NCBI RefSeq assembly: GCF_937770335.1
Contig: NZ_CALJHY010000003.1
Span: 682,001-746,000, forward strand
Direction: 5' to 3'
From: an uncultured Glaciecola sp.
GTDB taxonomy: Bacteria > Pseudomonadota > Gammaproteobacteria > Enterobacterales > Alteromonadaceae
DNA length: 64,000 nt
Shown here: piece by piece, positions 1 through 64,000 of the stretch
Numbering within the stretch: the first letter of the stretch is position 1
Layout of the letters: every line of letters starts with the position of its first letter
Notes under the pieces: generated by a model
Database searches by the model: none
Told to the model about the DNA's origin: nothing
What the model saw: the letters and a program-made list of their open reading frames with translations, nothing else
Position numbers and translations under genes: made by a program

Positions 1-1830
1 CATGATTTTACCTGATCTCGTTTTTGGTAATCCCTTAGTCCACTGGATTATATCAGGAGTAGCAATTGGACTTAACTCGGAACGAACCCATTTGCGGATT
101 TCAGCCGTGAGTTCGTCGTTTACTTCAATGCCTTCATTCGGTGTTATGTAAACATAAATGCCTTGGCCTTTTATATCATGAGGATAACCAACAACCGCAG
201 CTTCTGCCACGTGTGGATGCGCTACTAAGGCACTTTCGATTTCGGCTGTTCCTAGTCGGTGACCCGATACGTTAAGCACATCATCTACTCTTCCTGTAAT
301 CCAAAAATAATCATCTTCGTCACGACGACAACCATCGCCGGTGAAATATGCATTTGGGTAAGCACTAAAATAGGTTTCAATAAAACGCTTGTGATCGCCA
401 TATATCGTTCTTGCTTGACTAGGCCAGCTGTCTTTGATCACTAGGTTACCTTCCGCAACACCTTCTAATTCATTCCCGTCAGCATCAAATAATGCAGGCA
501 CAATACCAAACATCGGACGCGTTGCTGAACCTGGTTTTAAGTCATGTACTGTTGGCATCGGCATAATCATCATGCCACCGGTTTCAGTCTGCCACCAAGT
601 ATCAATAATCGGACACCTACTTTGTCCAATAGTACGGTAGTACCACTCCCAAGCCTCTGGGTTAATTGGCTCTCCAACAGAACCAAGTATACGTAGTGAA
701 GATAAATCACATCCTTCTACAGGTTTGTCACCATGCGCCATTAAAGCACGGATTGCTGTTGGCGCTGTATACAACGTAGTTGCTTTGTATTTTTCAACAA
801 TTTGCGCAACACGACGTACATCAGGATAAGTGGGAACACCTTCAAAAAATATTTGTGAAGCACCATTAGATAGTGGACCGTAAACAATATAACTATGACC
901 TGTAATCCAACCCACATCGGCTGAGCACCAAAAAATATCATCCTCACGATAATCAAACGCATATTTGAATGTCATGGTCGTATACAGCAAATAACCGCCA
1001 GTTGTGTGAACAACCCCTTTTGGTTGACCCGTAGAGCCCGATGTATATAAAATAAAGAGTGGATCTTCCGCATTCATGACTTCTGGCTCGCACTGAGCCG
1101 AGCAATCATCAATTAGATCATGCCACCAAACGTCGACATCATTTTTTTCTACGTCACCGCCGGTTAATTGATGTACAACGACAGCGGTAATTGAAGGGCA
1201 AGCACCATTGGATAATGCTTTGTCAACATTCGCTTTTAACGGAACGCAGCGCCCGGCTCTGCGACCTTCATCACAGGTAATGACAACTTTAGCTTGGCTA
1301 TCATTGATACGATCAGCAATCGCGTTAGGTGAAAAGCCACCAAAAATAACAGAATGAATGGCGCCAATTCGGGCGCATGCTAACATTGCATACGCAGCGT
1401 GAGGGACCATTGGCATATAGAGTGCAACGCGGTCGCCCTTTTTGACACCCAGTTTCTTTAAACCATTCGCAAGTTTACACACTTCATAATGAAGCTCTTG
1501 ATAAGATACTTTTTGGCTATCGTTGGGGTTATCACCTTCCCAAAATAAAGCCGTCTTTTTAGCGCGTGTTGCTAAATGGCGGTCAATGCAGTTATAGCTT
1601 ACATTCAACTCTCCATCTTCAAACCACTTGATTGATAGTTCTTCTGCATCGAACGTTGTATTTTTTATGATGGTGGGAGTTTTGTACCAATCAATCTGAG
1701 TCATCTGCTCAGCCCAAAAAGCGTTAGGATCATTCACTGACTGTTCGTACATTGAATTATATTGCTCTGGCGTAAGCAACGTGTCTTTTTTGTATGATTC
1801 AGGTACTGGATAAAATTTTTTGGCCGACAT
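1..1830 (-). CDS. acs: Acetyl-CoA synthetase (AMP-forming), C-terminus cut by window edge
   Basis: Activates acetate to acetyl-CoA through acetyl-AMP in the cytoplasm. The 610 visible codons run from [11 protein letters not shown], preceded by a GGAG ribosome site, to the window edge. The family is about 650 residues, so roughly 40 C-terminal residues are missing. The AMP-binding P-loop [11 protein letters not shown] starts at residue 262. The A8-A10 part [20 protein letters not shown] is present, and the visible protein ends [10 protein letters not shown]. The lysine in that last motif (residue 608) is the known catalytic lysine that is acetylated in this family (Lys609 in Salmonella). It is transcribed away from the neighbouring porin. 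A deacetylase and a GNAT-domain gene 4-7 kb away may act on it (inference). Identity is very secure. Confidence 0.97.
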
Positions 1831-2019
1831 TATATTGTCTCCGTATTTAACGTTCTATAAAAGGTTACTCCTTGCGTAACAATATACTTATATGGGAAAA
1901 CAAAAATAATACTTTGGTATGATCCGAAAATAACAATTACACGAAGCTCATACGACTTTAGTCTGATAGACCATGCGCTAATTTGAAATTTGGATTTATT
2001 TACGTAGTATCAACCTAAA

Positions 2020-2036
2020 TTTACAATAACTTTACA
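2020..2036 (+). promoter_or_regulatory. Phased direct repeat upstream of the porin gene
   Basis: TTTACA occurs at 2020-2025 and again at 2031-2036, one helical turn apart, in the acs/porin divergent spacer. This could be a tandem activator site, but no regulator is identifiable and the spacer is AT-rich, so chance is possible. Confidence 0.25.
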
Positions 2037-2068
2037 TACTAATAACATTTGGGAAGATGAAAACGAAT

Positions 2069-3238
2069 ATGAAAAATTCAAGATTAAAGTCTGTATTAGC
2101 TGTTTCATTAGCGTTAGGAATATCCGCGGTATCAATGAATACTCAAGCAGACATGCTTGCGGGTACCGACGTAAAATTCAGTGGCTATATAAAAGTAGAT
2201 GCCATGTTTAGTAATTACTCCGATGGTTCATTGGGATCTCAAAGTATTGGCAGAGACTTTTATCTTCCTGGTTTAACTCCGGTTGGTGGCATAGAAGAAA
2301 GTACACAGTTTGATGCGCATGCTAAACAGACTCGCTTTCGTTTCTCCACAAACACTAAAACAGATGAAGGCGACAGCATTACCGGCGTAATAGAATTCGA
2401 TTTTTTAGTTACTCCCGGTGGTAACGAGCGCGTGAGTAATTCATATGTGCCTCGCCTTCGTCATGCTTTTATTAGTTATAAAGGTTGGACGGTTGGTCAA
2501 ACATGGACAACCTTCCAAGATGTAAAAACCTTACCTGAATCACTTGATTTTGTTGGTGCGACCGATGGTGTTGTGTTTGGCCGCCAGGCACTTGTCAAAT
2601 ATAAAACAGGTGCATGGGAATTTGCACTAGAGAACTCAGAAACGACTATCACACCTTTTGGTGGTGGTGCTCGAATTGTGTCCGATGACGGTGCTATTCC
2701 TGATGCTGTAGTTCGCTACACCCACACTGCCGATTGGGGGCATTTATCAATTGCCGGTCTTGTGCGTCAATTAAACTATGACAATATTACGACAACTGAT
2801 GACTCCGTATCTTCAACGGGTATCAGCATTAATTCAAAAGTAAAAGTCGGTGAAAGCGATGATATCCGCCTATCATTTACAACAGGCTCAGGTTTAGGTC
2901 GATATGTAGCATTAAATACAGTTAATGGTGCGGTAATAGATGCAAATGGTAACTTGGAAACGATTGACTCAACCGCTTACTCAGTTGCCTATCGTCATGT
3001 TTGGAACAACAAAATGCGTTCAACTTTCAGCTATTCAGCGTTATCAGTTGATAATAATGTCGCGTTAATCGGCACATCAGCAACTGAAAGTACGAATAGC
3101 ATCAGTGCTAACTTGTTATATTCACCGACCCAGAAAATTACTGTAGGTGGCGAGATAAAGCAGGCGACAAGAGAAATTGAATCGGGTGCCGACGGCGACA
3201 TGACAAGAGTTCAATTCTCAATGAAATACGCGTTCTAG
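2069..3238 (+). CDS. DcaP-like outer-membrane porin
   Basis: Predicted trimeric outer-membrane beta-barrel channel of the DcaP type, probably for small organic anions; the substrate is not visible. An ATG also exists at 2057, but GGGAAG directly abuts it. The ATG at 2069 has that GGGAAG at a normal distance and is preferred, giving 389 residues. A signal peptide ends near MNTQA-DM. The mature part begins with VKFSGYIKVDAMFSNY, the typical DcaP-like first strand, and alternating beta strands lead to a C-terminal aromatic residue (MKYAF), the outer-membrane insertion signal. It is divergent from acs, so a role in acetate or dicarboxylate entry is possible but only inferred. A clear terminator follows. 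Confidence 0.85.
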   Translation: MKNSRLKSVLAVSLALGISAVSMNTQADMLAGTDVKFSGYIKVDAMFSNYSDGSLGSQSIGRDFYLPGLTPVGGIEESTQFDAHAKQTRFRFSTNTKTDEGDSITGVIEFDFLVTPGGNERVSNSYVPRLRHAFISYKGWTVGQTWTTFQDVKTLPESLDFVGATDGVVFGRQALVKYKTGAWEFALENSETTITPFGGGARIVSDDGAIPDAVVRYTHTADWGHLSIAGLVRQLNYDNITTTDDSVSSTGISINSKVKVGESDDIRLSFTTGSGLGRYVALNTVNGAVIDANGNLETIDSTAYSVAYRHVWNNKMRSTFSYSALSVDNNVALIGTSATESTNSISANLLYSPTQKITVGGEIKQATREIESGADGDMTRVQFSMKYAF

Positions 3239-3302
3239 CGTCTAATTTTAATTGAAGAATTCACTTTTGGCTGTCTATGCAGAAGTGCTGAAATAAAAAC
3301 CG

Positions 3303-3336
3303 AAAAGCCTATGCCTTAAACGCATAGGCTTTTTAT
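3303..3336 (+). terminator. Rho-independent terminator after the porin gene
   Basis: Perfect stem AAGCCTATGC / GCATAGGCTT with a 7-nt loop and a following T-rich tract, 65 bp after the porin stop codon. Confidence 0.9.
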
Positions 3337-3356
3337 TTATCTGTACAAAAATAAAT

Positions 3357-3671
3357 TTATAAAACAATAAACACCGCGCCTAATGGCATTAAAAAGAACA
3401 CGCCAACAATATATGCAAGTCCATATACTTTTCGGTCCGCTACTTTCAGTGACAATTGATAAGATAGATTAGGTGGCTATTCGCGTAATAAAGCAATGCC
3501 ATAAATAACTACTACGGCTGAAACATTGTAGGCTAAATGCACAAAAGCTATCTGTAATGCAAGCTGAGCATTAGGCCCTACTATTGCCAAAGCGGCTATT
3601 AATGCAGTGTTGCAAGCGCCAATATTTGATCCCAGAGCAAATGGGTAATATAATTGGCAGTACAAAAACAT
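3357..3671 (-). pseudogene. Decayed Na+/phosphate cotransporter (C-terminal remnant)
   Basis: On the minus strand an open segment (MFLYCQLYYPFALGSNIGAC...) carries the GSNIGACNTALIAALA motif of the second QSS-like repeat of Na+/Pi cotransporters (NptA/PF02690 family), then a HLAYNVSAVVVIYGI helix. It stops at a TAG after LLRE (stop at 3477-3479). The same frame continues without a break as PPNLSYQLSLKVADRKVYGL and a last membrane segment to a TAA at 3357-3359. It is therefore one reading frame with an in-frame nonsense codon, and all of the N-terminal two thirds of the transporter is missing. About 104 codons of a protein that is normally about 380 residues survive. A functional product is unlikely. 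Confidence 0.75.
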
Positions 3672-3755
3672 ACCTTTAGATCAAATTCTATGCATAACCA
3701 AGATTAACGATTATAGTAACGTAAGTATAATAATTAAGCGTTTACGAGTATCTCA

Positions 3756-4901
3756 GTGCCCTTAGATATCATTATTAACTCAATTGCGATTACAGGGCTT
3801 ATCCTTGTACTGTACTTATATCGTATGAGTAAAAAGTCGACTATCGCGACAAAAAAAACCAATTTGAGAAGTACCTCAAAAGATAGCTATTTTACCGGAA
3901 TTGGTGATGCTGCTGATGAACCCACTTTAATACTTCGAAATCCAAAAGATATACCTGACCCGTCTGAAGATTTTATTAATTTTGTGTTACTTGAGGATAT
4001 TGTCGATGAAAAGCAACGCAAGCTTTTCGATTCAGTAACTAATTTAAAAAAGCCACATCCTTTGTTGACGTTGCTCACACGCAATATTACTGACCCTAAA
4101 GAGTTGTTAAGTATTATTAAAAATGATCCTGAACTAGTCGTAAATGTGATTAAAGTCGCTAATTCATCTTTGTTTGCTCTGCGAAAATCCATTACCACAA
4201 TTAACCATGCCATTGTCTATTTAGGCGTGCTTCAAGCAAAAAACATTGCAATGCAATTTGCACTCGAACGCAGCAGCGAGTTTGTGAATAATGAGCAAAA
4301 GCAAGCGTATCAAAAAATTTGGAAAGCGAGTTTTTTGGCTAGTTCAATAGGATTATTAATAGCTAAGGATATGAAGCTGGACAATTCAGCCGAGCTGTCG
4401 ACGCGATGCTTATTAGACTATTTAGGCGACCTTTCATTGCTGAATACAAAACCGAAAATTGCAAAATATTATTTGAATCGCTCTACACACTTTAATCGTG
4501 TTAAAAGCATTCAAAAAGAGTTAGGAACTAACACCGCGATAATGGGTAAAGCCTTCGCAGAAAATGCTCAACTACCCGACGAAATTATCGAAAGTATTGG
4601 GGCAAGTATGCTTCCAATGGTCAATAAGTTAAGTGAGTCCACTTTGTCTAGTGAACAGCAAACCGTTGTTATTTTTAGCTATTACGTGAGTCGTATTACT
4701 GATCTGATTATATTCGAACGCCGAATAGACAATATTAATTTAGAAGAAATTAGTTTTGCTGAAACCATCTCTGACAGTTTCTTTTACTCACAAGCTCAGA
4801 TAGAACAGTACGGTTTAAGCAAAATGAACATTACGTTAAGAAAGTCACGATTCAGGCAGGAGGTAGGCTCACTCATCGAGAAATTAGGGTTCGATTCTTA
4901 A
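3756..4901 (+). CDS. Membrane-anchored HDOD-domain protein
   Basis: Putative signalling protein of 381 residues starting at GTG, with only a weak ribosome site. Residues 4-22 form one membrane segment and residues 23-90 a polar linker. From about residue 95 there is an HDOD domain (LLTLLTRNITDPKELLSIIK, then NDPELVVNVIKVANSSLF and AIVYLGVLQAKNIAMQFALE), an HD-related fold that lacks the metal-binding HD pair. HDOD proteins often link to cyclic-di-GMP or motility control, but no partner domain (GGDEF/EAL) is present and the neighbours give no hint. A second HDOD gene lies at 33980-34813. Domain assignment is secure; role unknown. Confidence 0.8.
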   Translation: MPLDIIINSIAITGLILVLYLYRMSKKSTIATKKTNLRSTSKDSYFTGIGDAADEPTLILRNPKDIPDPSEDFINFVLLEDIVDEKQRKLFDSVTNLKKPHPLLTLLTRNITDPKELLSIIKNDPELVVNVIKVANSSLFALRKSITTINHAIVYLGVLQAKNIAMQFALERSSEFVNNEQKQAYQKIWKASFLASSIGLLIAKDMKLDNSAELSTRCLLDYLGDLSLLNTKPKIAKYYLNRSTHFNRVKSIQKELGTNTAIMGKAFAENAQLPDEIIESIGASMLPMVNKLSESTLSSEQQTVVIFSYYVSRITDLIIFERRIDNINLEEISFAETISDSFFYSQAQIEQYGLSKMNITLRKSRFRQEVGSLIEKLGFDS

Positions 4902-4963
4902 ATAAATCTCCCCCTAATAAAGTCAAAAATAGCCTCACTTTAACAAATTAGTAGCTAACGACC

Positions 4964-6016
4964 TTAGAATGGTGATGTAAATTGTTTCAATACAGCTTCA
5001 ATATCAGCTAAACATGCATCCGATAGTGATAAATCAAAAGCATCTATATTCTCTTTCAATTGCGCCATATTTGTCGCTCCGATAATGGTGGACGTTACAC
5101 CGTCGACTTGGTCACACCAAGCCAGAGCCATCTTGCTTGGTGTCATACCATGCTTTTTGGCTAAATCACAATAAGCAATAACAGCTTTATCTGAATAGGT
5201 CGTGTCACGGAATAAACCTTGGCGTTGAAGCAGGGTCCAGCGGCTACCTTGGGGTCTTGCACCACCCATATATTTGCCCGACAACATACCACTCGATAAC
5301 GGAGACCAAGGTAAATAGGCAATTTTTTCAAAGACACAAGACTCAATGAGATACGGCCAATCTTTAATATGCAGTAGGTTAAATTCATTTTGAATTGAAA
5401 CGGGTTTAGCCACGCCTAACTCATCACAAAGGTTTAAATAAGTATGAATACCCCATGTCGTATCGTCTGATAGTCCCCAATGTCTTATTTTTCCACTTTC
5501 GAGGGCTTTACCTAATCCTAAAACAATATCTCGCATCCGCTTCTTTTCAGCTTTTACATTTTGCTGAGTAGCCATAACATGATTAGGCCAATGCTTTCCA
5601 AAGTGAGGGGATATTCTATTTGGCCAATGCAATTGATATACATCTATGTAATCAGTTTGCAGTCGCGCCAAGGAGTCATCGATTGCCTGTCCAATAGCTG
5701 CGCCACTAATTACAGAATTACTGCGAATGTAAGGAAGACCAGGACCTGCTATTTTTGTCGCAATAATTAATTTTTCACGCTGTTCAGGATTACGTGATAA
5801 CCAGTTTCCTATGCAACGTTCGGTATCACCATAGGTTTCTTCTGAGGGAGGTACTGGATACATTTCTGCGGTGTCAATGAAATTAATACCATGTGCTATT
5901 GCATATTCGATTTGCTCATCTGCGTCAGCCTGTGTGTTTTGTATACCCCATGTCATACTTCCTAAGCACACACGAGACACAGACAAACCTGAACTTCCAA
6001 GGGGGGAATATTTCAT
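4964..6016 (-). CDS. Tas-like NADP(H)-dependent aldo/keto reductase
   Basis: Cytosolic oxidoreductase of 350 residues, close in length to E. coli Tas (346). The start at 6016 has AAGGA upstream; an ATG at 6058 adds 14 residues without a ribosome site. The TIM-barrel aldo/keto reductase signature is complete: Asp48 and Tyr53 in NFIDTAEMYPVP, Lys88 in IIATKIAG and His130 in YQLHWP, the catalytic tetrad. The Tas-like MYPVPPSEETYGDTE stretch and the C-terminal STIIGATNMAQLKENI NADP-binding segment are present. It is convergent with the HDOD gene and stands alone. The natural substrate is unknown. Confidence 0.88.
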   Translation of the reverse strand: MKYSPLGSSGLSVSRVCLGSMTWGIQNTQADADEQIEYAIAHGINFIDTAEMYPVPPSEETYGDTERCIGNWLSRNPEQREKLIIATKIAGPGLPYIRSNSVISGAAIGQAIDDSLARLQTDYIDVYQLHWPNRISPHFGKHWPNHVMATQQNVKAEKKRMRDIVLGLGKALESGKIRHWGLSDDTTWGIHTYLNLCDELGVAKPVSIQNEFNLLHIKDWPYLIESCVFEKIAYLPWSPLSSGMLSGKYMGGARPQGSRWTLLQRQGLFRDTTYSDKAVIAYCDLAKKHGMTPSKMALAWCDQVDGVTSTIIGATNMAQLKENIDAFDLSLSDACLADIEAVLKQFTSPF

Positions 6017-6327
6017 TACTATTTTTTTCCTTTTAAACCTGAACTCAACGAGAAGCATTTACTTAGCCATGAGTCGAAGACATTAACTTTAAACAGTTTG
6101 CCGAAAACCGTTTATACATTATTAGATATAAACTGCTTTAGCGAACGTCTATATCGACTTTTGCGCGTTCAAATTTGAAGCTACAATATTCGTTAGTACA
6201 TACTATACATCGTTTTTTTTAATTCGATTGCTTCTTTGTGCTGTCTTTTTTTGCATAGCTATATGTACAAGCTGAACAAAAAATAGCAGCGCTACCGTGT
6301 ACGCTAAACAATCAGTACTGATGAACC

Positions 6328-7245
6328 TTAGATCATTAAAGCTTTGATATGTGAAACAACACTTCGTGCCAGCGCGCTGAGTGCGTATCCGCCTTCGAGC
6401 ATAGACACAATTTTCCCGCCACAATGCTTATCAGCAATTTGTTTGATTTGTAATGTTAACCATTCATAATCGGCTTCCACTAGACGCAAATGTCCAAGTG
6501 CGTCCTCGGCATGTCCGTCAAAACCGGCAGAAATAAAAATCATCTCTGGCGCAAAACTATCTAGTTTCTCAAACCAAGGCTTGACCATTTCGCGATACTC
6601 AGGACCTTTTGTTCCTGCTGGGATCGGAATATTCAGAATATGTTGATTGCTTGGTTTGTCTCCACTGAAAGGATAAAAAGGATGCTGAAACGACGAGCAA
6701 AATAATACTCGGGGGTCATCTTTAAAAATGTCCTCCGTTCCGTTTCCATGATGCACATCAAAATCAATAATGGCGACCTTCTTCAAGCCATAGTGATCGA
6801 GCGCATGCAACGCTGCAACAGCAATATTATTGAAGATGCAAAACCCGCCAGACTTTGCGTATTCAGCATGATGACCCGGGGGGCGAACGGCACAAAATGC
6901 TTTATTCGAATCGCCACTCATAAGTAGGTCTACAGCATGAACTCCAGCACCTGCAGCATGCATTGCTGCGGCCAATGAGTGCGGCATCATCAACGTATCG
7001 TCATCTAACCATTTATGGCCTTCTTTTGGGGCTTCTTTAATTATCTTATCAACAAATTGATTATCATGAGCTCTATATAACTGCGCCAATTCGGCTGGCG
7101 GAGTATCGGCAAAGTTAATCGCAAATTCGACACCTGAGGAGATGATTTGATCGTTGATGCTGTGCAACCTTGCAGGTTGTTCTGGATGCTCAGGGTCCAT
7201 GTCGTGTAACAAACACTTAGGGCTGCTTATAAATGTAATCGGCAT
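6328..7245 (-). CDS. AcuC-like class II histone-deacetylase-family protein
   Basis: Zinc-dependent deacetylase of 305 residues. Seen: the RPPGHHAE active-site histidines (125-126), the zinc ligands Asp163 and His165 in DFDVHHGNGT, Asp243 in SAGFDGHAEDALG, and the transition-state tyrosine in LEGGYAL (Tyr287). The family includes AcuC, acetoin-utilisation deacetylases and acetylpolyamine amidohydrolases. The start codon abuts the stop of the upstream CoA-transferase-GNAT gene (TAAATG), so the two are translationally coupled. The partner's acetyltransferase domain makes a lysine-acetylation cycle likely, with Acs as one candidate target (inference). Catalytic residues are intact, so it should be active. 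Confidence 0.9.
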   Translation of the reverse strand: MPITFISSPKCLLHDMDPEHPEQPARLHSINDQIISSGVEFAINFADTPPAELAQLYRAHDNQFVDKIIKEAPKEGHKWLDDDTLMMPHSLAAAMHAAGAGVHAVDLLMSGDSNKAFCAVRPPGHHAEYAKSGGFCIFNNIAVAALHALDHYGLKKVAIIDFDVHHGNGTEDIFKDDPRVLFCSSFQHPFYPFSGDKPSNQHILNIPIPAGTKGPEYREMVKPWFEKLDSFAPEMIFISAGFDGHAEDALGHLRLVEADYEWLTLQIKQIADKHCGGKIVSMLEGGYALSALARSVVSHIKALMI

Positions 7246-9090
7246 TTAACTCTCCTGTAAAAACAATACCAGTTCAACTTCTGCAGGATCTGGATTGAAT
7301 ACGCGTTTGAACTTAAATTGCTCAAACACAGTTATCATTGGCTTATTTTGACTGCGCACATAAGCAACCATTTTAGACACACCTCTTTGCTGAGCAATGC
7401 TAATCATATGCTTCATTAATAGCGATGCCATGCCCTTGCCTTGCTGATTTTCGCGCGTAACGAAAGCCACTTCACAGGTATTATCCGAGTTTAAATAATA
7501 GCGACCTACTGCTTCAATCTTAACGCTAGAACCTTGCTGATTAACGATTGTAAGCGCAATATCTTTAGTTTGATCAACGCTGACTAAATCACAAGAGTTC
7601 TGTCGGCTCATCCCCTGTGGTAAGTAGTTGTAGCGCAAGCGTAAAGTTTCTTTTGTGTGTGAATAGAAAAACTCTTGGAGGCGCCGCTCATCCGCGGGAT
7701 TAAGTGGTCTGAGATAAAACACATCTTCCTGTATCTGTATTTCTTGCAGTTGCATTTCACCTAACTCCGGAATATCGGTGGGGTACTTGGTTTGATAGTC
7801 AGGTACCCAATAATGTTGTCTTACCGCTGCAAGTAATTCTTGTCTAAATTTAGGATGCGCTATCCTAATTAATTCTAATGCACGCTCGCGAATACTTTTG
7901 CCTTTTAAGCTAGCAACACCGAATTCAGTGACAATGTAATGCACATTACCACGCGATGTTACAACGCCTGCGCCCTCTTTAATATTCGCGACAATTCGAG
8001 AAACTGTCCCGTTTTTTGCGGTAGAAGGTAATGCAATAATGGGCTTTCCCCCTTTACTGAGTGTTGCCCCCGTTACAAAGTCAACTTGACCACCAATACC
8101 ACTGTAAAAATCGTGTCCAATTGAGTCAGCTACAACTTGCCCGGTTAAATCGACTTCCAGCGCACTATTAATAGATACAAGTTTGTCATTTTTCGCGATA
8201 TTTGTCGGTTTATTTACATAACTTGATGGATAGAATTCAACGTGCGGATTGTTGTGTACAAAATCATAAAGACGTTTTGTTCCCATGCAAAAACTAACGA
8301 CTGATTTACCAGGATGAAACGTTTTAGCTCGATTATTAATAACACCAGTTTGGATGAGCTCAATAACACCGTCACTGATCATTTCACTGTGGATCCCAAG
8401 ATTTTTATGTTTGCTTAAATAACGCAGGGTAGCATCTGGTATTTTACCAATACCTAGTTGCAGTGTTGCACCATCCTCCACCAGCATGGCAACGTACTGA
8501 CCAATGCGTTCATAAATTTCATTTTTATCTGCTGGCTTTACTTCTGGTAGTTTTTGTTCATGTTCAATAAAAGCGGTAAATTCCGAAATGTGAATAAAGG
8601 AATGTCCTGCTGTTCTTGGCATGTGCGAGTTTATTTGAGCTACTATCTTTTTTGCAGAGCGCGCTGCCGACATCACTACATCTACAGAAACACCTAATGA
8701 ACAATAACCAAGTTCATCTGGCGGACTAACCATAATTAGCGCGGCATCTAATGGCAGAATATCATCAGCAAACAAACTAGAAACTTCTGATAAAAAACAA
8801 GGAGTGTAATCGGCTCGTCCCTCATCTACGGCTTGACGGATAACGTTACCGTGAATAAAAAAGGTATTCACTTTGAACTGACGTTGGTGCTTAGGCAGGG
8901 CCCAGCGCTCATCCGATAACGTACCTATATGGGTAACTTCAATATCTTTAATATCTTTGCCATTCTCGATCAAACTATCAACAAGGGCATTAGGAATACC
9001 GGCATTTGAACCGAGAAAAATGCGATCGCCGGACTTGATAATGGCAGACCAATCTATTTGATTATGAGTGTGAGGAACTAAAGATTGCAT
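7246..9090 (-). CDS. Acetyl-CoA hydrolase/transferase fused to a GNAT acetyltransferase
   Basis: Bifunctional protein of 614 residues. Residues 1-440 are an acetyl-CoA hydrolase/CoA-transferase of the 4-hydroxybutyrate/acetate CoA-transferase type. They include SINSALEVDLTGQV (the Glu at about 312 is the likely covalent CoA-thioester residue), GIGGQVDFVTGA (331-342) and the TEFGVASLKGKSIRERA C-terminal motif. Residues 455-612 are a GNAT domain with the acetyl-CoA loop ENQQGKGMAS (547-556). This fusion is a recognised proteobacterial architecture; the GNAT substrate is not established. It forms a two-gene unit with the downstream deacetylase. Predicted cytosolic. The combination of acetyl-CoA-handling and acyl-transfer modules suggests control of acetate/acetyl-CoA metabolism (inference). 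Confidence 0.9.
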   Translation of the reverse strand: MQSLVPHTHNQIDWSAIIKSGDRIFLGSNAGIPNALVDSLIENGKDIKDIEVTHIGTLSDERWALPKHQRQFKVNTFFIHGNVIRQAVDEGRADYTPCFLSEVSSLFADDILPLDAALIMVSPPDELGYCSLGVSVDVVMSAARSAKKIVAQINSHMPRTAGHSFIHISEFTAFIEHEQKLPEVKPADKNEIYERIGQYVAMLVEDGATLQLGIGKIPDATLRYLSKHKNLGIHSEMISDGVIELIQTGVINNRAKTFHPGKSVVSFCMGTKRLYDFVHNNPHVEFYPSSYVNKPTNIAKNDKLVSINSALEVDLTGQVVADSIGHDFYSGIGGQVDFVTGATLSKGGKPIIALPSTAKNGTVSRIVANIKEGAGVVTSRGNVHYIVTEFGVASLKGKSIRERALELIRIAHPKFRQELLAAVRQHYWVPDYQTKYPTDIPELGEMQLQEIQIQEDVFYLRPLNPADERRLQEFFYSHTKETLRLRYNYLPQGMSRQNSCDLVSVDQTKDIALTIVNQQGSSVKIEAVGRYYLNSDNTCEVAFVTRENQQGKGMASLLMKHMISIAQQRGVSKMVAYVRSQNKPMITVFEQFKFKRVFNPDPAEVELVLFLQES

Positions 9091-9283
9091 GACTAATTTC
9101 CAGATAAAAGGGGGAAAGTAAAATTTCCTCTATATTGATAAGTTGAATATCGCGACGTATTGATCTGAACCCACCTTATGCGTAAAAAGTTTACAATCCG
9201 ATATCTATTTATCTATATTTGCTCTATTCACCGTGATTCAAAAAATCCATATTGTATATACAAATTAATACGTTGTTAAATGC

Positions 9284-10429
9284 CTAACCGCTCACAACAT
9301 AAGTCAGATTATTACCTCTTTTCCCTTCAACAAACTCGGCAAAACTAAGCAATGTAGTTTGTGCAATATTACTCAATGCTTCTTTCGTTAAAAAGCCTTG
9401 ATGTGAAGTGATAACCACATTGTTAAATGTCGTTAGCCTTGCAAAAACATCATCTGTGATTACTTCGCCACTTTTGTCATGAAAGAAAATACTTGCCTCT
9501 TCTTCATATACATCTAGGCCTGCCGAACCAACTTTTCCGGATTTCAATCCTTGAATTAAAGCCTTAGTATCAATAAGTGCCCCTCTGCTAGTATTGATAA
9601 TCATTACTTTTTGTTTCATTCTATTAATCGCATTTTCATTAACCATATGATGCGTTTCTTTTGTCAGAGGGGCATGCAACGTAATAATATCGCTCGACTC
9701 AAACAGCGTTTCTAAGGATACAAAATCTACGAGTGGGTTAGCTTCCAGTGCCTCGCTGGGCTTAACATCGTAGGCTAATACTTTGCAACCAAAACCAAGT
9801 AAGATAGTAATTAAACAACGTCCAATTTTGCCAACGCCAACCACTCCCACTGTTTTGCCATACATATCAAAACCAACCAGTCCGTCTAACACATACTGAC
9901 CATTTTTATTGCGCATATAAGCTTGGTGCAACTTTCGATTAAGCATCATCATCAGTCCAATAGTATGTTCTGCAACAGCATGAGGCGAATATTCTGGCAC
10001 TCGCACTACATCGATTTTATGTTGCTTGCAGGCAGCTAAATTAACATTGTTAAACCCCGCACAACGCAACGCTATCAGTTTTACACCACATGCTGCCAAC
10101 TTGGCTATGACGGGCTCGCTGCAATCATCATTAACAAAAACGCAAATGGCCAAGCACCCTTTCGCTTGAATTGCAGACACTTCGTTTAATGAACTTTGAA
10201 TATTTATTGCTTGAATATGGGCATGTTCTTCAGCATTAAATGCGGCAATGTCATAGGAGCGTGCATCAAAAAAAGCGACTTTAAGCTGCTTTTTAGAATT
10301 AAATCCAAATGTCGCACTTTGCATTTCCAAGGCTTCAATAATCTGCTGGTAAGTCGACCCAGAGATACCCTCATACTGCACTAATAGTTGATTAACATCG
10401 TTGAGTCTTTGTTTACTCCGATTACCCAT
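9284..10429 (-). CDS. ldhA: D-lactate dehydrogenase (fermentative, LdhA-type) with N-terminal extension
   Basis: NAD-dependent reduction of pyruvate to D-lactate. From QLKVAFFDARSYD onward the protein aligns with E. coli LdhA: ICVFVNDD, ALRCAGFNNVNL, AEHTIGLMMMLNRK, the NAD motif GVGKIG (about 198-203), SRGALID with the substrate arginine (about 282) and TSHQGF with the catalytic histidine (about 343). The start at 10429 has AAGGAAC upstream and gives 381 residues. LdhA is 329, so about 46 extra N-terminal residues precede the catalytic domain. An ATG at 10447 has no ribosome site. It is a single gene, 94 bp after a GNAT gene on the same strand. Confidence 0.88.
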   Translation of the reverse strand: MGNRSKQRLNDVNQLLVQYEGISGSTYQQIIEALEMQSATFGFNSKKQLKVAFFDARSYDIAAFNAEEHAHIQAINIQSSLNEVSAIQAKGCLAICVFVNDDCSEPVIAKLAACGVKLIALRCAGFNNVNLAACKQHKIDVVRVPEYSPHAVAEHTIGLMMMLNRKLHQAYMRNKNGQYVLDGLVGFDMYGKTVGVVGVGKIGRCLITILLGFGCKVLAYDVKPSEALEANPLVDFVSLETLFESSDIITLHAPLTKETHHMVNENAINRMKQKVMIINTSRGALIDTKALIQGLKSGKVGSAGLDVYEEEASIFFHDKSGEVITDDVFARLTTFNNVVITSHQGFLTKEALSNIAQTTLLSFAEFVEGKRGNNLTYVVSG

Positions 10430-10541
10430 AATTGTTCCTTTTTTCATTAACTATTATTTGAAGCATCGATTAACTTATTGCTCGCCTGTTTAGTATAGAC
10501 AATTTTTGACTCAGATATGATGACAACAGAAAAAGGGGGGC

Positions 10542-11021
10542 TTATTTAACAAAACGCATAGCTACATTGCATCTTGCATAGCTTTGCCCGTAAGTTTGCA
10601 TAATTTGTTGATCGTGCTCAAAACCATTCTTTTCGTATAGATGAATAGCAGCTTCACACTTTGAATTAGTGAGTAAAAATAAACAGGCTATGTTCATTTC
10701 CTTGGCCTGTTGAATGACATGACGAAGCATAGCCTCACCCACTTTTAAGCCACGCGAAGTGTCCAGCACACCCATTTTAGTTAATTCAAAGTTACCGTCG
10801 CCTTTATTCAATAATGCACAAGCACCTATAATGCCGAGTGTAGAATGTTTTGCGAACCAGATTTTCCCACCTTTATCAATAATATGCATACGCGGCTGCT
10901 GCAGTACTTGTTTGTCGATGTCTTCAAGGACGAACATGGCATTAATCCATTGCGCATTAATACTCTCAAAATGTGGGGCCAATTGGTCCTCAAATGGGAG
11001 AATTTCGATATCGTCGTTCAT
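10542..11021 (-). CDS. GNAT-family N-acetyltransferase
   Basis: A stand-alone GNAT protein of 159 residues. The acetyl-CoA-binding strand-loop-helix is DTSRGLKVGEAMLRHVIQ, with a slightly unusual RGLKVGEAM in place of R/QxxGxG/A. The C-terminal part LFLLTNSKCEAAIHLYEKNG is typical of the family (asparagine replaced by Cys-Glu, then a Tyr before the final strand). The substrate, protein or small molecule, cannot be told. It lies upstream of ldhA on the same strand with a 112-bp gap, so co-transcription is possible but not shown. Confidence 0.8.
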   Translation of the reverse strand: MNDDIEILPFEDQLAPHFESINAQWINAMFVLEDIDKQVLQQPRMHIIDKGGKIWFAKHSTLGIIGACALLNKGDGNFELTKMGVLDTSRGLKVGEAMLRHVIQQAKEMNIACLFLLTNSKCEAAIHLYEKNGFEHDQQIMQTYGQSYARCNVAMRFVK

Positions 11022-11528
11022 TAATACTATATCCGTCTATTGTTTGATTGATTGATTGTTTGATTTTTTAATCTGCTACCAGACGCTAAATCAGATTTAT
11101 GCATTAATTAGGTTGTCTAAGCTTATTATGATTTTAGCAAACTGGGTTATTCCTAGCGTTAATATATAACCACTGCTATAAGCAATCAAGAAAGCATAGC
11201 TATTAAAAATAGAGCATTTAAAACAGATATACATTGATGCCTGACATTTTCGTGATATGACGTTTTGTGTGTTAATTCACTGGCGAGCAAAATATAGAGT
11301 AACTGATAAGAATAGAGTGTCATGTAACATGGGCTTTAGAGGCTAAAAACAAGGCTTAAAGCAGAACTTTCGTACTTAATTGTTTACACTTGTGTGTTTT
11401 TCATTAAATCACGACAGGGTATCGAGATACCCTTATCGGGTAATTTTTAGTGAAATAATCTACACTGCGGCTATTGAAATTTGGCGTCAAACGCCTTTAA
11501 ATTTATACATAATTAAAGAGAGTAAACA
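11022..11528. other. Long spacer between the GNAT gene and hppD
   Basis: An AT-rich divergent spacer of 507 bp. No ORF with coding character was found. It holds the likely hppD promoter and the inverted repeat listed separately; a run of ATTG/ATTGTTTG repeats lies at 11037-11062. Confidence 0.6.
11417..11432 (+). promoter_or_regulatory. Inverted repeat upstream of hppD, possible operator
   Basis: GGGTATC-GA-GATACCC, two 7-bp arms around a 2-bp centre, about 100 bp before the hppD start; a further GGGTAA follows at 11438-11443. Compact dyads like this are often repressor sites, but the regulator is unknown and no T-run supports a terminator. Confidence 0.35.
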
Positions 11529-12629
11529 ATGGCAGACTTATTTGAAAATCCAGCTGGCTTGGATGGATTTGAATTCATCGAATTTTCTTCTCCTGAAAAG
11601 GGTCACTTAGAAACAGTGTTTACTGCGATGGGATTTAGCCATATTGCAAACCACCGCACCAAAGACGCACAACTGTGGCGTCAAGGCGGTATCAATCTTA
11701 TTGCTAACTACGAACCAAAATCTGCGGCTTGGTATTTTGCACGTGAACATGGTTCGTCAGCATGCGGAATGGGCTTTCGTGTTAAAAATGCAGTGAAAGC
11801 TTATAAGCATCTATTGGCTCAAGGTGCTGAGCCTGTGCAAGTTGAAACAGGTCCTATGGAACTTCGTCTACCTGCGATTCGAGGCATTGGCAACGCAATC
11901 ATCTATTTGATAGACCGTTATGGTGACGAACTATCTATTTATGATATCGATTTTGACTATATTGAAGGTGTTGACCGCAACCCTGTAGGCGCTGGCTTCA
12001 AGGTTATCGACCATTTAACCCACAACGTTTATGGCGGCCGCATGAAGTATTGGGCTGATTTTTATCAAAAGTTGTTTAATTTCCAAGAAGTTCGTTTCTT
12101 TGATATTAAGGGTGAATACACAGGATTAACTTCAAAAGCACTGAGTGCGCCAGATGGTAAAATTCGCATTCCATTGAACGAAGAAGGTGAAGGCGGAAAA
12201 GGTCAAATTGAAGAGTTTTTGCGTGCCTTTAACGGCGAAGGCATTCAACATATTGCCTTTAGTTGTGATGATTTAGTGGCTTGTTGGGATCGCTTGAAAG
12301 ATATGGGTATGCCATTCATGACGGCACCACCGGCTACTTATTACGAATTATTAGAAGGTCGTTTACCAAATCATGGTGAACCTGTTGAAGAGCTTCAAAC
12401 GCGTGGCATTTTAATGGATGGCACCACTGAAGGCGGCCCAAGGTTGTTACTTCAAATATTCTCTGAAACCCAATTAGGTCCCGTATTTTTTGAATTCATT
12501 CAGCGCAAGGGTGATGAAGGCTTCGGTGAAGGCAACTTTAAAGCGCTATTCGAATCTATTGAGCGCGACCAAATTAATCGTGGTGTTTTGAACACCGGTA
12601 AAAAAACTGAGGAAAAGGAGGGCGTATGA
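11529..12629 (+). CDS. hppD: 4-hydroxyphenylpyruvate dioxygenase
   Basis: Converts 4-hydroxyphenylpyruvate to homogentisate in tyrosine catabolism; homogentisate can also oxidise to pyomelanin. The protein has 366 residues and two vicinal-oxygen-chelate domains. The three iron ligands are visible: His162 in [12 protein letters not shown], His241 in [11 protein letters not shown] and Glu322 in [18 protein letters not shown], matching the Pseudomonas enzyme's 161/240/322. ATG 11529 follows a GAGAG ribosome site. The last four bases overlap the next gene (ATGA), so they form an operon. No homogentisate dioxygenase gene occurs in this window, so the downstream pathway must be elsewhere or be replaced. 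Confidence 0.97.
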
Positions 12630-13177
12630 GCCACCCAATCCAGCTAAATGGCTTTCATCATGTGGCTTACCGCTGCAAAGACGCAAAAGAGACCGTTGAG
12701 TTTTATCAAAATGTATTAGGCATGGATTTTCAGCTAGCGATAGCTGAGGACCACGTTCCTTCTACGGGTGCCTATGACCCCTACATGCATATTTTCATGG
12801 ATGCAGGCAACGGTAACGTTTTAGCCTTTTTCGAGCTGCCACAACAGCCCGATATGGACCGTGACCAAAACACGCCTAAATGGGTACAACACATAGCAAT
12901 AAAAGTGGATAGCTTAGAAGAGTTAAACGCAGCTAAAGCCTCAATTGAAAGCCATGGCATCGATGTTATTGGCCCAACAAACCATGGCATATTTAAATCG
13001 ATTTACTTCTTTGATCCAAACGGTCACCGTTTGGAGCTTGCAGCGAATACGCGCACGGATGAGCAAATGCAAGAGCTACATAGGGTTGCGCCCGACATGT
13101 TAGAAGAGTGGAGCAAAACAAAAAAAGCGCCGCGACATGCTGCTTGGTTGCATGAGCAAATTGCTAACGATAAATAG
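12626..13177 (+). CDS. VOC-superfamily (glyoxalase/dioxygenase-like) protein coupled to hppD
   Basis: A metalloenzyme-like protein of 183 residues with two beta-alpha-beta-beta-beta modules. Candidate metal ligands are His12 ([10 protein letters not shown]), Glu70 (LAFFELPQ), His89 ([10 protein letters not shown]) and Glu137 (GHRLELAAN), a His/Glu/His/Glu set like glyoxalase I; extradiol dioxygenases use only His/His/Glu. A C-terminal tail (about 145-183) follows the fold and includes HAAWLHEQ. The gene overlaps hppD by 4 bp, with GGAGG just before its ATG, so it is translationally coupled and likely acts in the same pathway, perhaps on homogentisate or a by-product (inference). Not a recognised named gene. 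Confidence 0.85.
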
Positions 13178-13193
13178 CGCCACCTAAGATAGT

Positions 13194-13230
13194 AAAAAGG
13201 CAGTACTTCGTTGAAGTACTGCCTTTTTTT
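13194..13230 (+). terminator. Terminator of the hppD operon
   Basis: Stem GGCAGTACTTC / GAAGTACTGCC (11 bp, GTT loop) flanked by A-run and T-run, 17 bp after the VOC gene. Being symmetrical it could work in both directions. Confidence 0.95.
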
Positions 13231-13771
13231 ATGTTTATTCCCAATAGTAGTCAAATTTCCTTAGTCTGATCAGCTCATCTTTTTGTCTAAAAATTTCTAT
13301 TTACCCTAGCCCCGTTCAACAAAAAATTTAATGGAAGAAGAGAATATGGACAAGATTAATTTACATAGATTTACTTATATGTTGGTTTCAAAAAATATAA
13401 GTTAAATTATAGTCATTGGAGCTTAATTATTTACTCTTAAATTGTTTATATTATACCCTCATTGTGTAAAAAAAAATGCTGAAATATACCATTAACTCTT
13501 TTCATACCACCGTCTAGGTGGAATTTTTAACATTCTATTTCAACGAACGCCATTATTGACACGCTGTAAGCTTTAATTTACAAACCTATGAAAAATATAG
13601 TATTTTACTAGTTTAAAGATGTAAATAACTTGTTAGGTCACATCGATCTTTTAATTAAATACAGATAGTATTATTTTGGGACACGTACTGGCGGCACATA
13701 TTTAATTCGTCGTCATATGAATATTAATTGATATAAGTAACAAAATAAAAATTAGATTAAACGGAGATCAA
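13231..13771. other. Spacer before the large TonB-dependent receptor
   Basis: A very AT-rich spacer of 541 bp. No coding sequence, tRNA or hairpin-type element was recognised. It must carry the receptor's promoter; no Fur-like or Pho-like site was evident by eye. Confidence 0.5.
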
Positions 13772-16699
13772 ATGTTCAAAAAAGCAAGATTATCTTACTG
13801 TATTTCTGCTGCACTTACGCTGGGCCTCTCATCTGCTGCATTGTCATTTCAAGCAACTGCACAAGAGACCGGCGCGGAAGAAACAATAGAAAAAATAGAA
13901 GTTACGGGTTCACGAATTAAACGTAGCGAACTGGCTACACCAGCACCAATTATTTCAATTAGCTCTGAAGAAATAGCACGTTTTGGTACACCTGACTTAG
14001 GGTCGATACTTGCAGAATTACCGGCTATCGCTGCTGGAAGTACACTGATTGGTAATAACAACAGTAACGCAAATGCGGGTTTAAGCTCAGTTGATTTAAG
14101 AAGTCTGGGTTCATCTCGTACTCTGGTCCTAGTTAATGGTATTCGCCACGTAGCTGGTGACCCAGGAACCGCTGCAGTTGATACTGGTGCCATTCCTGCG
14201 GCTATGATTGACCGTGTTGAAATTATTACTGGTGGCGCATCAGCTATTTACGGATCAGATGCAGTTTCAGGCGTCGTTAACATTATTTTGAAAGATGATT
14301 TCGAAGGTACTGAGATTACGGTTTCTGGTACACAAGATACTGAGGATGTTGACTATAAAACGCACTCATTCTCATTGTTGACAGGTTCGACGAGCGATGA
14401 TGGCCGAACCAATGTAACTTTATTTGCTTCTTTCGATCGTATTAAAGAAGTAATTCGTCCTCAGCTGCAACAGGCCCAAGCATTCGGAACCGTGATCAAT
14501 CCATTGGATGCCGACGGTTCTGAAGATACAGAAAACAACGGTATTCCTGACCGCATACGTGTACCGTTTGTTGGCTCAGAATTTATCAACGCATTTGGTG
14601 TTTTGAATCCATTCGGCGGTGGTCCGCGCATTACTTTTACCCCAGACGGTTCTCCTATTGACCAAGTTTCCCGTTTAGAAAGTAACAGCTTTGCTTTCGG
14701 TAACTTCGACCAACGTCATTCGACCGTATTCTTTGGTGAAGACTTTGTTAACTATATTCCAGACCAAGAAACGCTTACCTTAGCATCTACATTTAGGCAT
14801 GATGTTAACGACAACATTCGTTTATATGGTGATTTCAAGTATGTAGATAAAGATATTGCACAACAGTTCCAGCCGTCGTTCCGTTTTGGTAACGTAAGCG
14901 TAAACGCGACAGACAACGCGTTTTTAGATCCAGTCACTCGTCAGCGTTTGTTTGATAATGACCAAACAGGCAATGTTCGATTCGCCCGCTTCTTTGACGA
15001 CATTGGTAACCGTTCTGCTGCAAACGATCGGAAGCTATATCGAGTTGTTGCCGGCGTAAAAGGTTTCTTCGAGCTTTCTGATACCCAATTCGATTTTGAT
15101 GTATTTGGTACTAAAGGCGAAACTGCAAACACCCGCCGTACTCTTAATGATCTAATCCCGACAAATTTCGTTGCTGCATTAGACTCGGTCATTGATCCAT
15201 CCACAGGTCAAGCTGCATGTCGTAGTCAAGTGCCAAGTGCTCAACCAGAGGGTTACACTGACCCTGCGGCGGTAAATGGCTCAACCTGTTCACCTTTTAA
15301 TCCATTCGGTTTCGGTCAAGCTTCAGGAGCGGCGGTTGACTTTGTATCCGGTGACGTAACACGCGAAGATACAGTCACTCAAGAAATCCTTGGTTTAAGC
15401 ATCACCTTTGACACAGCAGAATTCTTTGAACTGCCAGGTGGTCCAATTGGAGTTGCTTTTGGTACTGAATATCGTAAAGAAACATCAGAAACGCTTACTG
15501 ATGAATTTACTAAAGCTGGTTTCTTTACTAATGCGGCTACGCCTGATGAAACTGGTGAGTTCGATGTAGAAGAATACTTTGTCGAGGTTAATTTACCTAT
15601 CCTTAAGGGGGCTTTCTTAGCTGAAGAACTTACTTTTGATGCAGCATTCCGCAACGCAAATTACTCTCACGCAGGCTCTACTGAAGCATGGCAAATGGGC
15701 ATAATGTGGGCTCCGATTGAAGATATATCTATCCGCGGTACTATTGGAGAGTCTGTACGAGCACCTAATATTGTTGAAGCATTCTCGCCACAGTCTCCCG
15801 GCTTTGCGAACATAAGCGATCCTTGTGACGCTGACAACATAAATGACGATCCAGACCGCATTGCAAACTGCGCAGCATTAGGTATTCCAGCAGGTTTCCA
15901 AGCTAACGATAATGTATCGATTAACTTAATATCTGGTGGTAACTCCGAGTTGTTGCCAGAGGATTCAGAATCAAAAACGATTGGTATAATTTATACGCCC
16001 TCTTATATTGAAAACTTCTCTATGACAGTTGATTTGTATGATATTGAAATCACAAATGCAATTAACTTCCTAGGTGCTCAAGATATTCTTGATAATTGCG
16101 TAGATGCAACCGGTGGACCCGATGCAAACTTCTGTTCATCGATTGATCGTGACCCGACCACTAACGATGTTGGTTTAGTGCGCTCTGGTTTCATTAATGC
16201 GTCAGCGATAACCACTCGCGGTATTGAAGCACAAATCTTATACAGCACAAATTTGGCTTCCCTTGATTTGCCTGGTGAATTGCGTTTCAATATTTCAGCT
16301 AATAAGTTGCTTGAGTTGAACGTGTTTGAGTTCCAAGACAGACCAGATGAAATCAATGAAGAAAAAGGTGAAGTTGGCGACCCAGAATTACAATTCCGTA
16401 CCGGAATTGATTATCGCTTAGACAATTGGTCGGTTAACTACACTGCTCGTTTCATTGACCGTTCTGCTACCTTTGATGTTTCATCAGGACAAGGTGGTAG
16501 TCCAGAGGATACTGATCCTGGCTTCGTAGGCTCGATATTAACGCATGATATATCAACTACTTATATGCACGACGAGTGGTTAGAGTTACGCCTTGGTATG
16601 CGTAACATTGGTAACAAAGTTACGCCTAGTTACAGTTTTGACCCATTGTATGACTTGCTTGGTCGTCGTGTAGTCGGTTCTGCTACCTTCAGGTTCTAA
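13772..16699 (+). CDS. TonB-dependent outer-membrane receptor (large, Alteromonadales type)
   Basis: Outer-membrane active transporter of 975 residues. The signal peptide ends at ATAQE. A TonB-box-like segment EKIEVTGSRIKRSELATPAP follows, then the plug domain (about 45-170: SVDLRSLGSSRTLVLVNGIR, DAVSGVVNIILKDDFEG). A long beta-barrel ends GRRVVGSATFRF with a terminal Phe. Extracellular loops carry a few cysteines (CRSQ, GSTCSPF, NCVDATGG...NFCSS), possibly disulfide pairs. It belongs to the group often used for oligosaccharides, peptides or other polymers in marine bacteria. No enzyme gene adjoins it, so the substrate is not inferable. ATG 13772 has GGAG upstream (ACGGAGATCAAATG). Confidence 0.93.
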   Translation: MFKKARLSYCISAALTLGLSSAALSFQATAQETGAEETIEKIEVTGSRIKRSELATPAPIISISSEEIARFGTPDLGSILAELPAIAAGSTLIGNNNSNANAGLSSVDLRSLGSSRTLVLVNGIRHVAGDPGTAAVDTGAIPAAMIDRVEIITGGASAIYGSDAVSGVVNIILKDDFEGTEITVSGTQDTEDVDYKTHSFSLLTGSTSDDGRTNVTLFASFDRIKEVIRPQLQQAQAFGTVINPLDADGSEDTENNGIPDRIRVPFVGSEFINAFGVLNPFGGGPRITFTPDGSPIDQVSRLESNSFAFGNFDQRHSTVFFGEDFVNYIPDQETLTLASTFRHDVNDNIRLYGDFKYVDKDIAQQFQPSFRFGNVSVNATDNAFLDPVTRQRLFDNDQTGNVRFARFFDDIGNRSAANDRKLYRVVAGVKGFFELSDTQFDFDVFGTKGETANTRRTLNDLIPTNFVAALDSVIDPSTGQAACRSQVPSAQPEGYTDPAAVNGSTCSPFNPFGFGQASGAAVDFVSGDVTREDTVTQEILGLSITFDTAEFFELPGGPIGVAFGTEYRKETSETLTDEFTKAGFFTNAATPDETGEFDVEEYFVEVNLPILKGAFLAEELTFDAAFRNANYSHAGSTEAWQMGIMWAPIEDISIRGTIGESVRAPNIVEAFSPQSPGFANISDPCDADNINDDPDRIANCAALGIPAGFQANDNVSINLISGGNSELLPEDSESKTIGIIYTPSYIENFSMTVDLYDIEITNAINFLGAQDILDNCVDATGGPDANFCSSIDRDPTTNDVGLVRSGFINASAITTRGIEAQILYSTNLASLDLPGELRFNISANKLLELNVFEFQDRPDEINEEKGEVGDPELQFRTGIDYRLDNWSVNYTARFIDRSATFDVSSGQGGSPEDTDPGFVGSILTHDISTTYMHDEWLELRLGMRNIGNKVTPSYSFDPLYDLLGRRVVGSATFRF

Positions 16700-16753
16700 G
16701 CTTTTTAAATTTAGGCCAAAAGAGCATAAATAAAACTGTGCTCAATTGAGTAA

Positions 16754-16787
16754 TGCTAGTCAGTTAAGCTGACTGGCATTTTTTTTG
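16754..16787 (+). terminator. Terminator after the large receptor gene
   Basis: Stem TGCTAGTCAG / CTGACTGGCA with one G-T pair, loop TTAAG, followed by eight Ts, about 55 bp after the stop codon. Confidence 0.9.
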
Positions 16788-16865
16788 CAAAATATATCTG
16801 AAATTTGTTCCAACTCATTTCGATAAAGGTCAGCATTCTATTCTGCTATTGCATGAGGTGAGGTT

Positions 16866-17048
16866 ATGAGCTCAACTTTTCAATAAGAACCATTGTAATC
16901 AATCGATGATAATTATCCGTCCATTCTCGAATATTCAGTCGAAAACACGGATGCAAGATATTTAGCCTAATCTGAAGCTCAACAACATGCTGTTAGTCCC
17001 ACAATAGACGAACAGGTTATAGATACTGCATTGACTAAAATAAACTAA
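16866..17048 (+). pseudogene. Decayed small ORF downstream of the receptor (tentative)
   Basis: An ATG preceded by a good ribosome site (GAGGTGAGGTT) opens a 61-codon frame interrupted by three TAA codons. The rest reads like coding sequence (for example DDNYPSILEYSVENTDARYL and HAVSPTIDEQVIDTALTKIN, in one frame to the final TAA). Several of the stops could arise from CAA or GAA by one change. It does not match a family I recognise. It may be the eroded remains of a small gene once following the receptor, or a chance frame. Confidence 0.35.
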
Positions 17049-17230
17049 TGGCAAAAGATCGGGCTGAACCTGCCTAACTAACATTGAAAATACTCGACAC
17101 TAGAGGATTAAATTTTATCAGTAGAGTATCTGCAACGATAATCGACTAGGGGTTCATACGCGATGTTCATAAATAGATGTCTACCTGTAAAGCCGATGAT
17201 TTTTGGCTGGCATACGTTTTTATTTGGATG
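17049..17230. other. Spacer upstream of the TonB2 operon terminator
   Basis: Non-coding sequence between the decayed ORF and the minus-strand terminator; no signal recognised. Confidence 0.5.
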
Positions 17231-17255
17231 AAAAAAGGCGACTACTAGTCGCCTC
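17231..17255 (-). terminator. Terminator of the TonB2 operon
   Basis: Minus-strand hairpin GGCGACT-AGT-AGTCGCC followed by a run of six Ts, about 40 bp after the TPR gene stop. Confidence 0.9.
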
Positions 17256-17293
17256 ATTAATTTATTTTAAAAAACTAACCAGCCTTCGTGTAA

Positions 17294-18637
17294 CTAAATA
17301 CTATTTAGTTCAGCCTGCAGTTGTTCAGTTTCATTCTTCTCTCTACCAACAAATTGCTTCCACTGCTGGGCAGCCGCTCTGCTTGACTTAAACTCCTCAG
17401 CTTTAGCAAGTTCGTCCAACGCTTTGACAAAGTCTTGTTGATTATAGTGTGCTAGGCCTAATAACATATGAACTGAACCTTGATTTGCTAAGCCACCTTT
17501 CTCAATTGCTTTATTCGATGCAGTAATAGCTTCTTCAAACTTATCACTGTTGTAATAAAGGTGAGCCAGCTGTGCGTCTAGTTCGCCATCTTCTGCTAAT
17601 TCAGCTGCTTCGGTTAATACCGGAATAGCTCTGCCTTGCTCTTTTGCCGAAGTCAGGCAAATAGACAAGAACTTCAGGTTGCGCAGGTTACGTTCTAACA
17701 CTCCATTTTCGATCGCTTGCTCCATCAATGCAGCTGCTTTGAAAGGTGCTTCATGGTAGTAATACAATTGTGCGAAATTAAATATATCGGACGCTGACTC
17801 TACATAACCGAGCTGATAAGCACTTTCCATCATGGCTAACTGACGTTTTTCTTGGCCGAGCTCTCCGTACATACCCGCTAACTGTATCCAGTACTTAGCG
17901 TTATCATAAAGGCGGATCAGCTTAGCCAAAATTTCTTTTACTTTTTCTGGACGCTTCATTTCATAATAAACAGCACGTTGTAAAATCAACCAACCTTCAT
18001 CGGGCAAGTAACCTTCAGCTTCGTGGCCATCAATCGCTAGCTCAATATATCGCGCTGCTTCAGCATAGTTTTTATTTTGATAATGCGCTTGGGCTTTTAA
18101 AACAAAGTTTTTCGGTGGGATAACACCATTATTAAGGGCTTCCCATTGCTCTAACTTCTCAATGCTTTTTTCGAATTTACCTATCGCCATATACAACTGC
18201 GCCAGGGTAAACAAGGTTGTTTGTTCAAATTTTTCAGGAATAGGATCCTGAGCAGCAGCTTGTTCGAAATTTTCGATTGATTTTTCTAACTGTTCATTGT
18301 TGTAATAAATGAACCCATAGAAGTTATACATCATCGATTTCTCATAACCGTTCATCGAACTATCTTTATCTCGTACTTCATCTAATATTTTGATAGCTTC
18401 GGCAACATTCCCCGCATCACCAGCAGTTTGCGCGCGAGATAATTGGTCGTAAACTCGTGAACGTAATGCAGGCACACGGCGCGTTTTACGTTCACTTGGT
18501 TTGATTTCTGAGGGCTCAGTCACATCGGTAGTTTGGGCAAATACCACATTAGTTGCTGATGAAATTATTAGCATAAATCCAAAGGTGAGTATTAAGGATA
18601 ATCCTACGTTTAATAACAAAGAGAGTTTACTTTTCAT
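17294..18637 (-). CDS. TPR protein of the TonB2 cluster
   Basis: Secreted or periplasmic tetratricopeptide protein, the last gene of the cluster. The reading frame is open upstream to 18814, but that part overlaps tonB. AAGGAGACG before ATGATG at 18640/18635 fixes the start, giving about 447 residues. A hydrophobic signal segment (LSLILTFGFMLIISSATNVVFAQ) is followed from about residue 45 by many TPR-like helical pairs (AEAIKILDEV, EKSIENFEQAAAQDP, EKSIEKLEQWEAL, AEAARYIELAI, KFEEAITASNKAIEKGG). Homologous proteins accompany TonB2 systems in Alteromonadales and Vibrio; the exact role is unsettled, probably a scaffold in the periplasm. It lies 10 bp after the tonB stop. Confidence 0.85.
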   Translation of the reverse strand: MKSKLSLLLNVGLSLILTFGFMLIISSATNVVFAQTTDVTEPSEIKPSERKTRRVPALRSRVYDQLSRAQTAGDAGNVAEAIKILDEVRDKDSSMNGYEKSMMYNFYGFIYYNNEQLEKSIENFEQAAAQDPIPEKFEQTTLFTLAQLYMAIGKFEKSIEKLEQWEALNNGVIPPKNFVLKAQAHYQNKNYAEAARYIELAIDGHEAEGYLPDEGWLILQRAVYYEMKRPEKVKEILAKLIRLYDNAKYWIQLAGMYGELGQEKRQLAMMESAYQLGYVESASDIFNFAQLYYYHEAPFKAAALMEQAIENGVLERNLRNLKFLSICLTSAKEQGRAIPVLTEAAELAEDGELDAQLAHLYYNSDKFEEAITASNKAIEKGGLANQGSVHMLLGLAHYNQQDFVKALDELAKAEEFKSSRAAAQQWKQFVGREKNETEQLQAELNSI

Positions 18638-18647
18638 CATCGTCTCC

Positions 18648-19256
18648 TTATCCATCAATCTTGAAGGTAATTCGGTTTTGAACACCAGAAACAGCAGCGG
18701 GTTCACCATTAACAACACGTGGTTTATATTTAAATTTCTTTGCCGCATCCATTGCTGCTTGGTCGAAAATACCTTCTGGATTAGCTTCAACAACAAAGGT
18801 GTCAACCACAGCACCTATTTTGCTTACCGTAAATTCGACAATGACATACCCTTGAATTCCGCGCTGCAGTGCTCGTCTAGGATACACCGGTGTCACTTTA
18901 ACAATCGGTAAATATTCGCCGTCTCCTGAGCCTAAAGCTAAACCACCATCAAGTGAAATATCATTCGACATATCAGCGCCAAAATCTAATGCAGTGCCTT
19001 CACCGTCAGGCGCAGATGAGTCCATTTGCGGAGCCTCCATTTCAGGTGGTGGCGCTTCCGGCTTGGGTGGACGTTTTAATTTATTTTCTTTCTTTTGTAC
19101 ATTTTCTTCTTTTGGCACACGCACAAAATCAAGCACCTTTCCTACCGGTGGTTCAGATAAAGTCTTATCACCGCTGGCTATCAAGGCTTGCATCAAAAAG
19201 AACAAGCTCAGTGTGATAACAGCAGCTAAGACAATAGCAATCAACAGTCTTAGCAT
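18648..19256 (-). CDS. tonB: TonB2-type energy-transducing protein
   Basis: TonB-family protein of 202 residues linking the inner-membrane proton channel to outer-membrane receptors. It has an N-terminal membrane anchor (LRLLIAIVLAAVITLSLFF), a proline-rich periplasmic spacer (KRPPKPEAPPPEMEAPQ), and a C-terminal TonB domain from about residue 115: PVYPRRALQRGIQGYVIVEF, then FDQAAMDAAKKFKYKPRVVNG. It is shorter than E. coli TonB (239), as usual for TonB2. It lies 6 bp after exbD and before the TPR gene, within the six-gene operon. Confidence 0.93.
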   Translation of the reverse strand: MLRLLIAIVLAAVITLSLFFLMQALIASGDKTLSEPPVGKVLDFVRVPKEENVQKKENKLKRPPKPEAPPPEMEAPQMDSSAPDGEGTALDFGADMSNDISLDGGLALGSGDGEYLPIVKVTPVYPRRALQRGIQGYVIVEFTVSKIGAVVDTFVVEANPEGIFDQAAMDAAKKFKYKPRVVNGEPAAVSGVQNRITFKIDG

Positions 19257-19262
19257 GACAAT

Positions 19263-19664
19263 CTACTCTTGTGCAGCGATGGAAACGTCGGATACACCAG
19301 CAGCGCGTGACGCATCCATGACTTTAATTAGAAACTCAGTTGTTGATTTGCGATCAGCTTGAATAACGACCGAACCCTGAGGGTTTTCAGCGTGTAAACG
19401 TTCAACGTTAGCTTGCACAGCACGTACATCAATTCTGCGTTTATTAATCCAAATTTCGTTTTTATCGCTGATACCAATTAAGATATTAGCGCGGTCTTTT
19501 TTGACCGCGGTAGCCGCATCTGGACGGTTAACGTCGATGCCTGACTCTTTTACAAAAGACGCCGTAACAATAAAGAAAATCAACATGATGAATACAACAT
19601 CAAGCATCGGTGTCATATCGATTGTTGCTTCTTCTTCTTCGACTAAGTTTTGTAAATGTTTCAT
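19263..19664 (-). CDS. exbD: ExbD-type biopolymer transport protein
   Basis: Part of the proton-driven ExbB/ExbD motor for TonB; 133 residues. One membrane helix carries the essential aspartate (ATIDMTPMLDVVFIMLIFFI; the Asp in MLDVVF is the proton-carrying residue in the family). The periplasmic ExbD domain follows (INKRRIDVRAVQANVERL, VVIQADRKSTTEFLIKVMDA). AAGGAA precedes the ATG. It lies between exbB and tonB with short gaps. Confidence 0.94.
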   Translation of the reverse strand: MKHLQNLVEEEEATIDMTPMLDVVFIMLIFFIVTASFVKESGIDVNRPDAATAVKKDRANILIGISDKNEIWINKRRIDVRAVQANVERLHAENPQGSVVIQADRKSTTEFLIKVMDASRAAGVSDVSIAAQE

Positions 19665-19688
19665 AAATATTCCTTAACCAACCAACGA

Positions 19689-20216
19689 TTATTCGCTGCG
19701 TTGAAGTTGTAATGCGTCTTCTAAATGCATGCGTTCAGTTTTTGCGGTTCTGGTTAACCAAGTTGACGCAAATACACCCGAAAGAGCACCTACCATGCCT
19801 GCCATTGTAGGAATAGTCGCTTGCGACACCCCTGCAGCCATTGAACGAGCGTTGCCGCCACCTGTCATTGCCATTACGTCAAATACCATAATCATGCCGG
19901 TTACCGTTCCCATTAATCCGAGTAACGGACATAAGGCAACCAAAGCTTGAATAATGGGTAAACTAAAACGCAGTTTTAAACTCACTCGAGAAATCATTGC
20001 TTGACGAATTTGCACTGCATTCCACGATGTGCGTTCCGAGCGTGCATGCCATTGTGCAATAGTATCTTTCATCATCTTTTTGTGATTATTCGTCACATAT
20101 AGAATTCTCTCGAGTATCAATATCCACATTACGAAGATGAGTGCCCCGATAACAAGCAGAATACTTCCGCCAGTTTCGGTAAAATCACGAATTGATTCGA
20201 AGATATCTATAAACAT
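19689..20216 (-). CDS. exbB: ExbB-type proton channel protein (ExbB2)
   Basis: Inner-membrane MotA/TolQ/ExbB-family protein of 175 residues. Three helices: LLVIGALIFVMWILILERIL near the N-terminus, then two in the conserved domain (LPIIQALVALCPLLGLMGTVTGMIMVF and MAGMVGALSGVFASTW). The family motif LLGLMGTVTGMI is intact. It starts 3 bp after the stop of the larger TtpC-like gene, so it is translationally coupled. Together with the TtpC-like protein it supplies two different ExbB-family subunits, as in Vibrio TonB2 systems. Confidence 0.93.
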   Translation of the reverse strand: MFIDIFESIRDFTETGGSILLVIGALIFVMWILILERILYVTNNHKKMMKDTIAQWHARSERTSWNAVQIRQAMISRVSLKLRFSLPIIQALVALCPLLGLMGTVTGMIMVFDVMAMTGGGNARSMAAGVSQATIPTMAGMVGALSGVFASTWLTRTAKTERMHLEDALQLQRSE

Positions 20217-20219
20217 AGT

Positions 20220-21662
20220 TTATGCCTTAGTTTGCGGAACAGCTTGCTTAGCAGACTGCTTTTCAGCTCGCTCTGCAATTACACCAGCAGCTTGTTCTTG
20301 TAGAATCATCACAACATTTTTACTTTGCGTGCTTAACAATGCATAAAGTAGCGTGGTTGGTATCGCCACAACTAAACCTAATACCGTCGTCATTAGTGCC
20401 GATGAAATACCACCAGCCATTATTTTCGGGTCGCCGGTACCGAATAATGTAATTTGTTGGAAAGTCACAATCATACCCGTTACTGTTCCCAGTAGACCAC
20501 CTAATGGTGCTACTACTGAAATCATTTTAACCAAGGTTAAATAACGACCTAGCTTGGGTACTTCACCCAGAATAGCTTCCGTTAAATGAAGTTCTAATGC
20601 TTCTGTATCCACGTTCGGATATTTTTCTTTCACTTTCAAAACTCGACCCAGTGGATTGTTTTCTGACAACTTCTCCGATTTCAATTGGCGATGAACCGAT
20701 GCCGTGATTAGCGATAAAACAACAAACCGCCAGAATGCGACAAGTATGCCAACCGCACCAACAGCAATAATGATATAACCCACTAACTCACCTTGGTGGA
20801 TGCGTTCTTCTAGTGAAGGCGCTTGAATTAACAATCCAAGAATAGAACCACCGGTCGGATCTAAACCGAATGTAACTAATTCACCTGACGAATTTTGTAA
20901 CTCAGCAGTCGAATCAACAAAACGATCTTTGGGTTGACGGATCAGTTCAGAGACCACACCTGTTGCCCCTTGATAATCTAAATATTTACCGTCAGAAACT
21001 AAGGCGAATGGACCAACGCGCACTACTTCTTTGTTAATTTTCTGACCACCTGCTTCAACTACATCAGTATTAAATCGAGTGACTTTGCCTGACTCGGTCA
21101 TTTCACGTTGAATTTCAAACCAAACACGTTCAATTTCAGCAATGGAAGCAAGCTTAGTTGACTTACCCATTGACTGAGCCATCTTGTCCAAGAACTCTGA
21201 ACGCCCTGGGATTTGGGCTGAGATGATAGAGTTAGAAAATTTATTCTTAGTGTCACCAGCAACCTGCTGCAGCACACCAAACAACTCTTTCAATGAACCC
21301 AAACGATTATCTAAAGCACCATTCAAATCAGTGATTTTAAATTCATTTTCTTCAAACTGAGTTTCTAGCTTCTCAGAAGAAGCTAATTGCGCATCACGAA
21401 GTTTGAGCGTATCGCGTAAAATTTGATCTTGTCCTGTGCGCTGCGACATGAAGTCTTGTTCGCGTGACTTGTTTTGCTCTGACTGCGCAAACTTTCCTTC
21501 TTCTAATTGTTTAAGAAGAGAGTCTAAGTCTAGCGCTTTATCTGACTGCGCCTGCACAGAGAATGATAAGACGATAGCCGCTGTTGCTGCTAAAAATGAT
21601 TTTGCAAATGTCATTGAAGTGCCATTTTTACAACTGCTTTTACAAAAAAATGCTTTCATCAT
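20220..21662 (-). CDS. ttpC: TtpC-like MotA/TolQ/ExbB-family protein with periplasmic domain
   Basis: Large ExbB-family subunit of 480 residues. A signal sequence (SFLAATAAIVLSFSVQAQS) is followed by a coiled-coil region (about 45-150) and a periplasmic domain (to about 290). One helix lies at 295-317, and the MotA/TolQ/ExbB domain at about 340-470 includes PLGGLLGTVTGMIVTF and GGISSALMTTVLGLVVAIP. TtpC was described in Vibrio as a required component of TonB2 for certain iron sources; here it is recognised by architecture and gene order. The start ATGATG at 21662/21657 follows AAGGGA. A later ATG (MTFAKSF) gives a shorter signal peptide but has no ribosome site. Confidence 0.88.
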   Translation of the reverse strand: MMKAFFCKSSCKNGTSMTFAKSFLAATAAIVLSFSVQAQSDKALDLDSLLKQLEEGKFAQSEQNKSREQDFMSQRTGQDQILRDTLKLRDAQLASSEKLETQFEENEFKITDLNGALDNRLGSLKELFGVLQQVAGDTKNKFSNSIISAQIPGRSEFLDKMAQSMGKSTKLASIAEIERVWFEIQREMTESGKVTRFNTDVVEAGGQKINKEVVRVGPFALVSDGKYLDYQGATGVVSELIRQPKDRFVDSTAELQNSSGELVTFGLDPTGGSILGLLIQAPSLEERIHQGELVGYIIIAVGAVGILVAFWRFVVLSLITASVHRQLKSEKLSENNPLGRVLKVKEKYPNVDTEALELHLTEAILGEVPKLGRYLTLVKMISVVAPLGGLLGTVTGMIVTFQQITLFGTGDPKIMAGGISSALMTTVLGLVVAIPTTLLYALLSTQSKNVVMILQEQAAGVIAERAEKQSAKQAVPQTKA

Positions 21663-21669
21663 CGTTCCC

Positions 21670-22437
21670 TTAATCCGTAATCGCGACTGGAACCAATAAT
21701 AGGTCCGGTGCTAGTTGTTTCTTGGCGATACGTAAACCTTTGGATATTTGGTTTTTGTAGCTTGAATCAAGTTCTTCCCACTGCTGCGTTTGTTTGTTCC
21801 ATGCACCTTGATAGCTGCCATCGCGAGTTTGGTAAATCAGTGACGTACGGCCAATGCGCAGAAATTCCACTGAACGTTCTTGACCGTCAATGTCTTTTAA
21901 GCCTGGATAAGCTTCGATGGTTTTTCCATAATCCATTTCAACTTGATAAGCTTCCATAACACGACGAAATTTTTCAGAAGACGAAACGTCAGCTCTATCC
22001 ATCATACTTTGTAAGTCTAGGATACGGTTGCCGCGTTCTTCTGCCAGAAAAGGAAGGTCTAATGCGACGAACTGAGACAAACCGGCAATCATCTTTAACA
22101 TCAATGGCGTAATTTGGCGTTCTATTACACTGACTTCATCGATGGACTGGTTCAGATCTAACATCTCTTGGTCTTGGTTAGCTATTTGACGACGCAGTTG
22201 TCCGTTATAAATCTCTAAGCCTTCTATTTCTTTGCTTAAGGCTTTGAACTGTTGAAGTTTGCTATCAATTTGATCTGTGATGCTATTAATTTTAGTTTGC
22301 GACTTAGCCGCAGACTCATTAATTTCAGTTGCCTTTTTAGCTGCTGGGTCAAGGTACTTATCTTCTTGTGCAAGAACAGTGGTACTAAGTAGCACTGACG
22401 TTACTGCCGTCGCTATTAACGTTTGAAAAACCTTCAT
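21670..22437 (-). CDS. DUF3450-family periplasmic coiled-coil protein
   Basis: First gene of the TonB2 operon; 255 residues. A signal peptide ends at VLAQE. A long coiled coil (about residues 30-115: heptad-like INSITDQIDSKLQQFKALSK) is followed by a globular part with the family stretch YGKTIEAYPGLKDIDGQERS and VEFLRIGRTSLIYQTRDG. DUF3450 proteins sit at the head of TonB2 clusters across Alteromonadales and Vibrio; function is not firmly known, probably a periplasmic partner of TtpC. A Pho-box-like promoter lies about 90 bp upstream. Confidence 0.88.
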   Translation of the reverse strand: MKVFQTLIATAVTSVLLSTTVLAQEDKYLDPAAKKATEINESAAKSQTKINSITDQIDSKLQQFKALSKEIEGLEIYNGQLRRQIANQDQEMLDLNQSIDEVSVIERQITPLMLKMIAGLSQFVALDLPFLAEERGNRILDLQSMMDRADVSSSEKFRRVMEAYQVEMDYGKTIEAYPGLKDIDGQERSVEFLRIGRTSLIYQTRDGSYQGAWNKQTQQWEELDSSYKNQISKGLRIAKKQLAPDLLLVPVAITD

Positions 22438-22513
22438 ATACGCATCCTAAGTTCAATATAAATAGGCTAGGTGTTAGTAAAATAGTACTAATACCTAACC
22501 AAAATCTGCCCAA

Positions 22514-22547
22514 AGGATAGAGGTGTTCTATTACAGATTTATTACAT
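22514..22547 (-). promoter_or_regulatory. Candidate Pho-box promoter of the TonB2 operon
   Basis: Minus strand: ATGTAAT-AAAT-CTGTAAT at 22547-22530, against the E. coli Pho-box CTGTCAT-AWAW-CTGTCAY (5/7 and 6/7 matches, AT linker correct). The -10-like TATCCT lies at 22519-22514, exactly 10 nt after the box, the spacing found at phoA. Compared by eye, not scored with a matrix. Confidence 0.6.
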
Positions 22548-22587
22548 AACTGTCATATTTGATAAAGTCTTGCCACATCTAGAAATA

Positions 22588-22632
22588 AAAAAGCCGCACG
22601 ATGTTTGCAGAACGCCTACATAGTGCAGCTTT
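22588..22632 (-). terminator. Terminator of the receptor gene
   Basis: On the minus strand AAGCTGCACTATG pairs with CATCGTGCGGCTT (with mismatch and G-T) across a 19-nt loop, followed by Ts. It lies about 38 bp after the receptor stop and separates it from the TonB2 operon promoter. Confidence 0.75.
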
Positions 22633-22669
22633 TGAGCATTAAATGAGTTTTATGAACTTTTTGTGTCAG

Positions 22670-25342
22670 TTAAAAATTATACTTCACTGACAAACTCAAT
22701 TTACGGCCCTTAGTTTCAGAACGTAACAACACATTTTCAAATTCTAGCTTTTTAGATTCGCCCAATATGTTTTGAATTTTGAATGTCATTGTCGTGTTGA
22801 AGTTAGGATAAAATTTATAAACGGTATCAAACGAGTGAAATGGCTGTTCATAACTATCGTCAAAACCATCGATGCCAGGTATTAAAATACGTTCACCAAA
22901 CACGTTATAAACTAACGATAATGAATGTTCGCCATTGTCGGAATCAAAACCACTTTGCAAGTTCATCACATATTGCGAGTGACCTGTGAGCCGGCGCTCT
23001 AAGTTAGTTACCGCCGCTGACACTCCTGTTTGATCAACAATACTCTGACGATCCAACAGAATTTCAGAATCGCTCAGGGTTAAATTGCCTGACACAAATA
23101 TATTGTCCCAAACACCTTTACCGATGAAGTCTAAGCCTTGCAAAAATTCCACTTCGATACCGTACAATTCACCGGTTTCGGCATTAGCAATACGAATCAA
23201 AGGCGGCCCATCTTGTGCTGGCGATTGCACCGACTCAATTGGTGAGTCCATATCTTTATAGAACAAGCCCACTGACAGGTTGTTACCTGCTTCGCGATAC
23301 CATTCCCAGCGCAAATCATAGTTAAGGATTGATGTGGTGTTGATACCGGGTGTACCCGCAATTGGGAATTCCGTTAGCGGATCAATAAACGTCGACGATG
23401 ATACTTCTCGCAAATCAGGACGAACGACCGTTTGCCCTATACTTGCTCTAAACTGCATACTTTCATCTTTAATATATGTCATCGCCAAAGCAGGATAAAA
23501 ATCATCTTCTTGGAAGGCTAATTGAGCTCGGTCAGCTTCATCCGGTAAATCGAACTGATTGGTTCTTGGGTCGAATGGAGCAACAACTTGACGAAAATCT
23601 TCAAAACGCACTCCACCGCTGAAGCGCCATTTATTTTTAAAGAAAAAATCACCTTCAATATAATAAGCATTAACTTTTTGGCCCGCTGCATAGTCATCAC
23701 CAGCGATGGTTGTGTCACGAATAATAGCCGGACCTGCACCTTCGAAATTGGTTTTATCCGCTAGTACTTGATCACTGAAGATACTAAAGTAAGAACCACC
23801 GACTAATAAGTTTGAGTCGGTAAATGCACGTGTATTAATGTCAAAACGACGATTCTCAGCAGTACGTGTCTTGGTCAGGAAATCAGCACCAAATTTAAAC
23901 TCCATTTCCCAGTTTGCGATTGAGTAAGGCATAGTTACGTTGTAACCCGTATTCTCCAACCTATCATGTAACGTTTGAAATGAATAACGCGCAGCAGTAG
24001 TTGAATTATTCAATGCAATTTCATTACTCGCATCAAAAAAATCATCCGTGTTTTCGTCACTTATGACGAAGCGTGACTCGAAGTTTCCTGGTGCATTTCG
24101 TAATGAGCGCCCTAAGCTGTATTTCCAGTCAATACCCATAAAATTGAATTTCGGGAAAGTGTGCATACCGCGAAGTTGATTAGTAAACATTTTACGTTCT
24201 TCGTATTCAACTGCAACATCACGAATACGCAAGCCTTCAGCTTGACTTAAGTTTTCAGTATTACCAAATTTTTCACTAATTTCATCGCGCGTATCATTCA
24301 AAATAATCAGACTGTAATCAACCTTATGATTACGGTTGTAATCAATACCTAAATTGACCATGTTTGACCATTTAATACTAGTCTCAGTAACAGAAATATC
24401 GTCAAAGAAACGCACTATGTTTATCGAGTCTTGGACCCGATCCGCTTGCTGTAACTCATACTCTTGAGAAACGTTTGTTTCACTGCCATAACTGCTTGTA
24501 ATTAAAAAGCCATAACGCCACTTATCATCAATGTCAAAACTGTTGCCTAATGAAAAGTTGAAGCCCATGTTCGGACCGATGCTTTTCAGGAAGGGGTCAT
24601 AGTCACGATTGACATCGCGCAATAACGAAAGTGCAACATCTTGATCAAGTGAATCTAAAAATTCTTTATTTTGCCAGCGAGACGCAATAGAGGCTGGGAC
24701 CGCACGAGTGCCATCATCACGACCTTGCCAATCTGTACCTCCGCCATTATAAGCAAGCGCATCTCCAGAGTTTTCGCTGTTATAACCGAGGCTACCTGAT
24801 ACGTTGAAGATAAACTGCGTGGGGATTGTTTTTAAGCGAATATTAACGTTACCACCACCAAAAGAAGCCGGCATTGAAGGCGAAAATGACTTCTGTACTG
24901 ACAAACTTTCAATAATGTCTGCTGGAAATAAATCCAATGGAATAACGTTCCTAGTTGGATCGGGGCTAGGAACAGCTGCACCATTTAATTGCGTACTTGA
25001 ATACCTTTCACCTAGGCCACGAACATAAATGAACTTGCCATCAACCAAAGTCAATCCCGTTACACGGCGAAGCGCCGATGCAGCGTCACTGTCACCGGTT
25101 CTTGAAATTTGTTCAGAACCCAATATATCGGCAACAAACGCTTGGTTTTTACGTTCTTCCAAAACAGCTGTTGCTGTTCCTTTTAATCTTGTTCCGGTGG
25201 CAACAACTTCTTCAATTGCCTCTTCTTCATCTGCTTGCTGAGCCATTGCTGATTGCACAAAAAAGGGCTGAGTTAGCATAAGTGAAGCCAACACGGCAAG
25301 TGTCACTTGTTTGTTCGGAAACCTGTTTGCAGGTTGATTCAT
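22670..25342 (-). CDS. TonB-dependent receptor of the Pho-linked cluster
   Basis: Outer-membrane active transporter of 890 residues. The signal peptide ends SAMAQQ. A TonB-box-like EEVVATGTRLKG is followed by a plug with SAASALRRVTGL-type motif (DAASALRRVTGLTLVDGKF), FIYVRGLGERYSSTQLNG and SFGGGNVNIRLKT. A barrel of about 700 residues ends in RKLSLSVKYNF with a terminal Phe. It lies between a duplicated beta-helix lipoprotein and the TonB2 operon. No promoter-like Pho site was found directly before it, so it is probably co-transcribed with the lipoprotein 145 bp upstream. The substrate is unknown; context suggests a phosphorus source (inference). Confidence 0.93.
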   Translation of the reverse strand: MNQPANRFPNKQVTLAVLASLMLTQPFFVQSAMAQQADEEEAIEEVVATGTRLKGTATAVLEERKNQAFVADILGSEQISRTGDSDAASALRRVTGLTLVDGKFIYVRGLGERYSSTQLNGAAVPSPDPTRNVIPLDLFPADIIESLSVQKSFSPSMPASFGGGNVNIRLKTIPTQFIFNVSGSLGYNSENSGDALAYNGGGTDWQGRDDGTRAVPASIASRWQNKEFLDSLDQDVALSLLRDVNRDYDPFLKSIGPNMGFNFSLGNSFDIDDKWRYGFLITSSYGSETNVSQEYELQQADRVQDSINIVRFFDDISVTETSIKWSNMVNLGIDYNRNHKVDYSLIILNDTRDEISEKFGNTENLSQAEGLRIRDVAVEYEERKMFTNQLRGMHTFPKFNFMGIDWKYSLGRSLRNAPGNFESRFVISDENTDDFFDASNEIALNNSTTAARYSFQTLHDRLENTGYNVTMPYSIANWEMEFKFGADFLTKTRTAENRRFDINTRAFTDSNLLVGGSYFSIFSDQVLADKTNFEGAGPAIIRDTTIAGDDYAAGQKVNAYYIEGDFFFKNKWRFSGGVRFEDFRQVVAPFDPRTNQFDLPDEADRAQLAFQEDDFYPALAMTYIKDESMQFRASIGQTVVRPDLREVSSSTFIDPLTEFPIAGTPGINTTSILNYDLRWEWYREAGNNLSVGLFYKDMDSPIESVQSPAQDGPPLIRIANAETGELYGIEVEFLQGLDFIGKGVWDNIFVSGNLTLSDSEILLDRQSIVDQTGVSAAVTNLERRLTGHSQYVMNLQSGFDSDNGEHSLSLVYNVFGERILIPGIDGFDDSYEQPFHSFDTVYKFYPNFNTTMTFKIQNILGESKKLEFENVLLRSETKGRKLSLSVKYNF

Positions 25343-25487
25343 TTTAACCTCATTAGCTGCTAATTTTTACAATACTTAAGTTAAGCAACATCTAAAACTG
25401 ACTATTTGAAACGCAAGTGCGCTACCATTTAAGTAACGCACTCGTATTAATTTACTGTCGAGCTAAGCGCTCAAACCGTTGCAGTCG

Positions 25488-28268
25488 TTATAGACCTACA
25501 GTCCAGTTTGCAGTCCAGTTATTGTCTGCATCTTTAACCGCGCCAATAAAATCAACAGGAGTAAAGAAGCTATCTAAGGTTGTTACGTCCGTAGGAGCTG
25601 TTGCATCAATTGTAAAGATTCCGTTCAGCACTGCCGCTTGGTCTGCTGCAATCGAGTTATCAGTTCGACCTAAGAACCATGCTTCTTGATCGAAGGTGCC
25701 GGAATTTTTAATGTTTTCAGCACAAGCCAGTACCGAAGACTGGAATACTAACTGTGTTGCACTCGTTCCGTTCATGTTTTCTTCCAGTGTGGTATCACCG
25801 TCGGATAAATCAGATTCGAAACATTCGCCCATTCCTGCAGGACCGGTTACCACAAAGTTGTATAATTGTGCGTTAGTTTGGTCACGCAACAATACACCTT
25901 CAGAATCAGCATCAGCAGTATCGAACGTATTTCCAATAATAGTCATGTTAGCAACAGTTGGGTTTGAGAATGCAGTGCCTTCACCGCCATCACCGTCACC
26001 TTCAATACCGCGGTTCGCGTCAGAATTATCATCTGCATGCTTTACCAGAACAAATTGCATTTTGCCTTTAAAGCCGTTATCCCAATCAACTGAGTCATCT
26101 TGAATACCCGTTAGAACTAAGTACTTAGCATTAACCGCACCACCGAAGAACTCAACACCGTCATCTGCATTTTTATGCACTTGCAGATATTCAACAACCG
26201 TACCTGAACCTACTGCACCAAACGTAATACCATTCAGTTCATTATCAGGGGCAACTTCGAAGCCACCATGCATGACGCGAACATAGCGCAACGTTCCTGA
26301 ATTATCAGTATCATCAGAACCACCAAATACAGCACCTTCTTGAACGCCTTCTACTTGCAGTGAACAAGGTGTGCCGTCTTGTGGACATTTTGTAGAGTTA
26401 CCGTTACCTAAGATAACTACACCACCCCACTGGCCTGCTGTTCCATTTGCTAAACCCGCAGTTACGCCATTAGAAACGTGCTGACGAGAGGTAAACGTAA
26501 TTGGTAACGTTGCAGTGCCGCTCGCTTCGATTTTAGAACCTCGGCTAACGACTAAATAATCCGCACCCGAACTGCCGTAAACAACCACACCAGGATCAAT
26601 TGTCAATGTCGCGCTGTCAGTATTATCACCACCGACGAACACAGCTTCAGATAATGCATAATGATTACCTGTTGTTAAGCGCAGGTCAGTTGTAATACGA
26701 CCTGATACTTGGCATGTATTCGTCGTTCCATCTACGGCTGGAATTGTCGTTGTTCCTGCTGGGCAGCCTGATGCCGAAGCAACTACACCGACTTCACCAC
26801 CACCAAAACCGAAGGCCCAACCCTGACGCCAATCGGTATCACCAATTGCGCCAACAAACGTATTGGTTTCAAAGAATGAGTCTAAGTTAGCAGCATTGCC
26901 ACCGGACGTACGTAACGAACTTTCAGCTGTTAAAGTACCATCACTGTTAATCCCAACATTAGCGCGGTCAGCAAAAGCAATGATGCTATTTCCTTGTTGC
27001 TCTGTGCCAAACCAATTATTGAGATCAACATCCGTTGCGCCGAAGTTAAATGCTTCTGCGCAAGCAATGACTGAATTCGTAATAGTAATATCGCCGTCTG
27101 CCAAGTTACCTTGAACGGTTTCATCACTGTCCATTTCTAAACATTCGCCCATGCCTTCTGGGCCAGTGATTAACATGTTGATAATGTTTGCACCTGTTTG
27201 GTCACGAAGTAGAACACCTTCAGAGTCTGCATCTGCGGTATCAAAGCTGTTACCAATAATCGTAATGTTAGCAATTTTTGGACGTGAGAACGGAGTTCCG
27301 TCACCGCCATCGCCGTCACCTTCAATACCACGGTTAGCGTCAGAACCATCAGCTGCATGTTCAACGTAAACGTATTGAAGTTTACCATCGTAACCGTTAT
27401 CCCAGTCTACTGAATCGTCTTGAATTGACGTTAAGACGAGGTGCTTAGCATTAACAGAACCACCGAAAAATTCAACGCCGTCATCAGCGTTTGCATGAAC
27501 TTGTAAATAGTCAATCTCTGTACCTGAACCAACACCACCAAAAGTGATGCCGTTTAATTCGTTATCCGGTGCAATTTCGAAGCCTGCATATTTAACAACA
27601 ACATATTTGAGTGAACCTGAATTATCGGCATCGTTCGCACCACCAAATACCGCGCCGGTTTCTGCGCCTTCTACTTGTAGTGAACAATCAGTTCCGTCTG
27701 TTGGACATTTTGTTGTTGGTGCGTTACCAAGAATGATCATACCGCCCCATTGGCCAGCTTGAACTTCGTTACCGATAACGTCATTGTATGAAGTAAAAAT
27801 AATTGGGGAAGTAGCTGTTCCTTGCGCTTCAACTTTTGAATCACGACTGATAACTAAATAATCAGCACCGCGGCTACCAAAGATGATTGTGCCTGGTTCA
27901 ATTTCAAGTGTAACGCTGTTTGCTTTATCGTTACCAACAAAAACAGGACCCGTTAATGCCCAGACGGTGTCGTTCGTTAATGTAATAACACCATTCACTG
28001 CTTCTGCATCAGTAAGACGACCGGTAAGCTGTCTAACTTCAATAGTCTGACCCAGCGCTGTAGATACTTGACCACTTAAAAAAACATCTACTGACCCGGG
28101 CTTGGTGTCATCAGGGGGAGTAACAGGGGTACCGCTACCGCCGGTTTCATTATTTACAACACTGTTATCAACGATATCGCCTTCAGAGATGTTGATATCT
28201 CCGCCACATGCGCCAAGTGCTAAAGTAGCTGCGATTGCAGAAACTCTAAAAAGTCCATTCAAGTTCAT
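25488..28268 (-). CDS. Large lipoprotein with a tandemly duplicated beta-helix-like domain
   Basis: 926 residues from ATG 28268, which has GGAG upstream. The signal ends at a lipobox (ATLALGAC-GG), so it is anchored in the outer or inner membrane. After a Thr/Pro-rich linker come two copies of one domain of about 400 residues (about 85-490 and 525-926). Both contain SRGADYLVISR- or SSGADYLVVSR-like, GQWGGMIILGN, CSLQVEG, APDNELNGITFG, NADDGVEFFGG, IQDDSVDWDNG, DANRGIEGDGDGG and DTADADSEGVLLRDQT segments. The acidic Asp/Gly repeats look calcium-binding and the strand-turn pattern looks like a right-handed parallel beta-helix (inference). The function is unknown; it precedes a TonB receptor, so substrate capture or processing is plausible. 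Confidence 0.85.
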   Translation of the reverse strand: MNLNGLFRVSAIAATLALGACGGDINISEGDIVDNSVVNNETGGSGTPVTPPDDTKPGSVDVFLSGQVSTALGQTIEVRQLTGRLTDAEAVNGVITLTNDTVWALTGPVFVGNDKANSVTLEIEPGTIIFGSRGADYLVISRDSKVEAQGTATSPIIFTSYNDVIGNEVQAGQWGGMIILGNAPTTKCPTDGTDCSLQVEGAETGAVFGGANDADNSGSLKYVVVKYAGFEIAPDNELNGITFGGVGSGTEIDYLQVHANADDGVEFFGGSVNAKHLVLTSIQDDSVDWDNGYDGKLQYVYVEHAADGSDANRGIEGDGDGGDGTPFSRPKIANITIIGNSFDTADADSEGVLLRDQTGANIINMLITGPEGMGECLEMDSDETVQGNLADGDITITNSVIACAEAFNFGATDVDLNNWFGTEQQGNSIIAFADRANVGINSDGTLTAESSLRTSGGNAANLDSFFETNTFVGAIGDTDWRQGWAFGFGGGEVGVVASASGCPAGTTTIPAVDGTTNTCQVSGRITTDLRLTTGNHYALSEAVFVGGDNTDSATLTIDPGVVVYGSSGADYLVVSRGSKIEASGTATLPITFTSRQHVSNGVTAGLANGTAGQWGGVVILGNGNSTKCPQDGTPCSLQVEGVQEGAVFGGSDDTDNSGTLRYVRVMHGGFEVAPDNELNGITFGAVGSGTVVEYLQVHKNADDGVEFFGGAVNAKYLVLTGIQDDSVDWDNGFKGKMQFVLVKHADDNSDANRGIEGDGDGGEGTAFSNPTVANMTIIGNTFDTADADSEGVLLRDQTNAQLYNFVVTGPAGMGECFESDLSDGDTTLEENMNGTSATQLVFQSSVLACAENIKNSGTFDQEAWFLGRTDNSIAADQAAVLNGIFTIDATAPTDVTTLDSFFTPVDFIGAVKDADNNWTANWTVGL

Positions 28269-28321
28269 TGTGTTCTCCAAAACGTCAAAAATAATAAATT
28301 ATTACTAAAAATTTTTAAAGC

Positions 28322-28355
28322 AGAGTACTTGATGTAAATGACAGTTATGTTACAC
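28322..28355 (-). promoter_or_regulatory. Candidate Pho-box promoter of the lipoprotein-receptor unit
   Basis: Minus strand: GTGTAAC-ATAA-CTGTCAT at 28355-28338; the second 7-mer is a perfect Pho half-site and the first matches 4/7. The -10-like TACTCT lies at 28327-28322, exactly 10 nt after the box. Compared by eye. Confidence 0.55.
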
Positions 28356-28460
28356 GGTAGTATTGTCACAAAAGTTTAATACAAGGAGGGGTATTTTGGT
28401 TTAAGTTTAATAGCGATTACGTTACTTCTTGAGAACCGAGAACCCAGTAGCTATCGGTAA

Positions 28461-29618
28461 TTAACGTAAGATCGAAACTAATTGTTTATCTCTAAGATCT
28501 TTACTAATTGAATAGTAGCCATTTTCATTCACCATATTTTGCCCTTCATCAGACAAAATAAAGGTGAGGAATGCACGCTCCAAAACAGGTAACTGAGTAT
28601 TCGGCGGTTTGTTCACCACAATGTATAAGTACCGAGAAAACGGATATTTACCTGAGGTAATATTGTCGTTATTTGGTTCTGCATAAAATATTTCGCCTTG
28701 CCTTTTGCTACCAATAGCAAGTGCTTTAACATTGTCATCTAGATGCCCAAGCGCTGCATAACCGAGCCCTCCAACAGACGACGCTATAGATAATACAACC
28801 GACGACGAACCGGGTAATTCATTAACGGTAGCCTTGAAATCGCCCTCACACAAAGCTTGTTTCTTAAATAAATCGTAAGTACCTGATGCAGAATTGCGGC
28901 CATACAAAAGTACTTCCCGATTTTCACCAAACTTGGTCACTCCAATATCAGACCAAGTCTCTATTTTATTGGCTGAACCGCAAAATCTAGTGACCGAAAA
29001 AAGTGCGTCAACTTGCTTGAGCGTTAACGATTGTAACGGGTTATTTTTCTCAACATAAATAGCGATCGCATCCACTGCAACAATAAGAGTGGTCGGTGGA
29101 TAACCATATTTTTGCGTAAAACGGCTGATTTCACCTGCTGTCATTGCTCGTGACATAGGACCTATTGTCGCGGTACCTTGAGTCAGTGCTTGCGGTGCCG
29201 TTGCTGAACCTGATGCTTGAATTTGAAATTTAACATGCGGATATACTGTTTTGAATCGTTCAGACCATAGCGAAATTAACGTCGCTAAAGTATCTGAACC
29301 TACGGATGATATACTTCCATAAACCCCAGCCAGACTCTCTGTTGTTGTTAAGGAAGCTAAGTCTGTTGGAATAGTCTCTGGCAACTCAATAGCGTGCTCT
29401 TTGTTTGATAACGTTTCTATTTGAGACGGGATTGTTGATAAAGGTTGAACTGGTGTTTGTTCCAATATTTGAGCATTCACATATCGCGGGAACAATATAA
29501 ATAAGCCGCAGAATATACAGATTATTCTAGAAGAAAAGTGGCACAAAACATTCTTAGCGGCATTTGGGCTAATGTTATTTTTTGCAGATATGACTTTTGG
29601 TAATAACACGTGGCTCAC
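28461..29618 (-). CDS. PstS-like phosphate-binding protein coupled to phoR
   Basis: Periplasmic substrate-binding protein of the PstS type, 385 residues. A hydrophobic signal segment lies at about 31-49 (ending YVNAQ), and a linker of about 50 residues precedes the binding fold. The phosphate-loop motifs are SSVGSDTLATLISLWSERF, QASGSATAPQAL and LYGRNSASGTYDLFK. The domain ends LTFILSDEGQNMV. The start overlaps the phoR stop (ATGA), so it is translated with the sensor. No pstC, pstA, pstB or phoU gene follows. It may feed a transporter encoded elsewhere or tune PhoR signalling (inference). Binding loops look intact. Confidence 0.87.
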   Translation of the reverse strand: MSHVLLPKVISAKNNISPNAAKNVLCHFSSRIICIFCGLFILFPRYVNAQILEQTPVQPLSTIPSQIETLSNKEHAIELPETIPTDLASLTTTESLAGVYGSISSVGSDTLATLISLWSERFKTVYPHVKFQIQASGSATAPQALTQGTATIGPMSRAMTAGEISRFTQKYGYPPTTLIVAVDAIAIYVEKNNPLQSLTLKQVDALFSVTRFCGSANKIETWSDIGVTKFGENREVLLYGRNSASGTYDLFKKQALCEGDFKATVNELPGSSSVVLSIASSVGGLGYAALGHLDDNVKALAIGSKRQGEIFYAEPNNDNITSGKYPFSRYLYIVVNKPPNTQLPVLERAFLTFILSDEGQNMVNENGYYSISKDLRDKQLVSILR

Positions 29619-30928
29619 GAGTCCAAGCTATGTTCATAGAGAAGTTCTGGAGGTAGTATAAATGAAAATTCACTTCCCTTTCCAATTTTACTCTCAATAT
29701 TTAAATACGAGTTGTGATGATTAAGTACGTGCTTAACAATAGATAGTCCCAAACCTGAGCCACCCGTTTTTCGCGAACGTGCTTTATCCACTCGATAAAA
29801 ACGCTCGGTGAGTCTGCGCAGATGTTTCTCTTCAATACCATCACCGTTATCGACAACAGCAAAATAAGCGCCGGAGCCTCGTCTTTTCCATATTATTTTT
29901 ATATTGCCACCTGGAGGCGTGTAGTAGATAGCGTTGAAGATTAGGTTTGAACAAGCACTGCGCATTTCCGTTTCAACACCAAATATGCGCAATTCATCAT
30001 CTACCTTTAAAGAAATCTTATGTTGCTTTTCTTGATTTAATGTTTGAGCTTCTGTTTCAACTTGCTTCAACATTGCCGTCATATCGATGGTATTTTCGTA
30101 TATTCTCTCTGCCGAAGCTTCAATTCGAGACAAAATAAGCAAGTCTTCAATGAGTGCCTGCATGCGCTTAGTTTGCGTTCCCATTTCCGCCATGGCTTTA
30201 TTCACAAAAGGATTTTTTTCGTCACTATCAACGCTAAGTACTTCAAGATAGCCGTTGATAACCGTCAGTGGAGTGCGTAATTCATGAGATACATTAGCCA
30301 CGAAGTCTTTGCGCATCTCTTCTAACTGAGACACTCGAGAAACATCTCTTACTATCAATAGTAATTGATCTTCACCGTAAGCCATTATCCTATACTCAAA
30401 GGTTTTGTTCGGGTTTGTTGGTGCTGGAATTTCAATAGGGTATTGATATTCACCAGAGTGAAAATAGTTAATGAATTTTGGATGGCGGATCAGGTTGTCG
30501 ATCCTACGTCCAGAATCATCAGGCCACTTTAACCCCATCTCAATTCTTGCATGACGATTACACCAAACGATTTTGGCTTCTTTATCCACGACCACAACAG
30601 CATCCGGAAGTGCTTCAGACCCCTCACGAAAACGCTTTACCAACTGACCTAAGTTACGCCGTTTATTTCTGTTGCGGCGTTGTAAATAATAAATACCTTC
30701 ATAAACATGCTCCCAAACACCTGGCGCTGTCGGCGGAGACATTTTTCGACTTTCCCATATCCACTTGGTTAACCTATATAAGTGTAGATAGTTGAAAATA
30801 ATGAGGGACACGGTAGCGATCAACAACACTAAAGTGACATTTCCAAGATAAGTGCCAAGCAAGATAAGTAAGGCTAGGTAAATAAATAGCCTTAGTATAC
30901 TTTTAGTCCATGAACGCGGGTAATACAT
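29615..30928 (-). CDS. phoR: Phosphate-regulon sensor histidine kinase PhoR
   Basis: Membrane histidine kinase of 437 residues. Two close membrane segments lie at about 11-46, then a linker and a PAS domain (about 95-200: ALPDAVVVVDKEAKIVWCN, GRRIDNLIRHPKF). The HisKA domain has the phospho-acceptor His215 in ANVSHELRTPLTV. The ATP-binding domain has the N-box FNAIYYTPPG, DNGDGI (360-365) and GGSGLGLSIVKH. Length and order equal E. coli PhoR (431). The ATG abuts the phoB stop (TAAATG), and the gene overlaps the PstS-like gene by 4 bp. Confidence 0.97.
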   Translation of the reverse strand: MYYPRSWTKSILRLFIYLALLILLGTYLGNVTLVLLIATVSLIIFNYLHLYRLTKWIWESRKMSPPTAPGVWEHVYEGIYYLQRRNRNKRRNLGQLVKRFREGSEALPDAVVVVDKEAKIVWCNRHARIEMGLKWPDDSGRRIDNLIRHPKFINYFHSGEYQYPIEIPAPTNPNKTFEYRIMAYGEDQLLLIVRDVSRVSQLEEMRKDFVANVSHELRTPLTVINGYLEVLSVDSDEKNPFVNKAMAEMGTQTKRMQALIEDLLILSRIEASAERIYENTIDMTAMLKQVETEAQTLNQEKQHKISLKVDDELRIFGVETEMRSACSNLIFNAIYYTPPGGNIKIIWKRRGSGAYFAVVDNGDGIEEKHLRRLTERFYRVDKARSRKTGGSGLGLSIVKHVLNHHNSYLNIESKIGKGSEFSFILPPELLYEHSLDS

Positions 30929-31618
30929 TTAAATCTTATTTGAGAAGCGATATCCTGCGCCACGGACAGTCTGGATCATCGCATCGTGACCGTGTTGTGA
31001 TAACGCGATGCGAAGACGACGAATATGCACATCAACCGTGCGGTCTTCAACATAAACGTTAGTACCCCAAACATTATCGAGCAATAACTCACGGCTATAT
31101 ACACGCTCTGAGTGAGTCATGAAGAAATGTAATAATTTAAATTCTGTCGGTCCCATCTCCAAAGGATCGCCATTAGCGGTGACCCGATGCGAAATAGGTT
31201 CTAATATCAGACCGTTAAATTCGATTGGTTCTTCTTTTGAAGTGGGTGTCACCCGGCGCATAACTGCTTTAATACGAGCGACTAACTCTTTTGGCGAAAA
31301 CGGTTTGGTAACATAGTCATCAGCACCGGCTTCTAAGCCTCTAATTTTATCATCCTCTTCGCCACGAGCAGTAAGCATGATCACAGGAATGTCTCGTGTA
31401 AATTCGTGTTGTTTCAGCTTTTTTGCCAATTGAACACCGCTACCACCTGGCAGCATCCAGTCAAGAAGTATTAAATCAGGGTAAGGCTCTTTAACTTTTT
31501 CCAATGCGACGTCGAAGTCTTCCGCTTCAACAACATCAAAACCAGCTTGTTCTAAAACAAAAGAAAGCATCTCCCTGATGGGCGCTTCGTCTTCAACTAA
31601 CAAAATTGTTCGAGACAT
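30929..31618 (-). CDS. phoB: Phosphate-regulon response regulator PhoB
   Basis: OmpR-family transcription factor. Receiver with acidic pocket VEDE, phospho-acceptor Asp53 in LILLDWML, Thr83 and Lys105 (VTKPF), the same numbers as E. coli PhoB when the protein starts at ATG 31618 (229 residues). A winged-helix domain follows ([40 protein letters not shown]). An upstream in-frame ATG at 31636 would add MSRVKS but has no ribosome site. The operon phoB-phoR-PstS-like gene reads leftwards; a Pho-box-like site just upstream fits autoregulation. Confidence 0.97.
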
Positions 31619-31651
31619 GGATTTAACTCGTGACATAATTAATTGACAACC

Positions 31652-31685
31652 ATTATTAAAGTATTCTGTGACAGTTTTATTAAAT
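31652..31685 (-). promoter_or_regulatory. Candidate Pho-box promoter of phoB
   Basis: Minus strand: ATTTAAT-AAAA-CTGTCAC at 31685-31668 (4/7 and 6/7 half-site matches, AT-only linker), with the -10-like AATAAT at 31657-31652, exactly 10 nt downstream. Compared by eye. Confidence 0.6.
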
Positions 31686-31815
31686 AAGTAAAATAATTAG
31701 TAAAATCACTAAATTAAGCGAAAAATAATCAACAAAGCATCAAATAGCCACAATATTTTAGCGTTTAGTTGCGTCGCCACCAAAATTTATGACATCTCAT
31801 ACTACCCCACCTTAA

Positions 31816-31837
31816 CAATAAGGACACACCTATTTGA
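31816..31837 (+). repeat. AATAAGGACACACCT repeat, half copy
   Basis: Contains CAATAAGGACACACCTATTTGA without the matching right arm. It lies about 35 bp from the perfect palindrome of the same family in the phoB-rdgC spacer. Confidence 0.85.
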
Positions 31838-31871
31838 GCTCTCATTGGTCTGCTTAATTCAAATCCACAAT

Positions 31872-31931
31872 AACCACTCAATAAGGACACACCTGTTTGA
31901 ACGCAAACAGGTGTGTCCTTATTGAGTGGTT
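31872..31931. repeat. AATAAGGACACACCT repeat, perfect palindrome
   Basis: Two perfectly complementary 28-bp arms (31872-31899 and 31904-31931) around a 4-nt loop AACG, with the family core AATAAGGACACACCT in the left arm. As RNA or single-stranded DNA it would form a very stable hairpin. It resembles REP-like palindromes moved by Y1 transposases; no such gene is in the window. Confidence 0.9.
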
Positions 31932-32010
31932 GCGGAAATTCATTTTGACCATCGGCGTCCAGATTGGTAGAGTGCGTTCACTTTTTTAATCGGTAATTAT
32001 TAGAATAAAT

Positions 32011-32907
32011 ATGTGGTTCAAAAATCTTAAATTATATCAACTAACGAACTCGTTAGAGCTCAACGAAGAGCAACTTCAAACTCAGTTAGAAAGTATGTCT
32101 TTCCGTCCCTGCGGCTCTCAAGATATTGCAACCATGGGGTGGACTTCACCTTTTAGAAATAGCGATATGTTATGTCAAAAAACAGCTAATCGTTATTGGT
32201 TGGTACTCAAAAAACAAGAGCGCATCTTGCCAGCGTCGGTGGTTAATAACGAATTAGCTGACAAAGTGGCACAAATTGAAGCCGAGACAGGTTCACCGGT
32301 TCCAAAAAAATCTCAACAAGATTTAAAACAAGAAATTATTCATCGCTTACTTCCACAAGCATTTACCAAAAACAGTGTTACCCACGGCTTTATTTCGCCA
32401 GAGAATAATCTTGTTGTTGTAGATGCAAGTTCTGATGGCGCGGCTGAAGCATTCCTATCTTGCGTTAGAAAATGTATTGGCTCACTTCCAGTTGTTCCAT
32501 TTGCAAAAAGTAGCAAACAAGAGACGCTGACGTCTTGGGTTCTTCAAGATGCACCTGAACAAATTGAAATACTTGATGAAGCAGAGTTCAAGTCACCATC
32601 AGAAGATGGCGCCGTGATTAGATGTAAGTCTCAAGATTTAGATGCTGAGGAAATACTTGCGCATTTGCAATCTGGTATGTTGGTTCAAAAATTAAGCGTT
32701 GCTTGGCAGGATCGGCTCACCTGTATTATTGGTGAAGATTTGTCCATAAAGCGTTTAAAATTCACAGATGTAGTGAAAGAACAAAATGAAGATATACCTA
32801 AAGATGAATTAAATGTGAAGCTTGATGCTGATTTCACGCTGATGTCATCTGAAGTAGTCGAATTTGCTGAAGCACTTCGCAAAATATTTGAAGTTGATTC
32901 AGAATAA
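32011..32907 (+). CDS. rdgC: Recombination-associated protein RdgC
   Basis: Nucleoid-associated DNA-binding protein that forms a ring on DNA and restrains RecA in E. coli; 298 residues against 303 in E. coli. Family hallmarks: the N-terminus MWFKNLKLYQLT, FRPCGSQDIATMGWTSPF, RILPASVVNNELADKVAQIE, and GAVIRCKSQDLDAEEILAHL towards the C-terminus. It is alone on the plus strand after the repeat-containing spacer. Weak ribosome site. Confidence 0.96.
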   Translation: MWFKNLKLYQLTNSLELNEEQLQTQLESMSFRPCGSQDIATMGWTSPFRNSDMLCQKTANRYWLVLKKQERILPASVVNNELADKVAQIEAETGSPVPKKSQQDLKQEIIHRLLPQAFTKNSVTHGFISPENNLVVVDASSDGAAEAFLSCVRKCIGSLPVVPFAKSSKQETLTSWVLQDAPEQIEILDEAEFKSPSEDGAVIRCKSQDLDAEEILAHLQSGMLVQKLSVAWQDRLTCIIGEDLSIKRLKFTDVVKEQNEDIPKDELNVKLDADFTLMSSEVVEFAEALRKIFEVDSE

Positions 32908-32915
32908 CACTAAAG

Positions 32916-32941
32916 GAAGGCTGATCAATCGAACAGCCTTC
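32916..32941 (+). terminator. Possible terminator after rdgC
   Basis: Stem GAAGGCTG / CAGCCTTC with a 10-nt loop, 9 bp after the stop codon; no following T-run, so it may be weak or only a stabilising hairpin. Confidence 0.45.
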
Positions 32942-33275
32942 TAAATGTAGTTTTATTACACCTTTATTACACCTGCCCCAAATACATGCAAATAATCGGT
33001 ACGCAGCATATATAAAAACGCACCAAATTAGCGCAAGGCCAATAAAAACGTGCAGCAATGAAATTTCGTTTTTTTTGTTTATTTTGTTAAAAGCGGGTAA
33101 TAAAGAAGCATAACCTGTTAAAATATAGTAAATAAACTACATTATTAGGTTAAATAAAACGTAAAAATCAGTTATTTCGTAATTTTATTACAAAATAACT
33201 AGATCTCCTTAAGTAAACCCGTATTATTTATATGGCAACAATGCTGTTGCACAATATTATTACTGGGATACTCAT
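32942..33275. other. AT-rich spacer before the small secreted-protein gene
   Basis: A spacer of 334 bp. A minus-strand frame here begins with a hydrophobic stretch (LHVFIGLALIWCVFIY) but needs a TTG start and runs into rdgC; I do not call it a gene. Nothing else recognised. Confidence 0.5.
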
Positions 33276-33725
33276 ATGAAAACTTTATTTACCACTATCG
33301 CGATTGCGACAATCACCTTTACTTCTTCCGTGTCTGCAACAAATGCTCAGCTGCGACCAGCAGACAATACATTTGAAACAAAAGTTTGCTACACCGCAGC
33401 AACTCAAGGGTTGAAAGCCGCTTACGAACTAGTAAGAGAGAGCAGTGAAAATTTTGACCGCTTCACTACTATTTTAAGGTGCAACGGTGAGTCATTGGTT
33501 CGTTCTGCAAGAGCATTTAAACAAGCAAACCAAGCACAAACAACAAGAAAAGTTAGATTCGTTACTGATGAGTCAATTGAGTCAAAAATTTGTTTGGATG
33601 CCGTAATACTTGGTGCTGACACTGCTATAGAAAAGCATGACGTGCAACATGTAAATATCATTTGTAACAATCAAGATATTAAGATATTTGCTAAGAGATT
33701 TGCTGGAAAAACAGTCTCTTTATAA
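33276..33725 (+). CDS. Small exported protein with two DUF3718-like repeats
   Basis: 149 residues with a signal peptide (MKTLFTTIAIATITFTSSVSA-T). The mature part has two related units: KVCYTAATQGLKAAYE...TILRCNGESLVRSARAF (about 36-81) and KICLDAVILGADTAIE...NIICNNQDIKIFAKRF (about 106-143). Each has a Cys near its start and a C-N pair near its end, which suggests one disulfide per unit. This pattern resembles DUF3718, a small exported family of gammaproteobacteria with no known function; that assignment is from memory of the pattern. Single gene with its own spacer on both sides. Confidence 0.7.
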   Translation: MKTLFTTIAIATITFTSSVSATNAQLRPADNTFETKVCYTAATQGLKAAYELVRESSENFDRFTTILRCNGESLVRSARAFKQANQAQTTRKVRFVTDESIESKICLDAVILGADTAIEKHDVQHVNIICNNQDIKIFAKRFAGKTVSL

Positions 33726-33766
33726 AGCAGAAATACGGAACAGGATAGTTCCCAGCAAATCCTGAA

Positions 33767-33809
33767 ATGGCGAAAAATCGAGACACTACGCGTTTTTATT
33801 TTTCGCCAT
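33767..33809. repeat. Inverted repeat with 12-bp arms
   Basis: ATGGCGAAAAAT / ATTTTTCGCCAT, perfect arms around a 19-nt loop; a second small dyad GAGCC-TTA-GGCTC follows at about 33843-33855. It could terminate the DUF3718-like gene, but T-runs lie inside the stem, and the arrangement looks more like a small mobile or structural repeat. Confidence 0.6.
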
Positions 33810-33979
33810 CCAGTGACCCACCAATCTTTGCCGCAATAATTCGGAGCCTTAGGCTCTCTTCCCATAGCATTCATTGTAAATACAAACTAAAAACTCAACA
33901 AATATTGAGCTTTTTAGTCAATGAGCTTAAGCAATAAGTATTCAGTCCATAATACAAGATATTAAAGGCGTAAATGTAA

Positions 33980-34813
33980 TTACATAAAGATAGACTTAGC
34001 GTTGTCTCTCATTTCTGCAAACTCAGGAGATTGGTAAATGTCTGCGTCAGTAAAGATTACTTTCTCTAGCGCTAAGCTTAAAATTTCATCACTGTTATCT
34101 GCTTGGTTAGAAAGTGCTGCGCCTATGCGCACAAAATCAATGTAATCAATGGTTGGCTCATTAAATTCTAAATTCCGCCAATGCTCTGCGCATTGAATGA
34201 AAACATCGTTGAATTGCCACTCACGCATGATGCTACCACCAATGCGACCAGACAATCTCTTAATTGCTACCTCTAGGAAAGTTGGATTAGCAAAAACACT
34301 ATCATGCCGTTCGGCTTCAGTTAGCACAGGTAATGCACCAATATTAGCGACTAAAGCAGAAAGCGTCATAGTATCTAAACTTAAGTTCTTTTTACCCGTT
34401 GCTGCTTGATAAGTCTGCATGGCAGCCATAGCATTTGCCACAAGATCTACCGTGTCAGTCCACATTTTCATCATATATTTTTTAACAACTTCATTTTTCG
34501 AAACAAAAAGCTGCTCCATCGCTAACGCAGTAGCAATGTTTTTTACTTGATATAGACCAATTCGAGTTACCGCTTGCGTCGTGGAAGTGACTTTTACCGT
34601 GCGACCCAAGTACGCACTATTAGAAATTTTTATCATTCGGGCGCTTAGCGAGGGGTCTTGCCTCACAACGTCGGACATGTCGTTCAGATTGACGTTAGGA
34701 TCATCAGCCGATTTTCGTACTTTTAATGCAATTGCAGGAAGAGTCGGTAATACCAATGTATCGTTGTTAATTTTTTCGACTAAAATAGTTAGCAGTGCAT
34801 TTTGAGTAGACAT
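33980..34813 (-). CDS. HDOD-domain protein (soluble)
   Basis: 277 residues with no membrane segment. The HDOD domain starts almost at the N-terminus (LVLPTLPAIALKVRKSADDP), followed by DVVRQDPSLSARMIKISNSAYLG, QAVTRIGLYQVKNIATALAMEQLF and a central ALVANIGALPVL, the usual HDOD pattern in which the metal-binding HD pair is lost. HDOD proteins act as protein-interaction modules in signalling. It differs from the other HDOD gene in lacking a membrane anchor, and neighbours give no functional hint. Confidence 0.85.
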   Translation of the reverse strand: MSTQNALLTILVEKINNDTLVLPTLPAIALKVRKSADDPNVNLNDMSDVVRQDPSLSARMIKISNSAYLGRTVKVTSTTQAVTRIGLYQVKNIATALAMEQLFVSKNEVVKKYMMKMWTDTVDLVANAMAAMQTYQAATGKKNLSLDTMTLSALVANIGALPVLTEAERHDSVFANPTFLEVAIKRLSGRIGGSIMREWQFNDVFIQCAEHWRNLEFNEPTIDYIDFVRIGAALSNQADNSDEILSLALEKVIFTDADIYQSPEFAEMRDNAKSIFM

Positions 34814-34935
34814 GAAAATAAAGCCCTATATTTTTTATTTTGGTCAACCTAAGGGACCAAACTCTGACGACATTTCACGCTTCGTTTGACAGCCTAATGA
34901 TAAAACTAATAATCACTGCAAACCTATGAATTCGT

Positions 34936-35298
34936 TTAACCTTTTAATCGTTCTTGATAAGGAGGCCATCCCAATGCTTTTCCCGCTAAAACGTGCAAAT
35001 GAATATGATAAACCGTTTGTCCGCCATCTTGATTACAATTCATGACTGTTCGAAATCCCTGCTGCGCAACACCTAAGTCTTTGGCTATATTTGCAGCAAC
35101 TCGATGCATGTATCCAACGAGCGCTTCATCTTCAGCTGCGATATCATTTGTGGTAGCAATCGCCTTTTTAGGAATGACTAAGAAGTGCACAGGCGCTTGT
35201 GGATTAATATCCTTAAACGCGAGAACCCTTTCATCTTCAAACAATATATCGGCGGGGATCTCTTTATTAATAATTTTTGTAAATATCGTATTAGTCAT
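34936..35298 (-). CDS. hinT: HIT-family purine nucleoside phosphoramidase HinT
   Basis: Hydrolyses AMP-lysine and related adenosine phosphoramidates; cytosolic dimer. 120 residues. The histidine-triad motif HIHLHVLAG (about 98-106) is intact. The N-terminal MTNTIFTKIINKEIPADILFEDE and INPQAPVHFLVIPKK are typical of HinT. The ATG is 47 bp from the uppP stop on the same strand, so it may be read through from the folB-folK-uppP unit. Confidence 0.95.
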   Translation of the reverse strand: MTNTIFTKIINKEIPADILFEDERVLAFKDINPQAPVHFLVIPKKAIATTNDIAAEDEALVGYMHRVAANIAKDLGVAQQGFRTVMNCNQDGGQTVYHIHLHVLAGKALGWPPYQERLKG

Positions 35299-35344
35299 AC
35301 TAACAGCCCTTTTGGTAAACGATAGATTAATTTGCGTATATAAA

Positions 35345-36145
35345 TTAGCCTAAAACAATGTATAACAATACGAAACCTAATACCAACCGATAAATGACGA
35401 ACGGCAACATACCTATTCTAGAGATCCAATTTAAAAATAAAAATATACACAAATAAGCAGCAACAAAAGAGAACACAGCCCCATACAACAACTCATTCCA
35501 ATTGACTTTAGCGACGTTTCCTAATAGATCTAATACCGAAAACAAACCAGCACCCAAAATGATCGGTATAGATAGTAAAAATGAAAATTTCGCTGTACTT
35601 TCACGATCTAGTCCAAGCATTAGCCCTGCCGTCATAGTTATACCCGAGCGCGACGTGCCAGGAATAATAGCAATAGCTTGAGCTAAGCCAATAATAACGG
35701 CTTCTTTTAAACCAATTTTTTCAATTTTTTTTGTCTGTTTTGCTGTTACGTCTGCATACCAGAGTAATAAACCAAAGACGATAGTCGTGATTGCAATAAC
35801 CATGGCGATTCTCAAGTTTTCGGCAACAAAATCTTTCATTAAGTAACCGAAAATGACACCTGGAATAGTAGAAATAATAATCCACCATCCTAACTTACTT
35901 TCTGCGGTTTGCTGACGACTTAAACCATGCGAAAACCAAGCAACTGCAAGCTTAGTAATGTCATTTCTTAAATAAATAATCACCGCCATTAAGCTACCCA
36001 CATGCACGGCAACATCGAACGCTAAACCCTGCTCTCGCCATCCTAAAATTTCGGCTGGCAAAATAAGATGAGCAGAACTAGAAATAGGTAAAAATTCAGT
36101 TAACCCTTGAATGATTGCAAGAATAATTATTTCAAAAAACGTCAT
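35345..36145 (-). CDS. uppP: Undecaprenyl-diphosphatase (UppP/BacA)
   Basis: Integral membrane phosphatase that recycles the lipid carrier for peptidoglycan. 266 residues, about eight membrane helices. Catalytic signatures are present: GLTEFLPISSSAHLIL near the N-terminus with the glutamate-rich box, and PGTSRSGITMTAGLMLGLDR with the catalytic Ser/Arg. The start overlaps the folK stop by 4 bp (ATGA), so folB-folK-uppP are translationally coupled. Confidence 0.96.
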   Translation of the reverse strand: MTFFEIIILAIIQGLTEFLPISSSAHLILPAEILGWREQGLAFDVAVHVGSLMAVIIYLRNDITKLAVAWFSHGLSRQQTAESKLGWWIIISTIPGVIFGYLMKDFVAENLRIAMVIAITTIVFGLLLWYADVTAKQTKKIEKIGLKEAVIIGLAQAIAIIPGTSRSGITMTAGLMLGLDRESTAKFSFLLSIPIILGAGLFSVLDLLGNVAKVNWNELLYGAVFSFVAAYLCIFLFLNWISRIGMLPFVIYRLVLGFVLLYIVLG

Positions 36146-36645
36146 GTCGGTCTTTTACTCCACGAGTAGTCAGCGACCCACAAGTTTTGTTTTTGCTTGT
36201 CATATTGCTGCCATAAAGTTTGATACGTTTTTTTCACCACCGGGTGAATATGCTGTGGCACTAAATCAGCTAGCGGTCTCAAGACGAATGCATTGTAGAG
36301 AATCTCCTCACGCGGTAATATGACGGGTTTATCGATGACATGCTCATCAAAGATCAATAAATCGAGGTCAAGTGTTCGTGGTGCAAATTTTTGTACACCT
36401 CTAATTCGACCATTCGTATCTTCAATTTTTTTTAATATTTCACACACACTAGCAACACTTCCATCGGTTTGTGCTGACACAACTAAATTAAAAAACGTAT
36501 CTCCATTAAAGCCGACAGATTCACTTTCGTAAACAGGTGAGAGCTGCACATTGTCAAAAGCTTCAACTATCCCATTGAGCCCTGCATCGGTGTTCGCCGC
36601 TTTGTCGATGTTAGAGCCTACACTTATCAATATAAAATGAGACAC
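36142..36645 (-). CDS. folK: 7,8-dihydro-6-hydroxymethylpterin pyrophosphokinase
   Basis: Transfers pyrophosphate from ATP to the pterin in folate synthesis. With GTG at 36645 the protein has 167 residues beginning SHFILISVGSNIDKAANTD, the usual FolK N-terminus (E. coli 159). This GTG overlaps the folB stop (TAGTG), whereas the ATG at 36669 lies deep inside folB and adds eight residues; GTG is preferred. Family motifs: SPVYESESVGF, FFNLVVSAQTD, KFAPRTLDLDLLIFD (the substrate- and metal-binding DLD box) and LPREEILYNAFVLRPLAD. Second gene of the folB-folK-uppP run. Confidence 0.93.
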   Translation of the reverse strand: MSHFILISVGSNIDKAANTDAGLNGIVEAFDNVQLSPVYESESVGFNGDTFFNLVVSAQTDGSVASVCEILKKIEDTNGRIRGVQKFAPRTLDLDLLIFDEHVIDKPVILPREEILYNAFVLRPLADLVPQHIHPVVKKTYQTLWQQYDKQKQNLWVADYSWSKRPT

Positions 36646-36998
36646 TAACTGCGCTCTCTGGTCATGCAAATAGCCACATTTACTGCTTCTTTGAGAATAT
36701 CTGGTTTGTTAACGGTGAGCGTAACTTTTTGAGGATTGAACTCGGCAAAAATCATATCCAGCATTTCTTTTGCTAAAGCTTCGAGTAAAAAGTACGATGA
36801 CCCACCGGCAATATCAGCTAAGCGCTGTGCAACCTTGCCATAATCGATGGTATTTTTGACGTCATCGGTACTAGCCGCCAAACTTAGGTCAGTAAACATA
36901 TCAACATCAAGTATCAACCTCTGCTTAACATGCCTTTCGAAATCAAAAACACCAATAAGTGCGTGGACGGTTAGGCCCTGTATTTTAACTAAATTCAT
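36645..36998 (-). CDS. folB: Dihydroneopterin aldolase
   Basis: Cleaves dihydroneopterin to 6-hydroxymethyl-dihydropterin and glycolaldehyde in folate synthesis. 117 residues, the usual family length. Seen: IQGLTVHALIGVFDFERHVKQ (with the conserved Gly-Val-x-x-x-E), DDVKNTIDYGKVAQRLADI, SSYFLLEALAKEMLDMI and KVTLTVNKPDILKEAVNVAI with the catalytic lysine. It is divergent from plsY across 83 bp, an arrangement common in gammaproteobacteria. Confidence 0.95.
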   Translation of the reverse strand: MNLVKIQGLTVHALIGVFDFERHVKQRLILDVDMFTDLSLAASTDDVKNTIDYGKVAQRLADIAGGSSYFLLEALAKEMLDMIFAEFNPQKVTLTVNKPDILKEAVNVAICMTRERS

Positions 36999-37081
36999 GA
37001 CAATAACTTAATCGGCTAGCGATTTTTTTCACCTTCTAGTAATCTGTAATTAAGTGTAACCGCAACACAGGGACCAAGTAT

Positions 37082-37684
37082 ATGATTTCATTCACGCTGA
37101 TCATGATTTTTGCAGCATATATGTTTGGTTCAGTTTCGAGCGCGATTGTTGTTTGCTATCTTTTTGGCAAGGGCGACCCGCGAACACAGGGCTCAGGAAA
37201 TCCTGGTGCAACCAATGTTTTGCGCATTGCGGGACCTCTCGCTGCCGGTATAGTTTTAAGTTTTGATATACTGAAAGGCACGGTAAGTGTTTACGTCGCA
37301 TTCTTACTAGGTGTCGACGTAATCTCGATAGGTGTTGTGGCTATTGCGGCCTGCCTTGGCCATATGTATCCATTGTTTTTTAAATTTAAAGGCGGTAAAG
37401 GCGTAGCAACAGCGCTGGGTTGTTTAATTGCATTGGGCTTTAATTTGGCAGGTTTGCTACTCGGAACATGGATAATCATGGTCATAGTGACTGGTTATTC
37501 ATCTCTTGCGGCACTCGTTACTGTGACAATTGCTCCTATCTACACTCTATTTTTTAAACCAGAATATATATATTCTGTGCTCATGCTATCAGTCCTAATC
37601 ATTTGGCAGCATCGCGAAAATATACGACGTCTATTGCATGGTAAAGAAAGCAAGATTTGGACAAAAGGCAAGGTAAACGAATAA
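37082..37684 (+). CDS. plsY: Glycerol-3-phosphate acyltransferase PlsY
   Basis: Integral membrane enzyme that uses acyl-phosphate to make lysophosphatidic acid, the first phospholipid step. 200 residues, about five helices. Conserved motifs are present: GSVSSAIVVCYLFGKGDPRTQGSGNPGATN-type start (the SGNPGATNVLR motif), GHMYPLFFKFKGGKGVATALG, and a C-terminal LIIWQHRENIRRLLHGKE. Divergent from folB. A CCTGAC / GTCAGG hairpin (37687-37704) follows the stop but has no T-run. Confidence 0.96.
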   Translation: MISFTLIMIFAAYMFGSVSSAIVVCYLFGKGDPRTQGSGNPGATNVLRIAGPLAAGIVLSFDILKGTVSVYVAFLLGVDVISIGVVAIAACLGHMYPLFFKFKGGKGVATALGCLIALGFNLAGLLLGTWIIMVIVTGYSSLAALVTVTIAPIYTLFFKPEYIYSVLMLSVLIIWQHRENIRRLLHGKESKIWTKGKVNE

Positions 37685-37815
37685 GCCCTGACAGTATAGT
37701 CAGGATGCTTGGCAAAGCTAACCGATTGGGCATAGTAGAATAATACTGGCCTTGCATGAAATGACTTGGCTCAACAATCTAGTTAAACCAAGTGTTTAAC
37801 TGCGCACATCACAGT

Positions 37816-38829
37816 TCATATAGCGGACAGAGAATCCAATGGCCATCTGGGCATCGCTTTCGTATCTAATCCCTCCGACTCACCCGCCAACAAACGTTGT
37901 GCTCCTGCAAACGCAATCATTGCGCCGTTATCAGTACAGTATTCAAAAGCGGGATAAAAAACCTCAATCCCTTTGCGCCGTTTTAAGTCTTGCAACGTGG
38001 CTCTGAGTTGCTTGTTTGCGCTTACACCGCCGGCAATCACAAGACGCTTTTGATTCATTTGCTTTAATGCGCGCTGACATTTGATTAGCAAAGTATCAAC
38101 CACCGCATCTTGAAATGCGTAGGCAATATTCGCTTTTGTCTGCTCATTACCATCACAAGCTCGAATTGTATTTGCGGCGAATGTTTTCAATCCACTGAAG
38201 CTCATATCTAACCCCGGACGATCGGTCATTGGCCTTGGAAATTTATAGTGACCTGCTTCACCTTTTTCTGCTAACTTTGCCAACAAGGGACCACCCGGAT
38301 AGTCGAGCCCTAGGAGTTTTGCCGTTTTATCGAAGGCCTCGCCCGCAGCATCATCTAATGACTCACCAAGAACGGTATATTGGCCGATACCTTGAACATC
38401 GACGATCATGCTATGCCCGCCAGACACTAACAAAGCAATAAAAGGGAATGGTGGTGGGTTATCATCCAACATTGGTGCTAGTAAGTGCCCTTCCATATGA
38501 TGCACACCTAAGGCCGGCACTCCCCAAGCGTAAGCTAAACTGCGGCCCACTGAAGAACCTACAAGTAATGCACCAACTAAACCCGGCCCGCGAGTGAATG
38601 CAACACCATCGATTTCACTTGGACTTAGTCCGGCACTAGCGATAGTGCGCTTAATTAACGGCACTATCTTGCGAACGTGATCTCGCGATGCTAATTCAGG
38701 GACAACACCACCATAATCGGCATGCAATTTAACTTGGCTATATAGTTCGTGGGATAACAAACCATGGTCAGTGTCGTAAATTGCGACACCCGTTTCGTCA
38801 CAGGATGTTTCGATGCCTAGAATTTTCAT
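37816..38829 (-). CDS. tsaD: tRNA N6-threonylcarbamoyladenosine transferase TsaD
   Basis: Transfers threonylcarbamoyl to A37 of ANN-decoding tRNAs, with TsaB and TsaE. 337 residues as in E. coli. ASKHA fold: [31 protein letters not shown], the iron-binding His111 and His115 in [30 protein letters not shown] and [13 protein letters not shown], then [12 protein letters not shown]. It is divergent from rpsU, the classic gammaproteobacterial arrangement (tsaD next to the rpsU-dnaG-rpoD operon). Confidence 0.97.
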
Positions 38830-39139
38830 GTATAAATACTCAGTAAAAAATAATGCTTTGAGAGAAGCTTTTAAAACAATTCATTAAAATAGCTTTGTAA
38901 TGGTTTCAGTTACTTACGCAATAACAATCAAAAAACCAGTAAAATAGCCAATGATCACAGTGCAATCAATGTTTTGCTAGTATATACTGCGCATCGTCGA
39001 CGGAAAACCAACAAAAGCAAATATTTTTGTACTAAATCGCTTTACAAGTAATTGCAAAAGTTTTAGTATTCCGCACCATTTTTTAAGCCCGGGTAATAAA
39101 ACATACCTGGTAGATACAACATCTTAAGGTGATGAATTA
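38830..39139. other. tsaD-rpsU divergent spacer
   Basis: A spacer of 310 bp carrying the promoters of both directions; the strongest visible signal is the TATACT listed separately. No ORF or small RNA recognised. Confidence 0.55.
38983..38988 (+). promoter_or_regulatory. Probable -10 element of the rpsU operon
   Basis: TATACT (5/6 to consensus) about 150 bp before rpsU, with only a weak -35 candidate (GTGCAA, 17 bp upstream). Confidence 0.4.
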
Positions 39140-39355
39140 ATGCCAATCGTGAAAGTAAGAGATAACGAACCGTTTGATATCGCGCTTAGACGCTTCAAAC
39201 GTTCATGTGAGAAAGCTGGTGTACTATCTGAAGTTCGCCGTCGCGAATTTTTTGAAAAGCCAACTTGGGAACGCAAGCGCAAGAAAGCAGCAGCGAAAAA
39301 GCGTCACATGAAAAAGTTAGCTCGCGAAAACGCACGTCGTATCAGATTGTACTAA
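39140..39355 (+). CDS. rpsU: 30S ribosomal protein S21
   Basis: Small basic ribosomal protein, first gene of the macromolecular synthesis operon. 71 residues: [20 protein letters not shown] at the N-terminus, then [20 protein letters not shown] and a lysine/arginine-rich tail. Length and sequence equal the gammaproteobacterial family. A hairpin with a T-run follows, a likely attenuating terminator as in E. coli. Confidence 0.98.
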
Positions 39356-39397
39356 CTTGTAGAACAGAACTTAACTGGTCTCGAACCAATTAAATTC

Positions 39398-39427
39398 AAA
39401 ACGGGCGTCTTTATGGCGTCCGTTTTT
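39398..39427 (+). terminator. Attenuator-type terminator between rpsU and yqeY
   Basis: AAAACGGGCGTC pairs with GGCGTCCGTTTT (two G-T pairs) around a 5-nt loop, ending in a T-run. Partial termination here would explain high rpsU and low dnaG/rpoD expression, as known for E. coli. Confidence 0.8.
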
Positions 39428-39462
39428 GTTTCTGCGAAACAGAAATATATCAAGGGAATATA

Positions 39463-39909
39463 ATGATGACTCTATTAGAAACGTTAAAAGAAGCTCAAAA
39501 AGATGCGATGCGCGCCAAAGACAAATTGACGCTAAAAACATTGAGAATGGCACTTGCAGCAGTCAAACAACGCGAAGTTGATGAGCGTATCGAATTAAAC
39601 GATACCGATGTTCTTGCTATATTGACCAAGATGGTTAAGCAGCGCAATGAATCTATTACGCCATTTAGATCCGCTGGTCGTCAAGACCTAGTAGACATTG
39701 AAGAAGCGGAAATTGTCGTTATACAGAAATACCTACCACAGCCACTAACCGCAGACGAAATCAATGCACTAATTGATGATGCAATGACCGCTACAGGCGC
39801 TGCATCAATGCAGGACATGGGTAAAGTTATGGGTTGGCTTAAGCCTAAAGTAACCGGTCGCGCTGATATGGGTGCATTAAGCGGTAGTATTAAAGCTAAA
39901 TTAGTTTAG
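39463..39909 (+). CDS. yqeY: GatB/YqeY-domain protein
   Basis: 148 residues, the length of the YqeY family: LKEAQKDAMRAKDKLTLKTL, RMALAAVKQREVDER, ILTKMVKQRNESITPFRSAGR, and the C-terminal DMGKVMGWLKPKVTGRADM. The fold resembles the tRNA-binding tail of GatB; the family's function is not firmly established. ATGATG after AAGGGAA, so the start may be 39463 or 39466. It is inserted between rpsU and dnaG, as in many Alteromonadales, and ends 4 bp before dnaG. Confidence 0.93.
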   Translation: MMTLLETLKEAQKDAMRAKDKLTLKTLRMALAAVKQREVDERIELNDTDVLAILTKMVKQRNESITPFRSAGRQDLVDIEEAEIVVIQKYLPQPLTADEINALIDDAMTATGAASMQDMGKVMGWLKPKVTGRADMGALSGSIKAKLV

Positions 39910-39913
39910 ATAT

Positions 39914-41683
39914 ATGGCTGGCCGCATTCCACGTGACTTCATAGATGATCTTATCGCTCGCAGCGATATTGTCGATATCATTGATGCTCGGGTAAAACTC
40001 AAGAAGGCAGGCAAGAATCATCAAGCTTGTTGCCCTTTTCATAATGAGAAAAGCCCGTCGTTTTCAGTAAGTCAGGAAAAACAATTCTATTACTGCTTTG
40101 GGTGCGGGGCAAAAGGCAACGTTGTTAGTTTTTTGATGGAGTTCGATCGTTTAGAGTTTCCAGAAGCAATCGAAGAACTAGCTAAAACATATGGTGTTGA
40201 TGTACCGCGAGAAAAAGGCGGTGCTCCCGCACCGACTGCTCAGCAAAAAAGTCAGCGTGAACATGACTATCAGTTGATGGAATCGGTTACTCGATATTTT
40301 CAGCATCAGTTAAAACACCACTCACAGGCTCCAGAAGTCATCGCATACTTAAAAGGCCGAGGGCTCAGCGGTGATATCGTTAAAGCTTGGGATATGGGAT
40401 TTGCACCTCCAGAATGGGATTCGGTATTAAAAACATTTGGTACTGATGAGCACAAGCAATCTCGCCTGCTCGAGCTCAAGCTAATTTCAGAAAATGACAA
40501 GAAACGTCGGTTTGATTTTTTCCGCAATCGCGTCATGTTCCCAATTCGAGATAAGCGAGGTCGCGTTGTTGGATTTGGCGGCCGCGTAATGCAAGATGAT
40601 GGACCTAAATATCTAAATAGCCCCGAAACACCTATTTTTCACAAAGGATTTGAGCTCTTTGGTCTATATCAAGCACGTCAAAATAACCGCAAACTTGATC
40701 GCTTATTAGTCGTTGAAGGCTACATGGATGTGGTGGCATTAAGTCAGTTTGATATTAATTATGCTGTAGCTGCATTAGGCACTGCAACTACACCTGAGCA
40801 CATTCAAGCCATGTTTAAATCAACAGCTGAAGTCGTTTGTTGCTATGACGGCGACAGAGCTGGTCGCGAAGCCGCATGGCGTGCACTTGAAAACGCGTTG
40901 CCATTTTTGAAAGACGGCGTGGGCATGAAGTTTTTATTTTTACCCGATGGTGAAGACCCAGACACGATGGTCAGAAAGATAGGGAAAGATGAATTCGAGA
41001 CCCTATTAAATAAAGCGGTACCATTATCAAAATTCTTTTTTGATAATTTATTACAGCGGCATTCAGTTTCCTCTAATGAGGGTAAAGCTGCGTTAAAGGC
41101 TGAGGCTATGCCTTTAATAGAAAAAATTCAGGGTGATAATCAACGTGACTTGTTGCTGTTTGACCTTAGCAAGTTATTTGGGGAAGAGGCGAAAGAAACA
41201 CTAGCCCGAGATATAAAAAATGCTAACAGTCGCAAAGCACCGCGGAAAGTTGATTACCAGGCTCCTCAGAAAATAAAGCAATCGCCACTACGTATGATGC
41301 TGAGACTATTAATGGACTCACCAAAGTTGGCCTCCGAGTGTCCAAATGTAAAACTCACCCCACTCAAAAATACAGCAATTTCGGGGATCCCGTTATTAAT
41401 CGATCTGCACTCATATTGCTATGCCAATCCAAAAGCGAATACGGGGATGGTTTTGGAAGCTTTTCGTGAGCATCCTAATATTAGGCATCTTGCACAACTA
41501 TTAGAAAATGATGTTTTGTCTTTGGACACGAACATTAAGATACTTTACACAGATTGCTTCAAAAATTTAATCAAATGGCACTTTAGAGCTCGCCTTGACG
41601 AGCTAGAAGCAAAAACAAAGTTCTCAGAATTAAGTGAACAAGAACAACAAGAGTTGAATTTATTAATGATGAAACTACATTAG
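39914..41683 (+). CDS. dnaG: DNA primase
   Basis: Makes RNA primers at the replication fork together with DnaB. 589 residues. The zinc-binding domain has Cys40, His43, Cys61 and Cys64 (ACCPFHNEKSPSF...YYCFGCGAKG), the same positions as E. coli. The catalytic core has GGRVMQDDGPKYLNSPETP, the TOPRIM motif VVEGYMDVVAL and CYDGDRAGREAAWRA. The C-terminal DnaB-binding helical domain is about residues 450-589. It starts 4 bp after yqeY, within the operon. Confidence 0.98.
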   Translation: MAGRIPRDFIDDLIARSDIVDIIDARVKLKKAGKNHQACCPFHNEKSPSFSVSQEKQFYYCFGCGAKGNVVSFLMEFDRLEFPEAIEELAKTYGVDVPREKGGAPAPTAQQKSQREHDYQLMESVTRYFQHQLKHHSQAPEVIAYLKGRGLSGDIVKAWDMGFAPPEWDSVLKTFGTDEHKQSRLLELKLISENDKKRRFDFFRNRVMFPIRDKRGRVVGFGGRVMQDDGPKYLNSPETPIFHKGFELFGLYQARQNNRKLDRLLVVEGYMDVVALSQFDINYAVAALGTATTPEHIQAMFKSTAEVVCCYDGDRAGREAAWRALENALPFLKDGVGMKFLFLPDGEDPDTMVRKIGKDEFETLLNKAVPLSKFFFDNLLQRHSVSSNEGKAALKAEAMPLIEKIQGDNQRDLLLFDLSKLFGEEAKETLARDIKNANSRKAPRKVDYQAPQKIKQSPLRMMLRLLMDSPKLASECPNVKLTPLKNTAISGIPLLIDLHSYCYANPKANTGMVLEAFREHPNIRHLAQLLENDVLSLDTNIKILYTDCFKNLIKWHFRARLDELEAKTKFSELSEQEQQELNLLMMKLH

Positions 41684-41912
41684 CTAAGACGCAAGCGAAT
41701 CTACTTTCATGAATTTTCAAATAGTCATTCTGTCTTAACAGAAATAGCCGATAAGGTTGGATAAGGTGTCAGGTAACTTAGCTAAAATTCAATAGATTTG
41801 GCGCTTGTCAGTATAAAAAATATAATGATGCAGGCACTTGAAAAGAGTTAATCTGAACCCATATCTACGGAAAGTCACAAGTAACAAGATGTAGTCAAAA
41901 GTACTCGTTTAG

Positions 41913-41921
41913 TGTTATACT
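41913..41921 (+). promoter_or_regulatory. Extended -10 promoter candidate for rpoD
   Basis: TGTTATACT, an extended -10 (TGnTATACT), in the 375-bp dnaG-rpoD spacer and about 138 bp before the rpoD start. It would give rpoD its own transcript. No good -35 is seen. Confidence 0.5.
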
Positions 41922-42058
41922 ATCGAATTCGCAGACGCTACGATAAAGCAAGCTAAGGGTTAATTTCCTTGGTATCGTTTAACGGGTTGAAAATAAGCTA
42001 GTTTTAAGTAGTTAGCTTGTTCGCGTTTAACAACTCCTAATTAAGTGTAAGGTATATT

Positions 42059-43882
42059 GTGCAGAGCAAGCAGTCCCAGATAAAACTCCTGATTGCAAAA
42101 GGTAAAGAACAAGGTTACTTAACCTTTGCCGAAGTAAATGACCATCTCCCTCAAAACGTTGTCGACTCTGATCAAATTGAAGATATTATTCGCATGATCA
42201 ACGACATGGGGATTAAGGTTTCCGAGTCAGCACCAGATGCTGATGAATTGCTAATGCAAGAATCAACTGCCGACGAAGATGTTGCTGAGGCCGCTGCGCA
42301 AGCGCTTGCCACAGTTGAAAGCGAAATCGGCCGCACAACCGACCCCGTTCGCATGTACATGCGTGAAATGGGTACGGTTGAACTACTAACACGCGAAGGC
42401 GAAATTGAAATTGCTAAACGCATTGAAGATGGTATTAACCAAGTTCAATGCTCTGTCGCAGAATATCCAGAAGCTATAACGCATTTGCTCGATCAATGGG
42501 ACTTATTTGAAGCTGAAGAAATTCGCATTAGCGATATTATCATCGGTTTTGTTGACCCTAACGAGCAAGATATAGCGCCTACCGCGACCCACATCGGATC
42601 TGAATTATCTCAAAAAGAACTTGATGATGAAGACAAAGATGATGATGAGGAAGAGGAAGAAGAAGACACAGGTGTTGATCCTGAGCTTGCACGTGAAAAA
42701 TTTACTGCACTGCGTAAGCAATACGCTAAAGTAATGAGCGTGATTGAAGTGAAAGGACGCTCACACAAAGCATCGCGTAAAGAAATTCATGAGCTTAGTG
42801 AAGTGTTTAAAGAGTTTCGCTTAATACCTAAGCAATTTGATCGCATGGTCAAAAACATGCGCGGCATGATGGATCGAGTTCGTATTCAAGAACGATTAAT
42901 CATGAAGTACTGCGTCATGAACGCAAAAATGCCGAAAAAAGATTTTATTAAGGCATTCGCCGGTAACGAAACTAGCACTGATTGGTTGTACAAAGCATTA
43001 GAAGGTAAAGCGCCCTACGTTGAAAAACTTCTGGAATTCAAAGAAGAAATCGAGCGTAGCGTTAGCAAAATGAATGCTGTTGAAGCTGAAACTGGTTTAA
43101 TTATTCCAGACATTAAAGATATTAATCGCAGAATGTCGATTGGCGAAGCGAAAGCGCGCCGTGCAAAGAAAGAGATGGTCGAAGCAAACTTACGTTTGGT
43201 TATTTCAATCGCGAAGAAATACACGAATCGTGGTTTGCAATTTTTGGATTTGATCCAAGAAGGCAATATCGGCCTGATGAAAGCGGTTGATAAATTTGAA
43301 TACCGTCGTGGTTATAAGTTCTCAACTTATGCTACTTGGTGGATAAGACAAGCAATTACGCGCTCGATTGCCGACCAAGCGAGAACTATTCGAATTCCAG
43401 TGCACATGATTGAAACGATTAATAAGTTAAATCGTATTTCGCGTCAGATGCTTCAAGAAATGGGTAGAGAGCCGACACCTGAAGAATTGTCAGAACGCAT
43501 GGTTATGCCTGAAGACAAAGTACGCAAGGTGCTTAAAATTGCTAAAGAGCCGATCTCCATGGAAACACCGATTGGTGATGATGAAGATTCGCACTTGGGA
43601 GATTTCATTGAGGACGGGACTATAATTCAACCTCTTGATTCTGCCACCGGAGGTAGTTTGAAAAATGCTACTCAGGAAGTATTGGCAGGCCTCACGGCAC
43701 GTGAAGCCAAGGTTCTCAGAATGCGATTTGGTATTGATATGAACACTGACCATACTTTAGAAGAAGTTGGTAAGCAGTTCGACGTTACTCGCGAGCGTAT
43801 CAGACAAATTGAAGCTAAGGCATTGCGTAAATTACGTCATCCTAGCCGCTCTGAGCAGTTAAGAAGCTTCTTAGACGAATAG
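42059..43882 (+). CDS. rpoD: RNA polymerase primary sigma factor (sigma-70)
   Basis: Directs housekeeping transcription. 607 residues from a GTG start that has AAGG six bases upstream; no ATG fits the conserved N-terminus. Region 1.1 ([20 protein letters not shown]), region 1.2 ([20 protein letters not shown]), the acidic stretch of the non-conserved region (about 190-206), region 2 ([20 protein letters not shown]), region 3 ([14 protein letters not shown]) and region 4.2 ([20 protein letters not shown]) are all present. Ends LRSFLDE as usual. Last gene of the macromolecular synthesis operon. Confidence 0.98.
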
Positions 43883-43914
43883 TAATTGTTTGGCTAAATA
43901 AGTATAAAATATCG

Positions 43915-43943
43915 AAGCCCTAATTAAAGTTAGGGCTTTTTTT
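43915..43943 (+). terminator. Terminator of rpoD
   Basis: Perfect 9-bp stem AAGCCCTAA / TTAGGGCTT, 6-nt loop, then a T-run; 33 bp after the stop codon. Confidence 0.95.
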
Positions 43944-43963
43944 ATGTCCCCTAAAAAATAGTC

Positions 43964-44015
43964 AAACAAGACACACCTATTTGTTGAGTTTTCATCAAAT
44001 AGGTGTGTCTTGTTT
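43964..44015. repeat. AATAAGGACACACCT-family palindrome
   Basis: Arms AAACAAGACACACCTATTTG (43964-43983) and its complement at 43996-44015, with a 12-nt loop of which the outer four bases nearly pair. The core here is AAGACACACCT. It lies between the rpoD and RND terminators. Confidence 0.88.
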
Positions 44016-44039
44016 ACCGATTGCAGAATTAGCAAGGCA

Positions 44040-44073
44040 TAAAAAAAGGTGCACGATACCGGTACACCTTTCT
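44040..44073 (-). terminator. Terminator of the RND operon
   Basis: Minus strand: AAAGGTG / CACCTTT stem with interior pairing around TACCGGTA, then a T-run; about 60 bp after the permease stop. Confidence 0.75.
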
Positions 44074-44132
44074 TAATTATTTCATTTGCCCCTGAGCAAC
44101 ACTTTTAAACAGTAGGGATCAGGGACCTATTT

Positions 44133-47100
44133 TTATTTAGACACATCCGTGTCGTCATGTAGTTCGCCTTCGCCTTTTTTATAAGGTACTTCAGCCTCAA
44201 GTTCCACCAGCTTTCTCGCCCGTTTCTCAGGAGAGCCGGTCCCTCTAGCTAAGTACGCATAAGCTGTTGGCACAATAAACAAGGTCATAAAAGCTGAAAA
44301 CATAACACCAGAAAATATAACCATACCGATAACTGCTCGCGATTCTGCACCCGGTCCTGTTGCTAATACTAAAGGTAATGCACTAAAGACTGTCGTAAAT
44401 CCGGTCATTACAATCGGACGTAGTCGCAACATTGAGGCTTTCTTTAACGCCTCTTCAAATTCAACACCAGCATCTCTTAGCTGATTGGCGAACTCTACAA
44501 TCAGTATCCCGTTTTTGGCTGCGAGCCCTATGAGCATTACTAATCCAATCTGACTATATATATTAATGGACATGCCAGCCAAATAAAGGCCAACATATGC
44601 GCCCACTAACGCTAGTGGTACTGTTAACATGATAACTAAAGGATGGATCCAGCTTTCAAATTGAGCTGCTAACACCAAATAGGTCACGGCTAAAGCTAAC
44701 GCGAATATAAAGATGAAAGATGAGCCCGACTCTTGATAGAGCTGAGACTCACCTTTGTAATCGATTGAAACCCCATCTGATAGTTCTGTTGCCACTATAT
44801 TTTCAAGAAATGCCAACGCTTCACCTACTGTATAACCATCAGCTAAATTTGCACTAATAGTTATTGCTCGCATGCGGTTATAGCGGTTGAGTGTATTAGA
44901 CGTTGCTCGTTCAGAAATATCCAGAAGATTGTCCATCGGTATCAACTGCCCGGTTCTATCAGAACGAACATAGATATTATCTATACTGCTTGGGCTTCTA
45001 TAATCTGCTTCATTACCTTCTAACAAGACGTCGTACTCTTGACCACGGTCGAGATAAGTAGATACACGTCTTTGGCCAAGCATCGTTTCTAATGTTCGCC
45101 CAACTTCCGAAATAGACACACCTAAATCAGCAGCTCGATCTCTATCAATATTCACCAATAATTGTGGTGATGTTTCCTTGTAGTCTGAATCTATACGCAA
45201 CAACTTAGGATTTTCAGCCGCTTTTTCCATGACAATATCACGCCAACTGATGAGCTCTTCATACGTATTACCTTGCAAAACAAATTGCACCGGTCGACCT
45301 AAACCACCGCCACCTAGCGCTGAGCGCATAACAGCAAACGCCCTAACATCTGGAATTTGAGAGAGTTTGCCACTAATTTCATTCATCAAATCGAATGTGG
45401 AACGCTCTCTGCTTTCCCAGTCAGCAGCTCCGACAATAGCAATGCCGGCAGAACCACCAAAACCAGGTGTTCTTACTAGTATACGCTTGGCTTCACCCGA
45501 CTCTTTATAAGGTAATAAAATGTCTTCAATAACTTCCAGATTGCGTGCATTGCTCTCATAGCTAGAACCCTCTTGAGACTGCATAAATATAAAGAAGTTT
45601 CCACGATCTTCTCTCGGCACAAACTCCTTGGGAATTTTACTTTGTAATTGAACAAGAAGTACAACGCTAATAACTACCATCAAGAGGACCATGATTGGCT
45701 GCTTAATAGTGGTTGTTAAACTGTTATAGTATTTTAGTTCTAACTTCTTAAAACTAACATCTACCCATTTTCCAAAGCCTGAGCTACGCTCTCTTTTCTT
45801 TAGCAGTTTGGATGCAAGCATGGGTGACAAAGTCAATGCCGTAAAGCTTGAGAAAGCAACAGCAGCTGCAATTGCAATAGCAAACTCAGTAAATAGCCTA
45901 CCTATATTTCCTTCCAAAAAGACTAAAGGTAGGAACACCGATATCAATACTAATGTTGTGGCGATAACGGCAAAACCGACTTCTCTGGCTCCTCTATACG
46001 CAGCTAGTATTGGTGGTTCCCCTATTTCTATTCGGCGATAGATGTTCTCGAGCACCACTATAGAATCGTCCACAACTAAACCAATAGCCAAGACTAAGGC
46101 CAAAAGAGTCAACAGGTTAATAGAATAACCAAGCATATACATCACGATGAATGCAGCGACTAAAGAAACAGGAACAGTTATCGCAGGAATTAACGTTGCG
46201 CGGATATTCCCTAAAAACAAATAAATAACGACGATTACCATGAACATAGCAATGGCTAGTGTGTTGTAAACTTCATTGATAGATTCTTCGATAAATACGG
46301 ACGAATCGTAGCTTTCAACGAAATAAATGTTGTCTGGTAATGTCGCTGCAATGCGATTAATTGCAGCTCTGGCGGCCTTGGCAACATCTAATGTGTTAGC
46401 CTTCGACTGCTTTACAATACCTAAACCAATCATATTGACGCCATCACCACGGAAATCGGTTTCATCATCTTCCGCGGCTAATTCAACCTTTGCGACCTCT
46501 GATAGACGAATTAAAAAACCGTCCGAGCCAGCCTTAATCGTAAGATTAGCAAAATCAGTCGGCGTCAAAAATGAACGCGCGACTCGTACATCAAAATCAC
46601 GGTCATTTGATTCAACACGCCCAGCAGGAAGCTCAACGTTCTCAGAACGAATAACTCGTTCAATATCACCAACGGTAATACCTCGAGCCGCCATAGCGTT
46701 GCGATCAACCGAGACCTTCATTGCATAGGTTCTGCCACCACCAACGCGAACACGTGCGACACCATCAGCGGTAGATAAGCGGTCGATGATGAACCTGTCC
46801 GCATAATCAGTTAGTTCCATGGTGTTTAAGTTTGTGCTGCGTAAGTTGTACCAAACAATAACGTCTTCATCACTGCTCGACTTAGATACTTCAGGGGGTA
46901 ATGCTTGATCGGGTAAATTGTTTAGTGCGCGCGACACTCTTTCTCTAACGTCGTTAGAGGCAGCATCAATATCACGACCTAAGTTAAATTCAATGGTTAT
47001 GCTGGAGCGACCATTGCGACTAGAAGAGGTAATATTTTTCATTCCTTCAATACCACTAATGCGGTCTTCCAGAAGCTGCGTAATGCGCGTTTCAACGATT

Positions 47101-47270
47101 TCAGCAGAAGCACCTGGATAGCTAGTATTTACCGACACAATAGGCGGATCGATATCAGGATATTCACGTAGTGAAAGGAATGAAATCGCCACAATCCCAA
47201 ACACTAAGAGAATAAGATTAACAACGGATGCAAAAACAGGACGTTTTACGGAGACATCAGATAATAACAT
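44133..47270 (-). CDS. RND efflux permease (HAE1-type)
   Basis: Proton-driven inner-membrane pump of the AcrB type, 1045 residues with 12 predicted helices and two large periplasmic loops. N-terminus SVKRPVFASVVNLILLVFG; proton-relay residues: Asp-Asp in LAIGLVVDDSIVVLENIYRR and Lys in LIGLAAKNGILIVEFA; also YPGASAEIVETRITQLLEDR. It starts 8 bp after its adaptor gene. Likely exports drugs or metabolites; no outer-membrane TolC-type gene or regulator adjoins, so the substrate cannot be told. Confidence 0.95.
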   Translation of the reverse strand: MLLSDVSVKRPVFASVVNLILLVFGIVAISFLSLREYPDIDPPIVSVNTSYPGASAEIVETRITQLLEDRISGIEGMKNITSSSRNGRSSITIEFNLGRDIDAASNDVRERVSRALNNLPDQALPPEVSKSSSDEDVIVWYNLRSTNLNTMELTDYADRFIIDRLSTADGVARVRVGGGRTYAMKVSVDRNAMAARGITVGDIERVIRSENVELPAGRVESNDRDFDVRVARSFLTPTDFANLTIKAGSDGFLIRLSEVAKVELAAEDDETDFRGDGVNMIGLGIVKQSKANTLDVAKAARAAINRIAATLPDNIYFVESYDSSVFIEESINEVYNTLAIAMFMVIVVIYLFLGNIRATLIPAITVPVSLVAAFIVMYMLGYSINLLTLLALVLAIGLVVDDSIVVLENIYRRIEIGEPPILAAYRGAREVGFAVIATTLVLISVFLPLVFLEGNIGRLFTEFAIAIAAAVAFSSFTALTLSPMLASKLLKKRERSSGFGKWVDVSFKKLELKYYNSLTTTIKQPIMVLLMVVISVVLLVQLQSKIPKEFVPREDRGNFFIFMQSQEGSSYESNARNLEVIEDILLPYKESGEAKRILVRTPGFGGSAGIAIVGAADWESRERSTFDLMNEISGKLSQIPDVRAFAVMRSALGGGGLGRPVQFVLQGNTYEELISWRDIVMEKAAENPKLLRIDSDYKETSPQLLVNIDRDRAADLGVSISEVGRTLETMLGQRRVSTYLDRGQEYDVLLEGNEADYRSPSSIDNIYVRSDRTGQLIPMDNLLDISERATSNTLNRYNRMRAITISANLADGYTVGEALAFLENIVATELSDGVSIDYKGESQLYQESGSSFIFIFALALAVTYLVLAAQFESWIHPLVIMLTVPLALVGAYVGLYLAGMSINIYSQIGLVMLIGLAAKNGILIVEFANQLRDAGVEFEEALKKASMLRLRPIVMTGFTTVFSALPLVLATGPGAESRAVIGMVIFSGVMFSAFMTLFIVPTAYAYLARGTGSPEKRARKLVELEAEVPYKKGEGELHDDTDVSK

Positions 47271-47278
47271 ACAGCCTC

Positions 47279-48355
47279 CTAATATTTACTGGTAACAACA
47301 GGGGGTGGAACGACTTTCACCCCGCTACCATCACGCACTTTTAATGTTCCTTCAATAACCACTTCTTGACCCGCTTCAATGCCATCAATAATTTGAACCC
47401 AACCTGGCTTTCTTTGACCAATAATGACTTTTGTTTTACGTGCTTTACTCTCTCCGTCAACAACAAAAACAAACTGTGACTCTCCTTCAGGAACCAAAGC
47501 GCTCTCTGGAATAACGAGAGCATCAACAACGCGTTTTTCAACATTAATTTGCAACAACATCCCAGGACGTAATTTCAAGTCGCCATTTGGTATTTGGGCC
47601 CTAACTTGAATTGCACGAGTTACCGGATCAATACGTGAGTCTATGCTGGTAATTACGCCAGTAAAGTTCTCACCCGGATACGCTATTGAAGTAGCTACTA
47701 TACTCTGACCATTTGCAACACTGGCAAAATGCAATTCAGAAATACTAAAATCGACTTTCAGTATACTTAAGTCATCTAGTGTGGAGATGACGTCTCCAGG
47801 ACGCACTAAACTGCCAATACTTACTTGGCGAATACCCAAGCGACCGGCAAATGGTGCACGAACCTGTAATTCAGATAACTGAGCGTCCAAAACGTCTTTT
47901 TGAGCTTCAAGTCCATCTACACCGGCTCTTTGCTCATCTAATAATTGCTCTGAAGCTGCACTCTTTTTCGCTAAGCCTTTAATTCGATTCAGTTGGCGTT
48001 TTGCCTCAGCAATATTAATATCCAATTCATGAACACGTGCTTTTTCTTCTCTATCACTTAGTTCAATCAACAGCTGATTTTGTTTTACAATATCGCCATC
48101 TTCAAAAAATACCGATTTTACAGTTTCTGCTTGTTGTGCCGTTAAGTTAACCGATTCATTTGCTACAGCCGTTCCTAAAGCTTCCACTACTATCGGAAAC
48201 GCCTGAATTTCGGCTGTTGCAATTACAACCGAAGTAGCACCACCAAGACGCTGCGGCGCTGCCTTATCTTCAGCAGGCCAATTCAGATAAATAACGAAGC
48301 CAACCAGAGCTACTACACCAATTACCAATGGAGAAAGCTTAATAAATTTTGTCAC
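47279..48355 (-). CDS. RND efflux periplasmic adaptor subunit
   Basis: Membrane-fusion protein of 358 residues that joins the permease to a TolC-type channel. An N-terminal membrane anchor (LSPLVIGVVALVGFVIYLNW) is followed by the lipoyl half-motif (LTAQQAETVKSVFFEDGDIV), a coiled-coil hairpin (about 100-150: ELDINIAEAKRQLNRIKGLAKK), the second lipoyl half (VRAPFAGRLGIRQVSIGSLV), and beta-barrel and membrane-proximal domains (RIDPVTRAIQVRAQIPN, LRPGMLLQINVE). First gene of the two-gene unit. Confidence 0.94.
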   Translation of the reverse strand: MTKFIKLSPLVIGVVALVGFVIYLNWPAEDKAAPQRLGGATSVVIATAEIQAFPIVVEALGTAVANESVNLTAQQAETVKSVFFEDGDIVKQNQLLIELSDREEKARVHELDINIAEAKRQLNRIKGLAKKSAASEQLLDEQRAGVDGLEAQKDVLDAQLSELQVRAPFAGRLGIRQVSIGSLVRPGDVISTLDDLSILKVDFSISELHFASVANGQSIVATSIAYPGENFTGVITSIDSRIDPVTRAIQVRAQIPNGDLKLRPGMLLQINVEKRVVDALVIPESALVPEGESQFVFVVDGESKARKTKVIIGQRKPGWVQIIDGIEAGQEVVIEGTLKVRDGSGVKVVPPPVVTSKY

Positions 48356-48525
48356 GACTATTCATTCCTATTGAATTTCAAAAAAAGTTTCAAAAAAATT
48401 ATAAAGCTTATTAGTCGATTCACATAGTCATATACATGAAATCTTACATTTACTTTATCGAATCGCTTGATTCTCACGTGATTGCACATTAGTGTGCATT
48501 TCATAGTCTATTTATACTAAAAGCA

Positions 48526-49098
48526 TTGAACTACGTATTGAAACTTCTATCATTTATATGTGTGCTCGTTTTAATGGGCTGCACAAAACCACCGCCCGCC
48601 CCAACGTGTCGCATAGCACAAGCGTTTAATACCGATTATGTTGGCGCCGCAGGATGTCTTATTCGGGTGCAAAATACGCTTTTAGTAATTACACATAGGT
48701 CGACCGGACAATATGACCTGCCTAATGGCGATCCTATTTCAGATGAATCGGCACAATGCACAGCTCACCGACATACTTGGCAACAAACAGGCCTCAATGT
48801 TGAAGTTGACCAACTGCTCGGCGTGAATCAATCTGGAATGATGCTGTTTTCATGTAAAATAAGTGGTGGATTTACTAGCGAGGACGGCCCACTTGCCCCC
48901 CCAAGTTGGACGGATAAAAACATTCAGGCCATTGAATTCATCAATCCATTTGATACTAGACATGATGTTTGGCGCCAACCTAATAACCTGGTTATTTACA
49001 GAGATGGCTTTGTGACGGTAAAAGATCAACAAAATAGTACAATTGATAAACAGTCTCGGCGAGATACAACATCTTCCCAACAAAAATCACCTGAATAG
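48526..49098 (+). CDS. Nudix-fold lipoprotein with degenerate catalytic box
   Basis: 190 residues from a TTG start (no ATG fits; ribosome site not clear). The signal peptide ends at a lipobox (VLVLMGC-T), so a lipid-anchored envelope protein. The rest looks like a Nudix domain: GCLIRVQNTLLVITHRSTGQ, then YDLPNGDPISDE, then SAQCTAHRHTWQQTGLNVEV. Aligned to GX5EX7REUXEEXGU, the Gly68, Glu74, Arg82 and Gly89 positions fit, but the metal-binding glutamates are His83, Gln86 and Gln87. Hydrolase activity is therefore doubtful. A polar tail follows. Divergent from the RND adaptor gene. Confidence 0.7.
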   Translation: MNYVLKLLSFICVLVLMGCTKPPPAPTCRIAQAFNTDYVGAAGCLIRVQNTLLVITHRSTGQYDLPNGDPISDESAQCTAHRHTWQQTGLNVEVDQLLGVNQSGMMLFSCKISGGFTSEDGPLAPPSWTDKNIQAIEFINPFDTRHDVWRQPNNLVIYRDGFVTVKDQQNSTIDKQSRRDTTSSQQKSPE

Positions 49099-49177
49099 TC
49101 GTCTTTTTCCAGGTTTTCGCGTATTTTACGTTAAGCATTATATTAATATATTCTAATTAGCATACTTCGGAGTTCCT

Positions 49178-50938
49178 ATGCCGCAATTTAAAGCGCCCAT
49201 CGCAGACATACAATTTTTATTAAACGAGTGGCTAGCCATTGACCAGCACTACCTAAACATCGGTGCCGAGGGAATGGATTCAGAGTTAATCAACGAAGTT
49301 ATTGCTCAAGGAGCGAAATTTGCTGAAGAGGCTGTCGCTCCGCTTAACCGCGAAGGGGACGAGGAAGGTTGCAAGTTAGTTAACGGTTCAGTTACGACAC
49401 CAGCAGGATTTGCACAAGCTTATAAGCAATACATTGCGAACGGTTGGAATGCCATGTTAGGTAATCCTGATTTTGATGGACAAGACCTACCCTACACAGC
49501 CGCCATTCCAGTACATGAAATGCTTAATGCAGCAAACCTGAGTTGGCGTTTAACTACTATGCTGACAGAGAGCGCAGTGCTCGCTGTAGACAAACATGCA
49601 ACTGACCAATTAAAGGCGCTATATTTACCTAAGCTGATTAGTGGTGAATGGACTGGCACAATGAATCTGACAGAACCTCATGCTGGAACCGACCTTGCTT
49701 TGTTGAATTCAAAAGCGATACCACAAGAAGATGGTTCTTATTCAGTCACTGGGAATAAAATTTTCATCACGGGTGGCGACCAAGATTGGACTGACAACAT
49801 CATCCACCTTGTACTCGCTAGATTGCCTGATGCGCCTGCGGGTGTGCGCGGTATTAGTCTATTTTTGGTACCTAAATTCTTGTTGGATGAAAATGGCGAG
49901 CCAGGTGAGAAAAACGCAGTCGGTGTTGGTAGCATCGAAAAGAAAATGGGAATTAAGGGAAGTCCAACTTGTGTCATGAATTACGACGATGCAAAAGGTT
50001 GGTTAGTGGGCGAGGAAAATAAAGGACTTGCTTGCATGTTTACTATGATGAATGACGCTCGATTCCAAGTGGGTTTGCAAGGCTTAGGCGCAGCCGAGGC
50101 TTCGTATCAAGGGGCACTCTCCTATGCACGTGATCGTTTGCAATCAAGAGCACCACAAGGCGTTCAGCAACCAGATCAAAAAGCAGACGCTATTTTGCAT
50201 CACCCTGACGTGAAAAAAATGCTACTCACTCAAAAAGCACTAACAGAAGGTTGCAGAGCACTCGCTATGCTCTATGCACAACAAATGGACGTGGAAAAAT
50301 ATACCACCGATGAACGCCATGCAGACGCCAAAAAGGTGATCGCCTTTTTAACGCCGATTTGTAAAGGCTTTATGACTGACATGGCCACAGAGGTTACGAA
50401 TATCGGTATACAGGTTTATGGCGGTCACGGTTACGTGCGCGAATGGGGTATGGAACAGCTTGTTAGAGATACACGCATTGCACAACTTTATGAGGGCACC
50501 AATGGCATTCAAGCCGCGGATCTAATTGGGCGCAAATTAACACGTGATGGCGGCGACATGCAGCAAGCTACGTTTAATCTGTTGTCTTCGCGCATAGCTG
50601 CAATGACCGATAGCGTGAGGCAAGCTCAAGCCGGTACTTTATTACAAGACTGGAATAAAACTTCTCAAGCATTATTAGGTGCCAACGCCGTAGATATTGC
50701 CGGAGCTGCAACTGATTACTTACATTACAGTGCTTATTCTTTATTAGGTGTGTTGTGGCTCGATATGGCAAGCGCCGCCCAGCATTCATCAAACGAGCTT
50801 GTGGCAAAGGGTAAAGTGAATACATGTAATTTTTACATAAAACGATTATTGCCTAGAAAAGATATTCATCAATCAGTAGTTTTAGCTGCCGCCGACGATC
50901 TAATGGCAGTTGAAGACCAACAATTTGATTACGTTTAA
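49178..50938 (+). CDS. Acyl-CoA dehydrogenase, DmdC/FadE5-like clade
   Basis: FAD-dependent dehydrogenase of 586 residues, larger than classic 380-residue enzymes because of an N-terminal segment (PIADIQFLLNEW) and a C-terminal extension (about 460-586). Core motifs: WTGTMNLTEPHAGTDLALL (FAD/substrate binding), KIFITGGDQDW, GIKGSPTCVMNYDDAKG, VYGGHGYVREW and ARIAQLYEGTNGI-like RIAQLYEGTNGIQAADL with the catalytic Glu. This clade includes 3-methylthiopropanoyl-CoA dehydrogenase (DmdC) and long-chain FadE5-like enzymes; sequence alone does not separate them. GGAG before the ATG. Confidence 0.9.
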   Translation: MPQFKAPIADIQFLLNEWLAIDQHYLNIGAEGMDSELINEVIAQGAKFAEEAVAPLNREGDEEGCKLVNGSVTTPAGFAQAYKQYIANGWNAMLGNPDFDGQDLPYTAAIPVHEMLNAANLSWRLTTMLTESAVLAVDKHATDQLKALYLPKLISGEWTGTMNLTEPHAGTDLALLNSKAIPQEDGSYSVTGNKIFITGGDQDWTDNIIHLVLARLPDAPAGVRGISLFLVPKFLLDENGEPGEKNAVGVGSIEKKMGIKGSPTCVMNYDDAKGWLVGEENKGLACMFTMMNDARFQVGLQGLGAAEASYQGALSYARDRLQSRAPQGVQQPDQKADAILHHPDVKKMLLTQKALTEGCRALAMLYAQQMDVEKYTTDERHADAKKVIAFLTPICKGFMTDMATEVTNIGIQVYGGHGYVREWGMEQLVRDTRIAQLYEGTNGIQAADLIGRKLTRDGGDMQQATFNLLSSRIAAMTDSVRQAQAGTLLQDWNKTSQALLGANAVDIAGAATDYLHYSAYSLLGVLWLDMASAAQHSSNELVAKGKVNTCNFYIKRLLPRKDIHQSVVLAAADDLMAVEDQQFDYV

Positions 50939-50948
50939 TTCTGTATTT

Positions 50949-50986
50949 TGCTGATTATCTGAAACCAAAGTTAACGATAATCAGCA
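50949..50986 (+). terminator. Hairpin after the acyl-CoA dehydrogenase gene
   Basis: Perfect 11-bp arms TGCTGATTATC / GATAATCAGCA around a 16-nt loop, 10 bp after the stop codon. No T-run follows, so it may be a weak terminator or an mRNA-stabilising hairpin. Confidence 0.5.
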
Positions 50987-51030
50987 TCATATAGTCACAC
51001 AAATATTGCTTTAAGGATGAGCCTTACATT

Positions 51031-52002
51031 ATGAATTTTCGGTTAATTATAGGTACTGTTGTTGCTATGTTAGCCTTTGCCGGAAATTCAGTATTGTGTC
51101 GCTTAGCGTTAGAACAAGGTAGTATTGACCCTGCTAGCTTTACATCAGTTAGATTGCTCAGTGGCGCATTAATGTTGTGTGTTTTATTATTTTCTATTCC
51201 AAAGCTAATGCTTCAGAAAACTGAGTTTGCTGATGAAACAAATGCAGATCCGCAAGCGAACTTAAACAATGCGGGGTTAGGCTTATACAAAACGCCAACC
51301 AATCCAGATGTATTTCTTGCGAACTTAGGTCGCTTATTTACACTGAAACAAAGTAACTGGTCAGGCGGTCTCGCGCTGTTCTTTTATGCCGCAGGATTTT
51401 CATTTGCTTATATCACCTTGCCAGCGGGCACCGGTGCATTGATCCTATTTGCTACAGTACAAATTACTATGCTGTCGCATGCCTTAATGCAAGGTTCACG
51501 ATTCCGCTTTGCTCAATGGTTCGGTTTCGCTATAGCTCTCATTGGCCTTGTTTACCTCTTTTTACCCGGTATTAGTGCCCCACCTATTTTTGGCGCTGCA
51601 CTCATGGTTATAGCTGGAATTGCTTGGGGAATTTATTCTATTTTAGGCAAACGAGTTACTAACCCAACCCAATCGACAGCTGAAAACTTTATTCGAGCAT
51701 CGATAATTACAGCTCTACTCAGTCTTGTTTTCATTAATAGTATGTCGGTATCTGCACCGGGGCTTATATTTGCTATAATATCAGGTGCTATGACGTCTGG
51801 TATCGGCTATGCAATCTGGTATGCAGTTCTTCCTCAGTTAAAAGCAGCCTCATCCGCATCATTGCAATTGACGGTTCCGGTAATCGCTACTGTTGGAGGG
51901 GTTATCTGGTTGGGAGAAGAGGTAAGTATCAGGCTAACATTAGCCTCAATCAGTATTTTAGGCGGCGTAGCAATGGTTGTTTTACTGCCAAAAAGAGAAT
52001 AG
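51031..52002 (+). CDS. DMT-family (EamA) transporter
   Basis: Inner-membrane exporter of the drug/metabolite transporter superfamily, 323 residues with about ten helices in two EamA repeats. Repeat 1 (LIIGTVVAMLAFAGNSVLCR) is interrupted after helix 2 by a polar insertion of about 50 residues (about 60-110) that ordinary EamA proteins lack. Repeat 2 begins around ALMVIAGIAWGIYSILGKR and ends with VGGVIWLGEEVSIRLTLAS. It is convergent with methionine gamma-lyase. Substrate unknown. Confidence 0.88.
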   Translation: MNFRLIIGTVVAMLAFAGNSVLCRLALEQGSIDPASFTSVRLLSGALMLCVLLFSIPKLMLQKTEFADETNADPQANLNNAGLGLYKTPTNPDVFLANLGRLFTLKQSNWSGGLALFFYAAGFSFAYITLPAGTGALILFATVQITMLSHALMQGSRFRFAQWFGFAIALIGLVYLFLPGISAPPIFGAALMVIAGIAWGIYSILGKRVTNPTQSTAENFIRASIITALLSLVFINSMSVSAPGLIFAIISGAMTSGIGYAIWYAVLPQLKAASSASLQLTVPVIATVGGVIWLGEEVSIRLTLASISILGGVAMVVLLPKRE

Positions 52003-52067
52003 TGCCTTATTATATTTGGCCATTATTCTCAATTATATCTTGTTTTAGCCCACTTATTTACTGCATG

Positions 52068-53318
52068 TTAAGCGTGCTCAAAGGATCTGCCACTCGCAGA
52101 ACTATCAAGACTGTGCTCTGGCAATTCACTAGCCATTGAATTAAGGGCTTGTTGTAAGTCATCCAAGATATCTTCAACACCTTCCAAACCAACCGACAAA
52201 CGAATTAAACCATCACTAATACCATGTTCCATGCGTTCTTCAGGTGTATAAGTAGAGTGCGTCATACTGGCTGGATGTTGCACCAAGGTTTCTGCATCTC
52301 CTAGTGAAACTGCTCGTTGTATCATTTCTAGCTTGTTCATCATATTTATACCAGCCTGGACACCACCTTTGACTTCAAAAGTGATCATGCCACCAAAGTC
52401 CGACATCTGTTTTTTCGCCAATTCAAATTGTTCGAAACTAGCCAACCCTGGATAACAAACGGTTTCAACCGCTGGATTTGCCTCTAGCATCTTTGCAACG
52501 CGCATCGCACTTTGACAATGTCTATCCATTCTCAGCTCGAGGGTTTTCATACCGCGCATCACTAACATGGCATTGAACGGCGCCATACATGCTCCGGTCA
52601 TGTCTTTCATTCCAAATAAGCGAATTTGAGTAACTATTTCTTTAGGCCCCGCAATTAAACCAGCCACCAAATCACCATGGCCCCCTAGGTATTTTGTTGC
52701 TGAGTGCACTACGATATCTGCACCCAATTTAATCGGTTGAGTTAAATAAGGAGTCGCATAAGTGTTATCAACAACCACAGTGGCATTGTATTTGTGGGCG
52801 ATATTTGACACAGCCTCAATATCTACTAAGCGCATGTTCGGGTTCGCAGGCGTCTCAAAATAAACCACTTTGGTATTATCTGAAATAATATCATTCAATA
52901 ATTCATGATTGGACAAATCAACATGTGTCACCTTAATCCCAAACTTAGCCAGTCCGTGGTTTAAAAATGAAAATGTGCAGCCGTATAGCGTTTTATCAAC
53001 AATAATTTCATCACCAGGGGAAAGTAGCGTCCACATTGTTGAAGAAATAGCGCCAATACCTGAGGCTAAAGCTAAGCCGGCTTCTGTACCTTCTAATACC
53101 GCAATCCGCTTTTCGAGAATATCTAAGGTTGGATTAGAAATACGTGAATAGAAGTGTCCATCTCTTTCTCCAGCAAACATTTCACCACCCGCTTCCGCGG
53201 TTTCAAATGCAAAGGTTGAAGTAAAATGCACGGGCGGTGTTAGAGCGCCCTGATTAGCCTGGGCATCATAACCATGATGAATAGCTAGCGTTGAAAAATT
53301 CTTATTCGTGCCTTGCAT
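52068..53318 (-). CDS. megL: Methionine gamma-lyase
   Basis: PLP enzyme that splits methionine to methanethiol, 2-oxobutyrate and ammonia. 416 residues. The N-terminus (FSTLAIHHGYDAQANQGALTPP) and GHFYSRISNPTLDILEKR are those of bacterial methionine gamma-lyase. The key residues fit: Tyr112 and Cys114 in TLYGCTFSF (the cysteine marks true methionine gamma-lyases against cystathionine enzymes, Cys116 in P. putida) and the PLP lysine Lys209 in SATKYL. A Ser-rich C-terminal tail of about 18 residues is extra. Divergent from an Lrp-family gene, as in the Pseudomonas mde locus. Confidence 0.93.
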   Translation of the reverse strand: MQGTNKNFSTLAIHHGYDAQANQGALTPPVHFTSTFAFETAEAGGEMFAGERDGHFYSRISNPTLDILEKRIAVLEGTEAGLALASGIGAISSTMWTLLSPGDEIIVDKTLYGCTFSFLNHGLAKFGIKVTHVDLSNHELLNDIISDNTKVVYFETPANPNMRLVDIEAVSNIAHKYNATVVVDNTYATPYLTQPIKLGADIVVHSATKYLGGHGDLVAGLIAGPKEIVTQIRLFGMKDMTGACMAPFNAMLVMRGMKTLELRMDRHCQSAMRVAKMLEANPAVETVCYPGLASFEQFELAKKQMSDFGGMITFEVKGGVQAGINMMNKLEMIQRAVSLGDAETLVQHPASMTHSTYTPEERMEHGISDGLIRLSVGLEGVEDILDDLQQALNSMASELPEHSLDSSASGRSFEHA

Positions 53319-53473
53319 AAAACCTCCGCAATAATCTGAATCTTGTACAATGTTTACTGTTTGCTTTTACCTGGATTTAGCATTGTACGCTTTGATAATT
53401 ATATGCTTCAGTGAAAGGTTTTTTCGTGCTATTTTGGCGCTATATAGAGGATAAATTAGCAGAAAATGCCAAA

Positions 53474-53950
53474 ATGAGTGATTCAAAAATGAGTATGGAC
53501 AGCAAGGATCGTGAAATTATTCGAGAATTGCAGACCGATGGACGAATGAGTAATCAAGAGCTGGCAGCTAAAGTAAATTTAAGTCCGTCACCTTGTTTAC
53601 GGCGTCTTCGAAATTTAGAAAACGAAGGTATTATTAAAGGTTATGGCGTTGAAGTTGATGCGCAAGCATATGGACTCCCTATAACCGTGTTTGCTCGTGT
53701 TGAGTTAGATAAACATTCAGCTGACGTTGTATCCAATTTCGAACAACACATTGAATTTGCTGAACAAGTATTGGAATGCTACGTGATGACTGGCGTATCG
53801 GACTATTTATTAAAAATTGTCGTTGCCGACCTGCATGCTTATGAAGCCTTTGTACGAAAAGTACTTCACCCAATTGGCAGTATCGCTTCTATCGACACTA
53901 GCTTCGCCTATGCTACGGTAAAAAAGACAGGCATTTTCCCTCGCATTTAG
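53474..53950 (+). CDS. Lrp/AsnC-family regulator, MdeR-like
   Basis: DNA-binding regulator with an N-terminal helix-turn-helix (DSKDREIIRELQTDGRMSNQ, then LAAKVNLSPSPCLRRLRNLE) and a C-terminal ligand-binding RAM domain (VLECYVMTGVSDYLLKIVVA). The start is uncertain: the frame opens with GTG at 53411, and ATGs occur at 53474, 53489 and 53495; 53474 gives 159 residues, the usual size. It is divergent from megL with a spacer of 150 bp. MdeR, an Lrp homologue, activates the methionine gamma-lyase gene in P. putida, so the same role is inferred here. Confidence 0.88.
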   Translation: MSDSKMSMDSKDREIIRELQTDGRMSNQELAAKVNLSPSPCLRRLRNLENEGIIKGYGVEVDAQAYGLPITVFARVELDKHSADVVSNFEQHIEFAEQVLECYVMTGVSDYLLKIVVADLHAYEAFVRKVLHPIGSIASIDTSFAYATVKKTGIFPRI

Positions 53951-53998
53951 CTCTGGATAAACCTATTTTCACATAATTTAAAAGGCGAATAAAGAGAC

Positions 53999-54020
53999 GA
54001 ATAAAGACACACCTCTTTGC
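53999..54020 (+). repeat. AATAAGGACACACCT-family half copy
   Basis: GAATAAAGACACACCTCTTTGC without a right arm. A short duplication CGAATAAAGA occurs just before it (53986-53995 and 53998-54007), as if the repeat end had been partly copied. Confidence 0.75.
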
Positions 54021-54168
54021 ACATAATCAAACACACAATTTTCACCACATGTTGCTCTTTAAAATAGATATTAGAGGGGAAACAAGAAATCAACATTTAA
54101 TAAATCCTATTTATCAGTTAATATAAGGTTACAAATAGCTTCTAAATTAAAAATGATAGGGTTAATAG

Positions 54169-55107
54169 ATGTCGGAGTTGAAGAAATTCACACTGCAAAA
54201 CAAGAACGGAATGCAAGTGGAACTATGCGATTTTGGTGCGCGAATTCTATCAATAAAAGTCCCTGACCGCAGTGGTAAACTGATTGAGACCACGCTAAAT
54301 CATTCAAGTGAAAAAGCTATTGTAGACGATGAATTTTATATGGGAGCATCTATAGGAAGAACGAGTAATCGAATTTCAAAAGGTCGATTTTCACTCGATG
54401 GTATCGAGTTTAATATTTCTACAAATGAGGGCAAACATAATTTACATGGCGGAAAATCTGGCTTCTCTAATAAAATATGGCAATCCCAAGGATTAAACAT
54501 TCAAGGAAACTCATTAACTTTTGAACTTCATTCTCCCGATGGCGACCAAGGTTATCCCGGTGCGGTGAATGCTCGAGTAATGTTTACTCTTTACGAAAAT
54601 AACGAACTTAGGTTAGATTTTTCAGCGACATCTACAAAACCGACTCCCATTAATTTCTGTAATCATGCCTACTTTAATATGGGAGAAGATAATATTTATG
54701 ATTTAGAATTGCGTATCCAAGGTGATGCATATTTACCTGTAGATACAGAGAGCATTCCATTAGGTTATTTTGAAACAGTTGCAAATACACGATTCGATTT
54801 CAATGAAAGTACTATTTTAGGGAATAGGTTAAGGTTAGGTGATTTCGACCACTGTTACCGCACCACAAATAGAAAGATGGCTAAACTGACGTCGAGAAAG
54901 CATAAAGTAAGCTTGGAAGTAGAATCAGATCAAATTGGTATTCAATTTTATTCTGGTAAATTTTTACCTACTGCGCAATCTGCTTTGTGTTTGGAGGCGC
55001 AAGGCTATCCGGACGCTATTAATCATCAAGCATTAGAGCAGGATATCCTTAAACCCGGCGAGTTATATCAGAAGTATGTGATTTATAGATATAGTTACTT
55101 AGACTAA
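54169..55107 (+). CDS. galM: Aldose 1-epimerase (galactose mutarotase type)
   Basis: Interconverts alpha and beta anomers of aldoses; 312 residues, single domain of beta-sandwich type. Active-site residues: the histidines in NEGKHNLHGGKSGF and NFCNHAYFNMGEDN and the catalytic Glu in ALCLEAQGYPDAINH. The N-terminal FTLQNKNGMQVELCDFGARI is typical. ATG 54169 follows AGGG. No galactose genes adjoin it, so the physiological sugar is not clear. Convergent with the GNAT gene downstream. Confidence 0.92.
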   Translation: MSELKKFTLQNKNGMQVELCDFGARILSIKVPDRSGKLIETTLNHSSEKAIVDDEFYMGASIGRTSNRISKGRFSLDGIEFNISTNEGKHNLHGGKSGFSNKIWQSQGLNIQGNSLTFELHSPDGDQGYPGAVNARVMFTLYENNELRLDFSATSTKPTPINFCNHAYFNMGEDNIYDLELRIQGDAYLPVDTESIPLGYFETVANTRFDFNESTILGNRLRLGDFDHCYRTTNRKMAKLTSRKHKVSLEVESDQIGIQFYSGKFLPTAQSALCLEAQGYPDAINHQALEQDILKPGELYQKYVIYRYSYLD

Positions 55108-55192
55108 TTATTTATCCCCACAACTAATGACTAGCTAAGCTCTATTTGTTTTTCTATATCCGCGGCGCCTCAGAAATATGTTGAAGTCTGTA

Positions 55193-55675
55193 TTAAAGAG
55201 GTTTTTCCCAAAACACAGCTTTGCCCATTTCAGGATCCAATTCATAACCTTTAAAGCCCGCCTTTATGTAAGCATTTTTAGCAACTTCATTTCCCTCTAA
55301 AACTTCAAGGGTAATCTTGCAACACCCCTTTGATATAGCAAGTTCTTCAATCTTACTCATTAATCGCTGGCTCAGTTGCAGTCCTCTGAACTCAGGGTTA
55401 ACTGCAAAATCATGAATATTAATTAGTGGCTTACACTTAAATGTAGAAAAGCCTTCAATGCAATTTGAGAATCCCGCAGGTTTTCCATCTACATAACAAA
55501 TAATAGAAAAAATAAATGAACGCTTTTTTAATTCCTCAATAAGGTTAGATTTAGAAAATTCAGTCAGTTCGCTACCACCACCCATTGGGTCCTTAGCGTA
55601 TTCATTTAAGAGGAATAACAATTCATTTGCTTGCTTTTCATTGTCATAATTAACTAGTTTAGTTTCGATTTTCAT
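55193..55675 (-). CDS. GNAT-family N-acetyltransferase
   Basis: 160 residues. The acetyl-CoA loop is in VNPEFRGLQLSQRLMSKIEE (R-G-L-Q-L-S, a variant of RxxGxG), followed by ITLEVLEGNEVAKNAYIKAGFKGYEL, the family's Asn and Tyr. The predicted role is acetylation of an amine on an unknown substrate. It ends the two-gene minus-strand unit ybaK-GNAT (25-bp gap). Confidence 0.88.
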   Translation of the reverse strand: MKIETKLVNYDNEKQANELLFLLNEYAKDPMGGGSELTEFSKSNLIEELKKRSFIFSIICYVDGKPAGFSNCIEGFSTFKCKPLINIHDFAVNPEFRGLQLSQRLMSKIEELAISKGCCKITLEVLEGNEVAKNAYIKAGFKGYELDPEMGKAVFWEKPL

Positions 55676-55699
55676 TAAATACCTGTATTTAAAAAGTTA

Positions 55700-56170
55700 T
55701 TATTGTGCGGCGATATCTTCGACCGCTGCATTTAAAATTTGCTTAATTGAATCGGGGGAAATCGCTATTTCCAGTCCCCTTCTGCCGCCGCTCACATAAA
55801 TTTTATTGAAATGATTAGCACTGCTGTCTAATAGAGTGATTAAACGTTTCTTTTGCCCAAATGGACTCACGCCTCCGAGCACATATCCAGACAGACTTTG
55901 TACTTTTCTGGCGCCAGCCATTACCGCTTTTTTACCCGAGACTGCTTTTGCTAGTTTTTTCATACTAAGTTGCTTATCTGAAGGCACTATTGCAACTACG
56001 AAATTATTGATATCGACTTCAACCACGAGGGTTTTAAATACAGTCTCGGGCGCTAGGCATAACTTTGCTGAAGCTTCGTTTGCAAAATTATGATTATTCT
56101 CGTCATGCAAATATTCAAGCAATTCAAACGGTGCTTTTTGCTTTTCCAAAAATAGGATCGCTGGCGTCAT
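55700..56170 (-). CDS. ybaK: Cys-tRNA(Pro)/Cys-tRNA(Cys) deacylase YbaK
   Basis: Editing protein that removes mis-charged cysteine from tRNA(Pro), with ProRS. 156 residues, the family length. Seen: MTPAILFLEKQKAPFELLEY, APETVFKTLVVEVD with the catalytic lysine (FKTL), GYVLGGVSPFGQKK and IYVSGGRRGLEIAISPDSI. Single-domain, cytosolic. Followed by a GNAT gene on the same strand. Confidence 0.94.
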   Translation of the reverse strand: MTPAILFLEKQKAPFELLEYLHDENNHNFANEASAKLCLAPETVFKTLVVEVDINNFVVAIVPSDKQLSMKKLAKAVSGKKAVMAGARKVQSLSGYVLGGVSPFGQKKRLITLLDSSANHFNKIYVSGGRRGLEIAISPDSIKQILNAAVEDIAAQ

Positions 56171-56314
56171 AGATACGTTAATAAAGTTAATCTAAGTGAT
56201 GAAGGTAATGTAATGGCTGTTGGCCCTTATGTCCAACTCTTGAGGTATTTTTGTATTTTTAGATATTTGAATTTGCTCGTAAACAGTGTCGAAAAGGAGC
56301 ACGTTTAGGCAAAT

Positions 56315-56380
56315 ATTAAAGAGTAATTTACTTGCGGATAACTTTTCTTTTTTAATCCGCACAATGAACCACTCTTTAAT
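56315..56380. repeat. Nested inverted repeat between ybaK and the DUF3016 gene
   Basis: Outer arms ATTAAAGAGT (56315-56324) and ACTCTTTAAT (56371-56380). Inner arms TGCGGAT (56333-56339) and ATCCGCA (56355-56361). Both are perfect and share one axis, so the whole can fold as one long interrupted hairpin. It lies downstream of the DUF3016 gene and may end its transcript, but there is no classical T-run after the stem. Confidence 0.65.
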
Positions 56381-56413
56381 TTTACTACTGCATTAATATT
56401 GATGTATTCAATA

Positions 56414-56992
56414 TTACTCACTTTCAGACATGAATGTTTCTTTAAACCATCTTGAAATCATCACTTTTTCATATTTTAACGACGTATTTTTATTGGCCGA
56501 ACCAGCCCTGGACAAAAAGCTCATGTCTTTCAAATCGACTTCTTCTTGCTGCAGAATTTTTCCTTGGTCATCGACCAATTCATAAGAAAATGTCATGCGG
56601 GGAATATCAATATCCCTGACAATTCGATAATTTTCTATTCCGCGATTAGGAAAGTTTCTTAATCCAGCCATTCCTGGCGGTTGAACGGTGCCAGCCAAAT
56701 CCAAGTCAGTGACTTTCAGATTCAATTTATTCCCTTCCGGAAGTTCTTCGCCTAATGAAGTAAAAAAGGTTTCTAATTCAAGGAATACCGACTCTCTATA
56801 ACGTTTTCGGGACATTGTTGGATGTCTAACATCGCGGAATTTTTTTGGTTCAATCCATTCTATCGATACATTACTTTGCGCTTTCTGTAACTCAACAGCA
56901 TCTGTATCGACACTTTCAATGTTAGATGACATTGCTTGAGCGCTGATTAGAAATACAGAAACAAGAAGAAGTCCTTTAAAATTATTAACCAT
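56414..56992 (-). CDS. DUF3016-family exported protein
   Basis: 192 residues from ATG 56992, which has AAAGGG upstream; an ATG at 57046 would lengthen the signal without a ribosome site. A signal peptide (MVNNFKGLLLVSVFLISAQA-M) is followed by the DUF3016 pattern VSIEWIEPKKFRDVRHPTMS, FFTSLGEELPEGNKLNLKVTDLDLAG (split here), MTFSYELVDDQGKILQQEEV and YEKVMISRWFKETF. A periplasmic or envelope protein of unknown function, common in Alteromonadales. It lies 80 bp after the small membrane-protein gene. Confidence 0.85.
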   Translation of the reverse strand: MVNNFKGLLLVSVFLISAQAMSSNIESVDTDAVELQKAQSNVSIEWIEPKKFRDVRHPTMSRKRYRESVFLELETFFTSLGEELPEGNKLNLKVTDLDLAGTVQPPGMAGLRNFPNRGIENYRIVRDIDIPRMTFSYELVDDQGKILQQEEVDLKDMSFLSRAGSANKNTSLKYEKVMISRWFKETFMSESE

Positions 56993-57072
56993 GAAAACAC
57001 CCTTTGACAATAATTGAAATAATGAGCTTCTACGACCAATGAGCAATGGCTTTAGTTCAGTATTTATATAAT

Positions 57073-57423
57073 CTAAAAGTCGGTGCTTTCAATTTGATCA
57101 CACAATCGAATCAAGTTTTGTCCATAAATAAACGGATTTTTATCTTTTTTGATGCAATAAAACTGTCTGAAGGACTCTAATTTTTCCTTGCTCTCAGTGA
57201 TATCTAGCACATAGTCAGTTTGATGGGGTTGAAGTAACATATTGTTATAAAAAAATTGCTCTCTTAACACTGAAAGTGATTGTTGTTCGGGAATATCGAC
57301 GACAGCCTCAATCCAACCAGAAACAGTCTGCTGAATATCTGACAAGAAATATTGAACAAACGCAGTCCTTAGTAGGATAACCAAGATTACTATTTCAATG
57401 AAAATGACAAAAGTGCGCCACAT
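57073..57423 (-). CDS. Small single-pass membrane protein, unknown
   Basis: 116 residues from ATG 57423; the frame is open to a TTG at 57462. One N-terminal membrane segment (WRTFVIFIEIVILVILLRTAF) is followed by a periplasmic or cytosolic tail of about 90 residues with two Cys near the C-terminus (QFYCIKKD, RLCDQIE). No family is recognised. AAGGA lies 14 nt upstream, too far for a strong site. It may share an operon with the DUF3016 gene. The base composition and codon use do not stand out. Confidence 0.6.
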   Translation of the reverse strand: MWRTFVIFIEIVILVILLRTAFVQYFLSDIQQTVSGWIEAVVDIPEQQSLSVLREQFFYNNMLLQPHQTDYVLDITESKEKLESFRQFYCIKKDKNPFIYGQNLIRLCDQIESTDF

Positions 57424-57613
57424 ATGTAAACAAAAATCCTTAAGAGAGATTGTAACGTACAAGAATAACGTTACGCAGTGAATAATATACTAGTTGTCTA
57501 GTGCGAGGAAACAAAGATATTCACTAATACGTTTGTATAGATGTGGCGTTAGTAATATCCAATAAATTTATCATTTTTAGCTTAACAGAGAATGTCATAT
57601 TTTTTGATCTGAA

Positions 57614-57644
57614 ATAACAATTCGTTATAGCAAGTTGTTATACT
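57614..57644 (+). promoter_or_regulatory. ccoG promoter region with dyad and extended -10
   Basis: ATAACAA (57614-57620) and TTGTTAT (57635-57641) form a dyad; the right arm overlaps the extended -10 TGTTATACT (57636-57644), about 90 bp before ccoG. A regulator binding there would block the promoter (inference). An FNR-like half-site TTGATCTG precedes it, but no full FNR box is seen. Confidence 0.4.
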
Positions 57645-57730
57645 GTTTTCGAAATTTTCAGTGCAATTATTCAATCACTTTTTATTCCATTAATTTTCAG
57701 CACTACCTTTAGTACTTCTCGGAGCGGTTC

Positions 57731-59161
57731 ATGAGCGAACAAATAAAAATTAAAGATGTCACACCGGTTAAAATCCACAAACCAGCAGAAACCGCCAACT
57801 ATCCGGTGAGAAGTCGTATTTATGTTCGCGCTGTTGAAGGAATGCTTGAGAGTATTAGACGTTTTTTTGGTTTGATATTTTTAAGCCTTTTTGCTGCCAT
57901 ACCTTGGATTCAATATAATGGTAACCAAGCTGTTCTTTTCGATATTGGTGAGCAACGCTTTAATATATTTGCAATGACGCTTTGGCCTCAAGATCTTACC
58001 ATCCTCGCTTATATTTTGATTGTCTCAGCATTCGCGCTTTTTTTCGTTACTACCTTTGCTGGCCGCGTGTGGTGCGGTTTTATGTGCCCTCAAACAACTT
58101 GGACATTTATTTACATTTGGTTCGAGGAGAAAATTGAAGGTAGCCGCCATAAACGGATGAAACTTGATGAACGTAAAATGGATTTTGATAAATTTGTTCG
58201 CAAAACCCTTAAGCACTTTTCTTGGATTGTCGTTGCACTACTAACTGCTATAACCTTTGTCGGCTATTTTTCGCCGATAGACATATTATTTGTTAATTTT
58301 TTCACATTTAACGTTAGCTTTTGGGCTGGCTTTTTTATCCTGTTTTTTACCGTTTGTACTTATGGTAACGCCGGCTACATGCGCGAAATTATGTGCATTC
58401 ACATGTGTCCTTATGCGCGTTTTCAGTCAGCAATGTTCGACAAAGACACTTTTACTGTTGCTTATGACCCGGGTAGAGGCGAAAAACGCGGCCCACGTTC
58501 ACGTAAAACTACGCCAGAGCAGTTACAAGAGACAGGTCTAGGAGACTGCATCGATTGCAATCTCTGCGTTCAGGTATGCCCAACGGGCATAGATATTCGC
58601 AACGGCTTACAGTATGAGTGTATTAATTGTGGTGCCTGTGTAGATGCCTGTAATGGAGTCATGGACAAAATGGGGTATGAAAAAGGCTTAATCAGTTTCA
58701 CTTCCGAGCATCAACTTTCTGGTGGAACAACAAAAATATTACGGCCAAAGCTAGTGGGCTACGCCATTGTTTTGCTTATTATGACCAGTTTACTAGTATT
58801 CGACATATATTCCCGGGCTCCATTAGAACTGGATATCATAAAGGATAGAAACTCACTTTATAGAGAGACTAACCAAGGATTAATCGAAAACGTGTATACC
58901 TTAAAGTTACTCAATAAATCGCAGAATGATCGTATATTTAAAGTCTCAATTAGTGGGATTGAAGGCGCTAAGTTTGTCGGTGAAAGCGAAGTAACAGTCC
59001 GTGGTGGAGAAATTTATACGCTTCCTATTAGCGTTGTTACTAGTCCCTACTCCCTCACTGAAGAAATCACTGATTTCATTTTTTACTTAGAAACTCAAGA
59101 TGAAGATGGTGAAATTATTAGAATCCAAGAAACTAGTCGATTTATTTTCACTGATGTCTGA
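57731..59161 (+). CDS. ccoG: Cytochrome c oxidase accessory protein CcoG (FixG/RdxA)
   Basis: Membrane iron-sulfur protein needed for copper delivery to cbb3 oxidase. 476 residues with about five helices. Cysteine pairs: VWCGFMCPQTTW and MCIHMCPYARFQ; then two 4Fe-4S motifs GDCIDCNLCVQVCPTG and ECINCGACVDACN. A C-terminal Ig-like domain (about 370-476) is typical. No ccoNOQP genes adjoin it here. The last 8 bases overlap srkA. Confidence 0.96.
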   Translation: MSEQIKIKDVTPVKIHKPAETANYPVRSRIYVRAVEGMLESIRRFFGLIFLSLFAAIPWIQYNGNQAVLFDIGEQRFNIFAMTLWPQDLTILAYILIVSAFALFFVTTFAGRVWCGFMCPQTTWTFIYIWFEEKIEGSRHKRMKLDERKMDFDKFVRKTLKHFSWIVVALLTAITFVGYFSPIDILFVNFFTFNVSFWAGFFILFFTVCTYGNAGYMREIMCIHMCPYARFQSAMFDKDTFTVAYDPGRGEKRGPRSRKTTPEQLQETGLGDCIDCNLCVQVCPTGIDIRNGLQYECINCGACVDACNGVMDKMGYEKGLISFTSEHQLSGGTTKILRPKLVGYAIVLLIMTSLLVFDIYSRAPLELDIIKDRNSLYRETNQGLIENVYTLKLLNKSQNDRIFKVSISGIEGAKFVGESEVTVRGGEIYTLPISVVTSPYSLTEEITDFIFYLETQDEDGEIIRIQETSRFIFTDV

Positions 59162-60131
59162 TTTCTCATTTGCGGGATTGAGTCCAGATCTCATTCTTGA
59201 TGCTATTGAAACCGTCGATGTTCAAGCATCATCTGGCTTGTTAGCATTGAACAGTTATGAAAATAGGGTTTACCAATTCGTTGCTGAGGATAATAAGCGT
59301 TATGTCGCCAAATTCTATCGCCCTCAACGATGGAGTAATGAACAAATTCAAGAAGAACATAATTTTGCATTGGAGTTGGTGGGAGATAACGTTCCCATTG
59401 TTGCACCATTAATCATTAATGGTGCAAGTTTACACCAACACGCCAATTATCGGTTTGCACTTTTTCCTTCAATGGGTGGACGTCAGTTTGAAGTTGATAA
59501 CGTAATCCAGCTTGAATGGGTGGGTCGTTTTATTGGCCGTATGCACAAGGTCGCTAAGTCTATGCCGTTCGAGCATCGCCCAGAAGTCTGCACTACCAGC
59601 TATTTAGATGCACCTAAACAAGTATTATTAACAGGTTCGCTGGTTCCACATCATCTAAAAACTGCATTCCATACTATTCTTGACCAAGTGATCACGGAAA
59701 CCAAAAGTCGATTCTCTAAAAATTACCAATCAATTCGTTTACATGGTGATTTGCATCCAGGCAACATATTATACAGAGATGGGCCAACCTTCGTCGACCT
59801 TGATGACTGCAGAATGGGGCCCGCAGTACAAGATATTTGGATGATGCTTTCTGGCGAACGCCAACAACAATCTATACAACTAGATAAGCTGATCGATGCT
59901 TATAATGAATTTAATGAATTCGATATAGAGCAATTATCACTTATCGAGCCTCTGCGTGCTATGCGAATGATACACCACATGGCTTGGCTAACCTTACGCT
60001 GGGAGGATCCATCTTTCCTGAATGCATTCCCCTGGTTTGCTGAAGATAAATATTGGGAAAACCAAATATTAGCACTGAAAGAGCAGTTTTCAGCACTTCA
60101 AGAGCAACCACTTCAGTTTCATTCAAAATAG
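59154..60131 (+). CDS. srkA: Stress-response kinase SrkA (YihE)
   Basis: Ser/Thr protein kinase-like protein known in E. coli to counter MazF-mediated death. 326 residues from ATG 59154 (E. coli 328), overlapping the ccoG stop by 8 bp; an upstream ATG at 59100 lies inside ccoG. Kinase signatures: ENRVYQFVAEDNKRYVAKFY with the ATP lysine, the catalytic loop SIRLHGDLHPGNILYRDG and the metal-binding TFVDLDDCRMGP. Ends before the cobalamin riboswitch. Confidence 0.93.
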   Translation: MSDFSFAGLSPDLILDAIETVDVQASSGLLALNSYENRVYQFVAEDNKRYVAKFYRPQRWSNEQIQEEHNFALELVGDNVPIVAPLIINGASLHQHANYRFALFPSMGGRQFEVDNVIQLEWVGRFIGRMHKVAKSMPFEHRPEVCTTSYLDAPKQVLLTGSLVPHHLKTAFHTILDQVITETKSRFSKNYQSIRLHGDLHPGNILYRDGPTFVDLDDCRMGPAVQDIWMMLSGERQQQSIQLDKLIDAYNEFNEFDIEQLSLIEPLRAMRMIHHMAWLTLRWEDPSFLNAFPWFAEDKYWENQILALKEQFSALQEQPLQFHSK

Positions 60132-60159
60132 TCATTCACATCTGGCGCAAAGACTCTAT

Positions 60160-60380
60160 ACTCTGCGGTGTTCAAGGTGCTTTTTGTACTAATGCAAAAA
60201 GTTAAACGGGAAACTGGTGTCAATCCAGCGCTGCCCCCGCAACGGTAAACATTGAAAGTCCTAAAAACTTTCGCTTATTTTTCACCGATATATTTATTGG
60301 CGTCATCCACTGTGTGCGAACACGGGAAGGTTTAAATAAGAAAATGTAAGCCCGGATACCGGCCTTGATAGGTGTCGGCA
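60160..60380 (+). ncRNA. Cobalamin riboswitch upstream of btuB
   Basis: Adenosylcobalamin-sensing leader. Diagnostic parts in order: GCGGTGTTCAAGGTGC (60164-60179), GGGAAACTGGTG (60208-60219), CAATCCAGCGCTGCCCCCGC (60221-60240), CAACGGTAA, then a variable arm, CCACTGTGTGCGAACACGGG-like P6 region (60307 on) and the AAGCCCGGATACCGGCC close (60348-60364). It should lower btuB expression when B12 is plentiful. Limits are approximate. Confidence 0.93.
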
Positions 60381-60435
60381 ATTTGCCTTTCTTTTTTGTC
60401 ATGCTCGGGCGGAGCATATACAGAGTCTTAATTTC

Positions 60436-62343
60436 ATGAAAACAAACTTTACTTTATTGGCAGCAATTTGTGCTGCTTCTTATTCAACTTCTATTGTTGC
60501 TCTCGAACAAAATCAATCCATTGAAACTATTAGCATTGTTGGTTCAAGAACGCCTATTGCTAAATCAACACTTGCTGGGTCTGTTTCTTTCATCAGTGCG
60601 GAAACTATTGAAGCCTCTGGCGCTGCAACAGTGACCGATTTATTGCGTTCTTTTGCGAGTATAAATATAAGTCAATCAGGGCCTACCGGTACGTTAACTG
60701 AAATTCGCTTTCGAGGAAGTGAGAGTAACCATATATTAGTGTTGGTAGATGGTGTAGAAATAAACGACATTGGCCAAGGTGGTTTAGTTAACTTTGCACA
60801 TATACTGGTATCAGACATTGAACGCATCGAGTTACTCAGAGGACCGCAAAGTGCGTTATGGGGAAGTAGTGCGGTTTCAGGCGTCATTAGCATTACAAGT
60901 AAAAGACCGGATGTTTCTGGCCAACATAAATTGTCAGCTAATCTTGGATTTGGTCAGCAAGCAATTCGCCAATTGGGATTGTATTATAAGGTCCGACAGG
61001 ATGGATTATCATTGTCAGCGAATGTAAACCACCTTAAAACGGATGGTGAAAACATATCAAGACAAGGCAATGAAGAAGACGGCTATCGAAATACCTCATT
61101 CAATACTAATATTACGTATCAGGCTAACAAAGAACACAACTTAACTTTCAATATGAGACTGGTGGATTTTTTCACTGAGTTTGATGCTATCGACTTCGCC
61201 AATACGGGGTTGCCCGTAGATGCTGATAACTATTCAAACGGTGAGCAACTAAATGCACTATTGAGATGGGATTTCACTCCCGCCGAGAGTATATGGTCGC
61301 AATCCTTGAGTTATCAATTAAATCGCTTTGCCAGCGATAGCTTTTCAAATGATGTGTTTTCCGGTGGCACCGTTGGTAAGACTCAACGAGTTAATTGGAT
61401 AAACTACATTAATTTAGGCGCCAATGATTTTATGAATGTTGGACTTGATAGTGTAAAAGAAGACTTCGAGCAACGTGGCCCCAACGTTTTTGGTAATCCA
61501 AACCAAACTCAAGATAATCAAACTATTTCGGTATTGAGTGATGGTCAGTATGAAGTTGCTAAAAAGCTTTATGCTAGTTATAGCATCAGATCAGATCAAA
61601 GTGATGAATTTGATGCTGCTAATAGTTTTAGGTTAGGGCTCAGCTATAATTTATCTAAGCAATTAAAAGCGTTTGTAAGTCGCGGTAAAGCAGTTAAAAA
61701 CCCGACATTTACTGAAAGATTCGGCTTCTTTCCAGGTACTTTTACAGGCAATTCGAAGCTAGTGCCTGAATCCAGTTATGCAAATGAAATTGGCTTAATT
61801 TATAATTTATCAGACCGATTTAATGCTGAACTAACTCATTTTGATACAAAATTAGAAAACGAAATCAATGGCTTTGTTTTTGACCCTGCAACCAATGCCT
61901 TTACGGCGCAAAACATTGATGACACATCCACAAGAAAGGGTGTAGAGCTTTCCATATACGGGGATTGGAGAAATATCAACTGGTCGGCAAGTTTTGCATA
62001 CTTAGACGCACAAGCGCCAACAGAGGTTGAACTCAGGCGAGCGCGTCATTCTGCTTCAACTACAATTAACTATGCATTGAATAAAAGCAGCAATATCTAT
62101 TTTCAAGCTGATTATGCGGGTTCAAAACAAGATCGATTTTTTCCTCCTTTTCCCAATCCGTCCCAAATTGTTGGATTGGATCCTTATTGGTTAATAAGTG
62201 CAAACTATCAATATCAATATAATGAGAGAATGGAGTTTGGACTTCGTGTTGATAATTTGTTGAATGAAGGCTTTGAAGATGTATTTGGTTTTGTCGGTCA
62301 ATCACGGAAAGTTGTCGTGAATATGCGGTATCAATTAAACTAA
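60436..62343 (+). CDS. btuB: TonB-dependent vitamin B12 receptor BtuB
   Basis: Outer-membrane cobalamin transporter of 635 residues (E. coli BtuB 614). A signal peptide ends near IVALEQ; the TonB box is ETISIVGSR (about 30-38). The plug follows (about 45-155: VLVDGVEINDIGQGG, IELLRGPQSALWGSSAVSGV), and the barrel ends VVVNMRYQLN. The preceding cobalamin riboswitch gives the substrate. The C-terminal residue is Asn, not the usual Phe/Tyr/Trp. No btuCDF or other cobalamin genes adjoin. Confidence 0.93.
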   Translation: MKTNFTLLAAICAASYSTSIVALEQNQSIETISIVGSRTPIAKSTLAGSVSFISAETIEASGAATVTDLLRSFASINISQSGPTGTLTEIRFRGSESNHILVLVDGVEINDIGQGGLVNFAHILVSDIERIELLRGPQSALWGSSAVSGVISITSKRPDVSGQHKLSANLGFGQQAIRQLGLYYKVRQDGLSLSANVNHLKTDGENISRQGNEEDGYRNTSFNTNITYQANKEHNLTFNMRLVDFFTEFDAIDFANTGLPVDADNYSNGEQLNALLRWDFTPAESIWSQSLSYQLNRFASDSFSNDVFSGGTVGKTQRVNWINYINLGANDFMNVGLDSVKEDFEQRGPNVFGNPNQTQDNQTISVLSDGQYEVAKKLYASYSIRSDQSDEFDAANSFRLGLSYNLSKQLKAFVSRGKAVKNPTFTERFGFFPGTFTGNSKLVPESSYANEIGLIYNLSDRFNAELTHFDTKLENEINGFVFDPATNAFTAQNIDDTSTRKGVELSIYGDWRNINWSASFAYLDAQAPTEVELRRARHSASTTINYALNKSSNIYFQADYAGSKQDRFFPPFPNPSQIVGLDPYWLISANYQYQYNERMEFGLRVDNLLNEGFEDVFGFVGQSRKVVVNMRYQLN

Positions 62344-62519
62344 GCAGATAACGTGTAACTCCGATAAGGTTTTAAATCTGAACATTACCTGAACAAGGTC
62401 GAATAGCATGCTTGTATTTGGCCTTATATTTTGAAAACGTATTTTGCTTTGTGGTATTGTTACCTCAGAATTTAAAATCATTTAGTTTTACTCTTATTAT
62501 CCCAATTTAAGGAATTTTC

Positions 62520-63143
62520 ATGAAAAAACTGTTTTCAATACTGCTTGTTGCAATGTTGCTCCCATTTTCAGTCAGTGCGGCCGACCAATGGCAAGAAGGC
62601 ACGCATTACAAAATAATTAGTGATAAAGCCACCGATAAACCGGAAGTAAAAGAGTTCTTTTCATTTTGGTGTCCGGCTTGTTATAGCTTTGAACCTTTGG
62701 TCAAGAGTATAAAAGAAGGCTTAGATGACGATGTGACGTTTTCTAAAATCCAAGTTAACTTTATGGGAACGGCGAGTCGGGACGTTCAGGACGATGCGAC
62801 TAAAGCCATGATTATTGGACGTGTACTGAAAAAAGAGGGAATGTTGAATGCCGCTATTTTCAACTATATTCATAAACAACGTTCAACAGTGACTGGTTTA
62901 AAAGATCTGCGTAGCGTCTTTATCATTAACGGTGTTGAAGCTGAAGAATTTGATAAAATGGCATCAAGTTTTAGTGTAAAAAGCTTAGTTAACAAAAATA
63001 ATAGGGAAATTGAGACGTATCGCGAAAATATAACCGGCGTACCAAACTTTATTGTGAATGGTAAATATCAAGCTACATTTTCAAGAGACATGACACCAGA
63101 CGATATTGTAAACCTCGTTGTATGGTTAACAAAACAGTCATAG
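62520..63143 (+). CDS. dsbA: Thiol:disulfide interchange protein DsbA
   Basis: Periplasmic oxidant that introduces disulfides. 207 residues. The signal peptide ends at VSAAD. The thioredoxin fold has the active site FFSFWCPACYSFEP; CPAC replaces the CPHC of E. coli, which usually changes the redox potential. The cis-proline loop is ITGVPNFIVNG. Followed by a terminator and a paralogue. Confidence 0.95.
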   Translation: MKKLFSILLVAMLLPFSVSAADQWQEGTHYKIISDKATDKPEVKEFFSFWCPACYSFEPLVKSIKEGLDDDVTFSKIQVNFMGTASRDVQDDATKAMIIGRVLKKEGMLNAAIFNYIHKQRSTVTGLKDLRSVFIINGVEAEEFDKMASSFSVKSLVNKNNREIETYRENITGVPNFIVNGKYQATFSRDMTPDDIVNLVVWLTKQS

Positions 63144-63163
63144 TGACAACCACTACTTATACG

Positions 63164-63189
63164 AAAAGGACCTTGCGGTCCTTTTTTTT
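63164..63189 (+). terminator. Terminator of dsbA
   Basis: Stem AAAGGACC / GGTCCTTT, loop TTGC, followed by a run of Ts; about 20 bp after the stop codon. Confidence 0.93.
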
Positions 63190-63202
63190 GCCTCCAAATC
63201 CT

Positions 63203-63224
63203 GAATAAGGACACACCTGTTTCC
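63203..63224 (+). repeat. AATAAGGACACACCT-family half copy
   Basis: GAATAAGGACACACCTGTTTCC without a right arm, in the spacer between the two dsbA-type genes. Confidence 0.8.
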
Positions 63225-63295
63225 AACATTAAGAATGAATGGCGGAGATCTTTTACAAAAATTATTGCCTAACGCGCTAATTTTAAAAATGGCTA

Positions 63296-63339
63296 AATAA
63301 AGACACACCTATTTAGCATCAAGTAGGTGTGTCTTTATT
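63296..63339. repeat. AATAAGGACACACCT-family palindrome
   Basis: Arms AATAAAGACACACCTA (63296-63311) and its perfect complement at 63324-63339, with a 12-nt loop. Third palindromic copy, about 70 bp after the half copy. Confidence 0.9.
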
Positions 63340-63443
63340 CAACGATTTTTAGACTTGATGCAATTGCACCGAATGGGTTTACCATTACTCAAAAGCATCT
63401 ATAATCAAGAGATCAACTAATGAAATTTATTTTAGGAAACAAA

Positions 63444-64000
63444 ATGACAAAGACTTCAATCGTATTTTTTGTAACTTTAGTGTTAAGTATAGCAATTGTA
63501 GGATGCTCAAAAGCACCGCCAGAGCCATCAACCCCAGCACTTAGTATGGCTGAAGCAGACTCACAGCAAGCGCTGTCGCCGCTATTGCCAGTAAAATGGA
63601 TAGAAGGGACTCATTACAACGTTGTTGCTGATACACCGTCTGAGCAAAAGGAAATAGTCGAGTATTTTTCATTTTGGTGCCCTGCGTGCTATCGCTTTGA
63701 AACGATAGCCAATAAAATGAAGCCACAGTTGGATAGTGATGTAAAATTTCGAAAGGTTCATGTTAATTTTATGAGTTTTACGACGCCAGAAATTCAAGAG
63801 CAAGCAACTAAGGCGATGCTTGTCAGCAGATCGTTAGATATGGAAGAGTTACTGAATGCAGCAATATTTGCACATATTCATGAGCAAGGAAAAAAAATAG
63901 AAGGTATCGCAGATCTGAAAGAATTATTTAATTCATACGACATTTCGACAACCGATTTTGAGAATATATTAAACAAAACTGAGTTAGCGGCCGCATTTAC
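63444..64000 (+). CDS. DsbA-like lipoprotein, 3' end beyond the window
   Basis: Partial: 185 codons and part of the next visible. ATG 63444 has AGGAAAC upstream; an in-frame ATG at 63420 adds eight residues without a ribosome site. The signal ends at the lipobox SIAIVGC-SKAPP, so it is lipid-anchored, unlike the preceding DsbA. After a linker of about 25 residues the fold resembles the upstream gene closely: WIEGTHYNVVADTPSEQKEI, VEYFSFWCPACYRFE with the same CPAC motif, HVNFMSFTTPEIQEQATKAM. A tandem duplication followed by divergence is likely. Confidence 0.9.
   Translation, partial: MTKTSIVFFVTLVLSIAIVGCSKAPPEPSTPALSMAEADSQQALSPLLPVKWIEGTHYNVVADTPSEQKEIVEYFSFWCPACYRFETIANKMKPQLDSDVKFRKVHVNFMSFTTPEIQEQATKAMLVSRSLDMEELLNAAIFAHIHEQGKKIEGIADLKELFNSYDISTTDFENILNKTELAAAF

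Follow-up and report, generated by a model that had tools for sequence, protein, structure and literature searches.

Taken as a whole, the gene island described here is likely to be a phosphate-starvation outer-membrane acquisition system. In our view the module is of a known kind, serving the outer membrane under phosphate starvation; the variant seen here bears Pho boxes and probably has a TonB2 motor of its own. It forms one minus-strand block at positions 17294-31685 of the window, by which we mean the whole 64-kb stretch of DNA that was analyzed, and contains phoB-phoR-pstS, a lipoprotein gene, a gene for a TonB-dependent receptor (TBDR) and a TtpB(DUF3450)-TtpC-ExbB-ExbD-TonB-TPR set. 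The gene identities, the recurring Pho boxes, the lipoprotein-receptor pair, the DUF3450 clade with its co-occurrence and the lack of a pstS beside pstCAB-phoU are supported by sequence comparison. Growth in many waters is limited by phosphorus, and to our knowledge the passage of large or scarce phosphorus compounds through the outer membrane is poorly understood. If our reading is right, a full candidate route lies in one place, consisting of a switch, a surface lipoprotein, a gate, a motor and a periplasmic binder, and what has been reported separately for Caulobacter and for Flavobacterium becomes part of a single widespread module.

Genes of the island and their products

The following genes were delimited, all on the minus strand:

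30929..31636, minus strand: phoB response regulator (TIGR02154, 364.5 bits, cut-off 296.2)
29615..30928, minus strand: phoR sensor kinase (NF008235, 547 bits, cut-off 390; TIGR02966, 453.6, cut-off 334.2)
28461..29618, minus strand: pstS-like periplasmic phosphate-binding protein (TIGR02136, 219.9 bits, cut-off 206.6)
25488..28268, minus strand: ElpS-like lipoprotein of 926 aa with two beta-helix-like units (LGAC before GGDI; fold model; fold matches)
22670..25342, minus strand: TBDR, adjoining the lipoprotein (PF07715 and PF00593 above cut-off)
21670..22437, minus strand: TtpB-like DUF3450 protein of the phosphorus-type clade (PF11932, 300.1 bits; tree)
20220..21662, minus strand: TtpC-like MotA/TolQ/ExbB protein of 480 aa (PF01618 above cut-off)
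19689..20216, minus strand: ExbB (PF01618 above cut-off)
19263..19664, minus strand: ExbD (PF02472 above cut-off)
18648..19256, minus strand: TonB (PF03544 above cut-off)
17294..18640, minus strand: TPR protein, TtpD-like (TPR models above Pfam cut-offs)

Open reading frames and profile scores bore out the genes, positions and strand given in the initial annotation, including the clustering of all six components of a TonB2 (Ttp) complex. A further model, NF007546, scored 405.9 against the window PhoB, under its cut-off of 471. The pstS-like frame, whose start is uncertain, overlaps phoR by 4 bases. The likeliest lipoprotein start is ATG at 28268, which replaces TTG at 28280, and the TPR gene probably starts at about 18640, after tonB, instead of at 18814. 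An Rfam scan of positions 17000-33000 gave no match over threshold. Elsewhere in the same genome we found pstC-pstA-pstB-phoU with no pstS adjoining it, and the one PBP_like_2 match found in the genome is the island pstS-like protein.

The lipoprotein carries the lipobox LGAC before GGDI (judged by eye) and matched no Pfam or NCBIfam model at E 0.001. It had been called duplicated, correctly so because its halves are 55% identical across 433 residues. The beta-helix label was upheld as well, since the AlphaFold model is strand-rich and locally confident (mean pLDDT 85.6, pTM 0.60) and beta-helix proteins predominate among the 50 fold matches listed, albeit with TM-scores under 0.3 and 7-12% identity. 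Those listed include a glucanase, polysaccharide lyases, epimerases, tailspikes and similar proteins, families that we take to be beta-helices. We considered and rejected an enzymatic lipoprotein: the enzyme-like matches are confined to this low range, no PDB sequence matched at E 1, and such weak matches would bear on fold and not on activity. The protein is strongly acidic (pI 4.05, net charge about -88), and has invariant Asp/Glu positions. For the receptor, AlphaFold and Foldseek gave a TBDR fold with plug and barrel present; its nearest NCBIfam model, TIGR01782, scored 185 bits, under the cut-off of 310.

Pho boxes in the island and its relatives

The initial annotation had pointed to three Pho-box-like promoters. 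We scored both strands of the window with a matrix built from 32 published E. coli PhoB sites and with a second version built from 58 printed sites. With either matrix the three island boxes were the top three sites, at 18.7, 18.6 and 18.2 bits (next site 16.5) and at 17.9, 17.7 and 17.4 (next site 16.8), respectively:

28337..28354, minus strand: Pho box upstream of the lipoprotein gene, TGTAACATAACTGTCATT (18.7 bits, 1st of window with 32 sites; 1st with 58 sites)
31667..31684, minus strand: Pho box upstream of phoB, TTTAATAAAACTGTCACA (18.6 bits, 2nd of window with 32 sites; 3rd with 58 sites)
22529..22546, minus strand: Pho box upstream of the DUF3450 gene, TGTAATAAATCTGTAATA (18.2 bits, 3rd of window with 32 sites; 2nd with 58 sites)

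All three lie on the gene strand and together exceed chance; scored by a cruder consensus, the phoB box on its own did not reach significance (p 0.07). The boxes recur in relatives. After promoters with identical last 150 bases had been dropped, the 32-site matrix marked 90/133 lipoprotein, 15/20 DUF3450 and 13/15 phoB promoters at p<=0.02, leaving 43/133 lipoprotein and 5/20 DUF3450 promoters with no significant box, and the internal controls gave 1/137 for TBDR, 1/22 for TtpC, 1/11 for pstS and 2/10 for rdgC-like genes. The 58-site matrix gave 90/133, 16/20 and 15/15, with controls of 2/137, 2/22, 1/11 and 2/10. The half-site CTGTCAT, ranked with 200 permutations of its letters, came first of 201 for lipoprotein, DUF3450 and phoB promoters, and 110th for TBDR and 139th for TtpC. 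The pstC promoter of the same genome has no significant Pho box. At the promoter level the island thereby has the Pho boxes of a PhoB regulon, from which we infer that PhoB controls it.

The lipoprotein-receptor pair and the motor in relatives

Conservation was followed in three overlapping samples. A receptor match was obtained in 46 genomes, and the order-level sample comprises 40 of them, without the genome of the window and five more. The outside-order sample draws 20 from 51 genomes in which the lipoprotein was matched, and the third holds the best 80 of at least 555 loci, its genomes being partly shared with the 20-locus sample (e.g. L110/L129, L117/L135, L118/L174). A gene counted as flanking if it lay anywhere in the fetched stretch, and some stretches are short at contig ends. 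Lipoprotein and receptor were same-strand neighbours in 40/40, 20/20 and 79/80 loci (the last being the best 80 of at least 555), and in the window as in relatives the lipoprotein directly adjoins a TBDR of one family. The lone miss sits at a contig end. The lipoprotein gene comes first in 137 of 139 pairs, the order being reversed in L108 and L120. The conservation of the neighborhood therefore held in part: the pair stands nearly everywhere examined (139/140 loci in overlapping samples), but the flanks of only 17/40 order-level loci include the DUF3450 set, and phoB, which was to be surveyed for co-occurrence as phoBR, lies in those of 12/40 (6 genera by their labels; co-directional or divergent). 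GspD was found in the flanks of 10/20 outside-order loci and of 29/80 in the sample of the best 80 of at least 555, some flanks being short, in those of 0/40 order-level loci, and in none of the window's neighboring genes; type II secretion genes beside the pair are not universal among alpha/Xanthomonas-type loci either. None of the flanks of alpha and Xanthomonas loci yielded the DUF3450 set, and five family genomes (two by weak matches) carry the lipoprotein but lack this motor type, so that another TonB can evidently serve the receptor. As for clues to the cargo, ten flank proteins, one per cluster from 34 recurring clusters, included no phosphatase, nuclease or phytase; one was PhoU (the cluster of L041, L175 and L188).

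The motor lineage was judged by the tree of one of its six genes, DUF3450, and the island copy falls in a paralogue clade apart from the second TonB2 copy of the genome. The first tree, which held one shortened row, set a receptor-neighbor label against all other rows; this label needs 9 changes, adjacency to the receptor having switched several times inside the clade. For the second tree the shortened row was left out, 20 paralogues were added and 11 unlabelled rows were set aside. Its P-labelled rows are the best DUF3450 matches together with copies in the sampled loci, and its 20 paralogue rows were hand-picked from second copies, L263 and L272 joining them after the first tree had been seen. 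With motor type assigned at a 49% identity line of our own choice (five copies at 40-45% lie outside the tree), this type and the lipoprotein occur together in 59/59 family genomes, and 5/20 genomes without the type have the lipoprotein (Fisher p 2.9e-12, genomes being counted as independent and shared ancestry not corrected). Pho boxes precede 33/41 DUF3450 genes of this type, including 8/10 that lack a tblastn receptor match within 1.5 kb (the gap in G682 is about 2 kb), and 0/21 paralogue promoters, or 1/21 with the 32-site matrix. The consensus-scored DUF3450 set excludes L043, whose first copy is incomplete, and the lengths of the promoter stretches differ slightly between the consensus-scored and DUF3450-type tests. 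The separate clade, the co-occurrence and the Pho boxes all favor the private motor proposed in the initial annotation, so that the island probably has its own TonB2 motor, which may serve further Pho-controlled receptors.

We lean slightly towards a broader view, in which Alteromonadaceae and some neighbors keep a six-part TonB2-type motor as an old PhoB-controlled paralogue devoted to phosphorus and gained or lost with the ElpS-like lipoprotein and receptor. If this is true, the energization of TonB would depend on the nutrient, phosphorus having a motor of its own and all else using another, unlike the usual description of TonB. A cell that has two paralogous TonB2 sets, only one of them preceded by a Pho box, would offer a clean genetic contrast.

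Proposed route, alternatives and known systems

When phosphate is short, PhoR and PhoB would switch on three putative transcription units, phoB-phoR-pstS, lipoprotein-receptor and the TonB2-type motor. The lipoprotein, placed at the surface by analogy with ElpS, would contact the receptor as its partner and either capture a phosphorus-bearing ligand or keep a surface phosphatase close to the receptor. The receptor would then take in the presumed ligand, powered by the island motor (TtpB, TtpC, ExbB, ExbD, TonB, TtpD), a paralogue lineage kept for phosphorus apart from the second TonB2 set. The island PstS would bind phosphate released in the periplasm and hand it on to PstCAB, which is encoded elsewhere. 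The earlier proposal of an organic or polymeric cargo is not established, and nucleic acid, phytate or phosphoglycan would be guesses; the acidity of the lipoprotein does not favor direct binding of a phosphate polyanion.

That the block is an ordinary iron TonB2 cluster adjoining phoBR by chance is very improbable. The same six components do serve iron in Vibrio vulnificus (PMC6957404), but Fur boxes were not enriched in the examined promoters: of those of the island DUF3450 type, 0/21 stand out for Fur and 0/20 reach 13 of 19 matches, so that the iron control of the Vibrio kind was not found for the island motor. The recurring Pho boxes, the DUF3450 clade separate from the other TonB2 set and its co-occurrence with the lipoprotein likewise speak against iron, and the preference for phosphorus expressed in the initial annotation gained support. 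Near the second TonB2 set we found one Fur-like match (14 of 19); as 0/21 paralogue promoters stand out for Fur, we do not claim that this set is iron-regulated.

A pair that imports nothing is the alternative to which we give most weight, although we hold it to be rather unlikely. The lipoprotein would then be a surface-located activator or scaffold of phosphatases, or the receptor a sensor, with the motor serving other receptors. Such a role would fit ElpS, which is tied to phosphatase activity: its overproduction raised the phosphatase activity of the supernatant while ElpS itself had none, and neither a part in import nor an effect on uptake is reported (PMC2996285). In the same report, phosphatase activity did not change in the elpS deletion. 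The frequent flanking of alpha/Xanthomonas pairs by type II secretion genes instead of a TonB set points the same way. Against it stand the regular adjacency of a one-family TBDR, the plug and barrel present here, and the co-occurrence of the motor DUF3450 type with the lipoprotein. Less probable still is that phosphate as such is the cargo, perhaps in complex with calcium or some other metal. The invariant Asp/Glu positions could hold metal ions, and pstS sits in the phoBR block; phosphate can, however, pass through porins because of its small size, and the ligands of TBDRs are usually large or scarce.

The lipoprotein-receptor pair matches ElpS (CC0170)/CC0171 of Caulobacter crescentus and FI/TBDT of Flavobacterium johnsoniae by neighborhood and description; the putative homology to them rests on neighborhood and on related Caulobacteraceae with the described lipoprotein-TBDR-gspC order (Phenylobacterium L124, Brevundimonas L128 and L129). 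Neither system was mentioned in the initial annotation. In Caulobacter, too, a lipoprotein and a TBDR lie side by side in a phosphate-starvation system; ElpS is induced by low phosphate and not by low iron, whereas cc0171 is reported as constitutive and its deletion did not abolish ElpS production (PMC2996285). The same report names Shewanella relatives as well as Xanthomonas, Sphingomonas and Hyphomonas neighborhoods with secretion genes, and we found loci of this kind again in Xanthomonas (L126, L183) and in Sphingomonadales such as L134 and L139. ElpS, of about 50 kDa, adjoins a type II secretion cluster (PMC2996285), and the Caulobacter PhoB regulon includes the T2SS and several TBDRs (PMC11208175); the island lipoprotein, in contrast, has two units, with phoBR-pstS on its upstream side and a TonB2 set on its downstream side, and the 40 order-level flanks contain no GspD. 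In F. johnsoniae, PUSIII holds a likewise phosphate-regulated pair, lipoprotein FI (Fjoh_3856) and TBDT Fjoh_3857, FI ranking highest in both transcript induction and exoprotein abundance when phosphate is depleted, and PUSIV holds the related FII in a phoBR cluster, as in the island; its authors give 31-36% identity between the Flavobacterium and Caulobacter lipoproteins (PMC8115612). That organism is of a different phylum and has FI and FII in separate clusters, and the section of the report cited here mentions no TonB2 set. PusCD and SusCD likewise combine a TBDR with an outer-membrane lipoprotein, PusCD being phosphate-regulated (PMC8115612), but the island lipoprotein has no SusD match, nor any Pfam match at E 0.001, and its model is beta-helix-like. 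The TonB2 system of V. vulnificus (TtpB2/TtpC2/TtpD2) similarly adds DUF3450 and TPR proteins to a TtpC-ExbB-ExbD-TonB set, but is iron-regulated (PMC6957404), whereas the island has Pho boxes and no Fur-box signal. The lipoprotein-gate pair is of a known phosphate-starvation type, and the putatively phosphate-controlled motor is the new part.

Gene content of the island

Re-reading of the sequence and profile scans recovered every member of the gene set that the initial annotation had placed in one minus-strand block:

17294-31636, minus strand: phoB, phoR, pstS (TIGR02136), a 926-aa lipoprotein gene, a TonB-dependent receptor (TBDR) gene and the motor set TtpB (DUF3450)-TtpC-ExbB-ExbD-TonB-TPR
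13772-16699, plus strand: a second TBDR gene (975 aa), with both barrel and plug, transcribed towards the island
31816-31915, rdgC-phoB interval: a 37-base direct repeat of 78% identity
31872-31931, rdgC-phoB interval: an inverted repeat whose two 28-base arms pair perfectly across a 4-base loop

The phoB and phoR genes abut, the pstS reading frame overlaps phoR by 4 bases, and rdgC is the divergent neighbour. The repeats in the rdgC-phoB interval had no Rfam match. In the lipoprotein, the LGAC preceding GGDI was judged by eye to be a lipobox, and no Pfam or NCBIfam model matched this strongly acidic protein. It was rightly called duplicated, its halves being 55% identical to each other. The predicted structure is made up of repeats rich in strands; its local confidence is good (mean pLDDT 85.6), its pTM of 0.60 modest, and the 50 fold matches shown are mostly beta-helix proteins, with low TM-scores. 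Judged by length, the lipoproteins of relatives seem to carry a single repeat unit (533-559 aa; loci L066, L070 and L073), two units (about 930 aa) or as many as three (1361-1392 aa; loci L051-L054).

Elsewhere in the source genome (18 contigs, 3.85 Mb), a pstC-pstA-pstB-phoU run (region L239, 6681-12038) has no pstS beside it; ppk and ppx lie next door and a PiT-type transporter gene downstream. Here PstB and Ppx were identified from sequence, and PstA from gene order and a generic permease match. Since the island's PstS is the sole PBP_like_2 match in the genome (six candidates scored), it probably serves this main Pst transporter, though a divergent PstS missed by the PBP_like_2 model may be encoded elsewhere in the genome.

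Pho boxes in the island and its relatives

Promoters were scored with a consensus built on the half-site CTGTCAT, which we take to be that of the Pho box, a promoter counting as positive when it scored above at least 59 of 60 shuffles. Two matrices of E. coli PhoB sites were also used, one from 32 published ChIP-seq sites (PMC10294691) and one from all 58 sites seen.

Promoters with Pho boxes (consensus; 32-site matrix; 58-site matrix). Matrix counts omit promoters with identical last 150 bases.
Lipoprotein: 83/136; 90/133; 90/133
DUF3450: 15/20; 15/20; 16/20
phoB: 9/15; 13/15; 15/15
gspC: 16/35; 14/32; 14/32
Control, TBDR: 3/140; 1/137; 2/137
Control, TtpC: 0/22; 1/22; 2/22
Control, pstS: 1/11; 1/11; 1/11
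Control, rdgC-like: 1/10; 2/10; 2/10

Among 201 half-sites, the true one came top in all four positive promoter sets; in the two control sets examined it placed 110th and 139th. With either matrix, the best three PhoB sites of the 64-kb window lie in the three island promoters that had been described as Pho-box-like, which bears out that description. The preference for phosphorus over iron (Fur) control was likewise upheld, as far as sequence can tell: Pho boxes recur in the promoters of relatives, whereas Fur boxes were not enriched in the promoters examined. Fur matches of 13/19 were reached in 4 of the 15 phoB promoters, which we tentatively put down to A/T-richness. The pstC promoter of the window's own genome (L239) has no such Pho box and is a poor fit to the textbook Pho regulon.

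The gspC promoters in the table lie in the flanks of the lipoprotein-receptor pair (loci L104-L203), and their Pho boxes agree with the Caulobacter PhoB regulon (PMC11208175). Another strong Pho-box-like site, TCGTCATGAAACTGTCAT, lies upstream of a choice-of-anchor I lipoprotein-like gene (PF22494; L239 2272-4104, about 586-588 kb on C3 of the window's genome), which is perhaps another Pho gene.

The lipoprotein-receptor pair across lineages

The lipoprotein was found in 64 of 79 genomes of the family and in 51 of 398 in the phylum sample. Among named loci, Aestuariibacter halophilus (L193) matches the window's lipoprotein and receptor at 74% each, and Catenovulum maritimum (L176) has close homologues too; both are Alteromonadaceae, so the host probably belongs to this family. 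Lipoprotein and TBDR genes were adjacent on the same strand in 40/40 order-level, 20/20 phylum-level and 79/80 named loci (the best 80 of at least 555), these samples overlapping; the lipoprotein came first in 137 of the 139 adjacent pairs.

Genes flanking the pair (order; phylum; named loci, the best 80 of at least 555).
GspD: 0/40; 10/20; 29/80
DUF3450 set: 17/40; 0/20; 3/80
phoB (50% identity or more): 12/40; 0/20; 3/80, one of the three doubtful (L169, 53%)

The neighbours of the pair thus vary by lineage. Of the neighbourhood expected in relatives, the pair itself is nearly always kept, but phoB recurs in only some of the flanks; the 12 order-level cases span six genera and include both co-directional and divergent gene orders. 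At one phylum-level locus (L120), the pair is preceded by a TonB/ExbD/TtpC-like set together with a TPR protein, without a DUF3450 match.

A gene of about 270-300 aa lies near the lipoprotein gene in 14/140 loci (one BLAST cluster, with L052 added by eye). It is upstream in L038, L040, L041, L042, L049, L050 and L052, and in several loci it separates the lipoprotein gene from phoR or pstS. Xanthomonas L183 has it too, and there Pfam (PF13640) identifies it as a 2OG-Fe(II) oxygenase. It was not found in the window's genome at E 1e-10; one might guess that its product modifies one of the exported proteins. In three loci (L041, L175, L188) a phoU gene (Pfam; L041 2260-2976) occurs no more than a few kb from the pair, and an ABC-transporter ATPase cluster, perhaps pstB, recurs in seven loci; these are a further phosphate link.

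The motor lineage and known counterparts

The genome has two DUF3450 genes, each followed by TtpC-, ExbB-, ExbD-, TonB- and TPR-like genes, the ExbD and TonB of the second set being identified by reading the sequence. In a 64-row tree, which covers DUF3450 only, a 100/100 branch split 30 copies beside a TBDR from 23 second copies, and 11 unlabelled rows grouped with the former. With 49% identity to the window's copy as the lower limit, copies of its type occur in 59 of 79 family genomes, all 59 with the lipoprotein. Among the 20 other genomes, the lipoprotein was found in five: two of genus g282 (G643, G681), G052, and, by weak match, G670 and G687. In two genera (G641/G678, G689/G653), one species has both this DUF3450 type and the lipoprotein and another has neither.

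The strongest support for dedication to phosphorus comes from promoters. Pho boxes precede this DUF3450 type in 15/20 and a further 18/21 cases, the latter including 8 of 10 without a receptor match within 1.5 kb; before second copies they were found in 0/21 by consensus, 1/21 with the 32-site and 0/21 with the 58-site matrix. A motor lineage dedicated to phosphorus is well supported by comparative evidence. Of the private motor proposed initially, the dedication is backed by clade, co-occurrence and Pho boxes, but that it drives the island's own receptor we only infer.

In the literature searched, which covered few subscription papers, no TonB2 set of this kind was found described as PhoB-controlled. 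The TonB2 parts of Vibrio are given in PMC6957404, and Bacteroides fragilis PstS-like BF4130 and ExbB-like BF4134 changed expression in a phosphate/phoB experiment (PMC3547664), which can serve as a lead only. ElpS (CC0170) is a phosphate-starvation lipoprotein on the Caulobacter surface, encoded next to a type II secretion cluster and the TBDR CC0171 (PMC2996285); the Caulobacter PhoB regulon takes in this secretion system and several TBDRs (PMC11208175). In Flavobacterium johnsoniae, the lipoprotein FI is induced by phosphate starvation and paired with a TBDT, while FII goes with phoBR (PMC8115612). Since ElpS/CC0171 and FI/TBDT have been described, the window's pair is of a known kind, as judged by gene neighbourhood and published description. 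The island is best read as a Pho-box-bearing, putative outer-membrane phosphorus acquisition island. Its lipoprotein-receptor pair is known and its combination with the other genes is new; what it would add to the known pair is a motor lineage that is, on good comparative support, dedicated to phosphorus.
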